From the NCBI GenBank assembly GCA_016490735.1, contig JAEMWC010001505.1, positions 81,577 to 145,576 on the forward strand: a DNA stretch of 64,000 nt. The letters run 5' to 3'. Below, piece after piece: positions 1-64,000 of the stretch; within the stretch, counting starts at the first letter, position 1, and the number at the start of each line of letters is the position of its first letter. The DNA comes from Pachyseris speciosa (Eukaryota; Cnidaria; Anthozoa; Scleractinia; Pachyseridae). A program made the translations under genes and the position numbers. The notes beneath the pieces are model-generated. The model saw nothing but the letters and a program-made list of their open reading frames with translations, made no database searches and was not told the DNA's origin.

Positions 1-202
1 TCTTAATGTCTGAACCTTTTCCTGATCTATTTGATTTGATCAGTTTATTGATTTGTCTCTTAGTCAACATTAGTTGATCATTTCCAGACAATTCACTATG
101 CGTCAACCTTATTGTTACAGGTGAATTTGTTGCATAAGCTTTTGCTAGCTTTTGTTTCTGACCTTGTGAAAGTGTCACTCCATGAGGATGATAAGTAGTC
201 AT
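1..202 (-). CDS. Short virion-type protein, partial (homologue at 53.4 kb)
   Basis: An ATG at 202 on the minus strand opens a frame that stays open to the left window edge (67 codons visible); the stop lies outside. The product starts MTTYHPHGVTLSQGQ and continues with LAKAYATNSPVTIRLTHSEL and a lysine-rich stretch with TKRQINKLIK. The same pattern occurs in element B (53,376-53,576: YHPFKLALTEGQ, then TATQINRL), which supports it as a conserved gene of this element family. In both elements it lies just downstream of the MCP on the same strand. Proteins of this kind are commonly found next to the capsid genes in cnidarian Polinton-type elements, so a structural or core-associated role is inferred. 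No enzymatic motif is visible. Confidence 0.55.
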   Translation of the reverse strand, partial: MTTYHPHGVTLSQGQKQKLAKAYATNSPVTIRLTHSELSGNDQLMLTKRQINKLIKSNRSGKGSDIK

Positions 203-235
203 ATAATATATGTTTATACTAAATTGTATTTAATA

Positions 236-308
236 CAAACAATCATTTAATTTAATTATTTAATTTATTTAATTTATTTAATTTATTTAATTTAATTAAT
301 TATTTAAT
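236..308. repeat. AT-only tandem repeat between two viral genes
   Basis: Imperfect repetition of a TTTAATTTA-type unit fills the gap between the start of the short virion-type gene (202) and the stop of the MCP gene (309). It contains almost no G or C. It could act as a promoter or transcript-end spacer, but could also be simple-sequence decay. Confidence 0.7.
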
Positions 309-1597
309 TTACATTGATCTCAGAATTAATTTTCCATCAGTCTTTCTCATCTCAATATCCTGCTCATACAGAACCAAAGCATACACACTGTAATCAGCAT
401 TTGTTGCCCCACTCAAAGTGTATTTGAAAGTCAGTTTTGTCATTCCATCTTTGATATCCTGTTTCTGTTTCGTCAAATCAAAATAAATGAAAGGGAATAT
501 TGTACCGAAGTTGCCCCTGTTAAGAAGGGTACTTTCACTGAAATCATTTACAGCTTGAACATATTTCAAAACATCTCTGAATACTCTTGTTGGTTCTGTT
601 GATGGTTTATAATGAACCTCTGGATAATCATTACCATTGCCAACCTCAAGATAACAATCAGTCAAAGTTTGGTTATTTGCAACTGAAAAAGGTGTTATAG
701 AGAAATTTATTGGCTGTCTGATCAGAATCAATTGGCATCATTGATGATGAATACAAAGACATGCCTGGGTTTGTTTATTCCTGTGGAAATACGGAAATTG
801 GCTGTCTGTTGTCTTGTTGAATTGCCTCTCTCAACCATTTCTCTCATGTAAGTCCACTTTCTGTTGTCAAGATACTTGCTCATGTATAAGGACTTTCCCC
901 AGAATTGAAAATAATACGAGGAACAATTAGCTGGAATTTAGTTAGTACCACACGACATTCATCAGTAGCCTGCCAAACCAAATTATCATCACTCTCAAGT
1001 GTAATATTCAGCTCTACTTTTGAGTTAGGCAAAAGTTCATCCCAAAACTTTTGAAAAACCGTATCTGTTCAATGCTAATTCTGCACCTACTTTACCATTT
1101 GCATCATTCAACAGTGCTTTACGAGCTGCGAACCCAGCGTTAAAAGTGGCCACCTGAGCTACCCTGTTATCAGCATTTCTGTTTGCGTCAAGATAGAAAA
1201 ACTCATTTGTCCCCTGGCTTGCTGCATAACCTTGCGAATACTCAAGCAAAGATTTGATATTTGTGGCTTGGTTGGCATCTCGGCATTCATAAACATCAAT
1301 ACCATTCATTTTCACATTTATGGTGTTTATGAGTGCATGAATTCCATTCACGATACCATTTCGATCTGCAGCAGCAATGTCAGCTCCATCTGCAAGCTTT
1401 TTTTCAATGAATTCAATATAACAACGGGCATTATACCAATCAAATGGTGTAGTCTCTCCACTGTTATCAACAACGAAACGGTAACCTGTTTTCCTCTGAT
1501 GAGCATCATTTGCTACTACAGTATTAAGTGCTGTCTCAAGCTCAAAGACAACATCTTCATATCGTTCGATATATTTTGAGTCGCGATAGTTTGACAT
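309..1597 (-). pseudogene. Major capsid protein (Polinton-type, double jelly-roll family), frameshifted
   Basis: The N-terminal piece (1597-1037, 186 residues) begins MSNYRDSKYIERYEDVVFEL and contains TPFDWYNARCYIEF, the DWYNA motif that element B also has (54.7 kb, DWYNAYFRVEY). The C-terminal piece (731-309) contains FPFIYFDLTKQ and ATNADYSVYALVL, matching YPVIYFDLRPTK and AATADYRLFVAVL of element B at 53.7-53.9 kb. The link between 1036 and 732 is readable only by switching frames; it includes the conserved PRIIFNS, and further on RHVFVFIINDA is recognisable. So one gene of roughly 430 codons has at least two indels. Role: capsid shell protein, assigned from length, position between the short virion-type gene and the penton gene, and the shared motifs with the other locus. 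The double-jelly-roll fold is family knowledge, not read from sequence. The start is preceded by a motif shared with another gene of the element (see findings). Confidence 0.7.
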
Positions 1598-1619
1598 ATA
1601 TTATTGTGTTAGATAAAAG

Positions 1620-1873
1620 TTACTTAATTTTACGAGGTCTGCCTCTCTTTCTTTTGATTAAACCACCAGTCTGGCTCACACTCTCAGTTCCACTCCTGTT
1701 TCCACTTTTTCTCTTTTTCAAAAGTTCTATGATTTTGTCACCAGCTTTTTTGCCAGCATGTTCACCAATTGTTGTGGCTGCTTTTTCAGCTGCTTTTTTC
1801 CAGCTGTTTTGATAATGTCAGTCATGACACCTTCACCATGTTGTTCATATTTTGTAAACTCAAACCGTTTCAT
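1620..1873 (-). pseudogene. Small basic AT-hook protein, frameshifted
   Basis: The ATG at 1873 opens MKRFEFTKYEQHGEGVMTD and a frame that breaks in an A-rich run near 1800. The adjacent frame continues with AATTIGEHAGKKAGDKIIEL and ends KRKRGRPRKIK with TAA at 1620-1622. KRGRPRK is a classical AT-hook core, so DNA binding in the particle is a fair inference. Element B has a counterpart at 54,950-55,287 with the same order (an aromatic/basic start, an Ala/Lys helix, then GGKKIRQLLQKRKQ). The gene sits between MCP and penton in both elements. The 254-nt length is not a multiple of three, consistent with one indel; sequencing error cannot be excluded. Confidence 0.6.
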
Positions 1874-1903
1874 ATACTATTAGGTTTTATAATTCCACAC
1901 CTC

Positions 1904-2311
1904 TCAAGAATAACTCAATATACAATCTATCCCGTTTAAATCGACTGGAGCTCTAGAAGAGTCTGTGACATAAAAGCGCATTGAGCTGATTGTATGTGTT
2001 GAGACAGGATTCCATGAAAGAAAACGAGGTTTGTAAGTGAAAGGTAAACTTCTAACGAGATCTGTGACTGGTATAACTGCGATTGTATTTGTGCTATTTC
2101 CATCAACAATGCTATCTATCACCATATCACAATTGATATAAATTTCATCTACTCCTCTTGTAATATCAGGTAGATTTGTTCCATATTCTGTGGCTGAAAC
2201 TAATTTTGAATCGAAACCGATAAGTTTTCTGAAATCAAGATTTCTCAGATCCACACGATAATTTTCATTGAGTTCAATCAAAATGCGATATGTTGACAAA
2301 ACGAAATACAT
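1904..2311 (-). CDS. Penton-like minor capsid protein
   Basis: Intact ORF of 135 residues. Key stretches are YRVDLRNLDFRKLIGFD, then NLPDITRGVDEIYINCDMV, and near the end MRFYVTDSSRAPVDLNG. Element B has the same series at 55,297-55,762: a LLSFGKK segment, RIPDITRSVDWAFLNCDLI, and RIRVTDGHNNILNLNDVDV. The PDIT-x-S/G-VD...NCD signature and the location directly upstream of the basic protein and MCP fit the penton (vertex) protein of Polinton-type elements, which forms a single jelly roll. The function is inferred from family knowledge and synteny. The start codon overlaps the end of the short ORF at 2278-2457. This is one of the few undamaged genes of element A. Confidence 0.6.
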   Translation of the reverse strand: MYFVLSTYRILIELNENYRVDLRNLDFRKLIGFDSKLVSATEYGTNLPDITRGVDEIYINCDMVIDSIVDGNSTNTIAVIPVTDLVRSLPFTYKPRFLSWNPVSTHTISSMRFYVTDSSRAPVDLNGIDCILSYS

Positions 2312-2457
2312 ATCAATATCTTCACAAACTCATTTCTTACACTCATACTGTTGTTACCAGAAAAAATAGACCCACCAAGTAACTGTAAACGTGAAAGCAA
2401 GTCACCAACATTATTATAATGAACAACACCTGCTCCATATTGTTTTCTCTTTCTCAT
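2278..2457 (-). CDS. 59-residue ORF: probable C-terminal part of the coiled-coil virion protein
   Basis: Starts at ATG 2457 with MRKRKQYGAGVVHYNN and ends with TGA at 2278-2280, overlapping the penton start. The stretch YGAGVVHYNNVGDLLSRL followed by RNEFVKIL resembles the C-terminal tail of proteins found between penton and ATPase in related elements. The DNA between here and 2581 holds shorter matching fragments in other frames. It is therefore best read as the detached 3' end of the gene at 2581-3090 rather than as an independent gene. Confidence 0.4.
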   Translation of the reverse strand: MRKRKQYGAGVVHYNNVGDLLSRLQLLGGSIFSGNNSMSVRNEFVKILICISFCQHIAF

Positions 2458-2580
2458 TCCTTGCCCTTTTTTGTATTTTAAGAAGCTAATACATCTGCAA
2501 TCGTTTCTCTATATTTCTCTTCAAAGTTTTCAATTCTTGATCATAAGATTCTTTATCTTCTGGTGTTTTTTGAACTTTTT

Positions 2581-3090
2581 TTAGGTCCAATCACAAAGGC
2601 GATTTCTGCAGCTTTTTTTCTTTTCTTCAAGAAGTTTTTGTGGGCTGACTTGAGTTAAATCATTTGGTTTCAAAAGCTTGTTATTTTTTAATATAATTCT
2701 GTCATTTTTATCGAAATTGTTATCGATCGCTAATATGTTGGGTGTCCAATCCTTATCTTTATCTTCTTTAGGTGCTTCAATGGCTTTAGGAAGTTCCTCA
2801 CCCATTACAATTGCTCTGCGATTAGCTTCAATAACATCATCAAGTCCTTGTGTTAAAGCCTGTTGATTTTGTTTCAACTGTTCAATTACTTTATCCTGTT
2901 TTTTGTCTACACTTTCTTTCACACTCTTCTGTACATCAATAGAAGGTTTTAGTAATTCTGATGTTGTATCATAAGCATCCTGTTTTCTATTTTCATAAGT
3001 CTTGATAACCTCATGAACTTCTCTAGTTTTATTTCCAGCTTCAATTCCACTTTTAAGAAGCCTTTTCATACGTTCTATATCCATATACAA
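2581..3090 (-). pseudogene. Coiled-coil virion-associated protein, 3' end frameshifted
   Basis: 169-residue frame starting MYMDIERMKRLLKSGIE, dominated by Lys, Glu and Gln heptads (for example VKESVDKKQDKVIEQLKQN) typical of a long helical coiled coil. It ends in KKKSCRNRLCDWT; the neighbouring frame continues with AEIAFVIGPKK, so the natural C-terminus has been lost through an indel near 2600 and probably continued to 2278. In element B the same slot, between penton and the divergent plus-strand genes, holds an acidic protein with a run of Glu (55,832-56,302). A scaffold or internal virion role is plausible but unproven. The intergenic space to the divergent ATPase start at 3121 is only 30 bp and probably holds both promoters. 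Confidence 0.5.
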
Positions 3091-3120
3091 TTGTGTTAGA
3101 CTAATCTAAACTATTAACAT

Positions 3121-3650
3121 ATGGAAATTCCAAATTATGATATCATTCAGAATTCAAATAATTCATTCAGACAGTTGTATCCGTATATGCCAAAAGATAC
3201 ATTTAGAATGTTATTGGCTGGTAATTCTGGATCTGGAAAGACAACATTGTTCATGCATCTGATTATGGAACCGTTGGTCTATTATGATTAGATACATCTT
3301 TATGCAAAAAATTTGGATCAAGACAAGTACAAATATCTTCGGAAAGTAATGGATGAAATAAGCAGTCACATTGGATATCCTGCCTTGGTTTGCAGTCAAG
3401 AAGAGATATTGCCAGTTGAACAAATAAAAGACACAGATTTGCAGCGATTGTTTGTTTTTGATGATTTTGTGACTGATAAAAACAAGATCAAATCATAAGC
3501 TATTTCATTCAAGGGAGACACAAAAACTGTTCTGTCATATATCTCACACAATCATTCTATGGCTGTCCAAAATCAATCAGACTCAATTGCAGTCACTTCT
3601 GCATTTATGATTATGACATTGAAAACAAAAAAATTAGTAATGTAGCAGAC
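3121..3650 (+). pseudogene. Genome-packaging ATPase (FtsK-HerA/A32 type), interrupted
   Basis: ATG at 3121. Walker A is explicit in LLAGNSGSGKTTLFMHL (about residues 37-53) and Walker B in RLFVFDDFV (coded near 3460). An in-frame TAG at 3289-3291 follows EPLVYYD, and TAA at 3496-3498 follows KNKIKS. After that the match shifts frame to YFIQGRHKNCSVIYLTQSFY and CPKSIRLNCSHFCIYD, the segment that follows Walker B in this family. At about 3620-3640 the ATPase reading runs directly into fibre-type repeat sequence (NKKISNVAD), so the 3' end is missing. Role: ATP-driven packaging of the element genome into capsids. Damage comprises one stop, one frameshift and a 3' deletion/fusion. It is the first gene of the plus-strand block. 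Confidence 0.75.
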
Positions 3651-4806
3651 CAACTTCTAACAAAGATGCTGTTAATATGAGATACGTCAACGATGCTGTT
3701 TTATCATTGAAGGAACACGTGTTAATCCATTTAAATTCTTCTTGAAGATATATCAAAAACAACTATTCTTAGAAATGCGAATAATCTACAATTAGAAGAC
3801 TATAATAAAAGCCCATACAATATCAATAAAAAATCATTGTCTTTGTGATTCCTGCTGCTGGTCTTACAACTGTTCTTCGTTTTAATCTGACACAATTGGA
3901 AGTTTCAAAGTACACTTTAGTTGTTGAGTTTTTATACAGATGGTAATCCAGATAATGCAACAGTTGATGATGAAAAGATTAGATAAAAAGAGCCTTTCCA
4001 AAAACTCAATCTTGTTGATGGTTATCTCAAAAGAATATTTCTTCCTTGAAAAAACAAGTCATGGTTCCACATCAATGGAGTTATTGTTGATTTCACCATA
4101 TTACAAAATAATAAAAACATTATGTTATAGTTTTATGGTGTTTATGGATTTTCTAATATCATTTTATCACATATTCATGCACCCAGCTTATGAAATTGAA
4201 AATGGTAATGTTGCTTTGGCGGTGAAATTGACATGAAAAATAATAGAATCATGAACCTTAATGACATTCCATCAGACCCATGATGCTGTCAACAGAAACT
4301 ATGTGAACATCAATTTTTTGATGTATATGGAACCAATAAAATGTCTGCAAACCTTGATGTTGATGACCATAAAATTATAAATCTTACGGCTCCAACTGAT
4401 GATAAAGATGCTGCTAACAAAAAATATGTTGATGATCATACCCCAAATATTGACATGTCTCCATATGTAAAAAAAGATGGAAGTGTTGCAATGACTGGTA
4501 ATCTGAGCATGAGTGGCAACAGAATCAGTGGTATACCATTCCCTAGTTCATCATCTCGAGTTAGTACTTATGATGCGGTTAATTTAGGTTACGTTTAAAC
4601 AAAATATGCGAAGAATCAGGACAAACACATTATTATTGGATGGAAGTAACCCGATGGCTGCTGATCTGGACATGGGTGACAACAAAATTACAAATGTAGC
4701 AGCGCCAACAGCAAACAATGATTCAGCCACAAAGGGTATGTTGATACTGAAATTGCTGGTATTGATGTTTCTCCATTTCTTAAAAAAGATGGAAGTGTTG
4801 CAATGA
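3640..4806 (+). pseudogene. Decayed 5' part of the tail-fibre-like gene
   Basis: A string of frames separated by stops and indels, all of fibre type. It opens with NKKISNVAD and a DAVNMRYVNDAV repeat (3640-3700). Then comes a first copy of the beta-rich module (3725-4205: FFLEDISKTTILRNANN, SPYNINKKSLSL), badly broken. It is followed by repeats such as IDMKNNRIMNLND (4230), LDVDDHKIINLTAPTDD with AANKKYVDD (4341-4440), KKDGSVAMTGNLSM (4470) and MAADLDMGDNKITNV (4650). Frame changes occur near 4600 and 4745. The unit pattern is hydrophobic-x-M-x-x-N/H-x-I-x-N-L, then Asp/Asn-rich, then D-A-x-x-K/N-x-x-V-D. It is continuous in design with the intact ORF that begins at 4803, so the ancestral gene was far longer than 818 codons. 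Confidence 0.65.
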
Positions 4807-7259
4807 CTGGAGATTTGGACATGGGACGGAATATTGTCAAAAACATGAAATATCCCGTTGATATATTAGACGCCACAAACAAGTCTTATGTTGACTCTCA
4901 AATCGCAAGCTGTCTGAAACGGGATGGAACAGACCCAGCTGAGGGCGATCTAGACATGGATGGGTACGCAATTCAAAATTTAAAAGATGTCGACAACAAC
5001 ACCCCCAGAAGCAGCGCAGTTAACAAAAAGTATGTTGATGACCTTGTTTTTTCAGCATCAGGTATTCAGCAAAACCCCTTCGCTTTTCTGTTAAAAGATA
5101 TATCCAAGTCTTCTATAGTTAGTGATGCAACAAACCCTCAAATTGAGAATTTTGACAGATCACCATATCACATGAATAAGTCCTCATTGTCTTTTATCAT
5201 TTCACATAGTGGTAACTTTACATCCAAAATTCGTTTTGATGTTTCATCCTTGAGTAATGGACAGTACACATTTGTTACTGAGTTTTACTCACCATCAGAC
5301 CCAAGAAGTGCAACAATCGATTTAACCCTTCCAACAATTAACATGCGCGATGCGGGACAGCCGTTTCAAAAACCTTTTCCCCAAACTCCACACGTTGATG
5401 GTTATATGAAGAAGCTTTTCCGAATCGAAAAAACCAGTGGTGGGCAAGCGGCAATACAGGTGGAACTTTCCAGCACAGCTCCTGCGTCTAACACCAAAAC
5501 ACATACCATCGTTTATGGGACCTATGGCTATCACACCAATTTGTCTTACTTTGTTCATGACCCACCTTATGAAATAGAAGAAGGAAGAATTGTATTTGAT
5601 CGTGAGCTTAAAATGAGTTTTCATACAATAGTCAATGTGGCACGCCCAATATTAGATGAGGATGCTGCAACTAAAAAATTCGTTGATGATGCTGTCATAC
5701 ATCTGTCGACACATAAAGCGGATAAAACATATGTTAATTCTAACTTTGTGAAAAAAGATGGAAGCGTTGCGATGACAGGAAATTTGTCAATGGGTGGAAA
5801 TAGAGTGACGAATTTAGCGGACCCGTCGAATGAAACTGATGCAGTGAACTTCAGAGTTTTAAATCGAGCTGGAATAGTTATTAGAGCAAACGCTTTATTA
5901 TTGAATGGAACAAACGCGATGGCAGCGGATATGAAACTTGGAGGGCATAAAATCATTAACTTAAAAGAAGGAACAAATAAAACCGATGCCGTAAATTTAG
6001 ATCAATTAGAAAAAAGTCATATTTCATCTGCTTCTCATCCAAAGAATGCTTTCAAATATTTGATGAATGATATCGATGAAATTAGCACTGAATATGGCTT
6101 GACAGTTAATGGATATGTCAATTTACCTCGTTCACCACATTTGATTTTAAAAAAGGTCATTGATGTAGACTTGAATAAAGAAGCTAATCATATTTACAGA
6201 GCTAGAATTGGATTTAACATGTACACAATAAAAGATGGAAAATACACATTTATTCTTGAATGGCTATTTCCTGATTATGAAGGAATGAATCTTAGTAGTG
6301 TAACATTCAATGCAACTGGTGGAATTACAATTCATAAAACTGTAGGGAGAAAATTTGACAACAGAAATGAAGATCATTCGAGATATTTATTATGGATTGA
6401 AAAACCATCAGCAAGTTCACCACCTGAATATTTATATTGTACGATTCATATTAATGCTAACCCAACTTATCCAAATAAGTACAAAGTTCATTGTGTTGCA
6501 TATGGTATTGATTTTGAAGCTGTAGACGTTCCATCAAGTGTTTACGACTTCACTGAAGCTTATAAAATCGTGAATGAAACAATACAATTACAAACTGATT
6601 TAGATTTGAATGGTTTTGATGTGAAAGAAAATGAAAATTGGTTGTTTGGTGGAGACAATGGTGAATTGACAATGCTAAATAATATTAATATGAACAGCTA
6701 TTTAATAAAAGAGGCTAAACTTGGTGGTGATTTAAATCTGAATGGCTATAGAATTCATAATAATAGTTTGAATCTATTTCGTTCAAGCGTTACAGGTGTA
6801 ATTATGGAAACAGCTTTCGATCTCGGAGGATTTGCGCTTTACAGGCCGAAATTAGGAGGTGATCTAAATTTGAATGGAAATGGAATAATCGGTCAAATAC
6901 AATATTTAAATTGCTTTGTCAAAGCCAAACAAGGACATTATAAGAATGTTTTAAAGCCTGTATTGATAAATGGCTCTGAATTTTTAGTCATTCACAACAA
7001 TAACTTTCATATTAAGAATATGTATGTAATACAAGGAACAAAACCCGGAATATTCTACTTCAAGAAAAAAGCTGAAGGCGCTGGAGTATTACCATTACCA
7101 TCAACAATTTTTGAATACAGACATGGTGCTGTGGGTAGAAACATCACAACGGTTGACGTCAATAAATCATTATCGAGAGGCTATCTTATAATTGACTATT
7201 CACATCCCAATAGTGGAGCATTTGATACAGCATTCACACTTGAAGTAATTATGAATTAA
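4803..7259 (+). CDS. Phage-tail-fibre-like repeat protein (virion fibre/receptor-binding candidate)
   Basis: Open frame of 818 residues; it lacks its N-terminal part, which is decayed upstream. Fibre repeats of about 30-40 residues occur near residues 3-80, 263-400 and 595-700, for example MTGNLSMGGNRVTNLADP followed by NETDAVNFRVL. They resemble repeats in trimeric bacteriophage tail fibres. Two copies of an unclassified beta-rich module of about 180 residues interrupt them, at about 90-263 (starting NPFAFLLKDISKSS) and 410-590 (starting NAFKYLMNDIDEIS). Each has a G-Q/K-Y-T-F-V/I-x-E core and a late A/V-YG element. The last 120 residues form a distinct C-terminal beta-rich domain ending in AFTLEVIMN. 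Element B keeps the C-terminal half (58,191-59,022). No signal peptide or membrane segment is seen. The inferred role is a host-attachment fibre. The gene ends 17 bp before the collagen-like gene. Confidence 0.65.
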   Translation: MTGDLDMGRNIVKNMKYPVDILDATNKSYVDSQIASCLKRDGTDPAEGDLDMDGYAIQNLKDVDNNTPRSSAVNKKYVDDLVFSASGIQQNPFAFLLKDISKSSIVSDATNPQIENFDRSPYHMNKSSLSFIISHSGNFTSKIRFDVSSLSNGQYTFVTEFYSPSDPRSATIDLTLPTINMRDAGQPFQKPFPQTPHVDGYMKKLFRIEKTSGGQAAIQVELSSTAPASNTKTHTIVYGTYGYHTNLSYFVHDPPYEIEEGRIVFDRELKMSFHTIVNVARPILDEDAATKKFVDDAVIHLSTHKADKTYVNSNFVKKDGSVAMTGNLSMGGNRVTNLADPSNETDAVNFRVLNRAGIVIRANALLLNGTNAMAADMKLGGHKIINLKEGTNKTDAVNLDQLEKSHISSASHPKNAFKYLMNDIDEISTEYGLTVNGYVNLPRSPHLILKKVIDVDLNKEANHIYRARIGFNMYTIKDGKYTFILEWLFPDYEGMNLSSVTFNATGGITIHKTVGRKFDNRNEDHSRYLLWIEKPSASSPPEYLYCTIHINANPTYPNKYKVHCVAYGIDFEAVDVPSSVYDFTEAYKIVNETIQLQTDLDLNGFDVKENENWLFGGDNGELTMLNNINMNSYLIKEAKLGGDLNLNGYRIHNNSLNLFRSSVTGVIMETAFDLGGFALYRPKLGGDLNLNGNGIIGQIQYLNCFVKAKQGHYKNVLKPVLINGSEFLVIHNNNFHIKNMYVIQGTKPGIFYFKKKAEGAGVLPLPSTIFEYRHGAVGRNITTVDVNKSLSRGYLIIDYSHPNSGAFDTAFTLEVIMN

Positions 7260-7276
7260 TCTAAATTAATATTATA

Positions 7277-8282
7277 ATGGGAGTTTTTAATTCTCCACAA
7301 AATCAAGATAATAAAGGTGATAAAGGCGATACTGGTGCAATTGGTCCTAAAGGTAAGAGAGGTGATAAAGGAATTGGTTTTACATTAACACAAGATGGTC
7401 ACTATGATCTTGGAAACAAACATTTGACTAATGTAAAAGCAGGCAATGATTCTGATCATGTTGTAATCAAATCACAAGTTTCAGATATTGTCAGAGATAG
7501 TTTTTTGGATTTATGGGTTTCTGAATTCATCAGATTATACTCTAAATGTACTTATCAAATCGACAGAGCGAATAATAATTTTTTAGATATGAATGCAGAC
7601 AGAAAAGTTGAAACATTATACGATCTATCAAATGAAGAAAATGATGCAACTCAATCAACTTTAAACATAAAGACCCACTGTTTGTACCAAGGCTGAGAAA
7701 CTTAATGGACGTTATTTTTTGAAGTTTGATGGATCACAGAGAATGATAAGTCAAATCAATTTAAATAATAATGCTGTCAATATCTTCATTGTTCATAAAT
7801 TAAATTCAAATACAGGTGGAAATCCATGGAAAAATGGACTTTTTGGTCATGACGATGGAGGTTATGATAAGTTTGTCAGCTATTACAATGGTTCAAATTT
7901 AGCAATAAGTGGTGTTGATGAAAAGAATTGTGTGTATTTCGGTCCTGATGCTTCCATACAGAACTTCAGAAAGATATCAGATTATTCCTCAAATGACTTG
8001 GGGCAGATCAATGTTTGGCACTGCTTGTCCGTTCACTGGGATAATTTATCTTCTCCAAATACCAATACCAGCAAGATCTATTGGAATGGAAAACATATGG
8101 CAGATTATACAGCGGCTAACAGAACTGGTAGCACACAAATGACTTTCGGTGATTTGAATCCAAGCTCCATAGCACCATTGGATGGTTGTATTATTTTTTT
8201 CTGTGTTTACTTGGATTCTACATTAGACGAAAAAACAATTTTGGATCATCATAGCGTTTTAATGCAACGATATAATATATGA
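7277..8282 (+). pseudogene. Collagen-like plus LamG/concanavalin-like adhesin, one frameshift
   Basis: ATG at 7277. Residues 10-35 are Gly-x-x triplets (KGDKGDTGAIGPKGKRGDKG), a short collagen-like stalk, followed by a fibre-type repeat (YDLGNKHLTNVKAGND). A helical linker leads to the frame break near 7670 in an A-rich run. The next frame (to 8282) contains LNGRYFLKFDGSQRM, VNIFIVHKLNS, GQINVWHCLSVHWD and TSKIYWNGKHMADYT, the beta-strand pattern of a concanavalin A-like/laminin-G domain. Such domains bind glycans or glycoproteins, so a second attachment protein is inferred. Its TGA overlaps the next start (ATGATAG at 8279). The gene is absent from element B, so it is an accessory of element A. 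A sequencing error could explain the single indel. Confidence 0.6.
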
Positions 8283-8701
8283 TAGAAGAAGCAATCAAAT
8301 ATGTTGAATTCTTTTTTGATGAAACAAAACAACAATTTATTCAAGTCGATGATGCAATTTTAAAATCAGCTTTGGTATACCAATATCTGTATCACAAGCA
8401 TTTTAATGTAAAAATTTCAATGAACAATATTTTAAATACTCACAAGGATATTGGACTTATTGGTCCTGGAAATGGGTGCTTGACATATTTCTTGGAATAT
8501 ACACTTGGATGGATTGAAACATTACAAACACATGGTATACTTCATGATGCGTATGGAAGATTTTATAACAGTTATTCCTTAGACCGTGGATATAGTTATG
8601 CTATACCTAAGTACCTTACACCAAAGCGAAGAAAAAGATCTCCATTATGTGGCCAGATCTCTGGAATACTTTATTGCATATTCAAGAGAATAGTTATATA
8701 A
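8279..8701 (+). CDS. Unrecognised element-A protein
   Basis: 140-residue frame starting MIEEAIKYVEFFFDETKQQF; its ATG overlaps the stop of the preceding gene, indicating a tight polycistronic-style packing. The middle contains GLIGPGNGCLTYFLEYTLGW and YSYAIPKYLTP. From about 8628 an alternative frame reads more protein-like (EEKDLHYVARSLEYFIAYS, stop near 8690), so the annotated C-terminus after LTPK is probably a frameshift artefact. It looks soluble and globular with many aromatic residues. No signal peptide or known catalytic motif is seen. It has no counterpart in element B, where the fibre is followed directly by the two-helix membrane protein. Confidence 0.45.
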   Translation: MIEEAIKYVEFFFDETKQQFIQVDDAILKSALVYQYLYHKHFNVKISMNNILNTHKDIGLIGPGNGCLTYFLEYTLGWIETLQTHGILHDAYGRFYNSYSLDRGYSYAIPKYLTPKRRKRSPLCGQISGILYCIFKRIVI

Positions 8702-8710
8702 AATATATGT

Positions 8711-9196
8711 ATGAAAGAGCGAAAAAGCATATTCAGCTGGAACCATATTTCAGGTGAATTAACAGAAGATCAGGTAAATGAATTAAAATCCTATTACCGA
8801 ACATATCACAGAAAGTATTGGGCTCATAAACAGGCTGTTAAACGGTTCAAAAAATGGAAATTACTGGGGAATTCCTTGTCCATCATCTTTGCAACTGGGG
8901 GTCTCGCCACAAGTGTGGCAACAGGTGGTGTTAGTTTGGTAGCCATCAGTACAGCAGCACTTTTGATACAAGGGTGGATGAAGCATAAAAACCTAGATTT
9001 GAAAATCCAAAATTGCACATATGCTTATCAAAGCTATCAACATCTACTCAATTCAATAAAAGACAAGTTGAGAAGTGGTGATTTTGATGCTTCAAGTATA
9101 CAAATCTCAATGAAGAATATCGATGATTATGTGACTGACAATAGTCCAATTATTGTTAAGTACCTACAGAAATATGATGAAAAATTCACTGCTTGA
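8711..9196 (+). CDS. Conserved two-helix membrane protein
   Basis: 161 residues, intact. Residues 1-60 are polar and basic (SYYRTYHRKYWAHKQAVKRF). Residues about 57-95 form a Gly/Ala-rich hydrophobic hairpin (IFATGGLATSVATGGVSLVA then STAALLIQGW), and the C-terminal 65 residues form a charged helix ending YLQKYDEKF. Element B at 59,070-59,545 keeps the same architecture with little identity (FYAFYHKKHWGY, SAVAGGITLNPIVFATLTAFG, LAKYAKRF), so selection has maintained the fold. SLATT-like and holin-like proteins have comparable hairpins, but I cannot place it in either family. Possible roles are membrane remodelling, inner-membrane anchoring or entry. The 3' end overlaps the stop of the convergent gene by about 10 bp. 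Confidence 0.55.
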   Translation: MKERKSIFSWNHISGELTEDQVNELKSYYRTYHRKYWAHKQAVKRFKKWKLLGNSLSIIFATGGLATSVATGGVSLVAISTAALLIQGWMKHKNLDLKIQNCTYAYQSYQHLLNSIKDKLRSGDFDASSIQISMKNIDDYVTDNSPIIVKYLQKYDEKFTA

Positions 9197-9749
9197 TAAT
9201 ACGAATAATCTTATCAAATCTCAACAATAGAATCTCAATCCAATATCGATCATAAAATCCAAGCGTCTTTTTTGATCTAGTAACTATTATTTTATCAAAT
9301 GGAAGATCAAGCATTAAAAATATTTGCTTAAGCATAAATTTAGTGCTAATCATTCTTTTTCGATTCTTATTTACCAAAGGGAGGATAGTGTCTATCTCTT
9401 CGAATATTTTCAATATTTTTCCCTTATCTTTTACTGAAATTTGAAATCTATTCTTGCGACATATACCATTTATCACATTTTCAATATGGTATTTCCGATG
9501 ATACACAGATTTCCGCTTTATTTTATACATATTATCATGAAAGTCAACAAACTCTTTACAATAATCATAACCATGAACTGAACCACAATTTAGACAAACA
9601 TTTTCACCATCATCGTTAAACATTTTCTGATTATCACAGCAAGGTGCTTTCACACTTTTAACAACTTTGACCAATAGCTGATCACAAAAATAACATGACA
9701 ATTCTCCCATATTTTTCAATTCATTGTGAATTACTGAATTACAACTCAT
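9186..9749 (-). CDS. Zinc-ribbon late-transcription-factor-like protein (VLTF3/TFIIB-type)
   Basis: 187 residues, intact. An N-terminal Cys pair (SCYFCDQLL) is followed by a zinc ribbon, PCCDNQKMF...VCLNCGSVHGYDYC. Next comes YKIKRKSVYHRKYHIENVI, a basic/aromatic stretch seen in viral late transcription factor 3-like proteins. The C-terminal half is basic and helical with FYDRYWIEILLLRFDK. A zinc-ribbon gene occupies the same convergent position in element B (59,802-60,077, CCGET...CQSCQRVEEL). The likely role is recognition of late promoters. A general TFIIB-like ribbon protein is the alternative. The gene is expressed from the right end of the element, opposite to the fibre operon, and is the last element gene before host DNA. 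Confidence 0.6.
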   Translation of the reverse strand: MSCNSVIHNELKNMGELSCYFCDQLLVKVVKSVKAPCCDNQKMFNDDGENVCLNCGSVHGYDYCKEFVDFHDNMYKIKRKSVYHRKYHIENVINGICRKNRFQISVKDKGKILKIFEEIDTILPLVNKNRKRMISTKFMLKQIFLMLDLPFDKIIVTRSKKTLGFYDRYWIEILLLRFDKIIRIIKQ

Positions 9750-9779
9750 TTCTATACTATTATATGAGATTTTATTTTT

Positions 9780-10300
9780 ATGTAACCATCGGATGGTTCC
9801 ACGTGAGAAATAATAGCTATAGGTGATGACTCATTCCCTGTTTTCCGAGAATGTCACGCTTGGTGATTTTTCCGAGAATGTCACGCATTTTAAAATAACT
9901 ATAAATTCCAAAATACGAGATCATTTTGCTAAAACACCCCCCTAAATTAATTTATGTGCTGAAACCCCCAAACACTATACTACTGACGAGCCGCTTCTTG
10001 CATAACCCTTTTTCTTTTTTCCTCGTCGTTTCGTCCGTCACTTGCCCCTTACCCCTCTCGGCCAGAGGAAGAAACAATGACAAGTAAATAAATAAATTAT
10101 TTAATCTCTGACTTGGAACGCACGACCCTCAGATCTCAACGCCCATAGTATCCCATTTTCACCAATGGGTTTGCCACTCATTGTCTCTGCGTGCTTAAGT
10201 TATGGGAAATCCGATTTTGTGGTGACAGTGAGCGACTTCACCAGACAGAGGTGTCAAACTGTTGTGCTACGTCGCCGATGGGAGGAAGGTGGGTAAAAAT
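9780..10300. other. Gap at the element A / host boundary
   Basis: No convincing gene. A 19-bp direct repeat (TTTTCCGAGAATGTCACGC) occurs twice within 9838-9887. The rest is low-coding sequence with a poly(AAAT)-like patch near 10,085. The change from AT-rich coding to host-like DNA happens at the left end of this interval; no TIR or 6-bp target duplication could be recognised. Confidence 0.5.
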
Positions 10301-10316
10301 TCTAATGACCTACCGG

Positions 10317-10520
10317 CGGTTTGCCTAGACTTGTGAAACTGCCAAGAATCAAGTTATCAGGCCCAAATTTAATACCGGAACGCTGTCGAGGCCTGGGTCT
10401 AGTCCGTGGGAAGGTGTCTAGAGACTTTCGCACGCACAACAATTTCGTGCCAAATTCCTTGATGAAAATAGTCTGCACCATATCCGATTGGGCCACTTGC
10501 TCATCAGTTACGTTCGCCAT
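10317..10520 (-). CDS. Possible first exon of a host gene
   Basis: The minus-strand frame starts MANVTDEQVAQSDMVQTIF at 10,520 and runs to a potential splice donor (GTAGGT) at about 10,316, after GSFTSLGKPP. The opening and amino-acid usage look protein-like, but no downstream exon could be recognised to the left, which is occupied by element A. It may be a fragment left behind when the element inserted, or a chance ORF. Confidence 0.25.
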
Positions 10521-10539
10521 AGAATTTTGTAATAATTAA

Positions 10540-11780
10540 CGTGAGTAGTCATTAAAGTCACGAATCGTTAAAGCCTTTGCAAAAGAAATGTTTAGTCGGA
10601 ATTGAATTACTTCAATATAAATTTCATAGCAAAGGAATTTAATTGAGAGCGTTTCTTGTGATCGGTTTTCAGCAACATATTGAAAAGGTTTGAGAATCGC
10701 AAGAAAAATTGAGAAGTTATAGCTTGATAAACCAAAGTGCATCTTCAAAAATAATTTGTTTAACGACGAATACACTTTAGACAGATAGATAAAAATTTTT
10801 TACTTGTTACATTCTTCAGGTGTAACAATTCGTTACGAATTAGCTAACTTTTCTACCTTTATACGTAGCTAGACTGCAAATAGCTTATTAAATATTCAAA
10901 ACGAGTTATTTTTGGACGTACTAAAATTAGCGTAACCACAAACATCTCATTAAGAGCGAATGTCGCTAAGGCTTGAGCAAAATTGGAAATGGTCAAACAA
11001 AACCTTCCTTGATACTTTGTGTGTAGTTAGTCCTTGGGATGAAACTACTCACCATGGTATTTGTTTGATTTCTGATAAAAACCTGAGCTGAGCATCAGGG
11101 GGTGGAGTTTAGGCCTCAAAAAGCATTTTTGGGGACATTTTGCACCTTGAAATTTGGAGTTTTGTTAGCAAAATATTTCAAAGAGCAACTTTACAGATAA
11201 AAATCTGCTTATATCATAGCAAACTTTCATCCTTCCTCTCAAGAAATATGTTATCAATTTTTCACCTTGCCCCCTGGTGACCCCTGTGCCTTATCATTTT
11301 GAAGGGGGGGGGGGGGGGGGGGAGATGGTTTTTTAAAAAGCTGAAAATAAGACATCTTTAAACAAACTTTTCTCTTCCTGGTATTTGGATTTTCATCAAA
11401 ATTAAGACTGGATGTGAATATTTCACTCTTTGTGAATCGTTTGCTGCTTAAAACTCCGCGGGCACTCCATAATTTTTCGAAGGCTAATCAATTTACAATG
11501 TATACCTCAGGCAAAATTACGATTTTTCGGACTTTTTATTCACGACTATCTTTCTTTTAAATAATATTATTCAGTCGATTTCACGCAAGACCGTTCCATT
11601 ATTTACCATAGATTGTATTTATTTTGGTTTGTTAGTCAGATTACAAGTAGATTTGCCGTTATTATTTTTCAAAAATCGCATCTTCAAGCAAGCGGTTAAT
11701 ATATGCAAATTATTGTCTTGGGTAAGCGGGCAAGAAAAATGTATAACTGAACTGTCCAGCATAGTTAACCGCTCTGAAGG
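10540..11780. other. Long non-coding stretch with a G homopolymer
   Basis: No gene, TIR or SINE was recognised. A run of about 18 G lies near 11,306-11,322. The surrounding sequence is of mixed composition with many stops in all frames. Confidence 0.5.
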
Positions 11781-11784
11781 TATC

Positions 11785-11793
11785 TATAAAAGG
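11785..11793 (+). promoter_or_regulatory. TATA-box-like site
   Basis: TATAAAAGG lies about 60 bp upstream of an ATG at 11,853 that opens a 67-codon frame (MGNHTNVGGSSVNVSYGENA). The spacing would suit a short 5' UTR. The frame itself is unrecognised and could be a first exon, a small gene or chance. Confidence 0.3.
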
Positions 11794-11852
11794 TAACTTA
11801 AATTATACATACCATTAGCAAAGCCATCAGTTCGAGAAACATTTCAGAGTCA

Positions 11853-12056
11853 ATGGGAAATCACACAAATGTCGGTGGTTCCTCAGTGAACGTCTCATAT
11901 GGAGAGAATGCATGTCGGCGCGTTCAAACCACAGTTCTCATCTTCGATGACAGATCAAATGGTTCCTTTTACAGCGACACCCTATCCAATTTGCTGCACC
12001 TGCAATTGGTTCGCCAAAAAGCTCCAAACATCATCATTTGTTTTAGAGTTAGCTGA
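11853..12056 (+). CDS. Small unrecognised ORF downstream of a TATA-like site
   Basis: A 67-residue frame beginning MGNHTNVGGSSVNVSYGENA. An overlapping +1 frame (11,899-12,090) is also open, so the coding frame is uncertain. No signal peptide, domain or splice donor of good quality was found inside. Its only support is position behind the TATAAAAGG at 11,785. Confidence 0.2.
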   Translation: MGNHTNVGGSSVNVSYGENACRRVQTTVLIFDDRSNGSFYSDTLSNLLHLQLVRQKAPNIIICFRVS

Positions 12057-12363
12057 CGGACATCTTGCATCTCGGTGTTTAAAGTCATGATCTGGCATTC
12101 AGTTCTTACCGGCTGCCTCGTCAACGATGTGGAGAATGCTGTTTAAAGCACTTTTAAACTTCGGGATGTTTAACTTTGAAATGCCTTGCTATAAAATTGC
12201 TGGTAAGTTAATTGTCATGTAGTACGAAAACAGCGAAGTCCCACATTTCATGCCCACCAAGGGTTCAGTATGGTGTTGATGGTGTTTATGTTTGTGCGCG
12301 TTTCCGCTGACCGGTTGTTATTGCTCGCAACTTGAGGCGTGCCTGAGAAGAACTTGAACGATA

Positions 12364-12481
12364 TCAGGCCCCAGTTGTTTAAAGAGCGGGTAACTCCATC
12401 CAGCGGACAAAATGCATCGCAACTGGATAGCGACATATCCGCTTGATAGAGTTATCCGCTCTTTGAACAGCTGGGGCCTGA
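12364..12481. mobile_element. Small foldback (MITE-like) element
   Basis: Ends are exact inverted copies: TCAGGCCCCAG at the left and CTGGGGCCTGA at the right. The homology continues inward (TTGTTTAAAGAGCGG versus CCGCTCTTTGAACAG). The 118-bp unit has no coding capacity and can fold into a long hairpin. Confidence 0.7.
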
Positions 12482-12658
12482 TTTCTTCCTGCTATTTACC
12501 CCAAATTTAGGTTCGGTTACCATACCTTGAAGATCTTAAATGCTCATTTTTAAGAGGTTTTCCTCCGTTTTGGCCTTAAGCTGGTACTTAACCGAGTCGT
12601 ACCACAAGTGGAGCAATGCAGGTTCCGCAAGTGATCTTAATAATTGGGAGGGGAGCGT

Positions 12659-13200
12659 CTAATAAAAACTTAACACCTCAGGGAGAACGTTTATTAGAAA
12701 CGAAGCGTTTATTTCGGGTTTAAACCGCAAGTTCTGTTGGGCCGTGAGAAACACAGGACACCAGTTCATGAACGATCTGGCTGTTTTATACTTGATACCA
12801 CACGCCGTAAAGCCATCTTGTGTCAAAACTTTCCAATCGTCGATGTCCATGGTTGACGTGGACGCTTCATCTATGAAGATCACTTCGGTAGACTTGGTTA
12901 TCATGGCCTTGTTAAATACCCTCTGTTTGGTTATTGTAGCTATGTTGGAATGATGGATGAGGCTGAGGATGGGTTGAAAAGGCTGGTTTTGCTACTGTTG
13001 GCATCACCGATCAAACACGGGACCCTGTCCTTGTGACGTTTTTTTTATTGAAGTTGAGCAACTTTAGGTAATCCTCGCAGAACTCACCAATGTCTTCATC
13101 GGAAAGGCTGTTTTCTAGAATTTCTCGGCAGTTTTTTGGATCAGGCGCTTTTTTGTGCGTCGTATCTGCTAAAAGCACGCGGAGAAACCATGTCAATCTT
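12659..13200 (-). pseudogene. SF3-type (Rep/NS1-like) helicase fragment
   Basis: The upstream part (13,196-13,030) reads EILENSLSDEDIGEFCEDYL. After a frame change, a Walker-A-like CLIGDANSSKTSLF appears (about 12,970-13,010, with Ser where the usual second Gly stands). After another change, KSTEVIFIDEASTSTMDID gives a Walker B (12,850-12,900), followed by RSFMNWCPVFLTAQQNLRF, which fits the strand and polar residue of SF3 motif C. The order A, B, C with these spacings is that of SF3 helicases of small DNA viruses and Rep-type transposons. At least two frameshifts are present, and the right side ends where a LINE tail begins. It is a fossil fragment, either an endogenous parvovirus-like piece or a transposon gene. 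Confidence 0.5.
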
Positions 13201-13214
13201 TTCGTCTGGGATGG

Positions 13215-13748
13215 GCCCTCCAGAAATCGTCTGTCCTTCCCTCCAGAAATCCCTCCCAGAAATTGTCTGTCCTGTCCTCAGAACTTCTATATTAAAAATT
13301 CTAGAATCGACCGACAAAAATTCTCTTTTTCAAGCGTTGGAGCAAAAGTGTGGAATGGGATACCTGAAAGAATAAAAAAGTCACCAAAAAATAGTTTTAA
13401 GAAAAAAATGAAAAGAGCACTATTTGACATTTTCAAAACTAAAGATAGTTACATTGAAATCGATAAAATAATATTTGATCTAAAGAATCATTAGAGAAGA
13501 AACAAGTGCGAGTACTTTTATTACCTTAGTATCTCAAGCTCTCTCTCTCTCTCTTTTTTCTTTTTTGTTTGTTTGTTCAATCTCGCACAAATACACTTAT
13601 CTTTTTTTTTCTCTTTTTTAATCCTGTACTGTAATATAATTGCCTCTGTTACAATAGACTGGCCTGCCACGATTAGCTAAGCTACCTGTAGGTCAGTCTA
13701 ACTTGTAAAATTGTAATTGTAATAATTGTAATAATAATAATAAAGATA
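13215..13748 (+). mobile_element. 5'-truncated non-LTR retrotransposon (3' end)
   Basis: The open frame to 13,494 ends with RIDRQKFSFSSVGAKVWNGI and FKKKMKRALFDIF, the C-terminal tail of CR1/L2-type reverse-transcriptase ORFs (a sequence of the type S-F-x-x-x-G-A-K-V/I-W-N-x-I-P). A 3' UTR with CT-rich and T-rich tracts follows and ends in a TAA/ATA repeat (about 13,718-13,745). Truncation at the 5' side and a simple-repeat 3' tail are the expected structure of an inserted LINE. It lies against the helicase fragment. Confidence 0.65.
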
Positions 13749-13749
13749 A

Positions 13750-14488
13750 TAGAGATAAAGGTAGTCGTCGTTCAAACACGTTCGTTCGTTCAAACACGAC
13801 CAGCAATAACCAGCATCTACTTCAATAAGGTTGAAGTAGAAACTTTTACTTCTATGTTTCAACATGTTCTAGCAGGATTTTGTCAACCCAATTTTGGCTG
13901 TTGTTTGTATTCAGCATAGAGATTCAGTGTTTTACGTGCAATGCTTTCCTAAAGCTGACATACTTTCGATGACAACGACCATTATTACACTGCGCTATAA
14001 CAAATGTTTACAATAATAGTCAAGCTTATAAGCTCTTGTAAAATTCATTAATAATTCATAAGACTAACGACCAATCTACGGGCAGTATTTGAGTCACATG
14101 TATACCTCTCTAAACCCCAATAAAAACTATTAACTTTCATAAAGATGTCCTGCTCCGCTAATTAGTATGCATTAACTTTGATACAGATCTCTACTGATTA
14201 ACATTACAAACACGACAAACACAATCTATTGTTTCACTTCACAAGTAACATAAAATCTCGCCGTTTTAAATGTCCATAAAGATCTCCCGCTCATATTTTA
14301 TGTATTACGTAAATATCATACAAATGTCCAGTCATTGATTGGGATAAGATAGGATAAGCAAGGGAAATACTTTTGTAAATTCTAAAATCACTTAAGACTC
14401 ATTAAAAAAAAAACATGAAAACCCCTTAAAAGTTAAAAGTTATCTTAGTAAAGGGCCGAATTGAGATTGATAAAAATGGGTAATACTA
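13750..14488. other. Non-coding interval
   Basis: No ORF above background and no recognisable repeat beyond an A run near 14,404. Nothing supported. Confidence 0.5.
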
Positions 14489-15832
14489 CCATTTGTGTTC
14501 AACCGTGAGGCGTGAACGTTTTTTCGCGCATGTTTATTTTTCAAACGAGACAGTTTCCCAGACAACTGTGTCGCCTGGGCCAATGAAAATGTTTCGTTTG
14601 GAGCACGAAACTATGAATGTTTGTCAAACAAACGTTGCACGTTTCGTTCACCTGATGTGCAGGTTTGACAAAATTAAAGACAGTTTTTAGGGTTTTGAAC
14701 ACTTCGTGTCATTACAACTTCAGAAAGATGGAGGCGCGAAAAGTAAACAAATTCGGTCGAACCTATCGCACCGGAATTGCTCTGGATCAAAACATGAAAT
14801 CACTTATAATAGATAGAATTCTCGAGGAAGGTGGCGATCGAGTGACTAGATACATTTCGAGATCGTTTCGTTATTTTTTCCTTTTTCCGAGCCGGGAACT
14901 GAAGCTCTCTGTAAACACCATTATAAAGACTTGGCGAAACTCTTGATTAATCCTCGAGCTACAGGAGGTACAAAGTGGAGTAAATTAACAGAAGAACTGA
15001 AAAGCCGTCTGTCTTACTTGCAGTGTTGAAGAAATGGACGGGAAATGATTAATGGACATCTTGTCCGAATTGTCAACTTCTCCACCAGTTATTCCATAAA
15101 AACGCATATTTTCCGGCTTACAGTTTGAATTTACAGTTGCTGTTCTGTAAATTTGTCGAGTTCTGAGTATCAAAACTGAACTCGGTTCAAGAGTTAAGCG
15201 TTCGCTAGCTGCAAGTATTCTCTTGAGTTACAATCTGCGGTCTGTTTCTAAAAAAAATAAATACAATGAGTTCAAAAGAAGATGTAAAAGTGCATTGACG
15301 CCGTTCTCGCGCTGGTTATCCCAGCAGAAGTAAAAGCATCTTCACCTGTCCTGTTTTTCATGACATCGTTGCAGTTTTACCAAACATTTATATCCTGAAT
15401 TGATTTAAGATTTACTGGAATAATTTCATTCGACTCATGATAAAGCGCCGCGCATAACAGAACTAAAACAACTTTCTCAGCCAAACTCACAAATAAAATT
15501 TCAAATGATGTAATGGATATAAAGAATTCTTGTTTCTGATCAAATGATATCTGGTTTAAAATATGTTATATGCAAGTATGGCAAGTATTACTTCTCTCTG
15601 AAGTTGCAATGACACGAAGTGTCCAAAAACCTAAAAACTGTCTTTAATTTTGTCAAACCTGCACATCAAGTGAACGAAACGTGCAACGTTTGTTTGACAA
15701 ACATTCATAGTTTCGTGCTCCAGACGAAACATTTTCATTGGTCCACTCGACACAGTTGTCTGGGAAACTGTCTCGTTTGAAAAATAAACATGCGCGCAAA
15801 AACGTTCACGTTTCACGGTTGAACACAAATGG
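14489..15832. mobile_element. Tc1/mariner-like element with about 240-bp TIRs, flanked by TA
   Basis: The left arm (14,489-14,727) and right arm (15,595-15,832) are inverted copies; both encode the same 65-codon frame on opposite strands. The outer ends read CCATTTGTGTTCAACCGTGA and each is flanked by TA (14,487-14,488 and 15,833-15,834), the target duplication expected of the IS630-Tc1-mariner group. The interior keeps a transposase N-terminal fragment. Arm identity is high with scattered differences, so the element is old but not ancient. Non-autonomous because the catalytic domain is missing. Confidence 0.75.
14728..15035 (+). pseudogene. Transposase N-terminal (paired-like HTH) fragment
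   Basis: The frame after ATG 14,728 reads EARKVNKFGRTYRTGIALDQ, RILEEGGDRVT and VNTIIKTWRNS: a basic start followed by helix-turn-helix spacing of the kind seen in Tc1/mariner-type transposases. A one-base shift near 14,940 continues with RATGGTKWSKLTEELKSRL, the linker that usually precedes the second HTH. Nothing resembling the DDE catalytic domain follows. It is flanked by the TIRs of the element in which it sits. Confidence 0.55.
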
Positions 15833-16029
15833 TAGGAAAGGAAAGCAAATGTATATTTCCAGTTTTAGTAATTTTTGCTTTGAATAAATTTTGGTTACGT
15901 GGTTTCTGGATCAGGACTATCGCCGTCTAATAGTTACCTCTTCGCATTGGATTTTCTTAGAACCAGTATGAGAACGTAATACTCTTACTCTTTGATCTTG
16001 TATTTGTTTCAGGAGCATCCTTTCCAATG

Positions 16030-16380
16030 CGTGTACCTTAGTGCCAACCGTTTTCCTACGACATTGGAAAACGAAATTCGAACTACCATTTTCGTTTTCC
16101 GTTTTCCAACGACTTGGGAAAACGGAATTCTAACTTCCATTTTCGTTTTCCGTTTTCCTACGACATTGGAAAACGGAATTCGAACTTCCATTTTCGTTTT
16201 CCGTTTTCCTACGACATTGGAAAACGGAATTCGAACTTCCATTTTCGTTATCCCTTTTTCCTAATACATTGAAAACGAAAAACGGAATTCAAACTTCGAT
16301 TTCCGTTTTTCGTCTTTCGTTTTTGCTTAAGACATTGAAAACCGGAATTTGAACTTCGATTTTCGTTTTCCGTTTCCGTA
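16030..16380. repeat. Tandem repeat, about 51-bp unit with internal palindrome
   Basis: Roughly six consecutive copies of a unit built around CGTTTTCC...CGACATTGGAAAACG. Copies two to four are nearly identical and the last ones decay. Each unit contains an inverted repeat, so both strands show open frames rich in RFPTTLENGIRT or IPFSNVVGKRKTKMEV; these are by-products of the repeat, not genes. Confidence 0.85.
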
Positions 16381-17072
16381 TTTTTGTCATTTCTGTATTT
16401 CCTGGAGCGGATCTAAGGTTGGTTCGGGGCTTCAGTCGAACCCTCTTTAAATTAAGACATTACCGTCTAAGAACTTTCGGTTACTACAGAAACGTGGTGA
16501 AAAAATTAAGGTAAAGCAGTACCTGGTAATGTAAAACAATAAAGACAATAGAGCATGTCGGGTCCATGTGGTTTTTCGTCCATTTGATTTTCATCCAGTA
16601 TTAAAAATTGAAAATCAAAATCAATTTCCATGCACCTTCATTTTATTCCATTTTTAACGAAAGTGAAAAAGGAAAATTCAAAATTAAAATCAATATGTTT
16701 GATTGTCGAATTAAAGAAAAGTCACTGTCGAGACCTGTTTTTAATTTTCGTCGTTTTCTAATGAAATAAAAAATAAAAACGACTTTCCTTTTTTCGATTT
16801 TCTTATTTTCCGTCTATATCAAAAACGATAATTGCCACCATTGTTCTTAAAATCTAATGTTATAAAAATTGAATCCCTCGTACTCTAGATCTTTCTCTCA
16901 TTGAATGAATATAGAACACACCGCTCGCGTGTGAGAAACTAGAAATCAAAATCCCCATTTCAATTTTGGTCTTCGATGAAAATCAAAAATTGAATACCGG
17001 ACAAAAACACCTTGCAGGGGAGGGGAGCGTACACTGCCGACATTGTTAGGCTCGGTTACTAAGTAAACAAAG

Positions 17073-17312
17073 ATGGCGGCCGACGAAAGCCGTAAAATTC
17101 CTTATGAAATCGGTGCGAAGAAAAGTGCTTCGGTTGGTACAAGTTTAAACCTTTGCCGGATGCACATACCTACAGGATCAGACTGCAGGGATGTACACTC
17201 ACGCAGGGATATACACTCACAAGAATCTTCAATCTCGAAGGAGGTGGGCCCACTAGAAAGAAGAAGAGACTTTAATATAAGGCCATTTCACTTTGTTAAG
17301 CTTAAGCTTTAA
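17073..17312 (+). other. Arm-encoded ORF (left copy)
   Basis: 79-codon frame starting MAADESRKIPYEIGAKKSAS just after a good initiation context (AAGATGGCGGCC). It continues TGSDCRDVHSRRDIHSQESS and RRRDFN, then diverges. The same frame is kept on the opposite strand of the right arm (21,106-20,822). It may be a captured first exon of a host gene or the start of a lost transposase. Confidence 0.35.
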
Positions 17313-17449
17313 TTAAAAGTTTGTAACAGCAAGACCTATCATTGATTAGAGGGGGTGGGGTGGGGTGGGGGGGGGGAGGCTAGTGCAAATGGGGGGAGGG
17401 TCATTAAATTTTATGTAGCCAAAAACGGGAGGGTCACCAAAAATTCCAA

Positions 17450-18000
17450 AGTTGAACTGAACTTTGTACCTCTTCCCTCAACATATTAATTTTGTTTCCC
17501 CTTGGGAACCTTGCTTTTTCAAACAACCAAAAGATTAAGTGTGAATTCTCCATAAAGAACTAGAAAGCAAGGTGGAAAAGCTGAAGCATATGGAGTTGGA
17601 GGTCATGCACCCGAAGATCAAAAACAAATCTGAACTTTCAGCACGTGAATAAACAATACTGAATCAGTCCACACCAAGTGTTACAGTTGTGATTAAATAC
17701 AAATACAGTCTATTACAGTTGTATTTATTAACTTGCTTATGTGGAATAAGGGGGGAGGGGAGGGGGCTTAAAAGAGAGGGGTAGCTTAATAACTTTCTTC
17801 CTCTGAAACGGGGGGCTTATTTGAGCGGGGGTAGGGGGGTGTAATGGAGGATTTACAGTATATTTTTCATGGGGCAAACGATCGGCCTTCCTTTCAAAAG
17901 GAATTTACATCAGTTGGTCAAGAGAACAATAGGAGCAGCATCATAGAAGTAATTAGGGACCTGCCATTTATTAGAGGGGGGAGGGCTGGTGCAATTTTTT
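17450..18000. other. Low-complexity interior of the long-TIR element
   Basis: G-rich runs (17,350-17,400; 17,750-17,850) and no convincing coding frame. Confidence 0.5.
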
Positions 18001-18004
18001 TCTC

Positions 18005-18340
18005 TAGGTTCAATTCAATTCAATTCAATTCAATTTATTCACACTTATTTGGCTGAAATACAAATGTTTATAATAGAAATAAATAATAAACAAGCAGAGC
18101 ATTATATTAATATGTGATTTTACCTTCTAGGGGAGAAGTGCGTAGTGGCCAAAGGAGCAAAGCTTTCGTGTTGGCCACTACCTCTGTGCAATTACAGATA
18201 TGGGGGAAGTAGAATGTAACACTAATTATAGAGTTCTAGTGATTAAATTAGAGTCGAAAATACATCAGTAAGGCAAACTGTACAATTACTTAAGTATAAA
18301 ATAATATAACTGTTTTTTTTTTAAAATTATGTTTGGCTAT
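18005..18340 (-). mobile_element. LINE 3'-terminal fragment with pentamer tail
   Basis: A CAATT pentamer repeat (18,005-18,035) adjoins sequence whose minus strand reads as a non-LTR 3' UTR. A simple-repeat tail at the 3' end of an otherwise unique segment is typical of CR1/L2/RTE-type insertions. No coding part remains. Confidence 0.45.
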
Positions 18341-19690
18341 CAAGTAGGAAAAGTTTGTATTGCTTCTTAAGAGGTGAATTTTTTTTTCAGGTGAAATTTT
18401 TTTATGCCCTTCCCCAATTTCCTACAGAAAAGCTGTAACCCTCCCCCTTGTATGACCCAAAAACGTTATGACCCTCCCCACGCTAAAAGATATTTCAATC
18501 CTATACACCTTTTTGATCTTGTATTTTATAAAGGGAGGGGGTGAGGGTTGATAATTTTTTTTTCACACCAAAGAATTTTCTTTATATTAGTGAATGTTAT
18601 TTACTTTTTCTTTATCAACCTACTGTTCCCTAATCTTATACCTCCCCTCCAACCCCAAAATGTTTTTTTTTTTCTGAGGGGAGGTGGGGGTTGAGAGCAA
18701 AGTCTCAACTATGTAAAATGGGGTTGGAAGGCCCGCACCTGGGCCAACACAACTCCTACTCGCATGTTTACTGCTTATGTTTAGCTTCTTGTATGTTTCC
18801 AGCAGATTTACATGATGAATTAGAGGATTTGCATGTTAGTAACTAAAAAGAGCCATGTGCTTGAATGTCGCATACTTTGTATTTGGACCTCAAAGGTCAT
18901 TTCTGGGTTATCTGGACGCTTGTTTGCTGGAACCCATGTTGTTTCTGTTTAACGACTGAGTGTGGTTTTCTCGCCCTTTGAGGCATTTTATCTCAGTTTG
19001 GTTTGGCTCATTTCAGTGCGTCCATTGACCGTACAGCCAGTCTTGATATCTTTGTAAGGATAAGGATTTTGAGCTGTGTAATAATCTTTATCTTGCAATA
19101 TTCATATTGCCAGGCCTGGCCATTCGTTTTTGCAGCAAGATGTTACATTTATATCATGGCTATTTGTCATTCGATCCTTTCATTAGCACTGTAGCTTCTA
19201 AGAGAGCTATGCAGTACGTGAAATTGATCCCTTAGCTTCGTTATGGTTGTGCTTTCTCATCATTTTGCTCCGCTCTGTAACTGCGGTTCTTAGTATTTTC
19301 CTCCTTTTGCCAATGCCAGTTTATTGGCTCTGCTTTTAGTACGCCATAAAATGTGAACCTGCTGAAAACATACAAGAAGCTAAATATAAAGGTCAAAAGA
19401 CCAAAATATAAGCAGCAAGCATGCGAGTAGGAGTCACGTAGGCCTTGCAACCCCATTTTATGGGTTTAATTCCAAATTTTCGACGATCATCACCGCCCCT
19501 TTCATATGAGAGTTCCCCCCGGGTTTAGGCACTTGAGAAAGAATGTGACTTTGACGCTTTACTTTCAATCCCAGAAAAGAACACTTTTTTGGAGCGAGGT
19601 TACTGGGTGAGAGGGCACATCACCTCCCATGGGAGAGTATTAATGATTACTATTAACAAATGTTATTTATTAAAAGTTGGAGGTCATCGT
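18341..19690. other. Non-coding interior, nothing recognised
   Basis: Several G/C-homopolymer and T-rich tracts with frames under 75 codons that look random. No TIR or RNA gene seen. Confidence 0.45.
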
Positions 19691-19699
19691 TTTCAAGTT

Positions 19700-20180
19700 T
19701 TATACTTATACTTACTTATACTTACTTATCCTCTCCCCGTCGGGGCTTTTCAGGGATAGTTTACAATGCTTCACTAGGGTGAGATCGGACGTCAGCCTGT
19801 AAAGGCGCCTCTGGCTGCCGCTATCAGTCCATATTTGATCTCACCCACCCACCCAACCCACACATGAATGTCAAAGACAGACGAAAGGTAGAGATAGACC
19901 ACAACACCGGGAACTACGTCCCCTACTCTTATCGAACAGTGTGTGGGTTCTTTAACGTCCCACAGATTATAAGGTGCAAGTGTTGTGAGACGGGACCTAC
20001 GGTTTATCGTCCTTATCCGAGAAGACTAGAAAGTCTAACCATTTGCAGATGCTATTACAAAGGCAGCACTTTTCTCCTCAATTATTTAAAGACCCTAAGT
20101 GTTGGTCCGGCCGGGGTTTGAACCCGCGACCTCCCGCACGCTAGTCCGGTGCTCTACCACTGAGCTAACCGGTCTTTGGG
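19700..20180 (-). mobile_element. tRNA-derived SINE, copy 1
   Basis: Read on the minus strand from 20,180, a tRNA-like head has an A box (TAGCTCAGTGGTAGAGCA) and a B box (GGTTCAAACCC). A central body follows (including CTTCTCGGATAAGGACGAT and GGGACGTTAAAGAACCCAC), then a 3' part ending at a TACTTATACT-type repeat near 19,700. A second copy with the same body and orientation is at 31,580-31,943, so this is a dispersed SINE family and not a functional tRNA. Confidence 0.8.
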
Positions 20181-20650
20181 GTCTTTGTTTTCAAGACACC
20201 CCAGTAGAAGGTTTTATGGAAGAAAGTGAGCAAGAACTGGATACCGATGAAAGTCTCTCTGGGGAAGATAGTGACAGCTTGACAGAGAATGAGGAGTGTG
20301 GTGACTAAACCTTAAATATTGTGATGCTCCATTGAGGGCTATAATGTGAGCTTGATTAATTTACACTTTCCCAACATTTAATATGTGTGGATTAGTTGGT
20401 CCTGACAGAAAATCTTCAAGAATGTTTAGTTGTAAGATGTTTTGTTTGATATGCAAAGACCACTTTTTATGCAATAGTTAACATACATGTAGGGTTGTTG
20501 GGTTGTTCAGGTTGATCATTATTAAAGTTTAAAATGATAACTGTACAAGGGGCTTACTTGCTTAATAATATATTGTATTTGGTTATTTGTTTTTAGTTTA
20601 AGTGAACAGCAATGTTTACAAAATATGGTACGGCCCTCCCCAAAGCCCAG
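20181..20650. other. Non-coding interval inside the long-TIR element
   Basis: No gene or repeat boundary identified. A short acidic frame (SEQELDTDESLSGEDSDSLT, 20,220-20,308) is open but has no start or splice support. Confidence 0.4.
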
Positions 20651-20821
20651 CTTAAATTTTTGGTGACCCTCCACTTTTTGGCTACATAAAATTTAATGAC
20701 CCCCCCCCCCCCCCGCTCCGTATCAATCAATGAAAGGTCTTGCTGTTACAAACTTTTAATTAAAGCTTAAGCTTAACAAAGTGAAATGGCCTTATGCTTA
20801 CGGTAGGCCAGGACCTCTAGC

Positions 20822-21106
20822 TTATCGCATGAAGTACTTGGAAGTACGGAAGAAGTTTATCACTTGCTCACAAATGCGGTCATTCTTGACATTTCCGTAT
20901 ATATTAAAGTCTCTTCTTCTTTCTAGTGGGCCCACCTCCTTCGAGATTGAAGATTCTTGTGAGCGTATATCCCTGCGTGAGTGTACATCCCTGCAGTCTG
21001 ATCCTGTAGGTATGTGCATCCGGCAAAGGTTTAAACTTGTACCAACCGAAGCACTTTTCTTCGCACCGATTTCATAAGGAATTTTACGGCTTTCGTCGGC
21101 CGCCAT
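20822..21106 (-). other. Arm-encoded ORF (right copy)
   Basis: Inverted copy of the 17,073 frame, identical over the first 66 codons apart from one residue (DIRSQE against DIHSQE). It then runs into the arm-specific 105-bp segment (YGNVKNDRICEQVINFF). Confidence 0.35.
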
Positions 21107-21654
21107 CTTTGTTTACTTAGTAACCGAGCCTAACAATGTCGGCAGTGTACGCTCCCCTCCCCTGCAAGGTGTTTTTGTCCGGTATTCAATTTTTGATTTT
21201 CATCGAAGACCAAAATTGAAATGGGGATTTTGATTTCTAGTTTCTCACACGCGAGCGGTGTGTTCTATATTCATTCAATGAGAGAAAAATCTAGAGTACG
21301 AGGGATTCAATTTTTATAACATTAGATTTTAAGAACAATGGTGGTAATTTTCGTTTTTGATATAGACGGAAAATATATCAATATAGATATAGACGGAAAA
21401 TATTATTTCATTAGAAAACGACGAAAATTAAAAACAGGTCTTGACAGTGATTTTTCTTTAATTCGACAATCAAACATATTGATTTCAATTTTGAATTTTC
21501 CTTTTTCAATTTCGTTAAAAATGGAATGAAATTAAGGTGCATGGAAATTGATTTTGATTTTCAATTTTTAATACTGGATGAAAATCAAATGGACGAAAAC
21601 CACACGGACCGTACACGCATTCTTTACCCCCGAACCCATTATTAAACGACAACA

Positions 21655-22225
21655 TTTTCGAATTACACCTTTTGCTGGTCATTACCAGAAATATACTTTC
21701 AATAACGCAGGTATCAGGTTCATTAACGTGAAAATCCATTCATCTTGACGAATCGTCATTCATTTTCGTTTTTTACAAATTCATTAACCAGTTTTGCATA
21801 TTCATAAACATTCATTGACACGTATTCTTGGATTGCACCTGACCTCACGGCGGCCATGTTGGTGGAAAAAAACAATAGCGAAAAAGTCTTTTGGGAATTT
21901 GACTCTATTATTATGCAAACCTTGAACTACAATTTTCTATTGTTTTGGCACCAACATGGCCGTCTTATCAGGTGAGTGCAATCAAAGAATAGGCAAGCAT
22001 TTGCCCTTTCGGTCATTCTACAGTGCTAGTATACAAACATAAACGTCTTCCCGTTTTTTAGTTCAATAAGCGGATAACAAACTTTCAATAATGCGAAAGG
22101 GTTTCCACACAAAATCGGGGTACGATTCGTTTCAATGAATGCATTTCGACGTCAATTAAGGTGATACCTGCGTTATTTAAAGTATATTTTCTGGTAATGA
22201 CCAGCAAAAGGTGAATGTTTTCATA
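21655..22225. mobile_element. Foldback element with a nested second foldback
   Basis: Outer arms contain CACCTTTTGCTGGTCATTAC (left) and GTAATGACCAGCAAAAGGTG (right), with homology extending about 80-100 bp inward (TATACTTTCAATAACGCAGG against the matching right arm). Inside, 21,832-21,985 is a second inverted pair (GGCGGCCATGTTGGTG and CACCAACATGGCCG, bordered by GATTGCACCTGA and its partner). No coding content. One arm recurs directly at 23,808-23,895. Confidence 0.65.
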
Positions 22226-22438
22226 AAGCGATACCACTGGGAATATTTGTGGGCGGTTATAGTGCCGACGTATCATCAGCATGCTCGCAACAGCCAGAAC
22301 TTCACTATACAATTATCTTAATGGAAAGGTTCATATTTCAAGCTTTATTCTACCCCAACTTTGTGTGAAAACCCTTTTGTGTTATCAAAATTTTATTCTC
22401 CTTATTTAACTAAGAAACTGCGTTACTGTTTGTATATT

Positions 22439-23724
22439 AGCATTATAGAGTGCCTAGCCTGCGGTGCAGGCAGACTTGTCACTGCTCAAAACCGTCTTTC
22501 TGCGCAACGGCTCCCAAAAGCTTGTTCTGCTATCCCACAGGTTTGCAGGGTTATCTGTATCCGTTTCTGATTGGCTAGATCTCTTAAGCGCTTTGTGATT
22601 GGACATTAATTTACGCAACAACGCGTACGTTGGAAAATAACCTTAAAGGCCGCAACATGCAGCAGTTTGAAAATTGAAAAAATTCTACTTCAACAGGAAA
22701 ACTCGCTTCGCATGCTTCTTGTTGTCGAAATACATTCGTGAATTTGACGTCAGGCTACGGTATATCTTTTATTTTCTAGTGCCTTCCAATCAGGATTTTC
22801 TTGTACGTTCCACGCGCTAACATTTAACCAAGGATTCGATGTCTTCGCCGGTCACTTTTCTCTCTGCACATGGTACCGGTTTAAACGGCCATTTCTCTTT
22901 CATAGTTTGTGTGCGTGTGTGCACGTTTGTGTTTGTGTGGTGTGTGCGTATTTTGCTATGTAAGCAATATTGTTATCTGTACTGTTTGCATAATGACAAT
23001 TTTCTTTTATCGACGCATCAACTGCAGTTTAGTTTTTATTTTTTCCCACCCAAATCATTCGCTCTTTCCTCGTTCAACCTTGCTTGTTTCTTCAGCACAG
23101 TTTCTACAGAGACTAGGGATGTATTTATTTTCGATCGATCGCAAAGATATATTCATACTTCGGCGATTGCGTCGAATAGACCTCGTTAGCTTGTACATTT
23201 TGTTTTTCCAATGTAGGTCATGTGATGTTCCCATGGGAATTACCTCTTGTCTTTTTATAAATTATGCGTACATATTCAAGGAAACAACACGAAAATTCAA
23301 AGAAACAGTTCTCTAGGGTGACATCACATGACCTACATTGGGAAAACAATTCATACAAGCTAAAGAGGTTTATTGTTTCCATCCCTTCGCAAGCAATACT
23401 CTCGTGACTTTTTTGTTTTACACGACAGCATAAAGTACGATAAACGTTCGAATCTCATATAGCCTTTATCATATTTTGAAGTACAAAGCAAATTTCTTTG
23501 TTTTGTATGAAAGTACAAATATATTTTTAGCATTGCGGAGTATTGCGTGATTTGTTGCGTAAGTAGATCTCCAATCACAAAGCGCGTAAGAAAAGTAGCG
23601 AATCAGAAACGGATACAGATATCTCGGCAAACCTGCGGGATATCAGAATAAGCTTTTGGGAGCCTTTGCGCAGACTGTGTATACCGGTGGTTTCCACTGT
23701 CTGCGACGCAGGCCCATAATGTAA
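22439..23724. mobile_element. TIR element with about 190-bp arms
   Basis: The left arm (22,439-22,630) and right arm (23,535-23,724) are diverged inverted copies: CTCCCAAAAGCTT, CTGTATCCGTTTCTGATT and GCGCTTTGTGATTGG in the left and their complements in the right. Inside, 23,185-23,231 and 23,316-23,362 form a further inverted pair around ATGTAGGTCATGTGATG. No transposase is recognisable. Confidence 0.6.
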
Positions 23725-23807
23725 ACGGTAGCCTAAAATAGTGTAAACGGTTGCCTATACGTGTGAATATATGTTTATAAATATGCAATTTGAACGACGA
23801 TTCGTAA

Positions 23808-23895
23808 AAAATGAATGCATTTTGACATTAATGAAGGTGATACCCACGTTACTGAAAGTATATTTTCTGGTTATTGACCAGCAAAAGGTGAAGTA
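23808..23895 (+). repeat. Solo arm of the 21.66-kb foldback family
   Basis: About 85 bp repeating, in direct orientation, the right arm of the element at 21,655-22,225 (GGTGATACC...GTATATTTTCTGGTTATTGACCAGCAAAAGGTGAA with substitutions). It ends only about 30 bp before the first ATG of the MACPF gene. Confidence 0.65.
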
Positions 23896-23924
23896 AACAA
23901 TTAAGATATGTCATCCATTTTAAG

Positions 23925-24164
23925 ATGGAACTGAACATTGAGCCTGAGAAAGGTTGGAAAACAGAGGATATGTTCGTGCCTTCTGGTGTACACATTGATT
24001 CACAATACACTGAACCAGATAAGCAAGAGGACAAAGATAGTGGAGAACAGCCATTCACCTACACCATGGGGATAGGTGGCATGATTATGAATGGATGTTA
24101 TGGAAGAAACTACACGAAAGGAGATCCGTGTTACGCTGCCAAGAGGATGACAACCAAATGCCTT
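23925..24164 (+). CDS. MACPF gene, exon 1
   Basis: Codes residues 1-80 (MELNIEPEKGWKTEDMF...AKRMTTKCL) and ends at donor CTT|GTAAGT, phase 0. It contains an acidic patch and a Gly-rich GIGGMIMNGCYGRNY segment. The ATG is the first in frame; a TTTTAAG just before it could instead be a splice acceptor, which would make this an internal exon. Confidence 0.65.
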
Positions 24165-27100
24165 GTAAGTAGACACCGAAATATTTTTCACTCTTGCCCT
24201 GATAACTTCATTCCATTTTTTACGTTTTTTTTTTCTGTTTCCCCGATATTCGATATGTTTATCTTTCTTTGTTTCTTTGTTTCTTCCTTCCTTCCTTCCT
24301 TTCGTTTTTTCTTCCTTCCTTTCTTCGCTATCAGTCTCAGGATTGAACAATGCTCGAAAGCGAACTGAAAAAGAAGGAAAACGTATACTATTCTAGGCAT
24401 GCGTAACCTTTTCTGTCTCATTCTTATTAAGGATCTTATTGATGGCGCTGCATTTATTGGAGTCGGTTTTGATGGGCGTGGTGACTACAGCCCCGAATCA
24501 CGAAAAATGAGCATTATTCAGAGGTCTTGTGCGGGAAAAGCGTCGTAAGTTTTAAATTCATTACATATAGTTTTTTGCCACTTTTTAAGAAATGATGTTA
24601 TTATGATACTCATCACGAAAGAAACACCATCAATATTGTTGAAAAACGTATTAATATCCAGAAGGTAAACTGTCGAATTAAAAGCCAGTTGATTTAATCA
24701 CGTGCGAGGACCTTTATACCGAAATTCATTAAACTGAGAAGCCTGGGAAGGGCTTTTATTGCAGCCTGAGGGGAAATACGGGGTTGAATGACTGAAACAA
24801 TGCAATCCGCAATTCAATTATATGAATTTCATATTTAAGTAACTAAACACGTGGGAGGCTGGGAGAATACGAGACAGTCATGGCATTACTTAATTTTTTT
24901 GTTGGGATCATTTGCGGTTCAGGATCATTTGCGGTCGCGGGAACATTTGCAGACCCGTACAGCCCTCATACCGGTTGGGCACCAAGTGTAAAAATATGGC
25001 CGTCAAGTGTAAAAATATTATTTACACAATAGTTTGGTGCATTTTTTGGTATTTCGTATATTGCAAATATAGTCGTTTGGTAATAATAGGGGAGCTTTAG
25101 CAACGACGACGGCCACGGCAACGAAAAAGTCTTTTGCAAACTACAAATTCTCGTTTCTGTAACTCTTTCGTGATTATTTCAATTTGTTTAGCTTGTAAAA
25201 TGCTGACGAACTATCCAGAGACTAAATTACTATAAACGGCGTTCAAGTAAGAGAAAAAAAGTTAAATTTACCGTAACGCAATCACTTTCTCGAGAAAACC
25301 CAAACGTCGACCATTTCACGTTGTTGCTTTGCAGAGGACTGTAAACACATGTACCAAAACACCCGAGCGGGGTTATATAGCTATGGCCACGGGATAGGGT
25401 ATCATTTTTGCCAATTTTGGCATAGCGTTCCCTGCGTGATCCTTTCATAGCGTGCCTATATTGTATCAGCTACAAAATACCCAGCTAAGCGAAAAAAAAA
25501 AAAAATTCATAAATGTTGTGTTTTTTCCGCGGCGGTAAGCCGTTGTTCATGTTTGTATCGTTCCCTATTAGCCTGCCGAATCCGGCTTTTGTTTCACACT
25601 TTCCGGTTTTTTCGGGTTTGGTCCTTAAATAGGGTATCGATTTTCGTTTGCTTCATCCTTAAATAGGGTCAGGGTTTTAGACCCTTCGCGGCACACACCT
25701 ATCCGAGATTTATAGGAGTACAACCCCTCCCCCCCCCCCCTGCCCACTCTGCTATTTTCTTATTGAAAACAACATATAACACAAGCTAAATAATTTTCAA
25801 CAGCGCGCAAGGTCATTAATCTTTACATAAAACTGAAGAATTTAGTTTGTAGGAGGCATCGCCTTTATACAATGTCAGCGCTCGGAAAATCTACGAAATG
25901 AAACCATAAAGCAAGTTTTCTTTGCCTTTTATTTGTGGCATATAATTCTCCCACAACCCTGCGCGTTCCACACTTTTCGAGGCATCAGAAGAATGAAAAT
26001 CCTTAAATTTAGTATTCTTTAATTTACTGGCCGCCATCTCAAAGTTATGAATCAGTATTGCTTGTTTATCTGGGCAGACACATGAATCGATGTCGGACTC
26101 CGATTAAGAAATAATCTCATAAAACAGCCACAGATTCGTCCAATGTGGCCTTACCTTCATGGTTTCGTTAGTCTGCTACGAAATAGCAACTGCACAGAAT
26201 GTGTTCCCTATTATCCCATCCAAAAGATAAGAAGTAAAACGCGCAGAGCAGATCTTTCTGATTCCAAAAAGCATCCCTTAACACGGTGCGTTTTCAATGT
26301 GAAAAGTGGCATTTTCCAGAAATACGAGATGAGACGAGATGAAGCCATTACTGAGGGAAAATGCACCTTCGAGAGGTTTGTTTTCTTTCCACTCCGGTCG
26401 CCATTTTGTTTTAAGCTATTTCAGTGGTCATTTGTATTCCCCATAACAATAGAAAGTCCGCTGTACATATGAACCGGCAAAAAAAGATCAAAAATAAGCG
26501 CGAATTTTGCAGGAATTTGCAGTAAATACAAAATTAATGCCGCATCTTACAATACCCTAGGAAGTCATTTTAACCTTAAAGAATTTATTTAGCAGAAACA
26601 TGGGCCTGCTTCTTATGCTCTCTTGATTTCCGAATAATCTGCGGTGCATAGATCATGTAGGCGCCCATAAAAGCCCTTGGTGGCCTCTTTGTTTAAACAG
26701 CCCGCCATCTTGAATACGAGCCCGCAATCCAAACCACTTGCTGTCAGGGATTTCTGGCTATGTCCATTTTCAAATCTCGGAATTGTGTGAGTCGATTTCG
26801 CTGAAATTTGGTGGATGATGGAATTACACCATGAGTGTCGTCTTATAGACGGTTCGCGATTTACGGTGAAATTGTGAGCTGCTAAATTTAGAACTGGCAA
26901 AAAGCAATATATGTGTCCGAGTTTTCTGATTGAGAGGTGCAATAAAGTAAATGGTTTAATTTCTTAGTGACAAGGGATAACCTCTTCAGTTTTTCAAGAC
27001 TCCTTGAAAGTTATTGGCTTCCATAGGAGTAAAACTGTGAAACTTAAGACTTTGATGCGTCTGACCTTCTTTGTGAAGTTTGTTTTGCAAGTTTGCTTCT

Positions 27101-28231
27101 GTCACATCACGGTATAGCATATTAAGTTTATCTCCCTGGTATATCAGTTCCTGAAGTTCTATACCATTATAAAAACTCGGACACAAACTTACAGTATTTT
27201 CCTTCTCCGAACATCGAACGAGTCCGCTAATGTATTCAAAAATGTGCAAGAACACTCCGAACACACATTAGGGCCATTTATACGGCAGAAAATAAGACGC
27301 GTCTTATGTAAGACGCGACTTAAATAAGACGCGAACTGATCGTATAAATGGTACAAAATAAGCGTTCGCGTCTTATTTAAGTCGCGTCTTACATAAGACG
27401 CGTCTTATCTTAGAACAGGGTTTTCAGCTGTTCTTATTTTGTCCGCGTCTTAATTAAGACGTGAACTTCCTCGTATAAATGGTTTCGCGTCCTAAATAAG
27501 ACGTGAACTGCAAGTGCGCTTGCATAAAAACAACAGCAACAGGAGCTTGTCTTATGATTAGATAGCGTAATTGGTTGCAAAGCTTTGCAAAAGATGGCCA
27601 GGAGAGCCAAAAGTGAATTCAGCACCTTCCTTCTTTAACTTGCCATCAGTCGCACCAATCCGTATATCGCTTTTTTCCGACTCTTCTCGGATTTCTGTTG
27701 ATTTCTTTGTATGCTACGGCGTGGTCTTCATAAGAAAAAAAATCTCTGAGAAAGTCTCTTCTTAAAATAACAGGACAGCACGCTTTTGTTTCTTGCTACA
27801 GCGCTCCATCTTGGCGGGTAAGCGAGGCTGTATCAAAAATAAGACGCGAACCACTTATACGAAATCTTCGCGTCTTATGTAGGACGCGAAGGTATAAACG
27901 GTACAGTTCGCGTCCTATTTAAGTTGCGTCTTAGATAAGACGCGTCTTATTTTCTCCCGTATAAATGACCCTATTGTATTGAATAAATTAAGAATAAATT
28001 TGGAATGTAAAAGTCTTCTCATAAATATTCCGTGCATCGTCGGCATCAGTCGCACAGTTCGTGCATCTTTTTAAATAAACACATACGTAATGAGATTAAA
28101 AACTCATGTTAATCCAAGACGCGTTGCGCGCCGCGCTGAATTTCGCACAAACGGAAAATACACAAATCACCAGTGAGCCTATTTTGCGAAAATAATCCAC
28201 GTTCACCTTGCTTCTTTCCCCTAGTATCGCT

Positions 28232-28262
<31 letters not shown>

Positions 28263-31200
28263 CGCCGTGGTTTTATTAACATCCTTTCTCTTCATTTGCG
28301 TCGATATTTTCAACAAGAGTCGCGAATAAGGAAAAGACCGTGAAGGCGGCTGGTGTTGTTCTTGAATTTCGCGTCACGCGAAATTGTTTGTTGGCAGGTT
28401 CTTGTTAAAAATCCGTTTAATTTGGGGTCAACCTGTAGAAATTTCTTGACAAACTTCTTGGAGTATTGTCTTACATTGTCAGGCTGTTGCCTCCCTGAAT
28501 TTGTTTCGTAATTACTCTTGCAAAACGTGACGTTTGTCCCGTTACTTTGTTGATACACTGTCGCTGCCAAATGACCTCTCGAAGTTGACAGCGCTTTAAC
28601 CCGAAAGGAAGATGCCCTCCATTTCAGACCTTGCTTACCGAGTATTTTTAAGCAAAAAAGGGGCCGATTTCATACTTCCGAACATGTATCTGTCGTAGCG
28701 ACTTGGCGAATATTTTGACCATGTAGTTCGATTTTCTCTGCAAATGAACCAGACACAAAGCGCTTCTTTGCATCCGATATGAGCTTCCATCGAGTCAGCT
28801 GTAGAGTCGAACGCCGTTAATTTCTCTTCGCAGGATTTCTATAATGACAAGGTAAGCCTTATGGAGCACTTACCTTATAATATATGGACTAGGAATATTC
28901 AAGGGACGTATTTAATTTTTGGAATCCTTTACCACGTCGCCTTAAGTTAGCCATAAACGCAAGCGAGACGGTCGACTTCCCTCGCTCCTCAGTCGCTGAA
29001 AGCTTTAAATGATGGACCACATATATTTGCAGCGTTTTTGGAGGAACAGTTGACTTTCCTAGGCACGAAAAGATTCAAATAAATCACAAAGATATATAAA
29101 AAATAAATCGATGCTCATTTCGTTGTTATGAGTTATTGTGATAGTCACGCCACTGGGACTTAGTGGGAGAATCTGGCAAACCAATCAGATCGCAAAAACG
29201 AACGATAGAGACGGTTGAAGACAATAACAAAAGTGCGAAAGGCCTCTTGGGTGAACATGCGCGGCTTTAAGATCGTTTATCTGGGGCACGTCCACTGCTG
29301 TTTAAATCATTTTTGCTGCCAGCTGCGCATCCGAGCCAAATTTCAAGGTTTGGTTCCACAATTCAGATCAAAGGGAGCAGAGGAGTCCTATTTGACCGTA
29401 TTTCCAGTTTACAGTTGCAGCGTGAATTGATCTTCCTGGTTAGACTCACCGTACGTAAGTGATCAGACAGCAAACAAGCAATCGTGTTACGCTGCTGTAG
29501 CTGTCAACGCTGTTGTTGAAATCCTATCCGCATACAGTGTGCTTTTCACTAGTGGTGACTAACAGTAAAGAAAGAGACAAGGGATGAAAGCGATTTCGGT
29601 CAAATTTTGAATCGCCCTTAAATCGCTAACAGTTGAATGAAAATGCTTCATTTTCAGCAAGTGGTGTGGAAATAATATTCTCTCGTCGGCCTTAAAAAGA
29701 AATAAACCAGAAAGCTAATTAAATTCAACTTTCGGGGAACGATTTTGTAAGCATTTTGGGTTCGCTTTCGCACAATGTGTACCGGAGGATACCGGTGACG
29801 GAAAAACGTCAATAGTTCTTACAAGATGCATTATGCGCAAGATCGGAAGTAATTTTAACAAGTAATTCTAACTGTTATTTGAATAATGAGCGATTTCGTT
29901 CAGGAGATTGAGCGATTCCATGTTATCGCCGCTTATAGTACCACTCGACGACTCCGTTTTCGAAACATATTTGAGATCAGTTGTTTTGATTTCAAGTAGT
30001 AACGGTTGATTTCACATCCTCTCGGCATGCGGCATGCTTGACTTCCGTTTCCGTCACCGGTATCCTCCAGTCCACTGCGAAATAGTCACGTGGTACTCAG
30101 TTTCTCTTTTTTTTACTCTCGGCACTTCGTGCCTCGTACGGAAAGCTTCGCTTTCCGGAATCGTCGCCCGACGATTGTCACGGATAGGCTTTCAACAGCA
30201 ACGTGACAGCAGCGTGACAGCAGCGTGACAGCAGCGTGACAACAGCGTAACACGATCACTTGTATGTGGTTTGATCACGTACGGTGATTCAAATCGACAA
30301 GATCGATTCGCGCTGCAATTGTACGGTGAACTTAACTGGAATTAAGGTTTAAGAGGACTCCTCTGCTCCCTGTGTTTAGGTCATCCTTTTATGATGGTGT
30401 TCTGGGTCTCTTCAAGCATGCTTAATTGGCTTAATATTTGATCCCTCTTGGATCAGGATGTCCACATTGGCTAAAATGTTATCCAGTTTACTAAGCGGCT
30501 CCTAATGTTTTTCTCAGGTTTTTTTTTTAGCTAAGTGTTAAGATATTTTTTGTTTGCCCACAATAAGGTGTTAGGCCCCGACGAAGCGATCAAACATTTC
30601 GTTCAACATTGTGTTTCAGTTTGGTACACAAAGCGTTCGGTAGCTAAATGGGAAAACAATGTTGAGCAAACAAAGGTTAAAGTGAAGCCACAGACAGCTT
30701 TTTACGTATATCTGCTAAAATTATGACGTGACGCTTCGATTAGTTTCTTTTTATCGGTTGTACAATATGCTTTGTCGACAAGGGTGGCTAAACGAAAAGA
30801 GATTTGCTCGTTACGTGAAATGATAGACATGGTAGCTTATCATAATTTTGTAAAAGCAACACAGGTGAATCACGTGCAAAAAATAAGTCATTCAAACCCT
30901 AAAAATATCATCACGCGTTCAGCCAAAATAACAGTTTTCTTAACGTTTTTAAGACACAAAAAGCGGCTAAATAGTTATAGGCTATCACCATAACGCTACT
31001 TTGTTTTTCAAGTGTATATGAAGCGCTGTAATCATTACATTCAGGCTCTCTGGTTCAAAATCTTTGCCTTCCTTTTTTTGTTTTTGTCTGTTTTTGTTAT
31101 CTCGTCGTGAAATCGCTTGTGCAAAGTGTTAAGTTCAGCAGGCTCGTAACTTTTGATTACGTCGGTAATTTCCTTCTCTGGACTTTTTCCAGACAGACAG

Positions 31201-34200
31201 CCAAAAAACAGTGTTTTCCGAATTGCTATCGTTTTTAGAGCTGTATTTCAGCTCTTTTGTTGTTGTTGTTGCGGTCGCGAAATTAAAGGAAACTTGCTCA
31301 AAACGCCAGCTATTATTTTAGCTCGCGGCTCTTCAGTGTATCTAAATTTTGCGCCATTGATAGACAGCGTTTGATTGACTTAATTGCAGTGCCTTTGTTT
31401 ATTAACTAATCAGAATCGTTTGTTTTGTTTTCCTCTTATGTGCAATTAATTGCCTTTCGTCTGCACTAAATTACCTTTTTTTTCTGCATCGTGTTTCCTT
31501 AAAACTGCATTTCTCTTAGCCAATTAGAATCGAGGAATTTTTTCATGTATATTATTATTTATTTATTTATTTATTTAGTAGCTTCGCCAGAGACCTGGCA
31601 GGGACACTACAACAGCTTGCGCCAATTACTGTAGGTCCGTAACTGCACATCCCTCCCCCATAACCACATTCTAGTAGAGATAGACCACGGGACTACATCC
31701 CTACTCTTGTCGAACAGTGAGTGGGTTCTTTAACGTCCCACAGAATCAATTATGAAGAGTTGTGAGACGGGGCCTACGGTTTATCGTCCTTATCCGAGAA
31801 GACTAGAAAGTCTAACCATTTGCAGATGTCATTACAAAGGCAGCACTTTCTCCTCAATTATTTAAAGACCCTGAGTGTTGGTCCGGATTTGAACCCGCGA
31901 CTCCCACACGGTAGTCCGGTGCTCTACCACTGAGCTAACCTGAGCTAATATTATTATTATTATTATTTCAGGTATGATAATGCTGACGTCCCCGATACCA
32001 TGAACGTGCACGGAGTTTATGATACAAGCACCTCAATGCATAGCTTTTACAGTCGACAAGAGTACCGAACCTGGCTTCAAACTCAAGCAGGGGTGGCGGG
32101 ATCTGTTTTTGGATTTTTCGGCGGGGTAAAAAAAGCCTGGGGAAGTTCTTCACTCAGTGGATCCCAAAAATACATGTCACTTCTCTCTATTGACATTACC
32201 CGGTGAGTAAAAAAGATTGCTTACGGCGATACATCAATCAATTGTAATGTACTCACTACTACCATTTCCATTTTCCATTTGCCATTATCCATTTTTATTT
32301 TCCATTAACCACATAAAAATACAAAACACTAGAAATTCAAAGATTCGAAAAAATAGAAATTTATAATAACTTAAAGAGGATAGACTGCAAATTTTTAAGG
32401 TGGTTATGACAAGAAAGCCTATATAGAAGCCGGGGGCTTATGAACTACAGGCTTCCTGACAATATAGGGTACATCATACGAATTACGGGGACAGCATGAA
32501 ATATGAAATGTATTATTTTAAAAAGAAAAGAAAAGAAAAGGAAGGAAGAAGTATGTAGCTCAACGATAAGTATATTTGCCTAAGAAAGAAGGAATTTTTT
32601 AAGTCTTTTCCCAAACAAACTGATGCTTTCACTGTTTTGAATTTCACGACTTAACGAGTTGAAAAATTTGGGTCCTTGAAACCGAATTGAGAAGTTTCGA
32701 ATGTTAGTTCGACGGGGAGGTATGTAAAAAAAGTTGCAATTTCTACACCAGAGCATAACACAACTCCGAGTGACATCTCCACTGCAGTCGAAATTCATCA
32801 TGGATAACGTGACAGGTTAGCCAGCTCATTAGGGTTGTCGGATGATTGGCAGATTTCTTAACTGGTTAATGCTCTAAAGAGCTTGGTATTTTAGAGTTCT
32901 TGAACCTTAAGTATAACGGTTATGCTTGTTCACGCCAAAATTACCCCTTAAAGTTAGTTAAAGAGGAGCAGTTCTTTCTTGAAAATCCAACCCAGAGGAG
33001 GCAAAATGATTTAAGAAGGACATCTCCTAAAAGCTAAATGCAATAGCTTAGAACTTATAAACACGTAAGAATTACGTGCCTGAGGAACAGTTAGCATTTC
33101 AAAAATAACAAGAACAAACCTAAATTAAACTTTAACAAAACCAAAGACGGGGAAACAACAACAACAACAACAAAAAACAAAACAAAACAAAACAAACAAA
33201 CAAACAAAATATAAAAAGAACAAACCTAAAGACAAAAAAATTGAAATATACTAAACCTCCTTCCAGTTAAATATTGACATATATTTATTTTTTTTTAAGA
33301 GTTTAAAAAAGGTGCATACAGACGTACCGATATAACAATGACAATCTAGAAGCAGATAATGTTAAGGCTAATGCAACTGTGATGTTTTGTTGTCGTTTAT
33401 TAGGTACGAAATCTACTTAGATGAAGTCAAACCAAACGATTTCAGTGTCAGCTTTCTTCAGGAGTTCATGGATCTCCCTACTTCTTATCTGGCCCCTGGC
33501 GCTGCAGTGAAATTTCGTAAGTTTTCCTCTCCATTTTCTTAATTGCCTTTTACATGATGTACAATTAACTTCTTTACAATAAACAAGTGTTAATTCTTAA
33601 AAAGTCTCAACAACAAAGTGACGCCGACATTTCAACTATTTTGCATTGTACTGCAGCAACAATGGAAAAAGCTATTTCCTAGACGCCTGCCCCATCATGG
33701 TATAAGATAGCGGTAGGTGTTGGGGGCTGAAGGGGAGGGGGGGGGGGGGGGGGGGGGAGGGGATGAGGGGAGTTGACGTAACGATGTATTAACTTGGCTG
33801 ACTTCGGAACTTGAGATTGCGTATGTGGCGCATTTCTTATCACAGGAAACTTGGAATTATGAACGGTATTTCGATTGTGCTATGACCATACGCAGTGAAA
33901 GACTCTCGATTTGCCCATTCTTGACCCCATAGCTCTTCCCTTTTGCACATGCCTAACGGGCCTGACGGCAGGAAGAGCTCTGGGCAACTCCTCGTAAGCG
34001 TAGCCAAAATCTTGCTATTGAGGTCTCACAGCGCATGCTTGAGGTTTCAAACCAAAATGGCGTCGCTGTTTGAAAAATCTTTGCGGCAAAAGGTGGTAAA
34101 GTTGAAATTTTTTATAGACCAGAAATCAATTAATGAAGCTCTTGTTTGTTCAAGGAAGGACCGATTAGGGTTTTCACTCATGTTTGTTTTGTTCGCTTCA

Positions 34201-37200
34201 CAAGGGTAACCAGCGCGCTTTTAGTTCAGTTTTTCGCACGTACCAAGTTGGCAATCAGAAGTGATTTTAGTGTTTCAACTGATAATCAATCAGGCTGGGG
34301 GCTTGCGTGGAGTTGCCCAGAGCTCTTCTCGCCCTCACGCCCGTTAGACATCACGCGCAAAAGGGGAGAGCTCTGGGGTCGAGAATGCTCGCTTGCAATG
34401 CGGGAATAAATTCTGGTTTGTTTTTCCAAACGTATATGTAGTGATCTTCTAGTCTATGCAGTCAAACCCAGCGGCATGAAGGAACCTTTACATTCTTTTG
34501 ATCCAGATATAAATTGCACACCTGCTTCTGTTCCCAGTAGCCATTAAAGCTACCAAACTTTGAGAAAGTATGTAAAGAGTTTGTTGACAAGTGCTTCAAA
34601 TGTAGTGCGTAAAGTAGCTCACGACCCAACAACAACCCACGTGGGCAATGAAGAACGGGATGACCTTGGGAATTCATATAGCTGTTACTCTTACAAGTGT
34701 ACACGCTATCTTGTCTCCTTTTGTTTTTGATGCGAAATTCGTTGACCTTTGAATTCGATAAAGTCTACCAATTAAACCGTGCAAGTCAGCGAAGAATTGC
34801 AATTAGAAGGTCTCTACAGAACTACAACCAGTTACAAAATCTTTGAGGCACTAACAATAAAAAATAATTTTCATTACTTAAAATTACGGTTGGTAAGACG
34901 TCTGTGAGATATAACTCCCCCCCCCCTCCCTTTCCCCTCTTCAAAGTTGTTCGTCCAACTGCAACTTTGATAATAGGGGAAGGTGAGATGGAAAGCGCAA
35001 AATGATGGAGATATCATTAAAGCCCAAATAAGGTACAGTGTCTCAACGGTGTAGATCAGTCTTTGAAGGAAATAAGTGGTGACATCCAAGTTTCTTAATT
35101 AATGAATCTTCTAATGGAATCGTTTTCTTTTTTGGTCTGAGCCGACAAAAAAAATGAAAGTTACTGACTACACGTCGTGAGCTCATTCCATTATCTCTAT
35201 TCAAGACTTCTATGTACTTTGATAATAACTGTCTCAGTACTGTCTTTTCGCAACAGCTTAAGATTTGTTCGACAGCTACGATAGTCCTTCACATTTTTTA
35301 GTTCCCCCCCCCACCCCCTCGGTTAGAGTATATCAAAATTTATATTCTCTACAACAAGAGAAACACTAACGAAGGGTCGATGACAGGGGAGCAGGGTTGG
35401 CGTAGTGGTGAGAGCGCTCGCCTTCCACCAATCAAAATTACAAATCTTTGTTGGCAAGCGTCCACGCGAAGTCCGAAACAAGCGGTGGAAGCAGTGTCAA
35501 AAACACGGCGAAAACGTCATCAACCGCTATAAGTGTAGAGGGAGGTCATAAATGGGCTGAGTTTGTTGGCTCTCTACTCTGCTCCAGTAGGTTTTTCTCT
35601 GGGTACCCCGGTTTTCCCCTCTCCCCAACATTTGATTTGATTTATTTAGAGTTGATTTGATTTAGTCTCCCCAATTAGTAGAGCATCTGTGCTTGGCTAA
35701 ATAGATTTGAGACTTAAATAAAGTGATAATAATAATAATTTTATATTACAGAAAACTTTATTCTTCGCTGGGGAACACACTACGTAAAATCAGGAAAATA
35801 TGGAGGCAGGCTTCAGGTTTTCAAGACAATGGACGCCCATCAGGTATCAAGCAAATCTGAGTTCAGCCAAGTTATGGAGATGGGGTACAAATCTTTGTTG
35901 GCAAGCGTCCACGGGAAGTACGAAAAAAGCGGTGGAAGCAGTGACAAAAACACGGCGAAAACGTCATCAACCGCTATAAGTGTAGAGGGAGGTGACCAAC
36001 AGATTGCCTCCATCATCACAGATTTCAATTCCCCCACAATTAAATCTAACCTGAAGCAATGGTTGGCCTCAATTCGTACCTTTCCAAAACCTTTCAAGTT
36101 TATGGTGGCGCCAATCACAGATCTGTTAAAGTTCAATCCTTCCTCGCTGTTTCCAGACCAAAAGAAAGATTGGGGTTGTGAGGTACATACTGCTTCCCTC
36201 AAGATAGATCCAGACACCAAAGAACACTACTATGAAATCAAGGTTAATGGAACAATAACAAGAAAGTTCTGTCCATACAAGGATCGTGGCGATTTGGTTT
36301 ATTTCATTGAGCAGAAAGCAAAGGCCCTAGAAAGAGGAATTGAAGTCTATATGGAGGAGGTAGTGTATTGTATATTAAGGTCGTGGGATATCTCCCTCTT
36401 GTATATCTTTATCGATTACAAAGTGAAAGTCTCCCAGCTGAATCAGGCCCCGTCCATACTAATGCGTTTTCCAAAGTATTCGTTTTCGGTTTCATTGAAA
36501 ACGCATCAATCGACCGTGTCAACATTACCGTTTTCGCAACGTTTTCAACTCTCCACACTAATACGATCGAAAGTGAATGACATGCTGTGACGTACGTTAA
36601 ACGATATGCCTGGGTATAATTCACGTGGTGTTGATGACGTAAGCGGAGTTTTCATTTCGATGCGTTTTAGGCTGTCCACACTAAAACTATATGTGAGACA
36701 TATGTATGCCTTTTTATTTTTATCCACTTTCGAGAGCGTTTTCAAATCGATGCGTTTTCGGTGAAAACGCTAAGCGTTTAGTGTGGACGAAAGGCCTAAA
36801 CGCATCGAAATGCATGCGATTTCAAACCAAAACGTATTATTATGGCGGGAACTCAAAAAAAGAAAGAAAAGAAACTGTCCCTGTCCACAACTTGAGAGGA
36901 TCGGTATGATAGCTCTCGCCGAGTTTCCTTTCAGTCTATTCTACTTTATATAGGCTGGAATTACTTGTGTCTTGGGCGGATGTTTTGGCGGAAAAAAAGA
37001 AATATCTGTCACTTAAACCATATTGCCATTCAAAGTATTCAATCTATAGGCCTACTGTCATACCGTATTGCTCAACTCCTCTTCTCCTTTCACCCTGAGT
37101 TTTAACTTCACGAAGACCGTTAAGTCCACCACTCCATAAAAGTTTATGCATCAGATAGCCACTTCCACGCTTTGTTTCGTCTACTCGTCAATGTTTTCTA

Positions 37201-39890
37201 ATCCTCGATTTCTGGCTGTTAAACCTTAGTCTATTCACACTACAATATTTGGGATCCTCAACGACCGAGTTTCGATTAAGGTTTAACAACCATAAATGTT
37301 GTTTTGTTTCGCTTGGTACATGAAACTTTGCAAACGTTGTGCTTAAGACGGCAAGGCGGTAACGTCGCAGTGCAGACGTGGAATGGACCAATCGGTTGTA
37401 TTAGTATGATATTCCACCGAAAAAAAAAGTTTATGAAACAAATTTTATTCAGCTAAGCGTTGCTTTGCATCTAATAGCGACGGAGGCGTGTTCCGTCGTT
37501 GCTTTGAAGGCCGAATCGTCTAAATAGGTTAAAGTGTTGTGAAAGCAGAATATTTAACGACCAAAGTGATGTGAGTTTTATTCTATTTATGACTAAAAAC
37601 AGCATTCACTCAGTGAAATAAATACATTATAAAGGATATGTTATTTCTTAAGAAAAAAGCTCCAAACAGTGACTGAAAATTTCTCAGAGCACACAACACA
37701 TTACTCAGTTGAACGAAACAAAAAGGTAAATGTCACCACTGATTATTGTATTGAAAAGAACACATAGCATGAACAGATTGATATCCAGTTTGCTCAATTC
37801 CACCATAAACTAATTGTTTTAAAGTGCACCTGAACCCCCAATTTTTTTTCGCTAAAATAAATCTTTGCACCTGTTTGAAACCCATTGCATCCTTTTTTTT
37901 TTTTTAAATCTTGACTAGTTATTTTGACTTTCCTAGGGTGTTAAAGTTGCAAAATCTGGCCCCATGACCGAGTCAGAAGGGGCTTGGGTCTATTCTCGAT
38001 TTGACGTCACAAACTGCTTTGCATGGATGTTTACAAAGACTTAATGCGATGTAAATCAGTTTGTGACGTCAAATCGAGAATAGACCCAAGCTCCTTCTGA
38101 CTCGGTCGTGGGGCAGACGATGGCCAGATTTTGCAACTTTAACACCCTAGAAAAGTCAAAATAACTAGTCATGATTTGGTGAAAAAGGCGCAATGCGATG
38201 CAAACAGGTGCAAAGATTTATTTGAACGAAAAAAAATTTTGGGGTTTAGGTGCACTTTAAAGGAGTTTGGGTGATATTTCCGAAATTGTACCGATCGATT
38301 TCGGCGCGATAAAAAACCCCACAAAATTCGGGGACAAAATCCATCCTGATTGGTATATGTCTTGTTACCATGTCAAGCTCACCCAACAGCAAAGCATGAT
38401 TTCTTATTCAATAAGCTGGAATGAAATTTTCGGGCTACTAAAACAGTCACAGAAAGGTCAAACCATGTCATTTCATGTCACCCATTTAGGAGCGTAACAC
38501 AAACGGTGCTCTTGGAAAAAAAACTTGACCATTTTTCCAAGGAATCTTTTTTTCGATGTGGAGTCTGAGTTATATAGGCTCCACCAACTTTTTCTCATGT
38601 TGTTGAAATATTTTAGTGGTTATTTTCCAAAGTTCAAATTCAAATTTTCTTGTTGCGCTGACGTGCATTGAAAGCCTACGAATAGTATTTGTCGTCGTAT
38701 GCGCAAAAGTCTTATAACTCAAAGTACTTTTAGGTCAACTAAACCTATATCTGGCAAAAAAAAAAAAAAAAAGAAAACACCTAACCTCAACGAGTTTCAA
38801 GCAGCTGACCTAGTTTAGCAAGGTGTGATTTTGTTTAAGTTCTGTTACAGTATGTTCACACATGCGGAAGGCCGTATACTCTCATTTTACTGAAATCAAG
38901 TTTTGTAGGCACTATACCTTAAGAAACGAATGAAGTTGTTAAAAGAAAGCCATTCCTCCCCTCTCCCACCACCACCACCCCCAACCTTAAAAAAAAAGTA
39001 ATTAATACATGTATATCTTTTGTTTCTTAACTATTTTTCTTTACCGACGCCAGGGTCCTATTTCTGCGTCTGATATAACCCTTCCCGCTGGCAAGTCTGG
39101 TTGTCAGACCGGAAACTTCAAATTCCAAGAGAAGGTTGGCAAACCAACCTGGAATGCCATGACTCAGAAAGAAGCGCATTTTCTGGTTCTTTTTAGCACA
39201 AGGAAGGAATTATCAGGAACATTTAACGGCCCAGTGAAAATATCTCCTTTCATGGAAAGGTACGTAAGATTCTACAGGGGTGAATGGTTTGTTGGTGCAA
39301 GTCGTTATCAAATGGACTTCGCTACAGGTTGCGGTAAAGGCAAGGGGAAAGAAAACAAGATTTGTATACTTGGTTTGGTTTTGACCTACCATGAAAATAC
39401 TGGATTTCTTACACTAGAAGAAGACGATTTTAACGATTCCAAAGCGGATTTTCCGGGTTTGACAACAGATATCATCGGCTCGTTGATAGCACACGTAGAA
39501 TGGCCATCTGATCACATCTTTCATATGGCTAAAGCAGTTGGCTACCTGCCATGCAATGTGAAGTGGTCCAACGTCTTACGCTTTGACCCAAGTGACCGAA
39601 GTGGAAAATGCCTTCACTTTGCTGCATCTTCAAAAGGAAATATCTTTGTGATATTTGCAGCAGTTCCAAACAACAAAGATACGTGGTACTATGTCCAAAT
39701 CTCTCCGTATGGTGTGGGCATATTCAAGGTAGGCCTTTCATCTCGGTTATAAGTACTTCATTTCCGTACAAGTTATTCTGCACTTTTCCTGCTGTTGTTG
39801 AAAGTTTTCTTTCAATTATATGATACCCTTTAGGACACAATCTACGCTACGCGCGCTGGGCGACGATCAAGCTATGTTTGGAGGATGTAA
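23925..39890 (+). CDS. MACPF-domain protein, seven exons, 678 residues
   Basis: Coding exons joined by GT-AG introns with consistent phases: 23,925-24,164; 24,432-24,544; 31,972-32,202; 33,404-33,516; 35,752-36,359; 39,054-39,728; 39,834-39,890 (TAA). The total is 2,037 nt. Exon 5 carries the MACPF signature, FILRWGTHYVKSGKYGG (W near residue 239), with two long polar helices-to-be on either side, as expected for membrane-inserting hairpins. Exon 6 has a C-terminal domain with NIFVIFAAVPNNKDTWYYVQ, resembling farnesoic-acid-methyltransferase-like domains of cnidarian proteins. MACPF proteins oligomerise into membrane pores and serve in immunity, venom or development. No signal peptide is seen after the chosen ATG, so an upstream exon may be missing. 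Introns are full of mobile elements. Confidence 0.75.
24432..24544 (+). CDS. MACPF gene, exon 2
   Basis: Follows acceptor TTAAG and codes DLIDGAAFIGVGFDGRGDYS, a Gly-rich opening typical of the first strands of MACPF domains. The donor is GTC|GTAAGT, phase 2. The following intron is about 7.4 kb. Confidence 0.7.
24545..27269. other. Intron 2 of the MACPF gene, first part
   Basis: No coding exon recognised. Several frames of about 100 codons (26,143-26,472; 26,613-26,942) lack protein-like composition or splice signals in phase. A C run lies near 25,730. Confidence 0.45.
27270..27972. mobile_element. Non-autonomous TIR element with AAGACGCG subrepeats
   Basis: Ends are inverted copies, AGGG-Y-CATTTATACGG followed by AAAATAAGACGCG. 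The flanking trinucleotide ATT is present on both sides. Each terminal 150 bp holds several alternating copies of AAGACGCG and its complement, so the arms can fold in many registers. No ORF. Subterminal motif arrays of this kind are usually transposase binding sites. Confidence 0.75.
27973..29364. other. Intron 2 of the MACPF gene, middle part
   Basis: Contains a GT dinucleotide microsatellite at 28,237-28,262. No gene or TIR recognised otherwise. Confidence 0.45.
29365..30370. mobile_element. Foldback-type element about 1 kb
   Basis: Outer inverted pair: GGGAGCAGAGGAGTCC (near 29,373) against GGACTCCTCTGCTCCC (near 30,355), followed inward by GTGTTACGCTG and its complement. An inner pair is TACCGGAGGATACCGGTGACGG (29,778) and CCGTCACCGGTATCCTCCAG (30,051). 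No coding content recognised. Confidence 0.55.
30196..30245 (+). repeat. 12-bp tandem repeat
   Basis: Four to five copies of GTGACAGCAGC with one extra base per period, the last two diverged (GTGACAACAGC). It lies inside the right arm of the foldback element. Confidence 0.8.
30960..31545 (-). pseudogene. Crypton-like recombinase N-terminal fragment, copy 1
   Basis: On the minus strand, ENTVFWLSVWKK and then, one frame over, ITDVIKSYEPAELNTLHKRF can be read. This is the N-terminal helical domain pattern of Crypton-type tyrosine recombinases (W-L-x-V-x-x-K, then Y-E-P-x-E-L-N-x-L). The same stretch, inverted, occurs at 42,640-43,260. Upstream sequence (31,545-31,300) is also shared, so this is a dispersed repeat with 5' UTR and not an isolated exon. 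Confidence 0.45.
31580..31943 (-). mobile_element. tRNA-derived SINE, copy 2, beside a splice acceptor
   Basis: Same body as the copy at 19,700-20,180 (shared CTTCTCGGATAAGGACGAT, GGGACGTTAAAGAACCCAC, and the A box GCTCAGTGGTAGAGCACC). The head ends at about 31,943; a T-rich stretch and the acceptor of MACPF exon 3 follow within 30 bp. A TTTA-type repeat lies at its 3' end near 31,555-31,580. Confidence 0.8.
31972..32202 (+). CDS. MACPF gene, exon 3
   Basis: Acceptor TTATTTCAG. Codes YDNADVPDTMNVHGVYD through GSVFGFFGGVKKAWGSSS to SLLSIDITR, donor CCG|GTGAGT. The amphipathic, Ser/Gly-rich middle fits the first transmembrane-hairpin region of MACPF proteins. A SINE ends about 30 bp before the acceptor. 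Confidence 0.7.
32510..32815 (-). mobile_element. 5'-truncated LINE fragment
   Basis: The minus-strand frame (32,801-32,580) contains FYIPPRRTNIRNFSIRFQGP and KFFNSLSREIQNSESISLF, the C-terminal tail pattern of CR1/L2-type RT ORFs (F-S-I/V-x-F-Q-G-P-K-x-x-N-S-L). An AAAAG-type repeat on its left (32,519-32,541) would be the 3' tail. Confidence 0.6.
32816..33403. other. Intron 3 remainder
   Basis: A-rich and AAAC-repeat tracts (33,160-33,215). No gene found. Confidence 0.5.
33404..33516 (+). CDS. MACPF gene, exon 4
   Basis: Acceptor TTTATTAG. Codes YEIYLDEVKPNDFSVSFLQE and LPTSYLAPGAAVKF; donor TTC|GTAAGT, phase 1. It reads into exon 5 without a break. Confidence 0.7.
33917..34386. mobile_element. 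MITE-like element with about 75-bp TIRs
   Basis: The left end ATTCTTGACCCCATAGCTC continues to GAAGAGCTCTGGGCAACTCC. The right end is the inverted counterpart GGAGTTGCCCAGAGCTCTTC to GAGCTCTGGGGTCGAGAAT. The 470-bp unit has only short frames. A G homopolymer (33,737-33,758) lies to the left. Confidence 0.7.
34387..35388. other. Intron 4 remainder
   Basis: No gene or recognisable mobile element; short C runs near 34,917 and 35,305. Confidence 0.45.
35389..35735 (+). mobile_element. tRNA-headed SINE with a MACPF exon segment inside it
   Basis: The head GGTTGGCGTAGTGGTGAGAG with CGCTCGCCTTCCACCAA is an A-box-type SINE start. The body resumes at ATGGGCTGAGTTTGTTGG, with GTTTTTCTCTGGGTACCCCGG, and ends CCCCAATTAGTAGAGCA...GACTTAAATAAAGT. 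Between head and body, where the B box should be, lies the 108-bp exon copy at 35,439-35,546. The 3' AATAAT-type tail ends 16 bp before the exon 5 acceptor. Confidence 0.65.
35439..35546 (+). repeat. 108-bp copy of MACPF exon 5 sequence
   Basis: Equal in length to 35,886-35,993 and different at four positions by my count. 108 bp is 36 codons, and the frame stays open (LASVHAKSETSGGSS against LASVHGKYEKSGGSS). Two of the differences change charged or aromatic residues. It is not spliced in frame with the gene as far as can be seen. Confidence 0.85.
35752..36359 (+). CDS. MACPF gene, exon 5 with the MACPF signature
   Basis: Acceptor ATATTACAG. Codes about 202 residues including RWGTHYVKSGKYGG, a Ser/Thr-rich hairpin region (SSTAISVEGGD), KSNLKQWLASIRTFPKPFKF and RKFCPYKDRGDLVYF. 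The donor is GAG|GTAGTG, phase 0. The 108 bp at 35,886-35,993 were copied into the upstream intron (see 35,439-35,546). Confidence 0.75.
36360..37818. other. Intron 5, first part
   Basis: Holds a diffuse foldback region (36,440-36,900) with GTCCATACTAATGCGTTTT and, inverted, AAACGCTAAGCGTTTAGTGT. No exon recognised; open frames here follow the repeat. Confidence 0.45.
37819..38261. mobile_element. Long palindromic hairpin element (443 bp)
   Basis: The two halves are inverted copies almost to the centre: TTTAAAGTGCACCT at both ends, then AAATAAATCTTTGCACCTG, TTTGACTTTCCTAGGGTGTT, GACCGAGTCAGAAG and TCTATTCTCGATTTGACGTC. The unpaired centre is about 50 bp. It has no gene; typical of a hairpin MITE. 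Confidence 0.8.
38262..39053. other. Intron 5, last part
   Basis: A frame (38,267-38,497) beginning GDISEIVPIDFGAIKNPTK is open but has no splice or start support. A CCACCACCACC tract lies near 38,970. No other feature. Confidence 0.4.
39054..39728 (+). CDS. MACPF gene, exon 6
   Basis: Acceptor GACGCCAG. Codes 225 residues from GPISASDITLPAGKSGCQTG to WYYVQISPYGVGIFK; donor AAG|GTAGGC, phase 0. It contains two beta-rich segments; the second (GKCLHFAASSKGNIFVIFAA) resembles a farnesoic-acid-methyltransferase-like fold. Confidence 0.7.
39834..39890 (+). CDS. MACPF gene, exon 7 (terminal)
   Basis: Acceptor CCCTTTAG. Codes DTIYATRAGRRSSYVWRM and TAA, in phase with exon 6. The basic tail is short; an alternative longer 3' exon beyond the window of recognition cannot be ruled out. 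Confidence 0.55.
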   Translation, partial: DTIYATRAGRRSSYVWRM

Positions 39891-40382
39891 ACTAAGTACG
39901 CCAAAACATGTTTCCTTTCTGAACGACAATCAGTAACCTAAGAAGCAATCGATCACATGGAAAAAATATGTATTCCGAAATGATCTGTAACACAAAAAAA
40001 CTAACGGAATAGATAAAAAATAATCTGAAATACAAACCTTGGAAAATTAGACTTACATAGCAAACATGGCCATATAAAAGTTTTATGACTAATGGCTCCA
40101 CACACCACATTGTGAAGAAATGCAGTGAATTGTAAGTATAAAACTCAAAAGTATAGGACAAAGCTATCATCAACTGTTGCCCACCAGAAGGACTGATTGA
40201 GTTAATTTTAGGCCACTATAACAGAATGTTTTAATAGCGGAGCTCCGGCAAGGGCCGCCACGCACAGCCCCATAATCATAGGAACCCATGAAGTGTTTTT
40301 CTCTTGGTAATCATGGCTAGCGGTATTTCTCGAGGGCGCGTACGTACGTCTCCCAATAATTAATAATATCCTAACAATAATA

Positions 40383-40426
<44 letters not shown>

Positions 40427-40966
40427 AAAATAATGGTAATAGGACCGAGTGGGTTCCAATTCGGTCTGTAATCATACGGGTGATTTACAAAATCGGACGA
40501 ACGCGAAGCGGGAGTCCTATTTGTTAATCACGAGAATGATTACAGACCGAATTGGATGTCACGAAGTTCTGCTACCAATTAATCATAACCATTACGATTT
40601 CCGAGAAAAAGAAATGCATTTATTTGAAAAAGGGCTTTTAATACTAATTACCTAAAACATAGCCGTTACAATCTTTGACGAGTGCGAATGAAAGTTTTAA
40701 AAAGGGTTTTTAATACAAAGATGAAAAAAGTACAAAAACCACTCATTCGAATCGGTTAGTAAGCAACATTATGTCTTCTGCCGGTCAAGTGCCAATCAAT
40801 CAAATAATCAACCAGGCGTTGCAACTAATAAAGAATGAAAAATCTAGACAAAATCGCTCCGTGACTTGTTTGCACTTTTCTTAAATAAGGTCGGAATTAA
40901 CAGCTATCTCAAGAAACTAAAGAACTCATTACAATTTTTGTAGAATCTCTTAATATAATCATTCGA
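39891..40966. other. Intergenic interval with simple repeats
   Basis: A GAT trinucleotide microsatellite occupies about 40,384-40,428. A perfect 20-bp inverted pair (CCAATTCGGTCTGTAATCAT and its complement) lies at 40,456-40,475 and 40,536-40,555, a small foldback unit. No gene. Confidence 0.6.
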
Positions 40967-42624
40967 CTAGTCTGAGTCCGAGTCGATGATTACACGTCTT
41001 TTCCTCCGTTTTGGGCTACGCGAGGAATCTACAATAGGTGCGTCGTTGTTTGTGTTGAACACGCACTGATTGAACACTTGAAAAGGCGCTTGTTGGAGAT
41101 GTTTCATCGCCGTTGTGACAGAATGATGGTGTGAAGAGAGGAAGCATATTGCTTGACACATACGGATTGGCGGGGATGTTCTCCATAGAACTACTGGCCC
41201 TGAACGAGTGGAAGAACTAGTTGTTGGCGACCTTTGAACTGGACCTGACGAAGTGCATACCCACTTGCTATGTGAAACAATTGAATTCGTTTGCTCTCCG
41301 TTGTTTGTCGTATTCATCTAGCGAGGACTCTCTGGCATGCCCTGTAACAAGGATTATTTTATGGCGTGGTTGGCCAGCTTCTTTCAATTTCACAACGGCC
41401 GTTTTTCTTGTGGAATGGTTTGTTATTTTCTTTGCACACTCCCCTGGTACACAACTTGTGACTGATTTCATTATTTGGCCGATTCGATGTTCTCTCATTC
41501 TTGATTTGGCGTCCAAATATTTGTGGCGGGCCTAGGAATAATTGCCAAGTACAAGAGACCAGAATTCCTCATTGGTTCGGGTGGACGTGCAAGCCATTCT
41601 TCAAAAAGTCGAACGGGATCTCTTTCACCACTGACGGTAGACCACATTTTGCTGTGGAGAAAATCGGGTTTTGTTTCTCAATCCATCTTGTCTGGTCCTT
41701 GAAACTGGACAACTTTGCTACCATCTGCCCGTTGCAAAATGAAACAATCTTCAACGTACACGTTGTAGTGATATTGGCGACCTCTGAAACCCAAGTGCTC
41801 TGCCAGATTCTAAAAATTGGCATTTGTTAGGGAAACACCATTGTGACTTTCTAATTTTCCTTCGCTCCAAAATATTTCTTCGTCTGCTGGAGTGTACGGC
41901 TGAGCTCCGTGGGGCCATTTTCCTTTGCCTTGGTATCTGAGACATTTTGCTCTGAGTCTCTTGAGACTTTCTGAACTCTCGCCCGTTGAAGACGGATGCC
42001 GAATAATTTTTCTGGCGAAGATACCTATCGAGTGATTCTTGCATAACGCGCAGCTTGTCTGGCTCGTATTCTGACCCGTCTTTTTTTTCTGACTTCAGCG
42101 TAGAATTTTGTCAGAATTTCATCCAAAATTTGTGGGGTGAAGCTCTCCATTTTATCATCGATATTTCGAGCAAGGCACCATTTTTGCCACACTGTCAACC
42201 ATGTTTGTGTTGTTTGCTTCGTGTTTTTGCTTGCAGCGGACTCATTTATCTCCATTATTTTGTCGTTTGAAACAACTGGAAAATGGGATTGGTCTTCTTG
42301 TCACAGTTGTGAGGATGTACTGGAAACACTTTCAACGGGAGTGGAATGTTACTGTTGCAATTCTTCAGAATGGATTTGGGATTCCGTTCGTTGCATTTCA
42401 GCGGATATTAATGATGTTTCGGTCATTGCAGACTGTGTCTCTTCTAAAGTAGACAATTCTACTGACAAACTATCGTCAGTTTGCTCCAGAAACTGTGGAA
42501 ATATTACACAAAATTGGGGAAAATATCCCCGGTAGAAACTTTGTCTAAAGTAAAAAATGCCTCCGTTTTGAAAATACCCCAGTACTGTAGGGAGAGTGGT
42601 TGTTGCTATGGTTATTGTAATCAA
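40967..42624 (-). pseudogene. Crypton-type tyrosine recombinase, decayed
   Basis: Read in order on the minus strand. The N-terminal region is 42,624-42,349. A core-binding helical domain (42,255: TWLTVWQKWCLARNI, DEILTKFYAEVRKK) follows, then LDRYLRQKNYSASVF (42,030), then the catalytic domain. The C-terminal catalytic motifs are clear in 41,516-41,268: KKITNHSTRKTAVVKLKEAG (the H-x-x-R motif) and ILVTGHARESSLDEYDKQ (H/G then Tyr nucleophile context). The tail, ending KRRKRRVIIDSDSD (stop at 40,967), is also found in this family. At least three frame changes. Cryptons integrate through a tyrosine recombinase and have no TIRs, consistent with none being visible. Confidence 0.7.
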
Positions 42625-42639
42625 TTCTGTGATTGGTGG

Positions 42640-43260
42640 ATTTAGCTAAGCGCTGTTAGGTCCTCTTAGCATGATTGGCTGATGTAACTGTCCGATTACA
42701 ACTCTAAAGAAAAATATAGTGAGAAATATAGCAGCTAATGTACCAATACAGTTTTTAGAAAACACGATGCAGAAAATAGGTAATTCAGTGCAGAAAAAGG
42801 TAATGCAGTGCAAAAAAGAAAAAAAAACTGAGGATTCTGATTGGTTGATAAACAATGGCACTGTAATTGAGCCAATCAAACGCGGCCTCTGAATGGCCCA
42901 AAAAGTTCAATTACATCGATGAGCTGCGAGCAAAGACAATGTTGTTTAGAGCAGGTTTTCTTTCGCAACCGCAACAAGAAAAGAGCTGAAAAACAGCTCT
43001 GAAAACGAAGACAGTGCGAAAAGCACTGTTTTTTGGCTGTCTGTTTGAAAAAAAGTGATGTCTAGAGAAGGGAAGTGCCGACAAAATCGAAAATTATAAG
43101 CCCGTTGGACTTAACACTGCTCAAGCAATTTTACGCCGAGATATCAAAAACAGACAAGGCCAAGATTATAAACCAGAAACAGCGTAGGCAATTATTATAG
43201 CGCTTGATAGACACTTGAAAGCAAAGTAGCCTTATAGCTATAGCCTATAACTGTGCTTAA
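42640..43260 (+). pseudogene. Crypton-like recombinase N-terminal fragment, copy 2
   Basis: Inverted counterpart of 30,960-31,545. On the plus strand, ELKNSSENEDSAKSTVFWLS can be read, and across a frame change DKIENYKPVGLNT. Shared 5' sequence includes AACACGATGCAGAAAA and GGTAAT-rich repeats. It lies head-to-head with the decayed Crypton gene but belongs to a different copy, because its orientation is opposite. Confidence 0.45.
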
Positions 43261-45690
43261 ACATTTTTTAGCGGAGCACCATGGTTAAGAAAATATGGTA
43301 ACCCATCGATTTGAGAAAATTTGGTTTTGGTCACCGTACGTACGTCGTACGTCCGCCCCTCCATGTGTGCGATGTGAAATGTCGGCCATACTCCAAGTAA
43401 CAGGCTAGTTTACAGTGCACATCTTTGATATTGGACATCCATGTTGTGGCAAATTGACACCTGTCAAAACAAAGTATCTGCTGACCAGTATTACGTGACC
43501 ATATCGCCGGCTCAATTTAAGACCTCATCGAGGTCAGCTGTTTTTTTTTTTAAGTTGACCGCTGACCAGGTACTGGTTTTCGATTGTATCGCAGGCTCAA
43601 GCCAGGTGTGGGACACCCAAACCAAAACGAGGCTTAAGTTTTCGCGCGCTTACTGTGGCTCGAGATTTCACATTCAGTTGGTTTCTTCATTTTGAGCAAA
43701 ACAACTTCATCTTCGAAGTTTAACATCTGTCTTTTAATTCGCGTGGAAGAAGTTCTTTCTTTGGACAAACCGCTTGCTAGTTTTGCGGGTGCGTGTTTTT
43801 ACTAAGGTGGATACGTATTTTCAAGTGGTCCAAACCCGCTCTACAACAGAGGACAGTGAGGTCAATTAAATAAATTGAAGCTTAACATTTGGTTCAATAC
43901 AATTCTTCAGGAATGAAAATTGTATTTTTCGCTCGAGTGGATATAAATAACAATCATCTCTACTCGTTTTGGACGTGAAGAAAAGTTGAATTGTTTGTTT
44001 GTTTTGCTGCTTTGCTTGCAACCGAAGCAGTGGTTTTACTCCGCTTGGCTGACTGTTTGTTTTTCGCCTTATTGCCTCTTATGATATTAAGAGTGAATTT
44101 CACTAATTGTCAAACATACGGCGGCAGAAGTCGAAAATCGATATATCTCCTTTCTCGTCCGCAAATAGCCCTTAGGCAGATATGAACTGTGATGCAGTTT
44201 TTTTTCCGCTTGAAACGTTTTAAATTCGAGAAAAGAGAGAAAAATGAATTTCTCCCCGACGATCGCCAAATGCGTAGAACGCAAAGACTGAAAATTAGAC
44301 ATCTAAACTTAATTTGCGTTCGCGTGTAAAGGAGATCCAGAACTTCTCGATAATTTTCCTTGAAAGACAAAGTATTAAGCTATCAAAAACAGGTTATAAC
44401 TCGACTCAAGCGTCATTCGAGAAAAAAAAAAGCACAGATGTTGAAAACATCCCTTTCAGATACTTGGTCAAATTCCTTATTTAGGAATAAAATTCGTCGG
44501 CATTTTTCGGCATGTCCCATAACTCCAAATTTCTTTACAATTCGTCATTGGAAGCTTTTTATGTTGTTGTAAAACATGTATCAAAATCATCTTGGGTTAT
44601 TCTTTGAGTGGGTTTTGAGGCGCTGCTGAAATTAACCTGATTTTATCGAAAATATCACCGAAAGTAAACAATGGACTGCTGCGTGTTAGTCTGAGCGCAA
44701 GCGGTATAAGCGCGTTTAAAACCCGTGTATTATCAGTTCTTTGTACTGATAAACAAGCTGCTTTCTCCCACTTATAATACGTAGGTAAAAAAAATCAAGT
44801 CTTGACCCCCGAGTAACTTTATTTAATCGGAATCAGTTTTTCTGCTTCGAATTCTCCGCCAGATGTTTGTGACGAGATGTCAATTTCACATCGAATGAAG
44901 AAACAGGAAGTCAATATAAGCTTACTATGCTACACTGCCTCCCAGTATTAAATTTGAGATAACACATCGCTGAAAGAGATATTTATTGAATCAAAGCATA
45001 TATAAAACACATTTTTTATGTTAACCTATCGGGTACTGAGGAAATTATTGGAAGTATCAGGTCATGGGTTGGCATTTCCTCTGAACCGTCTTCATCCTCA
45101 AATCACGTCTTGTCTCTTGAAATCACGGCATTTTTTCTCAAACAAGGAAATACCTAGCATATGAAATTGAGGTTTGATTGAAGAAAACTATTTCAGGACT
45201 ATACTGGTTAGATGTGATAAAAAAACGTTCTTTGAGAAATAGTAATTTTCACTTTTATTTTATTTGCAATTCACGCTTTCGTTTAATGAATCATTCCCGT
45301 GGACTTTCAAAACTGTGTTCTTATTTTATTGGCCTCTTAGCGAAAACGTAGGTTCCTAAATAAATGAAACTTCATAGGGAAAGAAACCCACGCGATAGAG
45401 AATAAAATTTACTACTGTTCTTGGAGAAATCGGCACTTTGCTAAAATCGGGAATACCGGAATGAAAGTACTGGAACAGAACAACCGGAACAGCCGGAACA
45501 AAACCAGCAGAACAATCAAAATCACTGGAACGGAGCTATCGGAACCATCACAGGATTGTAGATATAACAGAGAGAATTTTAGCCTTACCGTTTCCTCCTA
45601 CATGGCCAGTTCTCATTCAGCAGCGTGGGAAATGGTGGGAAATACAAATCATGTGGGCAACGAGAAGGGTGTAGGAGGGGAGGGAGGAGT
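43261..45690. other. Repetitive intergenic DNA, no gene recognised
   Basis: Frames up to about 86 codons with random-looking composition. A GGAACAGCCGGAAC-type degenerate repeat lies at 45,470-45,550. No TIR pair was traced. Confidence 0.4.
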
Positions 45691-45768
45691 GATTGATTGA
45701 TTGATTTACTTACTTACTTATTTATTTATTTATTTGTTTATTTATTTATTTATTTATTTATTTATACA
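45691..45768. repeat. GATT/ACTT/ATTT microsatellite
   Basis: Consecutive tetramer runs (GATT, then ACTT, then ATTT). The open plus-strand frame through it is repeat-derived. Confidence 0.85.
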
Positions 45769-45915
45769 AGGTGCTCAGTTTGATTTCGTTTCGTGGTTCG
45801 TTTCGTTCCGTTCAGGTGGTTTCGGTTGTTTCAGTGGTTCCGTTCCAGTGGAAAAAATCAGCTTTAAATTTGTCATAACAAGTGGCATCGCATATAAACC
45901 ATGCTCAGTCATGTC

Positions 45916-47673
45916 TTACTTCTTACAGGAACAATGCTTTGAAAAAGAAACCAAAAGATCCACATATGGCTTCTTTCGTCTCACCTTTACATGGCTTGTG
46001 TCAATTTCAAAATAACTGCAAATATCTTTCAGCATTTGAATGGAAAAAGAAGAGAGCTTCGAGGAACTGATGAGTTCAGATATGTTATAACAGTCATAAA
46101 CTATTGGATGCTTTAAAGACACTTCAAGCATAACTGCAGTAGTGAGCTCTTGAAGTACACTCTCCCTTTCTGCGCAATCTGCCGCTTCTTCGTCACTATC
46201 ACTTGTTACATCTGGTAAGCGCCGCTTGGCTGCTAGTTGACTAAAAAGCTTGCTACCTGCTGGGAAGTTAGAAAATCTGCTCTTGTGAACAAACGATTTC
46301 CCTCAGTGTCCCTGGCTGTCATCATAACCCTTGCAACAGAGTCCGGATCCCCTTTTTGTCTCGAGGTTTCACCAAGATCCAATTTCTTTGTTAAGTAATT
46401 TTTTTGATTTTTTTGATTAGGTGGTTTTTTAACTTGTGATGACCTCAATGCCCACCCCATGGGGAGGATCAGGCTTTCCACCGATCGCACTTTGGATACT
46501 TCTGTCGGAATATTTGGAACACTACTGGACTGCACTTCCAGTCTCTTGGAATAACCAACGATGGCTCTGTCAAGGAGACCCTCGTTCTCAATAGCAACGT
46601 GATGTCTTCCACAGTCGAGGTGCCTTTGAAGCGATGAGAAACGTTGGTAATGTTTCATGCAGCCTTCTTCGGGACAGTAAAAGAGGCTAGCACTTGATTT
46701 ACCAGAGGAGGTTTCGTCAGGGCTTGGTGAATCGCTGGGTCCACTTGTATTTGCTTGTTTCGGAGGGATCTTTGCCTTCTTGGCTGCAATTGGTTTAAAC
46801 TTAGCATTTTCAACGGCTGACAGCCTTGGAACTGCCATATTTTGTTGGACGACAAGTTTTTCCCACTGAATCAACTTTCCAGGACCAATGTCATACGCTT
46901 TGCAAACGCGCAACCCTTCGTCAACATACTCTACGTTTGAAATAGTGCTCACATCTTCTAACCGGATAGCGGGAAATGCAGAAGCCTCTGGGGGCCCTGA
47001 AACGGTAACGTTAACAGATGGTAATCCACCCGATGAAAGGCTGGCATCCTTCATTTCCTCTGCACTTTCAATATTGTTCCCTGAATTGAGATAGATCTTC
47101 ATCTGTGACTTGATGGTGAAGGCTTTCCTGTCACACGCGCCTTTACCTGCCTGTGAATCACAGAAATCCATCCGCCTGACTGAAATACCGTATTGTTGGC
47201 TCATAAGTTTTGTTCCAACAATTGTTGTACCACAGTGGTGACACCCGGCGTTGTCTTGCCAGTAGTAGATGTTTTCAAGTTGAGGCTGGGATTCTTTCAG
47301 CTGTTGCACCACATCTGACGCCGTACAGCTATCCTGACTGCAACTGCGGAACACATTAACAAACGTCATCATCTGAAGTTTGCGGTCATCTTCTCTTCTA
47401 ATGACTACAGTTAGGTGCTTTTACGAACCAATCCTTCTGGCTCTCTCTAAATTTTCGGGGAAGAAATTTCATCGCCCAGTCCTGGACTAGAAGAACGGAC
47501 GTGCTGTCCAATGCATTCATTATGTCCAATCTTGCTTCATCTTGATTGATTGACCGCAGCAGATGCGCTTTCCATCCCAAAATGTCTTGCTTAGCCTTTC
47601 CGATTACAAAACGGAGCTCTTCTTTCACTTCATCTGTAGTCAGCGCCTCAACTGCGGCCTCGATGTCATCCAT
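45916..47673 (-). pseudogene. Transposase-like protein with C2H2 finger, frameshifted
   Basis: Three consecutive minus-strand frames. Part 1 (47,673-47,398) has VLLVQDWAMKFLPRKFRESQ. Part 2 (47,372-46,233, 379 residues) starts with NVFRSCSQD, then IYYWQDNAGCHHCGTT, MDFCDSQAGKGACDRKAF and a C2H2 finger FYCPEEGCMKHYQRFSSLQR ending LDCGRHH. Part 3 (to 45,916) reads SQLAAKRRLPDVTSDSDEEA onward. Acidic residues in the contexts VQDWAM, WQDNAG and DFCDSQ have RNase H/DDE-like spacing, so a domesticated or multi-copy transposase is plausible; this is inference. Breaks lie at about 47,385 and 46,245. Confidence 0.55.
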
Positions 47674-48031
47674 CGTCTTCGTAAGATCATCAAATTTGTC
47701 GCAATAGGTTTTGTGCTCGTGTGAACGTTGGGACTGATAATCGCGGTCGGTAGGGTCGCTTAGTGCGTAGACGCGACAGTGATCAGGGACATGTGAGCTC
47801 TTTGAGACATGAACCTGTAAAGGGAAACAAAGACAATGACCTTTGGCAGCTAACGGTCACATGGTACAAATTCTACTATGGCGCTGCGCACAGGAAAATC
47901 GAAGTTAAGCGATCTCAACCAGTCATGTATGACTTTTGTTTGCTTCGAATGGCCGGGTGCGTAGCTTACTCTTCAGATTAATTTCTGTTTTTCAAGAATC
48001 TGCCCAGTCCTCCTCATTCTTCACGTTCGAA
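47674..48031. other. Intergenic interval before element B
   Basis: No gene recognised; ends at the perfect hairpin that may be an element terminus. Confidence 0.4.
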
Positions 48032-48103
48032 AGTAGTATATGCGGCGTCTGACAAATACCACCTCGCCACGAGGGTTATTTGTCAGACGCCGCATATACT
48101 ACT
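48032..48103. repeat. Perfect 27-bp inverted repeat (hairpin), begins AGT, ends ACT
   Basis: The arms 48,032-48,058 and 48,077-48,103 are exact complements (AGTAGTATATGCGGCGTCTG followed by ACAAATA). The 18-nt centre can pair further (CCTCG with CGAGG). AGT...ACT ends are typical of Polinton termini. It may be the left end of element B or an independent small element. Confidence 0.85.
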
Positions 48104-48382
48104 AGGTTGAACAACCCCGCACCACCCCGCACCAACCACCACCGCGCGGGCAATTAGAGAGAGGCGGGTGCATGGTAACCACGATGGAAAACAAACCTCA
48201 GAGAGGGCTAACCGTCAGCAACAGGGTGCGGGGTATAGGAGAAAGGGAGGGGGTGGGGGTATCCACGAGCCATCAGCAAGCGAAAAAGTCACGGAAAGAG
48301 CGCCAGCCGCAAAAAGCGGACCACACCACCCCCTCCTAACAAACCCCCCACCGCAGCCGGCAAGAAATGAAGGAAGAAATCA

Positions 48383-48406
48383 GACAGACAGACAGACAGA
48401 CAGACA
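48383..48406. repeat. CAGA/GACA tetramer microsatellite
   Basis: Six tandem copies of CAGA at the 3' end of the minus-strand LINE fragment, probably its tail. Confidence 0.85.
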
Positions 48407-48975
48407 TGTTTTTATTTGGAGTCTTATACAATATATAGTACATTGACTACGAATTCCAAATAACTAAAAGTTACAAACAACAAAAATTGTTACTTAATTA
48501 ATTATTAATTAAGTTGTTAATTGGTTAAGTGCTAGAGTATTTACTTTTTGCGGTCTTCCTCTATCCTTTTTTCAAAGCATTCGAATATATGTTTTGCTAT
48601 TAGCTTTTGTATTTTAGCATTTCCGCTAGGGGGGTTTATTAGAAACATGAATATTTTATTAGGTGACATTCTGCTTATTTTTATTCCACATTCTTTTTCC
48701 AAATAATTAAGTAACGAACGTCTTTTTTCCTGGTAAGCAGGGCATATATTTAGAAATTGGTATTCGTCCTCCATTTCTATTTTACAAATTGGGCAAATTC
48801 TTTCTGCAGGTTTCTTAAATGGTCTCAAATAACGTCCTGTCTCTATGGCTAATTTGTGGTTGCTAAGACGCAGTTTTGTTAGAGCTATTCTGTGTCGTAT
48901 ATTGGTAACCTGATGTAGATAGTCTTCACATTTGTAATTGTCTATCGTTTTGAATAACCGATAGGTTCTCATTTT
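48407..48975 (-). mobile_element. 5'-truncated LINE (RT C-terminal region)
   Basis: The 143-residue frame 48,972-48,541 has HQVTNIRHRIALTKLRLSNH, KLAIETGRYLRPFKKP and a Cys cluster (ICPICKIEMEDEYQFLNICP) followed by acidic/basic helices. This is the C-terminal zinc-knuckle-like end of non-LTR ORF2 proteins. The same GAGAGAGGGGTG-type sequence lies on both sides (48,150 and 49,340), suggesting the LINE split a preexisting block. Confidence 0.65.
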
Positions 48976-49370
48976 GTTGATTTGGTTAGCATCTTTTCAC
49001 CTCCCCCCTCCACACCCCCCGCTCTCTCTTAACCCCTCCAACCACAACTGGCACGTTTTCCTCCACAACGCTCAGTGACACCACCTCGTGAGGAGGAAAA
49101 CCCCAACCATGCGCGCTACATGCTTCCTGAAGACTTCAGTTCTTTTCGGTGCTTCAAACGCACTGGTTGTAATGCGGATTATAGTTGTCTCAGAACCGGA
49201 GCCCCGACCCCTTTTCGGTTGGTATGGAAGATTCCCGCGCTTGGGTGTGGGATGAATGGTTTGGAGTTTTGGATGCAGCAAGAGTGGGTGATGTAGAGTA
49301 GACATATAGTTATGACCCGAGAGAGAAGTGACACCGGCTAATTAGAGAGAGGGGTGTGTGGGGTTGAGCG
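48976..49370. other. GC-rich interval before the first element B ORF
   Basis: No coding frame recognised. AATTAGAGAGAGG-type motif shared with 48,149, before the LINE. It may be subterminal sequence of element B. Confidence 0.35.
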
Positions 49371-49664
49371 ATGGAAGATTGGCTGAAACGAACGTACCAT
49401 AAGGCACGCGTTGGTCGCGGAAATAGACAAGTGGTTGGCAAAAGAAAACAAGGACTCAATGGATTACGGTCGAATGAGCCACGTGCGCGTCTTCTTGCAA
49501 AACGATATGTCTCCGTGGCAATACCTAATAAAGACCAGGGAAACCCACTTTATTGACGAATGGCGCTCATATCTTACAGGGTTGTCCATACCCTTCCACC
49601 CGACGAAAAGGAGTTCATGAACCAATGGTTGACAGCGGAGGGGTTTTATGACACGGTTTATTAA
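49371..49664 (+). pseudogene. Unrecognised small element B protein, frameshifted
   Basis: Three frames in series: MEDWLKRTYHKA (49,371), then AEIDKWLAKENKDSMDYGRM and RVFLQNDMSPWQYLIKTRET with FIDEWRSYL (49,411-49,580), then PPDEKEFMNQWLTAEGFYDT and a stop near 49,664. Acidic/aromatic composition and Trp periodicity look like real protein. Function unknown. It is the leftmost gene of element B and is transcribed toward the capsid genes. Confidence 0.4.
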
Positions 49665-49684
49665 CCATCTGCGCTGAGATATAA

Positions 49685-49864
49685 ATGGATCTGCTGGTTC
49701 AGATTCGCCACCTCCCACCAGAGCTGCGGAAAAAAGTCCTGGCGCGCTTCTATTGCAGACAACTTCAGGAGCGGAAGGAAACAGGCTGGGCTCAAATTCA
49801 TGAAGAGCTCTTTGCACCTCTTTATCGGTTTATTTATCCTCTCTTTTTCTCCTCCTTTCACTGA
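49685..49864 (+). CDS. 59-residue ORF, unrecognised
   Basis: ATG at 49,685; MDLLVQIRHLPPELRKKVLA, then FYCRQLQERKETGWAQIHEE, TGA at 49,862-49,864. Predicted helical and charged, with GC-rich codons like the neighbouring viral genes; it follows the previous gene by about 20 bp. The LPPEL start resembles short viral accessory proteins, but I cannot name it. Confidence 0.4.
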   Translation: MDLLVQIRHLPPELRKKVLARFYCRQLQERKETGWAQIHEELFAPLYRFIYPLFFSSFH

Positions 49865-49874
49865 AATTAATCAG

Positions 49875-50942
49875 TTTCGACAATCTGGAACTGAAGTATT
49901 TCATCCAGTAATTCATAATTTTCGCACCATCTTTGGTCACCATAATAAAACCTATGTATTTTTTCAAGTAACCTATGAATGAAGGTTTCAAACGCCTTTT
50001 GATAGTCATCTTTGAGAGTTTCTTTTGTCAACAGAAAGGGTGTTTTCTTATTGTCATAATGAAAAGCACTAGGGCGAAAGTCAACCCAATCATGTTTGTT
50101 AAGTTGAGGAGTGTATTTTCTTAAGGTTAATTGAAAATAATTTTTGACTCTTTCACCATTTTTTCCACCATTCTTTCAATTCTGTTGAAAACTTTGAAGC
50201 GCCCATACATCAGGTTTCTGGCCTTGTCAAAGTAGCATTCCTCACAAAATACAAAGGGATGCAGATTTGTTGGACCAGCTTCATCCATCAATCTTATCGC
50301 GGCACTGTGAATTTAGTTTGTGCCCTCACGTTCTATGTTCAAAGGGGTCATTTCAAGATGAAACACATCATTTTTTGTAAAATCACTTGTTGTATTTGAA
50401 TGACTGAAATAACAATCTGCCCCATACTTCATGAAATTCAAGCAAATATGAGCTCATTTTAAATACGTGCTCTATTTTTATTTTTCCAAATGAAAACACA
50501 ACCCTGACCTTATTTGAAGAAAACCTAAAAAAAACACACTATTCATGTAAACACGAAGTTCAAAGGCTTGCCGAAATACATTTGCCAGACAAAGTTTGCA
50601 CGGGAAAACACAATATGTTTGCTCAAAGCCAAACTTTAGTTTATCTGTGAACCTTTCAGAACCCCGCAGCTTCTCCCCAACATCACCATTTCTGAGTATG
50701 CTCAGACTGTCTGGGGCAAGATCTGGTGACTGAAAACTGTGGTCATACAGTTGGTTTTTCAGAAAACTGAGGTAATAGGTTTGAACACCAGCAGATGTGC
50801 CCTGCTGCTTTCTTTCTTTCAGATTATTGCAAACACCTTGTGTATGCATTATCTGTCCAACTGTTGCCTCGGCTATCATACCATGCGCCCCTCTCTCTTC
50901 AATTGCCTGTGGGTGCGGCGGGCAATAGCAATAGCACTCCAA
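49875..50942 (-). pseudogene. AT-rich unrecognised ORF, broken
   Basis: Upstream frame 50,942-50,478: SAGVQTYYLSFLKNQLYDHS, RFTDKLKFGFEQTYCVFPCK, and a stop after CFHLEK. Then ICLNFMKYGADCYFSHSNTT, VFHLEMTPLNIEREG, stop, IRLMDEAGPTNLHPFVFCEE with CYFDKARNLMYGRF (50,300-50,180), and finally VDFRPSAFHYDNKKTPFLLT near 50,060. Cys/Phe-rich and well conserved in style. It is AT-rich within a GC-rich element, so it may come from a different donor. No family recognised. Confidence 0.45.
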
Positions 50943-51392
50943 GTCAAACGAATCTCTCGGAAGGTGTCAACCAAATCTCGCCAGAGTTGAGGGAGGCAAC
51001 ACTTCACGCCCCCGTTCAGGCGAAACTTTAGGACAAAAAAAGAGTGGGTTGGGACGAAGTACATCGTTGGCTGTTTCTTTATTCGAAGACGCCCCGTTCT
51101 GTGAAATTGAAAACGGCTACACCCTCATCACCCGCTGTGGGAAATGTCACACTTGCAGGCGCAATGGTTGTTGTTGGGCCTGTTGGTTGAAAAACAGGCA
51201 CCACGTGCTGTGCCAGTGGTATGAAGTTGAGGATATTGAAGAAAAGTGGAGAATGGATTATGTATACCCATTGCGGCCGCATTTTGATCCCACTGTATTA
51301 GGTCGTGGTGTCCCTTGCATGTGAATTTTGCTCGCCCAGAAAGACCCTCGAAGAAATTGTCAAAGAGGAGTTCCGACGAGTCGTAAACGAGC
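50943..51392. other. Gap between the AT-rich ORF and the PLA2-like gene
   Basis: Open frames exist in both strands (51,049-51,324 plus; 51,128-51,409 minus) but none has a clear start, family motif or counterpart. A real gene cannot be excluded. Confidence 0.3.
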
Positions 51393-52376
51393 TCAAACAC
51401 CCAGACCAAGTTTCTCTTTCATATTGATTGCGTTTCGAGCCAACGCGTGGCCCCATTGCCTCTTTCCCCGCGGAATTGCGTCAAGAGACTTCACCATTTT
51501 TCGGTCAGCAACGTGCTTGCATTTTTTCTCGTTCTCGCCGTACTTCTTTGCGCGGAAATCGCAACTTCTGTAATCAGCATTATGTTGCATGGCCACTGCG
51601 TCGGTTGGGCCGCTGGGCGGCTGAAATACTTCCAGAATTTCCCCCGTTTCAGGATCAAAGCTCAGCTATTCATCCAAGGGGTTGTAAGGCCCGGTGTAGC
51701 GGTGGCCGGGGAGGGTCCAACCTTTTTTGGCGCTGGCAGTTTTCCAATCAATTCATGAACGTCCACACCCGAACCATAATTGCGCATGGTTTTCTTGAAA
51801 ACATCTGCGAACCCATGGTGGTTGTACCCCGCTTTGGCGAAAGCTTTCAAAAACTTCGGGTCGGTCGCAAACTTGGGCACCAACACACCTTGTGAAACAA
51901 AGCGGGGGTAGAAAAGATCGCCAAGACCTGCGCCGTCGAGATCAGGTCTGTCGGTTTTGTAACGGACGTTGGGGCGCACCTTTGTGGAAAGCTGGTCCAG
52001 CAGCTTGATGCCAACCTTTTCCAATACTGGGGTGGCTTTGCGTAGCCCGTGGTTGATGGCCTTTTTCTGCAGCTGTTTGTTGCGAAGAGCCTCAGAAGCG
52101 CAATAGCGGCCAGCCTCCACCCCCTTTTTCGCGAGAAAGGGAATCCCATGTTGCAGAGTGAAGTCGAGTGCCGTTCCTACAAGGTCAGTCAAAACACCAG
52201 CGCCCTCTGCTTGAGAGGGCCCCGTCAGTTTCCCGGCAAGAAGCGGGTTTTTGTCTTGCGGCAAACCACGCACTTGGCTTTTCCCATTCTTCGTTTGTTT
52301 TGGTCAGAACAACCCTTTCTGACTTAGGCACATTCGGGCTTTTGCGTCTGTCTCGCACACAATACCAATCAGTCAT
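51393..52376 (-). pseudogene. PLA2-like minor capsid protein, frameshifted
   Basis: Start at ATG 52,376 with MTDWYCVRDRRKSPNVPKSE; a Cys-containing N-terminal segment follows (52,273: VRGLPQDKNPLLAGKL). The middle is Ala/Lys helix, then PNVRYKTDRPDLDGAG and FAKAGYNHHGFADVF. After a shift near 51,700 and a TAG at 51,666-51,668 comes YTGPYNPLDE, which resembles the phospholipase A2 calcium loop (Y-x-G-P), and AVAMQHNADYRSC, the position of the catalytic His-Asp pair (here His-Asn). It ends CKHVADRKMVKSL and INMKEKLGLGV. Such PLA2-like domains act in endosomal escape in other DNA viruses; here the active site is probably lost. Confidence 0.55.
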
Positions 52377-52379
52377 TGC

Positions 52380-52848
52380 TCAAGGTTTATTCAGGAAATA
52401 ATTTTTCACAACCTTTTCGTTGTGATGCACATCGTCGGAAAATCTTCTTAAAACGCCCCTGTAACTTGTGCCTTTGATGCGTTCATTGAGGAAAAGCAGG
52501 CAGAAATACCCGCACCTCACACTTCCAATCCACTGGATTTTGATTGTCGTTGCGGAGAAAAGTTTCGTGGCCCAACTTTCGCATTTCCTGCTCCCACTCG
52601 TTTGGGGGTGGCAGACAGAAGGAGTCAAAATACTCCACCTCCAGCCTTGAAGCAGGGACGTCCTTTCCCTTCCAGCAACAGACCCAGTGCGTTCCCAAAC
52701 TTCCGAAATCGTCCAGGTTGATGATGCAGGGTGAATGGTGCAGGGGTTTGGCGTCATTGGGCGAGAAGAAGCCCTTGAGTGGGATATCGAGATATTCGCA
52801 CTAATTCATCAACTCAACGTTGGAAAGTAGTACGTCCTTGAACTTCAT
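52380..52848 (-). pseudogene. Adenain-type cysteine protease, broken
   Basis: From 52,848: MKFKDVLLSNVELMN, TAG at 52,801-52,803, then CEYLDIPLKGFFSPNDA. The catalytic series follows: SLGTHWVCCWKG (His), VEYFDSFCLPPP (Asp), LRNDNQNPVDWKC (Gln) and, after a frame shift near 52,515, RCGYFCLLFLNERIKG (Cys in the G-Y-x-C context). It ends HNEKVVKNYFLNKP. Adenoviral-type proteases process capsid precursors during maturation; this His-Asp-Gln-Cys order is the family signature. Two lesions make it non-functional. It lies between the PLA2-like gene and the short virion-type gene. Confidence 0.75.
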
Positions 52849-53579
52849 TTTTCTCCCCCCGCCCCATCATCGGGCATTCCCAGTCTTCCCACCGGCCAAA
52901 GAAGGGCGGAGGGCGCATTTGCATGCCGCTTCCTTGTGTTGATATAGGCAGCGCCGGAAGGTGGGGAGGTGCAGAACGCCTCGACCGTGACGGCTGCAAG
53001 TGTGTTCCGCTCCCCAACATCTGTTGGACAGGGCTTATGGGAAGAAGGACGCCGATGGAAGCCAGCATGCCAAGAAACCCACCGTATTGCGCGGTCCCAC
53101 CTCCACGAACCAAGCCCTTGCCGACAAGATATTTCTCAATAGTTTTATTTTGGTTGGGGGAAAGCATTTGCACGAGTTTTTACAACTGCACCTCTTGGGG
53201 CCGAAGCCGTTTCCGAAAACCTTTTTCAAAACCTTTCCCGCGTCGAAGCTGAGTCCCGCCGCCATTCCCAAAGCTTTTCCCACAGAGGGGACGAGAGCGG
53301 GGCCCAGACTGGGCGCTGCGGACAAGAGGTTGCCGCCTCGCTGAAAAGTTTTGGACATCTGCATCTTGCTTATCGTCACATCCGCACCATGGCCAGCGCT
53401 GGCGGCCTTTTCAGTCGGTTTATTTGCGTGGCGGTCAACAAAAGATCGTTGCCCTTCCCAATCTGTTCCGGCTTGACATGCAGAATCACAGCCGCCCTTT
53501 CTTTCGCCGCCTTCAGGAGGCTGTATCTTTGGCCCTCTGTCAGAGCGAGCTTGAACGGGTGATACACCATCGGCATCTT
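52814..53579 (-). pseudogene. Short virion-type protein, frameshifted (homologue of 1-202)
   Basis: The first frame 53,576-53,376 (MVYHPFKLALTEGQRYSLLK, TATQINRLKRPP) matches the element A gene. A second frame (53,379-53,035) adds KMQMSKTFQRGGNLL and Ala/Gly-rich LGMAAGLSFDAGKVLKKVFG. A third (53,173-52,814) ends with MLSPNQNKTIEKYLVGKG, PPPFFGRWEDWE and basic residues. So the gene is longer than what is visible for element A and has two shifts. Hydrophobic Gly/Ala middle and basic tail fit a core or membrane-associated virion protein. Confidence 0.5.
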
Positions 53580-53641
53580 ATATCAAAGAACAAAAATTTA
53601 CAGGGAGAAACATCGTTCGGAGAATACGCTCGAAGAGCAAA

Positions 53642-54993
53642 TCAGACAACAAACAACTCGTTGCCAATCTGTTGTATGACGACCTCTTCCTCGTTCAGGA
53701 CGGCAACGAACAGGCGGTAATCCGCCGTTGCGGCCCGGTTCAAGCGGTAGTGCAAAACCAGCTTCTTCTCATCCCCAGCCATGCTCTCCTTTGTCGGCCG
53801 GAGATCGAAATAGATGACGGGGTAAAGCGTCAAGTATTTGGCCACATTCAGCTGGGTCCCGGTGTTGACATCATTTCTCCTGTAGCTGTAGTCAATCAGG
53901 TCTCGGCGTATTCGGATTTGGTCTTCCCCATCGTACTCCAGCTTAGGATAAAAGTCGACCCGTACTGAAGGCGGCAAGTTGAAAGTTTCGCCCCACCATC
54001 GAGAGCGAAGGTGTGGAAGACGATGGGGTTCGTTGTGGCCGCATTCAGGTTTGCCACCTTTTGAATGAAAATGAACGCATGCTTCGCATTCTTGACCCCT
54101 GGGTTTATCAACCATTGCCCACCAGCGCCCCGGCGGTCGGCGCCGGTATCAGCGTCTCCTTCATGTAGCGCCATTGGGTGGGTTTCAGAAAGCTTTCATT
54201 CACGATCTTCTGTCCCTCAGGTGCAAACATCTACTTCGAGACCTACAACTCGAACAGCTTGACGACGATCCGGTGGTTGGCGGTGGCAGCGCCCCCGAAA
54301 AGCATATCATTGTCGTTCTGCAGCTTTATTTCGAACTGAAGCTGCATCTGGGGGAGGAGTTTGTCAGACAACTCCTCGAAGAATGAATAGCTTTTGAGAG
54401 GGATTATCGTTTTGACCGTTTTTTGCGGTTCTTCTTTCGAAAGAAGCCCACGCGCTCTGATCCTGAGGCTGGTTGCGTCGTCCCCAGTCGCAGTCGTGTT
54501 GTCATTGTCAAAATACCACAACTCATCTTTTGCCACACTTTGCTCGTAGTCATCGGAGAATTCCAACAGGTTTTTGATGAAAACGACTTTGTGAACGTCG
54601 TTGGCTTCGTTAAGGGATTTTCTGGCGGATTTCACCTTCAAGTCCTGTATGAGGGAGAAAGGAGCCGTTGACCGGCGCAGAGTCAACATTGGCGACCACG
54701 TGAGCCCCGTCGGCCTTTACCTGCAGCTCGTACTCCACCCGAAAATAAGCGTTGTACCAGTCAAGAATGACGTCTCGGTCTTTCACATCTATAACCAACC
54801 CTCCTTTGGTTTGTTCCTGCCCATTTCCCGGCAACGTGAGCGGGCTGTTCAGTTGAAATTTGAGGTAGTCCACCTTGTCAAGCAAGCGGGGCGCTCTGAA
54901 CATCGCTGTATACACAGCCAAAAACTTTTTATGCTCCAAGGCAGAAGTTTTAAAGTTGGTTAGCCAAAATTTGGCTGACTTGAACCATCGCAT
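53642..54993 (-). pseudogene. Major capsid protein, heavily frameshifted
   Basis: Start probably MRWFKSAKFWLTNFKTS at 54,993. N-terminal frame: PRLLDKVDYLKFQL, VILDWYNAYFRVEYELQV. Next frame (54,689-54,243): ARKSLNEANDVHKVVFIKNL, LPQMQLQFEIKLQNDND, ANHRIVVKLFEL. Next: GQKIVNESFLKPTQWRYM (about 54,190) and AGGQWLINPGVKNAKHAFIF. Last frame (to 53,642): DGEDQIRIRRDLIDYSY, TLYPVIYFDLRP, ATADYRLFVAVLNEEEVV. Segment order equals that of element A. At least four frame changes. Capsid function by family and synteny. Confidence 0.7.
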
Positions 54994-55287
54994 CCATTTT
55001 TCGGTGTGGGATGGTGGGCGTTGGACGCCCATTGGGGGCTTGCTTGCGTTTTTGCAACAGTTGACGTATTTTTTTGCCGCCGCTCTCAGTCAGTGCCTGG
55101 GTCCCCTTTTCGGTTGCCTTTGTGGCTGCTTGCATTGCGGCCCTTTTCAAAACCGGCGCGGCTGCCTTTCTGAGTTGTTTGCCAATGGCCATGAGGGTAT
55201 CGCGAACACACCCGACCCCTTGTGTTTGAAGCGGAACCGGCCGACACGGGGGTCATAAAATTTCATCCACTCACTCGGGCGATTCAT
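54950..55287 (-). pseudogene. Small basic protein, frameshifted (homologue of 1620-1873)
   Basis: ATG at 55,287: MNRPSEWMKFYDPRVGRF, then a shift near 55,200 to MAIGKQLRKAAAPVLKRAAM, QAATKATEKGTQALTESGG and KKIRQLLQKRKQAPNGRP. Very rich in Lys and Ala, without the AT-hook of element A. It overlaps the MCP start. DNA condensation is an inference. Confidence 0.5.
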
Positions 55288-55296
55288 GCTCTATAA

Positions 55297-55762
55297 TCAT
55301 GCAGAAATTTCACGGATCATGAGATGCACAGCTACGTCCACGTCGTTGAGGTTGAGGATGTTGTTGTGCCCGTCTGTGACCCGGATCCTCACCGCGCCGA
55401 TTCGCGATCTGTTGACCGGGTGAGACTTTGGGCGGAGGGGCTCCTTTGTGAAAGGGGCCGACCTCGAGGTTGGCCGTGGAGAAGGTGAACAAATCAGCAC
55501 TTGGTATGTTGTTGGCTCGCCCCGTGATCAGGTCGCAGTTTAGGAACGCCCAGTCGACGCTCCGCGTAATGTCGGGGATCCTGTCCCCCGTGAAAGTCGT
55601 GGCGTCTTTCAGAAGCTTTTTGCCAAAGCTTAGCAGTTTCCCAAAGTCGCCAGTCGTGAGGTCAAGTTCATACCCAGTGGCCACCCCAATCACAACCTGG
55701 GTGATGGCGTAATCGAAGTACAGGTTGAAGACGTGTTTCGTTTCCGCCGCGGTGGGGTACAC
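55297..55762 (-). pseudogene. Penton-like protein, frameshifted at the 3' side
   Basis: Frame 55,762-55,470 holds VFNLYFDYAITQVVIGVATG, YELDLTTGDFGKLLSFGKK, DRIPDITRSVDWAFLNCDLI and LEVGPFHKGAPP. After a shift near 55,440 the adjacent frame (55,297-55,500) ends VRIRVTDGHNNILNLNDVDV. The signature D-I-T-R-S/G-V-D...N-C-D is shared with 1904-2311. One indel separates an otherwise complete protein of about 150 residues. Confidence 0.6.
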
Positions 55763-55831
55763 AAAATCATTTGTGGTGGGTCGGGCTTATGTTTCTTTCG
55801 GGGGAGTTCGTTTCAACCCCCTTTTCCCTTC

Positions 55832-56302
55832 TTAACGCTGCTGTGGTGAAAATTCCCTTCTTTGGGTTTGAACCCCAGCAACAAAATCTTGGAGATCCTT
55901 CACGGTGTAACCATGGAAACGAGAGGCTTTCTTTTTGACTTTGTAGTAGGGGTTATCCCCATACAGTGTGATTAGCCGGGTAACCAGGGTATTCCACGTT
56001 CGTGGTTGAGCCGTCCGTATGGCATCCGATTCGTTGGAGCCGCTGAGAAGCTTGTTTCCACTGGTTCGCCCCACGTCAGTCGTGGGGGTGGGAGGGAAGC
56101 TTCAGCCCCTTCTTCCAACGGCGGGGGTGGAGCTGGAAACTCTTCTTCCTCTTCCTCTTCCTCCTCCTCCTCTTCGGGACGTATCAAACTTTTGGTTAGG
56201 ATTTTGCAGAACAATAAGTTGAGCTTTCACTCCTTTTATGGCCTTATCTATTGTTTGAAGGAAAGGGTTTCTATTGTTCGCAAGACAAAGGTTAGGAATC
56301 AC
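55832..56302 (-). pseudogene. Acidic virion-type protein, frameshifted
   Basis: N-terminal frame 56,302: MIPNLCLANNRNPFLQTIDK. Then 56,214-55,972, with a run of twelve Glu and Pro-rich PAPPPPLEEGAE. Last frame 56,074-55,832: SDAIRTAQPRTWNTLVTRLI, LYGDNPYYKVKKKASRFHGY and LQDFVAGVQTQRR. It sits in the same slot as the element A coiled-coil gene (2581-3090). The Glu run could also be read as Ser on the plus strand, but the C-terminal part has good protein character only on the minus strand. Confidence 0.45.
55986..56010 (+). repeat. 25-bp exact direct repeat, copy 1
   Basis: AGGGTATTCCACGTTCGTGG followed by TTGAG. Identical to 58,208-58,232, where it codes the G-Y-S-T-F-V-V-E part of the fibre. 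Here it lies between unrelated reading frames, so it marks a rearrangement breakpoint. Confidence 0.8.
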
Positions 56303-57900
56303 CGACGTGTAGCCAGTTCACCGAGCGCGAAATTCAAATATCTTCGGAAGCGATAAGTGTTACAAACACTGCCTTTGTGGGGGAGGGTGTTGTAACGATT
56401 TTTGCAGCTTGGACACATCTAAAGGGGGTGGGTTGGGGAGGTTTGTGACAAGAAGAGCGAGGTCTGGACAGTAACCAAGCGAAAAATTACGCACAATAGT
56501 TTCAATAAAACTTTTCGAACACTCATGAACCATTACAAAAAAAATCCGTGGGTGTCGTGATCTACTGGGAAGAGCAGTAGCGCTTTCGCAATCAAACTTG
56601 GAAGATACATTTGTATTTGACTAACAAACGGCTAGTTCACAGTCGAATCATTTAAGTGTCTGTTAAGTTGGCACGTTATCATGGTAAGAACTTTAACAGT
56701 GAATCAAAGTTCAAATCCTCCGCTTTTCCCTTTTCGCTCCTTTTCCTTAACTCCATTTATAACGTGCAAAGCGATTATAAAATTTGACGTCGTCTTCAAA
56801 TATACAGCCACTGGCGCAATGAATATGAAAGAAAACATGTTGTCCGCAAGCCGAAGGGAACAAAGGAAGTGTGATTTCACACTTTTTTACGTTTGAGTGA
56901 CCTCACTTTTCGGACGGGGCACAGAAAGTTATAAAGAACATAATTATTATTTCTTCGTCTCGCGCGCAAAGCTTAGCACTCTAACAGTGAAACAAGGCTC
57001 TATCCCTCCACTTTTCCCCTTCCCTCGTTTTCGTTAACGCCACTTATAACCTGTCATGCGATTATAAAAGTTACATTGTTAAATTGTTGGTTGACGTTTA
57101 ATAAGACAAAGCCTAAGGGGAAATTGTTAATAACACTCTCATTTCAAAGACGTCTTTAGCATTGCAAAGTGTAACGCTGAAAGCGTATTCTTTGTGATTT
57201 GGTGGTTTTCTTAATAATTTGTGGGTAGAAGTATTTTTTTTAACTTGATGAGCACATTGTTTTCACGTTGTCATCTGTCGCTTTGTGCGCGAAACGAACG
57301 ATAAATGCTCTTTCAAACTATCTGCGCTTTCCAAAAAGCGACATCGCTCAAACGTTTAAGGTGTGAAATCACACTTTCTTTGTTCCTGAGGCGTGACAAC
57401 AACAGCGTCGTTTCTTTTACATTTCTTGCGTCAGTGGCTAAAGACACGCACGCAGTGTTCTTTCCTTTCTTTTCATAAAGAGCCGATTTCCAGGATCAGG
57501 TCTTTTTTTGCCTGCCCCAGTGTATTTTAAAACGGCGTCGCGCGGGCGAAGAAAAAAAATTAAAACAAAACAAATTTAACGCGAATGGAAAACTGATCGC
57601 TCCCGGCATTCGGAGAACGCTTGCTCGCAATAACATGACTGAAATAAATTCCGTTCACTAATAAAGTACGTCGTAAGGATTTCATGCATATTTTCTTTAT
57701 TTTCTGTGTGCTGGAGTTGGGCGATACACGGTAGGACTGGACGTGTAACTCAACATCTTTTCGACAGACGCTTCATGCATTTACTAACTCACTCCCTGCT
57801 AGTCTGTCTGTGTTTTCCCTAGTAGGCTCCCGTGGGGAACAAAATGTCATCACTGAAAATTTGCGAACTGGATCCGACTTAACCCGAGTCTAAGTTCGCG
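56303..57900. other. AT-rich non-viral insert where the ATPase gene should be
   Basis: No ATPase or fibre 5' sequence remains. Two direct copies of about 90 bp (56,691-56,781 and 56,983-57,070, both containing GCGATTATAAAA) and an inverted pair around GTGTGATTTCACAC (56,859-56,882 and 57,361-57,385) suggest an inserted foldback element. Composition is host-like. Confidence 0.5.
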
Positions 57901-58125
57901 TCACCGAACAGAAAAATCCCTAAGGACAGATAACAAAAGCTTCATTGTCTTAAAAAATCCTAACCAAGACAATAGGCAAAGTTTGATACGAGCTGGCGAC
58001 GGAGGAGGCGTTTCAGCCTCCAGCCTGAAACCATCCCAATCGAACGGCTTGATTCGGTCGAACTCATCCATTGCGTAGTCGGGTCCGGCCGCCTCTGCCA
58101 CGGGCGCCTGCAAACCTTGGTCCAA
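57901..58125 (-). other. 74-codon ORF, possible viral-gene fragment
   Basis: MDQGLQAPVAEAAGPDYAMD followed by EFDRIKPFDWDGFRLEAE and ARIKLCLLSWLGFFKT. Nucleotides near 57,960-58,030 (minus strand) resemble 56,178-56,215 on the plus strand (CGTATCAAACTT...TTGGTTAGGATTTT), indicating an inverted partial duplicate of the same sequence across the insert. Function unknown. Confidence 0.3.
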
Positions 58126-58190
58126 CCTCGTTGTGACTGGTTTTAAAAGCTTTTCGGCCTCAAGTTAGCCAAACTCCTTCGCGATTTTGT

Positions 58191-59022
58191 TTGTTAGCGC
58201 TGCCGAAAGGGTATTCCACGTTCGTGGTTGAGTACTTTCCGCCGGAAATGACAAACGTGTCCGTAAGAGCAAGCGCAACCATCGCGACAATCACGAGCCA
58301 AACCATGCGAACCTTCAGCAGCTACACAAAAACCCTCGTTCTGTTCCACCGGTGGAGTGACGCCACTCCCAACTACATTTACCTGGATCTGCACGGCTCA
58401 ACATCTGGCTCAACCACGGGCCACCTGGTGGTTTATGGGGTTTCTGGGTACACTTCCAGCGTGGATTCGAGTGTTTTTGACACGCTTTAGACTGTCGACG
58501 GTGGAATGATGACCATGGAAGCTCCTTTGAACATGAATGAAAAGCTTCTCGTAGCGCCAAAACTGGGAACCGACTTGGATTTGAATAACAAAAAGGTTCG
58601 CAGCGGCCCCTTGGATCTGTTTCGCGGGAGTGTCGTTCTTGGCGGAATGGTAATGGGGTCCTCCCTGGAGCTGGTGGGTTTCCCTTGTTTCTACCGAAGC
58701 TGGGTGAAGATTTGTATTTGAATGGCAAATATGTAATCGATGAAAATGTGGCAATCAATCTTCCTCAATTTTGGTCACCCTTTACTTCATCCAAATATGT
58801 AAGCAGAGTTGAGTTGGAAGGTTTCAGATTGATGTTGTATGTGGAAGTCTCTCTCGCAAGCATGTTTCAACCTCCGTCCCACACAGCTTGGATTCGCACA
58901 CGTGGGCTTATGATAAAACAATTCAGTTACTAAATAGTTTCTCTTCAATCACATTCAAATTCCAAGGCTTGAGCAACACACTGGGTGAACACTCCGTGCT
59001 TGAAGTCGATTTTGTGGCATGA
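58191..59022 (+). pseudogene. Fibre gene, 3' half only
   Basis: Begins inside a beta-rich module: KGYSTFVVEYFPPEMTN, then TTGHLVVYGVSGYTSSV, matching the G-x-Y-T-F-V-x-E core and A/V-YG element of element A. TAG at about 58,490; then MTMEAPLNMNEKLLVAP, KLGTDLDLNNKKVRSGPLDL, VVLGGMVMGSSLELVGF, and after a shift KLGEDLYLNGKYVIDENVAI. It ends SITFKFQGLSNTLGEHSV with TGA at 59,020-59,022. The 5' part with the tandem repeats is missing, deleted at the 25-bp repeat (58,208-58,232). Confidence 0.6.
58208..58232 (+). repeat. 25-bp exact direct repeat, copy 2
   Basis: The fibre-gene copy, coding the core of the beta-rich module. The 2.2 kb between the two copies contains the insert and no ATPase or fibre 5' half. 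Confidence 0.8.
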
Positions 59023-59069
59023 AAAATTTTCCTTCTTGATACCATGGCCGATTTTTACCCAAGCTCTGT

Positions 59070-59545
59070 ATGTTCGACTTCAACCACATCGACCCTCCCT
59101 TAAACGGGGCACCGTCGAGATGTTGAAAAAGTTTTACGCTTTCTACCACAAGAAACATTGGGGCTACGACGAACTTTTTCACAGCTTTCAAAAACTAAAC
59201 CTGTTTCGCAATGTTGTGGCGGGAAAGGCCATCATCTCTTCCGCGGTTGCGGGGGGCATCACCTTGAACCCAATTGTGTTTGCAACTTTGACTGCTTTCG
59301 GCCTTGTGGTCAAAGGTGTGGCAAGCTTCAAAAAATACGACAAAAAGGCTGAGAGGGTCATCTTCGCCCGGGTCGAATACAAAAAAATTCTGGACGCAAT
59401 CCGCTTCCATCTCAGGGGGGAGCCTTTCGATGAAAAAGCATTTCTCGACAAGCTAAAAATTGTTGACGACTTCGTCAGCGACCACTACATGGAGATCCCC
59501 GAAGAAATCCTGGCGAAATACGCCAAACGTTTCGTAGCGGAGTAA
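59070..59545 (+). pseudogene. Two-helix membrane protein, one frameshift (homologue of 8711-9196)
   Basis: The start MFDFNHIDPPLNGAP is in one frame (59,070); the rest is in another: MLKKFYAFYHKKHWGYDELF, SAVAGGITLNPIVFATLTAF (hydrophobic hairpin), RAREVYKK-type charged helix, and EILAKYAKRFVAE at the stop, 59,545. Architecture and position (between fibre and zinc ribbon) match element A. The collagen/LamG and unknown genes that separate these genes in A are absent here. Confidence 0.55.
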
Positions 59546-59552
59546 ACGCGGT

Positions 59553-59903
59553 GTGAAGACCTCAATTACGTTGTTCGGTTCATTAGTCCCACCACCATCC
59601 AACGAACCTTTCTTTCACCCGGCGACGCGTTGCTGGGTGGATTTTTTCGACGGCTGGAAAGAGGTTCGTGAGAATTTCTTTTCTTCGCGGCCAAACTCCT
59701 TTTGGAACCGCTGGAAAGTAATCAAGCAAAACACAAACATAATTCACCAACTTGGGAAAGAAAAACACCCTGAAATCGCGGATGAGGCCACCCAAAAACT
59801 TTCATCGCAATGGATCGCAGAGTTCTCGCCTGCCATCCGAAATGGTGTTGACGTTGCTGAATATTCCGTGTTTTCTGAGAATTTTGCGAAGGTGGGTGTG
59901 TGA
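59553..59903 (+). CDS. Uncertain 116-codon ORF
   Basis: MKTSITLFGSLVPPPSNEPF, then WVDFFDGWKEVRENFFSSRP and WNRWKVIKQNTNIIHQLGKE. It follows the two-helix gene by 8 bp and has viral-like codon use. It overlaps the minus-strand zinc-ribbon gene at its 3' end. The minus strand is also nearly open here (FLGGLIRDFRVFFFPKLVNY...), so either strand may be the coding one. There is no element A counterpart. Confidence 0.3.
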   Translation: MKTSITLFGSLVPPPSNEPFFHPATRCWVDFFDGWKEVRENFFSSRPNSFWNRWKVIKQNTNIIHQLGKEKHPEIADEATQKLSSQWIAEFSPAIRNGVDVAEYSVFSENFAKVGV

Positions 59904-60077
59904 GACAGGGTTGGCTGTCCACCTCACCTCCTTCCTGGTTTTGGTTGGGGTGCCGAGCTCCTCAACCCTTTGGCAACTTTGACAGACAATTTCGAAATTC
60001 TTATCGTCCTTAACCATCGTTTCTCCACAGCACACCCTTCCGTTTGGGATCGCGTTCGCATTCGCCATCTTTCCCAC
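59583..60077 (-). pseudogene. Zinc-ribbon late-factor-like protein, interrupted
   Basis: From 60,077: MGKMANANAIPNGRVCCGET, then DDKNFEIVCQSCQRVEELG, a C-C/C-x-x-C ribbon as in element A (9186-9749). THLRKILRKHGIFSN and then TAG at 59,802-59,804; the same frame stays open to 59,583 (LVNYVCVLLDYFPAVPKGVW). Only the ribbon is recognisably shared with element A; the basic region is diverged or lost. Role as there. Confidence 0.5.
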
Positions 60078-60092
60078 CGTTTTATAGGTTCA

Positions 60093-61989
60093 ATGAAAAA
60101 AAAACCCTGCCTTGAAGCAGCAAACGCCTGCCTTGCAGAAACGCCTTTCGAAAATTTACTACAGCCCGAAAGGCTACTGGAAAGGGTTTGCCGCAGTGAA
60201 AAAACTGACCCAGGCCACAAAGGTTTCGGAAAATATGGGGAAACAGTGGTTGCAGAAGCAGGCACTTTGGCAGATGTTTCTTCCCGCGCCGCGGCATGTT
60301 CCTCGCTCGAAGTTTGACGTGCCAACACCCAACGCGGTGCACCAAGCCGACCTGCTCTTGATGCTGCACGACAAGGTGGGGCGCAAAACTTTCAAACACG
60401 TGCTGACTGTGCTCGACGTGACCAGCCGCTTCAATGCAGCTGAGCCCCTGACCTTGAAAAATTCTGCCGAAGTGGCCCGGGCCTTTGCAAAGATTTACAA
60501 GCGCGGGCCTCTCAAATGGCCAAAGCTGCTGCAGGTGGACCCAGGACAGGAGTTCATGGGGGCTGTTTCTAGAGTCATGGAGAAGCATGGAACAAGCATT
60601 CGCTGTGGACATGTGGAAGTGCACCGCGACCAGGCGATTGTGGAATGCTTCAACCGCGCTTGCCGAGCGTCTGTTCGGGCGCTAGTACGCTGTCGAAATG
60701 CGGCTGCCAGAGGGTGTGCGATCTGTTGTATAATAATAATAATAATAATAATAAATAATAATAATGACAGCATTTATTTAATCACGATTAAAAGTTCAGC
60801 AAAGCTGATGTGGTCGTGTACAATAAATTCAACCTCCAACCTCCTAAACTAATCACAATAAAACTAATATAAGAATTCCACGTTTTTACAAGATATGTGG
60901 CTAAAAAATACTCTTGAGTGACTTTTTAAAAACGTCAATCTCGCAAATTGATCTCATTTGGTATTCCAGGGCATTCCACCGAATAATTGACTTGTATGAA
61001 CATGATTTCTTTATCATATCAGTCCTAGGCCTGGGTAACTTGAAGGTCATTTTCCTCCTGAAATCGTAGTTCATAGGACATTTTTACATGGGTAAAAGAT
61101 GATAATAAGCCTGATGCGCTAAATTAATAATCGTTTCTCATACATAGTCTCCAAGGTATTCCATTTTGCTGCGGCAAGAACCTCCTTGCTTGGCGTACAC
61201 CAATCTAAGTTAAATATTATTTTTGCCGCTCTGACATGTATGGATTCCAGGTTTGAGAAAAACGTTTGACCACAAGAGCCCCAAACCGACATACCATACG
61301 TAACAGAGGGCAGAATAACCCCAAAATAGAAATCAGTTCTCGCCTGTCTAGGCAGGAAGTACAGTGATTAAGTAAGTTCAGCTTCTGCGTAAACGACTTC
61401 GCTAGTTCCGATACATGATGATCCCATTTAAGAGCGTTGTCTATCTGGACACCTAAGCATCTTGTAGAAACCACCTCCTCGATAACATAATCACCCATCA
61501 TAATAGCTTGCTTTGGCCCAGTCAGCTGCCCGCGTCCACTGAGCAGCATATATTCCGTCTTGGTAGGATGGGGGGTGAGACAGTTCTCACAACACCATGT
61601 GTGGGTGGCAAGGCTTTCCAGGGTTGTTGCTGCTCTCAAAAACCAAACCACGCGGCTGACAGGGTTGGAACCCACAGACGCGATCCGAAAACAATCCGTT
61701 TTCGCACTAGCAGCAACTCCATATTCCAGGCCTGTTGGTGCGGCCGAAAAAACCCTCCCCCTTGGCGTGAAAGTTCGCTATCTTTTTAAACCTGGGGAGT
61801 TGGAAGGTGGTGTGAGAAGGGCCACAGATCCTGTTTCGTCTTTGAAAACTTTCACACTTGAAAGGACAATGATCAAACCAAACCAAACTGTTATGTATTG
61901 GCTCTCCGATGGCCAAAACGTAGCTTCGTGCGCGAAGAGTTGATGGTTGTTCCCCCAATACCGAGTTGCCCCCTGTCAGGCCAGGCTAA
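60093..61989 (+). pseudogene. Retroviral-type (DDE) integrase, split by a LINE
   Basis: The first part 60,093-60,729: KIYYSPKGYWKG (N-terminal region), KFDVPTPNAVHQADLL with the first Asp, TVLDVTSRFNAAEPLT, KLLQVDPGQEFMGAV with the second Asp, and VHRDQAIVECFNRA with the Glu. A frame change and a stop at about 60,685 follow. The second part 61,601-61,989: VARLSRVVAALKNQTTRLTG, TPYSRPVG, LPLGVKVRYLFKPGELEGG, then frame changes through VREELMVVPP to the TAA at 61,987-61,989. D-D-E spacing and order are those of Polinton integrases. The A9 run near 60,096 is a probable start-site indel. The gene ends at the convergent polymerase stop. Confidence 0.75.
60730..61600 (-). mobile_element. 5'-truncated LINE inside the integrase gene
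   Basis: On the minus strand the fragment reads HTWCCENCLTPHPTKTEYML, VVSTRCLGVQIDNALKWDH and ELAKSFTQKLNLL, the RT C-terminal region of CR1/L2-type LINEs. It ends at a TAA/ATA tail at 60,730-60,766. TGT precedes the insert and ends it (60,727-60,729 and 61,598-61,600), compatible with a short target duplication. Removing 60,730-61,600 leaves the two integrase halves in the same reading frame. Confidence 0.8.
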
Positions 61990-63786
61990 TACTCGAGAGG
62001 CTCCGTGTGAATCCAGTCGAGTAGCACCCGCCGCTTGTAGTAGTGCGCGCTCAGGCCCAGCTTCTGCTGGTGGTACGTGACCATCTGCCCTCCTTTCAGG
62101 CGGAAACCCCGGTTCGCCGCCATGTCTTTGTGTCCCTCGACTGCAGCCTTGAAACGCTGCCAAGTGACTTTGTTTTGCCTCTTAAACATTCCCTTCGTAC
62201 TGAGCTTGGCGTGTTCCTCAGAACCGTCAACGTCCATGGAATAACACTTCGGGCAGGTCGCAATCATCCGCTGGCCTTCATACTTGCGTTTGAAAGGACC
62301 AGGGGTGCGCCCACGCCAGCCAGTTCTTTTTGTCCGCCCCAAATTCTGCCCGCATTTCCGGTTTCACGACATCTTCCAGGTTTTCGCCGCCGATCGCCAT
62401 GTAAGTGGTGTCGGTGTCCATCTGGACCAGCCCGAAGTCTTTGCGGCCGACGTACTTGTCCAGGAAGTCGTAGTATAACTCCAGCATCCGCAGCTTCGTC
62501 AGCTGGTACACCGCAATCCCGACTTGGAAAGGCCGCTTTATCACAACCTTTGACTTCCGGCTTTTAAGCTCGTACGCGTCCCCGATTTTGTGCAGATCCT
62601 CGAAGAACGGGCTCCGCAGGGCTCTGTCGACGACTTTCTTGTCTCGCGTGTAAATCACGTTCGTTTGCCCCTCTACCGCTTCAATCATCTTCCCGTAAGC
62701 GCTATTCCCCAGCAGCTTGAACACGTCGGTGAGGAGCGCTTTGCTTTTCTTGGTGTCGCCTGTCCTCCGGGAAGTGGTGACTTCTTCCACATACCAGGTG
62801 AAAAGTTTAGCGGCCTGGTAGTCGATCATGCGGTGAACTGCTGTGATCATAGCCCCGTGGTCGACGTACCATTTCAACAGGGGGCGAAGACCAACATTTT
62901 TTTTGCGGTCAGCGCCTCCACCACCTTTTTCCCGTCTCAGTGGCTTCTGCCTGTGCGCTGCAGGTAATCCAGCATGTGTTGCGGCACAGCTTCGGTGGGC
63001 ACCTGCTGATTGATGAAGAAAAGACACATCTCCTCGAATTTCGGCCACAGGGGTCTGGGAATCTTGATATCCACCTCAGCGAAACCAAACCAGCCCCCCA
63101 CTTGAAGCCTTTGCGTGAAATCAGGCGCCTCTCTGGCCGCCTCTTCGAAGTGAACGACCCTTTCCTTTTCGCAGGGCATGTCTTGCAGCATTGTTGAGAG
63201 GTACAAAGCGTTGGCATCGTACCCCACGATTTTCCGGCACGGGCGCGGGCTCGGGACTTGGTGGCTGGGATGCTGGTTTCTCCCGCTTCATGGTACCTTG
63301 TGAAAACGATGCTTGGACCGCCAACCACCGCGCCTTTCAACATCTCGTAGGCTTCTTCCCCTGGCGTCCACAGCTTGGCGCCTGTTTCGAACGCGCCCCG
63401 GAGGAGATAATGCATGCTGACCCCTGGGATCGAAACCACGGCTTTCAAAATGTCAATGCCTTTGTCCATGTAGAAACTCCGCATTTTGTTCAGAGCCTCC
63501 AGCCCCGGCGCCACGTCCAAGTTGTTGTAATACCGCAGTCAGTCGGCGAAGGAATGCATCCCCTTTTCTCGGAACAAGCGTTGGCACCGCGCATATTCAT
63601 CTAGTGTCAACACGTACTGGCAATGCAGTTTCGAAAAGCACTCGGAATAGGGTGGGAGCCCTTCGTAATCCAGCTTGTTGGGCGTGTCAAACCATTCGTA
63701 CGGGAACCATGATTTTTCACCCTCGCACTCAAAAGCTTTCACCCATTTGTCGTAGCTGGTTCCTTGGCCGAGGTAGTTGGCTATTG
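61986..63786 (-). pseudogene. Family-B DNA polymerase (protein-primed type), 5'-truncated and frameshifted
   Basis: N-terminal frame (63,786): SWFPYEWFDTPNKLDYEGLP and VLTLDEYARCQRLFREKG. Next (63,520): LEALNKMRSFYMDKGID, SIPGVSMHYLLRG. Then VGYDANALYLSTMLQDMP (motif A context, 63,227), AEVDIKIPRPLWPKFEEM. Then KALLTDVFKLLGNSAYGKMI (motif B), GLVQMDTDTTYMAIGG (motif C, D-T-D-T) and C-terminal CPKCYSMDVDG...KLGLSAHYYKRR. At least four frame changes. Exonuclease motifs would lie to the right, beyond the SINE. Role: replication of the element genome with a terminal-protein-type primer, by family knowledge. Confidence 0.8.
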
Positions 63787-63980
63787 TGAATGATATATGA
63801 GATGAATTATATATGAACTGCGGAAATGAAATCAAATGAAGAATGATCCTCGCAGTTGTGAACGGAATTTATGCAATTGTGAAAAGAAGCCTGAAAAATA
63901 TTCAGGACTTCAACGGGGTTTGAACCCGTGACCTCGTGATTACTGGCGCGATGCTCTAACCAAATGAGCTATGAAGCCAC
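63787..63980 (-). mobile_element. tRNA-derived SINE inserted in the polymerase gene
   Basis: From 63,980 on the minus strand: TGGCTTCATAGCTCATTTGG with AGAGCATCGCG (A box), and GGTTCAAACCCCGTTGAAGT (B box). A body follows with ATTCAGGCTTC, GAACTGCGGAAATGAAAT-complement and a 3' end in TTCATCTCATATATCATTCA. The anticodon arm has a mismatch and the flanks are not tRNA-like, so it is not annotated as a tRNA. It lies directly against polymerase coding sequence. Confidence 0.75.
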
Positions 63981-64000
63981 TGACGCTGGAGCAGGTCAGT

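What the first reader, a model, noticed from the sequence alone, without database searches (positions are those of the whole stretch)
3640..7259. Phage-tail-fibre-like repeats in a eukaryotic virus-like element
At least ten repeats of the type MTGNLSMGGNRVTNLADP plus DAVN/K...V-D are present, interrupted by three copies of an unclassified module of about 180 residues and closed by a distinct C-terminal domain. The ancestral gene was well over 1,000 codons, the largest of the element. Such repeats are best known from bacteriophage fibres; here they would make an animal-virus attachment fibre.
Basis: partly seen in the sequence, partly recalled or inferred. Interest (0 to 1): 0.75.

Follow-up and report, generated by a model that had tools for sequence, protein, structure and literature searches.

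The report
Phage-like attachment fibre in animal Polintons
A decayed virus-like element in what looks like an animal genome carries a long fibre gene built like a bacteriophage tail fibre, with swappable tip domains, which suggests that such elements once made particles that attached to cells.

Summary
Region 3606-7259 (+) carries ten repeats of the tail-fibre/YadA-neck type, three copies of a ~175-residue module (the first decayed) and a C-terminal domain unmatched among 120 listed relatives. An HMM made from three repeats of another protein finds such repeats only here in the window; Pfam YadA_stalk passes its cut-off. The gene is broken: its 5' part is frameshifted, and its N-terminus is missing where an ATPase remnant runs into it.

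The neighbourhood is viral: a full-length relative of a neighbouring gene models as a penton-type minor capsid protein. A second polinton-like element at 53-63.5 kb carries part of the same module, a collinear capsid cassette and an integrase remnant.

Phage-like fibres in protist polinton-like viruses are published (PMC12220804, passages). This family is a new variant. Trimerisation, receptor and host species are untested.

The parts
2..229 (-). small unclassified piece at the left edge; has a counterpart in element 2
   Evidence: blastp to 53379-53582, E 3.2e-7
312..737 (-). putative major-capsid piece (assignment by position and eye)
   Evidence: blastp to 53645-54148, E 1.3e-14; no Pfam match at E<=0.1; only antibody light chains at E>=0.37 in the PDB
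883..1600 (-). putative major-capsid pieces (883-1068 and 1040-1600, different frames)
   Evidence: blastp to 54246-55089, best E 1.2e-6; PDB phmmer gave only ankyrin/DARPin look-alikes over a short stretch
1907..2329 (-). penton-type minor capsid gene, C-terminal piece
   Evidence: 93 relatives; model of the 226-aa relative P0126 resembles penton bases and minor capsid proteins; blastp to 55313-55786, E 2.2e-11
3118..3616 (+). packaging-ATPase remnant (A32/FtsK type) in several pieces with stops
   Evidence: Pfam Pox_A32: 3118-3288 E 2.5e-4, 21.0 bits (below cut-off 22.8); 3480-3680 E 3e-5, 24.1 bits (above); the middle piece 3292-3495 had no match
3606..3721 (+). remnant of the fibre's N-terminal hub and first neck repeat, frame-broken, joined to the ATPase remnant
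   Evidence: hub HMM E 0.0081 and 0.021; tblastn E 0.003
3735..4236 (+). module copy 1, decayed
   Evidence: module HMM E 0.046 and 0.00075; tblastn
4221..5051 (+). neck repeats 2-7 (first ones frame-broken)
   Evidence: repeat HMM, tblastn
5049..5567 (+). module copy 2
   Evidence: module HMM domain E 5.4e-21
5604..6014 (+). neck repeats 8-10; the last carries the neck motif that passes the YadA_stalk cut-off
6021..6554 (+). module copy 3, intact, CBM-like beta-sandwich in the model
   Evidence: module HMM domain E 3.2e-56; model with block pLDDT mostly about 80-94; fold comparison
6603..6900 (+). degenerate half-repeats after the last module, shared with element 2
   Evidence: 41.8% identity over 67 residues to 58491-58718, E 1.2e-10
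6903..7259 (+). C-terminal head domain, unclassified
   Evidence: no match among 120 listed relatives
7277..7501 (+). second fibre-type gene: hub with short collagen-like stretch
   Evidence: hub HMM E 3.8e-16; Pfam Collagen E 0.022, below cut-off
7671..8279 (+). second fibre-type gene: LamG-like head, in a different frame from 7277-7693
   Evidence: matches residues 647-846 of the module-bearing relative P0073, E 9e-33; Pfam Laminin_G_3 E 0.01, below cut-off
8711..9193 (+). putative two-transmembrane protein
   Evidence: SLATT_1 E 3e-4, below cut-off; blastp to 58973-59542, E 1.2e-17
9189..9749 (-). VLTF3-like late transcription factor
   Evidence: Pfam Pox_VLTF3 E 1.9e-5, 24.9 bits against cut-off 25
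53379..55786 (-). element 2: counterparts of the left-edge piece, putative major-capsid pieces and penton-type piece, same order and strand
58182..58930 (+). element 2: fibre remnant with the second half of the module (HMM 67-174) and the post-module tail
   Evidence: module HMM E 4.6e-26; blastp
58973..59542 (+). element 2: counterpart of the two-transmembrane protein
60100..60852 (+). element 2: integrase remnant
   Evidence: Pfam rve E 4.2e-6, 27.4 bits, below cut-off 32.6; PHROG transposase E 2.3e-5

Best explanation
The region is the remnant of an attachment-fibre gene of a polinton-like virus integrated in what is probably an animal genome. Shown by sequence: neck-type repeats as in phage tail fibres and trimeric adhesins, interleaved with a family-specific module and ended by a variable head, beside packaging and penton-type genes. 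Inferred: three chains trimerise through the hub and the neck repeats to form a rod anchored at the penton vertices; the beta-sandwich module(s) bind glycans or act as spacers; the exchangeable terminal head decides the receptor. This copy is dead: its N-terminus is missing, its 5' part is frameshifted and the neighbouring ATPase has stops. Intact open frames of the family exist elsewhere.
Against: The window's own ORF has no tblastn match in 50,697 phage records at 1e-5. Neck repeats have low confidence in the single-chain model (blocks 40-74); no trimer was modelled. Foldseek gave no PDB match at E<=0.001 for the module, and BFVD matches have low TM-scores and include sobemo- and luteo-like virus proteins, so the sandwich may be generic. 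The PDB match list for the repeats also holds two designed Pizza proteins at E 0.044 and 0.087. Element 2 shows no repeats or hub. The major capsid assignment rests on position and eye. Penton rows with full coverage have rmsd around 9 A.
Confidence: 0.8

Rival explanations
1. The gene is a host adhesin or lectin that the element captured or that merely lies beside it, not a virion fibre.
For: The host is probably an animal (a MACPF exon at 35739-36587), and animals have many modular lectins. LamG-like and collagen-like stretches occur (below cut-offs).
Against: The module recurs in a second element of the window beside penton-type, 2TM and integrase remnants in the same order; the repeats match phage tail-fibre families; the frame 4722-7259 has no introns.
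Confidence: 0.07
2. It is a virion fibre, but the stalk and modules are only spacers that set reach; attachment lies solely in the C-terminal head or in the second fibre gene.
For: Heads vary while modules stay alike; no binding residue of a CBM was tested; the beta-sandwich fold alone shows no function.
Against: The best-scoring solved folds are mostly carbohydrate-binding modules, and the module is nearly universal among the listed relatives (119 of 120).
Confidence: 0.35
3. Bacterial or phage DNA contaminating the assembly.
For: Repeats of this type are typical of phages.
Against: The element has poxvirus-type ATPase and VLTF3-like genes, lies in the same 64 kb as a MACPF exon and a second such element; the module was not found in phage records above noise (best row E 4), nor with P0033 in the GTDB genomes; many relatives lie on contigs of up to 3.7 Mb.
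Confidence: 0.02

Closest known systems
Bacteriophage-like fibre proteins of protist polinton-like viruses (PMC12220804; passages seen)
   Same: Long modular fibres with collagen-like, LamG_3 and phage-tail-repeat parts, proposed to sit on the penton; one YadA head domain reported in a single PLV.
   Different: In the passages seen, architectures often end in a Peptidase_S74 chaperone, which Pfam did not find here; no neck-repeat/module/hub family of this kind appears in those passages; here the element is probably in an animal.
Tail fibre of Synechococcus phage S-B28 and relatives
   Same: Three repeats of the same type; best phage match of relative P0050, E 4e-17; fold match to BFVD entry of that protein, E 2.8e-5.
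   Different: The module HMM does not match it; it belongs to a tailed phage.
Trimeric autotransporter adhesins (YadA, BadA, SadA necks)
   Same: Neck motif: Pfam YadA_stalk 36.6 bits against 28.4; BadA 3d9x aligned over 53-108 with E 0.0029.
   Different: No YadA anchor or head domain reported by Pfam at E<=0.1; viral gene neighbourhood.
Adenovirus fibre and penton base
   Different: No adenovirus fibre shaft or knob family matched the ORF (Pfam).
Family 22/27/4 carbohydrate-binding modules
   Different: 4-10% sequence identity in those rows; no Pfam CBM match; ligand unknown.

Membership tests
Phage-type tail-fibre repeat / YadA neck (PF05662) | profile match above the curated cut-off | tested here: met
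   36.6 bits against 28.4, residues 383-403 of the ORF
Phage-type tail-fibre repeat / YadA neck (PF05662) | trimeric assembly | not testable with these tools
   only single-chain models are offered; stalk confidence was low
Trimeric autotransporter adhesin | C-terminal YadA membrane anchor | tested here: not met
   Pfam scan of the open frame lists YadA_stalk and Phage_T7_tail only
Polinton / polinton-like virus | A32/FtsK-type packaging ATPase | tested here: met
   Pox_A32 24.1 bits against 22.8 for 3480-3680; remnant in pieces
Polinton / polinton-like virus | penton-type single jelly-roll protein | tested here: met
   on the relative P0126 (73% identical to the window piece); moderate model (pLDDT 63.5)
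Polinton / polinton-like virus | double jelly-roll major capsid protein | tested here: inconclusive
   pieces without family match; assigned by position
Polinton / polinton-like virus | retrovirus-type integrase | tested here: inconclusive
   element 2 only: rve 27.4 bits, below cut-off 32.6, PHROG transposase 2.3e-5; none seen for element 1, which runs off the window
Polinton / polinton-like virus | protein-primed DNA polymerase B | tested here: inconclusive
   element 2 pieces at 61986-63538 look like PolB by eye (motifs recalled), but Pfam, PDB and PHROGs gave no support
Polinton / polinton-like virus | terminal inverted repeats | tested here: inconclusive
   only short, mostly AT-rich or imperfect pairs within 1-14000; left end outside the window
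Polinton / polinton-like virus | adenovirus-type protease | not tested
   no dedicated search; none appeared in the Pfam scans of the pieces given
Carbohydrate-binding module (CBM22/27/4 type) | fold | tested here: inconclusive
Carbohydrate-binding module (CBM22/27/4 type) | binding-site aromatic residues and glycan binding | not tested

The most novel reading that the evidence does not exclude
Polinton-like viruses of animals carry a dedicated receptor-binding system that evolves as phage tail fibres do: a conserved collagen-hub and neck-repeat shaft with a family-specific glycan-binding sandwich, onto which unrelated heads are swapped. That pattern implies selection on attachment and hence a real extracellular, infectious stage of these elements.
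Probability: 0.5. Interest if true: 0.8.

Novelty: new variant of a known kind. Interest (0 to 1): 0.6.

Why it matters
Whether animal Polintons/Mavericks make infectious particles is an old open question (PMC8097293 and PMC4028283 argue for it from capsid genes; abstract in a search listing, and passages). A fibre family with a conserved shaft and exchanged heads is what a virus under receptor selection would show, and it offers single domains that can be tested for glycan binding and trimerisation without any virus. It also joins phage tail fibres, bacterial adhesin necks and eukaryotic jelly-roll viruses by one stalk repeat.

Tried and rejected

Collections: IMG/VR scans with the window ORF, P0016, the putative capsid piece and the penton alignment confirmed no relative. 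P0050 gave two IMG/VR contigs through its repeats only; they show repeats (E 6e-8) and a hub-HMM match (9e-7) but no module above noise (best E 0.63); their hosts were not determined. The single-query GTDB scan with P0033 confirmed none; it finds close relatives only. tblastn of the window ORF against phages: no match at 1e-5. tblastn of module 3 against phages at E<=10: one row, E 4. P0050 matched 48 phage records; in the 15 listed the query range ends at residue 419, before its module (595-793); 33 were not listed.

Linking fibres to capsids by equal contig lengths: compared by eye, no shared length; uninformative, since only the longest contig of each cluster is shown.

Module-only protein search gave 3 proteins among 2,663 candidates; all three carry the module. 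The search works from short exact words, so it says little about spread.

A second repeat HMM failed (0 units); its printed rows are stale copies of the hub rows and are not used. Putative capsid pieces against the PDB gave ankyrin/DARPin and antibody rows only, judged compositional. Fibre 2 head against the PDB: none at E<=1. Shuffled control for the element comparison gave 1 row at E<=0.01, and one of its 12 real rows (330-599 against 53555-53965, plus strand) is antisense to the capsid pieces and was not counted.
Full report
What is there. The open frame 4722-7259 (+, 845 codons stop to stop; 818 from the ATG at 4803) is the intact 3' part of a longer coding remnant. Upstream, 3606-4803 continues in at least eight short overlapping pieces in changing frames. 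An HMM built from three repeats of P0001, a relative without the module, finds eight repeats in 4314-6014 with domain E of 0.045 or better and a weak ninth at 3644-3709; over all 3,190 six-frame pieces of the window the only other row is E 0.66, and the best of five shuffles reached E 0.21. A tenth copy at about 4221-4330 is cut by frame changes. The repeats are interleaved with three modules of about 175 residues (copies at 3735-4236 decayed, 5049-5567, 6021-6554). Copies 2 and 3 share 23% identity over 162 columns, E 6e-10. The remnant ends in degenerate half-repeats and a C-terminal domain.

What the repeats are. Pfam YadA_stalk matches with 36.6 bits against a cut-off of 28.4. PHROGs lists 20 families for the ORF at E<=0.1, led by tail fibre phrog_2710 at 7.7e-17. 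In the PDB the best match for the last repeats is the neck of BadA (3d9x, E 0.0029), then SadA (0.033), phage tail fibre gp9 (0.096) and a cyanophage fibre (0.15); two designed Pizza proteins stand among them at 0.044 and 0.087. The relative P0050 matches 48 phage records, the best an annotated tail fibre of Synechococcus phage S-B28. The window's own ORF had no tblastn match at 1e-5. That necks and such fibres are trimers is established knowledge, recalled, not tested here.

The family. Protein search found 1,014 proteins at E<=0.001 among 7,995 scored candidates; 120 are listed, at 24-37% local identity. Of these 119 carry the module, each once (the HMM was built from 116 of these segments), so the window's three copies are unusual. 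All 119 have at least one repeat hit (median 5). 101 of 120 start with the hub: a short N-terminal peptide (MG.FN / MS..N), a collagen-like stretch and GFKLT..GNYD...KKLTNV. The remnant of that hub is what lies at 3606-3721. No organism names are given; contigs reach 3.7 Mb. By contrast the penton-type piece has relatives at up to 80% identity. Fibre fragments under about 450 residues could not appear, so this contrast is only suggestive of fast fibre evolution.

Head exchange. Among the 119, 102 have at least 60 residues beyond module end plus 40; single-linkage blastp sorts these heads into eight clusters (71, 17, 8, 2 and four singletons). P0016 and P0018 are 68.7% identical over 700 columns, with 89.6% identical modules, but similarity stops about 42 residues after the module; the same holds for P0030/P0120 (modules 87%), P0016/P0019 (89%) and P0015/P0053 (80%). 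The window's second fibre-type gene begins with the hub (E 3.8e-16) and its head (7671-8279) matches the head of the module-bearing P0073 at 9e-33, so heads also move between fibre types.

A second element. At 53379-59542 the same cassette recurs in the same order and orientation: left-edge piece, putative capsid pieces, penton-type piece, fibre remnant, 2TM protein (12 blastp rows at E<=0.01 between 218 and 1,405 pieces, one of them antisense and set aside; shuffled control 1 row). The fibre remnant holds module positions 67-174 (E 4.6e-26) and the same post-module tail (42% over 67 residues), followed by an integrase remnant (rve, below cut-off). No hub or repeats were detected there. This independent copy ties the module to capsid-type genes within the window itself.

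How it most likely works. Inferred: the hub docks on the penton, collagen-like and neck segments hold three chains in register, the sandwiches give lateral glycan contacts, the head recognises the receptor. Only the sequence anatomy, neighbours and head exchange are shown here. The FN near the hub's start recalls the penton-binding peptide of adenovirus fibres; this is from memory and untested.

What is known. PMC12220804 (passages) reports bacteriophage-like fibre proteins in protist polinton-like viruses, with collagen, LamG_3 and phage-tail repeats, and one YadA head domain in one element; it cites endogenous PLVs in stony corals, a paper I did not see. PMC4028283 (passages) describes major and minor jelly-roll capsid proteins in Polintons. 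PMC11071296 (passages), PMC11071308 (passages) and PMC5294986 (passages) give context; PMC10328495 held none of the fibre terms sought. In ten searches of the held open library I saw no description of this hub/neck/module family in animal elements; subscription papers are mostly not held. Verdict: real, virus-associated, a new variant of a known kind.

Noticed in passing
window 53379-63538: A second polinton-like element with capsid-type, fibre, 2TM and integrase remnants; pieces at 61986-63538 (-) look like a protein-primed PolB by eye but found no family support.
   Followed up: partly
window 3606-7259: Decay is uneven: at least eight frame-changing pieces in 3606-4803, none in 4722-7259. 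Two copies of different age may have recombined, or the 5' stretch may hold assembly errors.
   Followed up: no
window 3118-3616 and 3606-3721: The ATPase remnant runs directly into the middle of the fibre hub, as a deletion would leave it.
   Followed up: partly
window 9189-9749: VLTF3-like gene with an apparent zinc ribbon next to polinton-type genes, an association usually linked to giant viruses.
   Followed up: partly
window 35739-36587: MACPF-domain exon (Pfam E 2.9e-15), probably a host gene.
   Followed up: partly
relatives against window: All module-bearing relatives listed have one module, whereas the window gene has three.
   Followed up: partly
L001 and L002: Two IMG/VR contigs encode a repeat-rich 631-residue frame that also matches the hub HMM (E about 9e-7) without the module; origin not determined.
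   Followed up: partly
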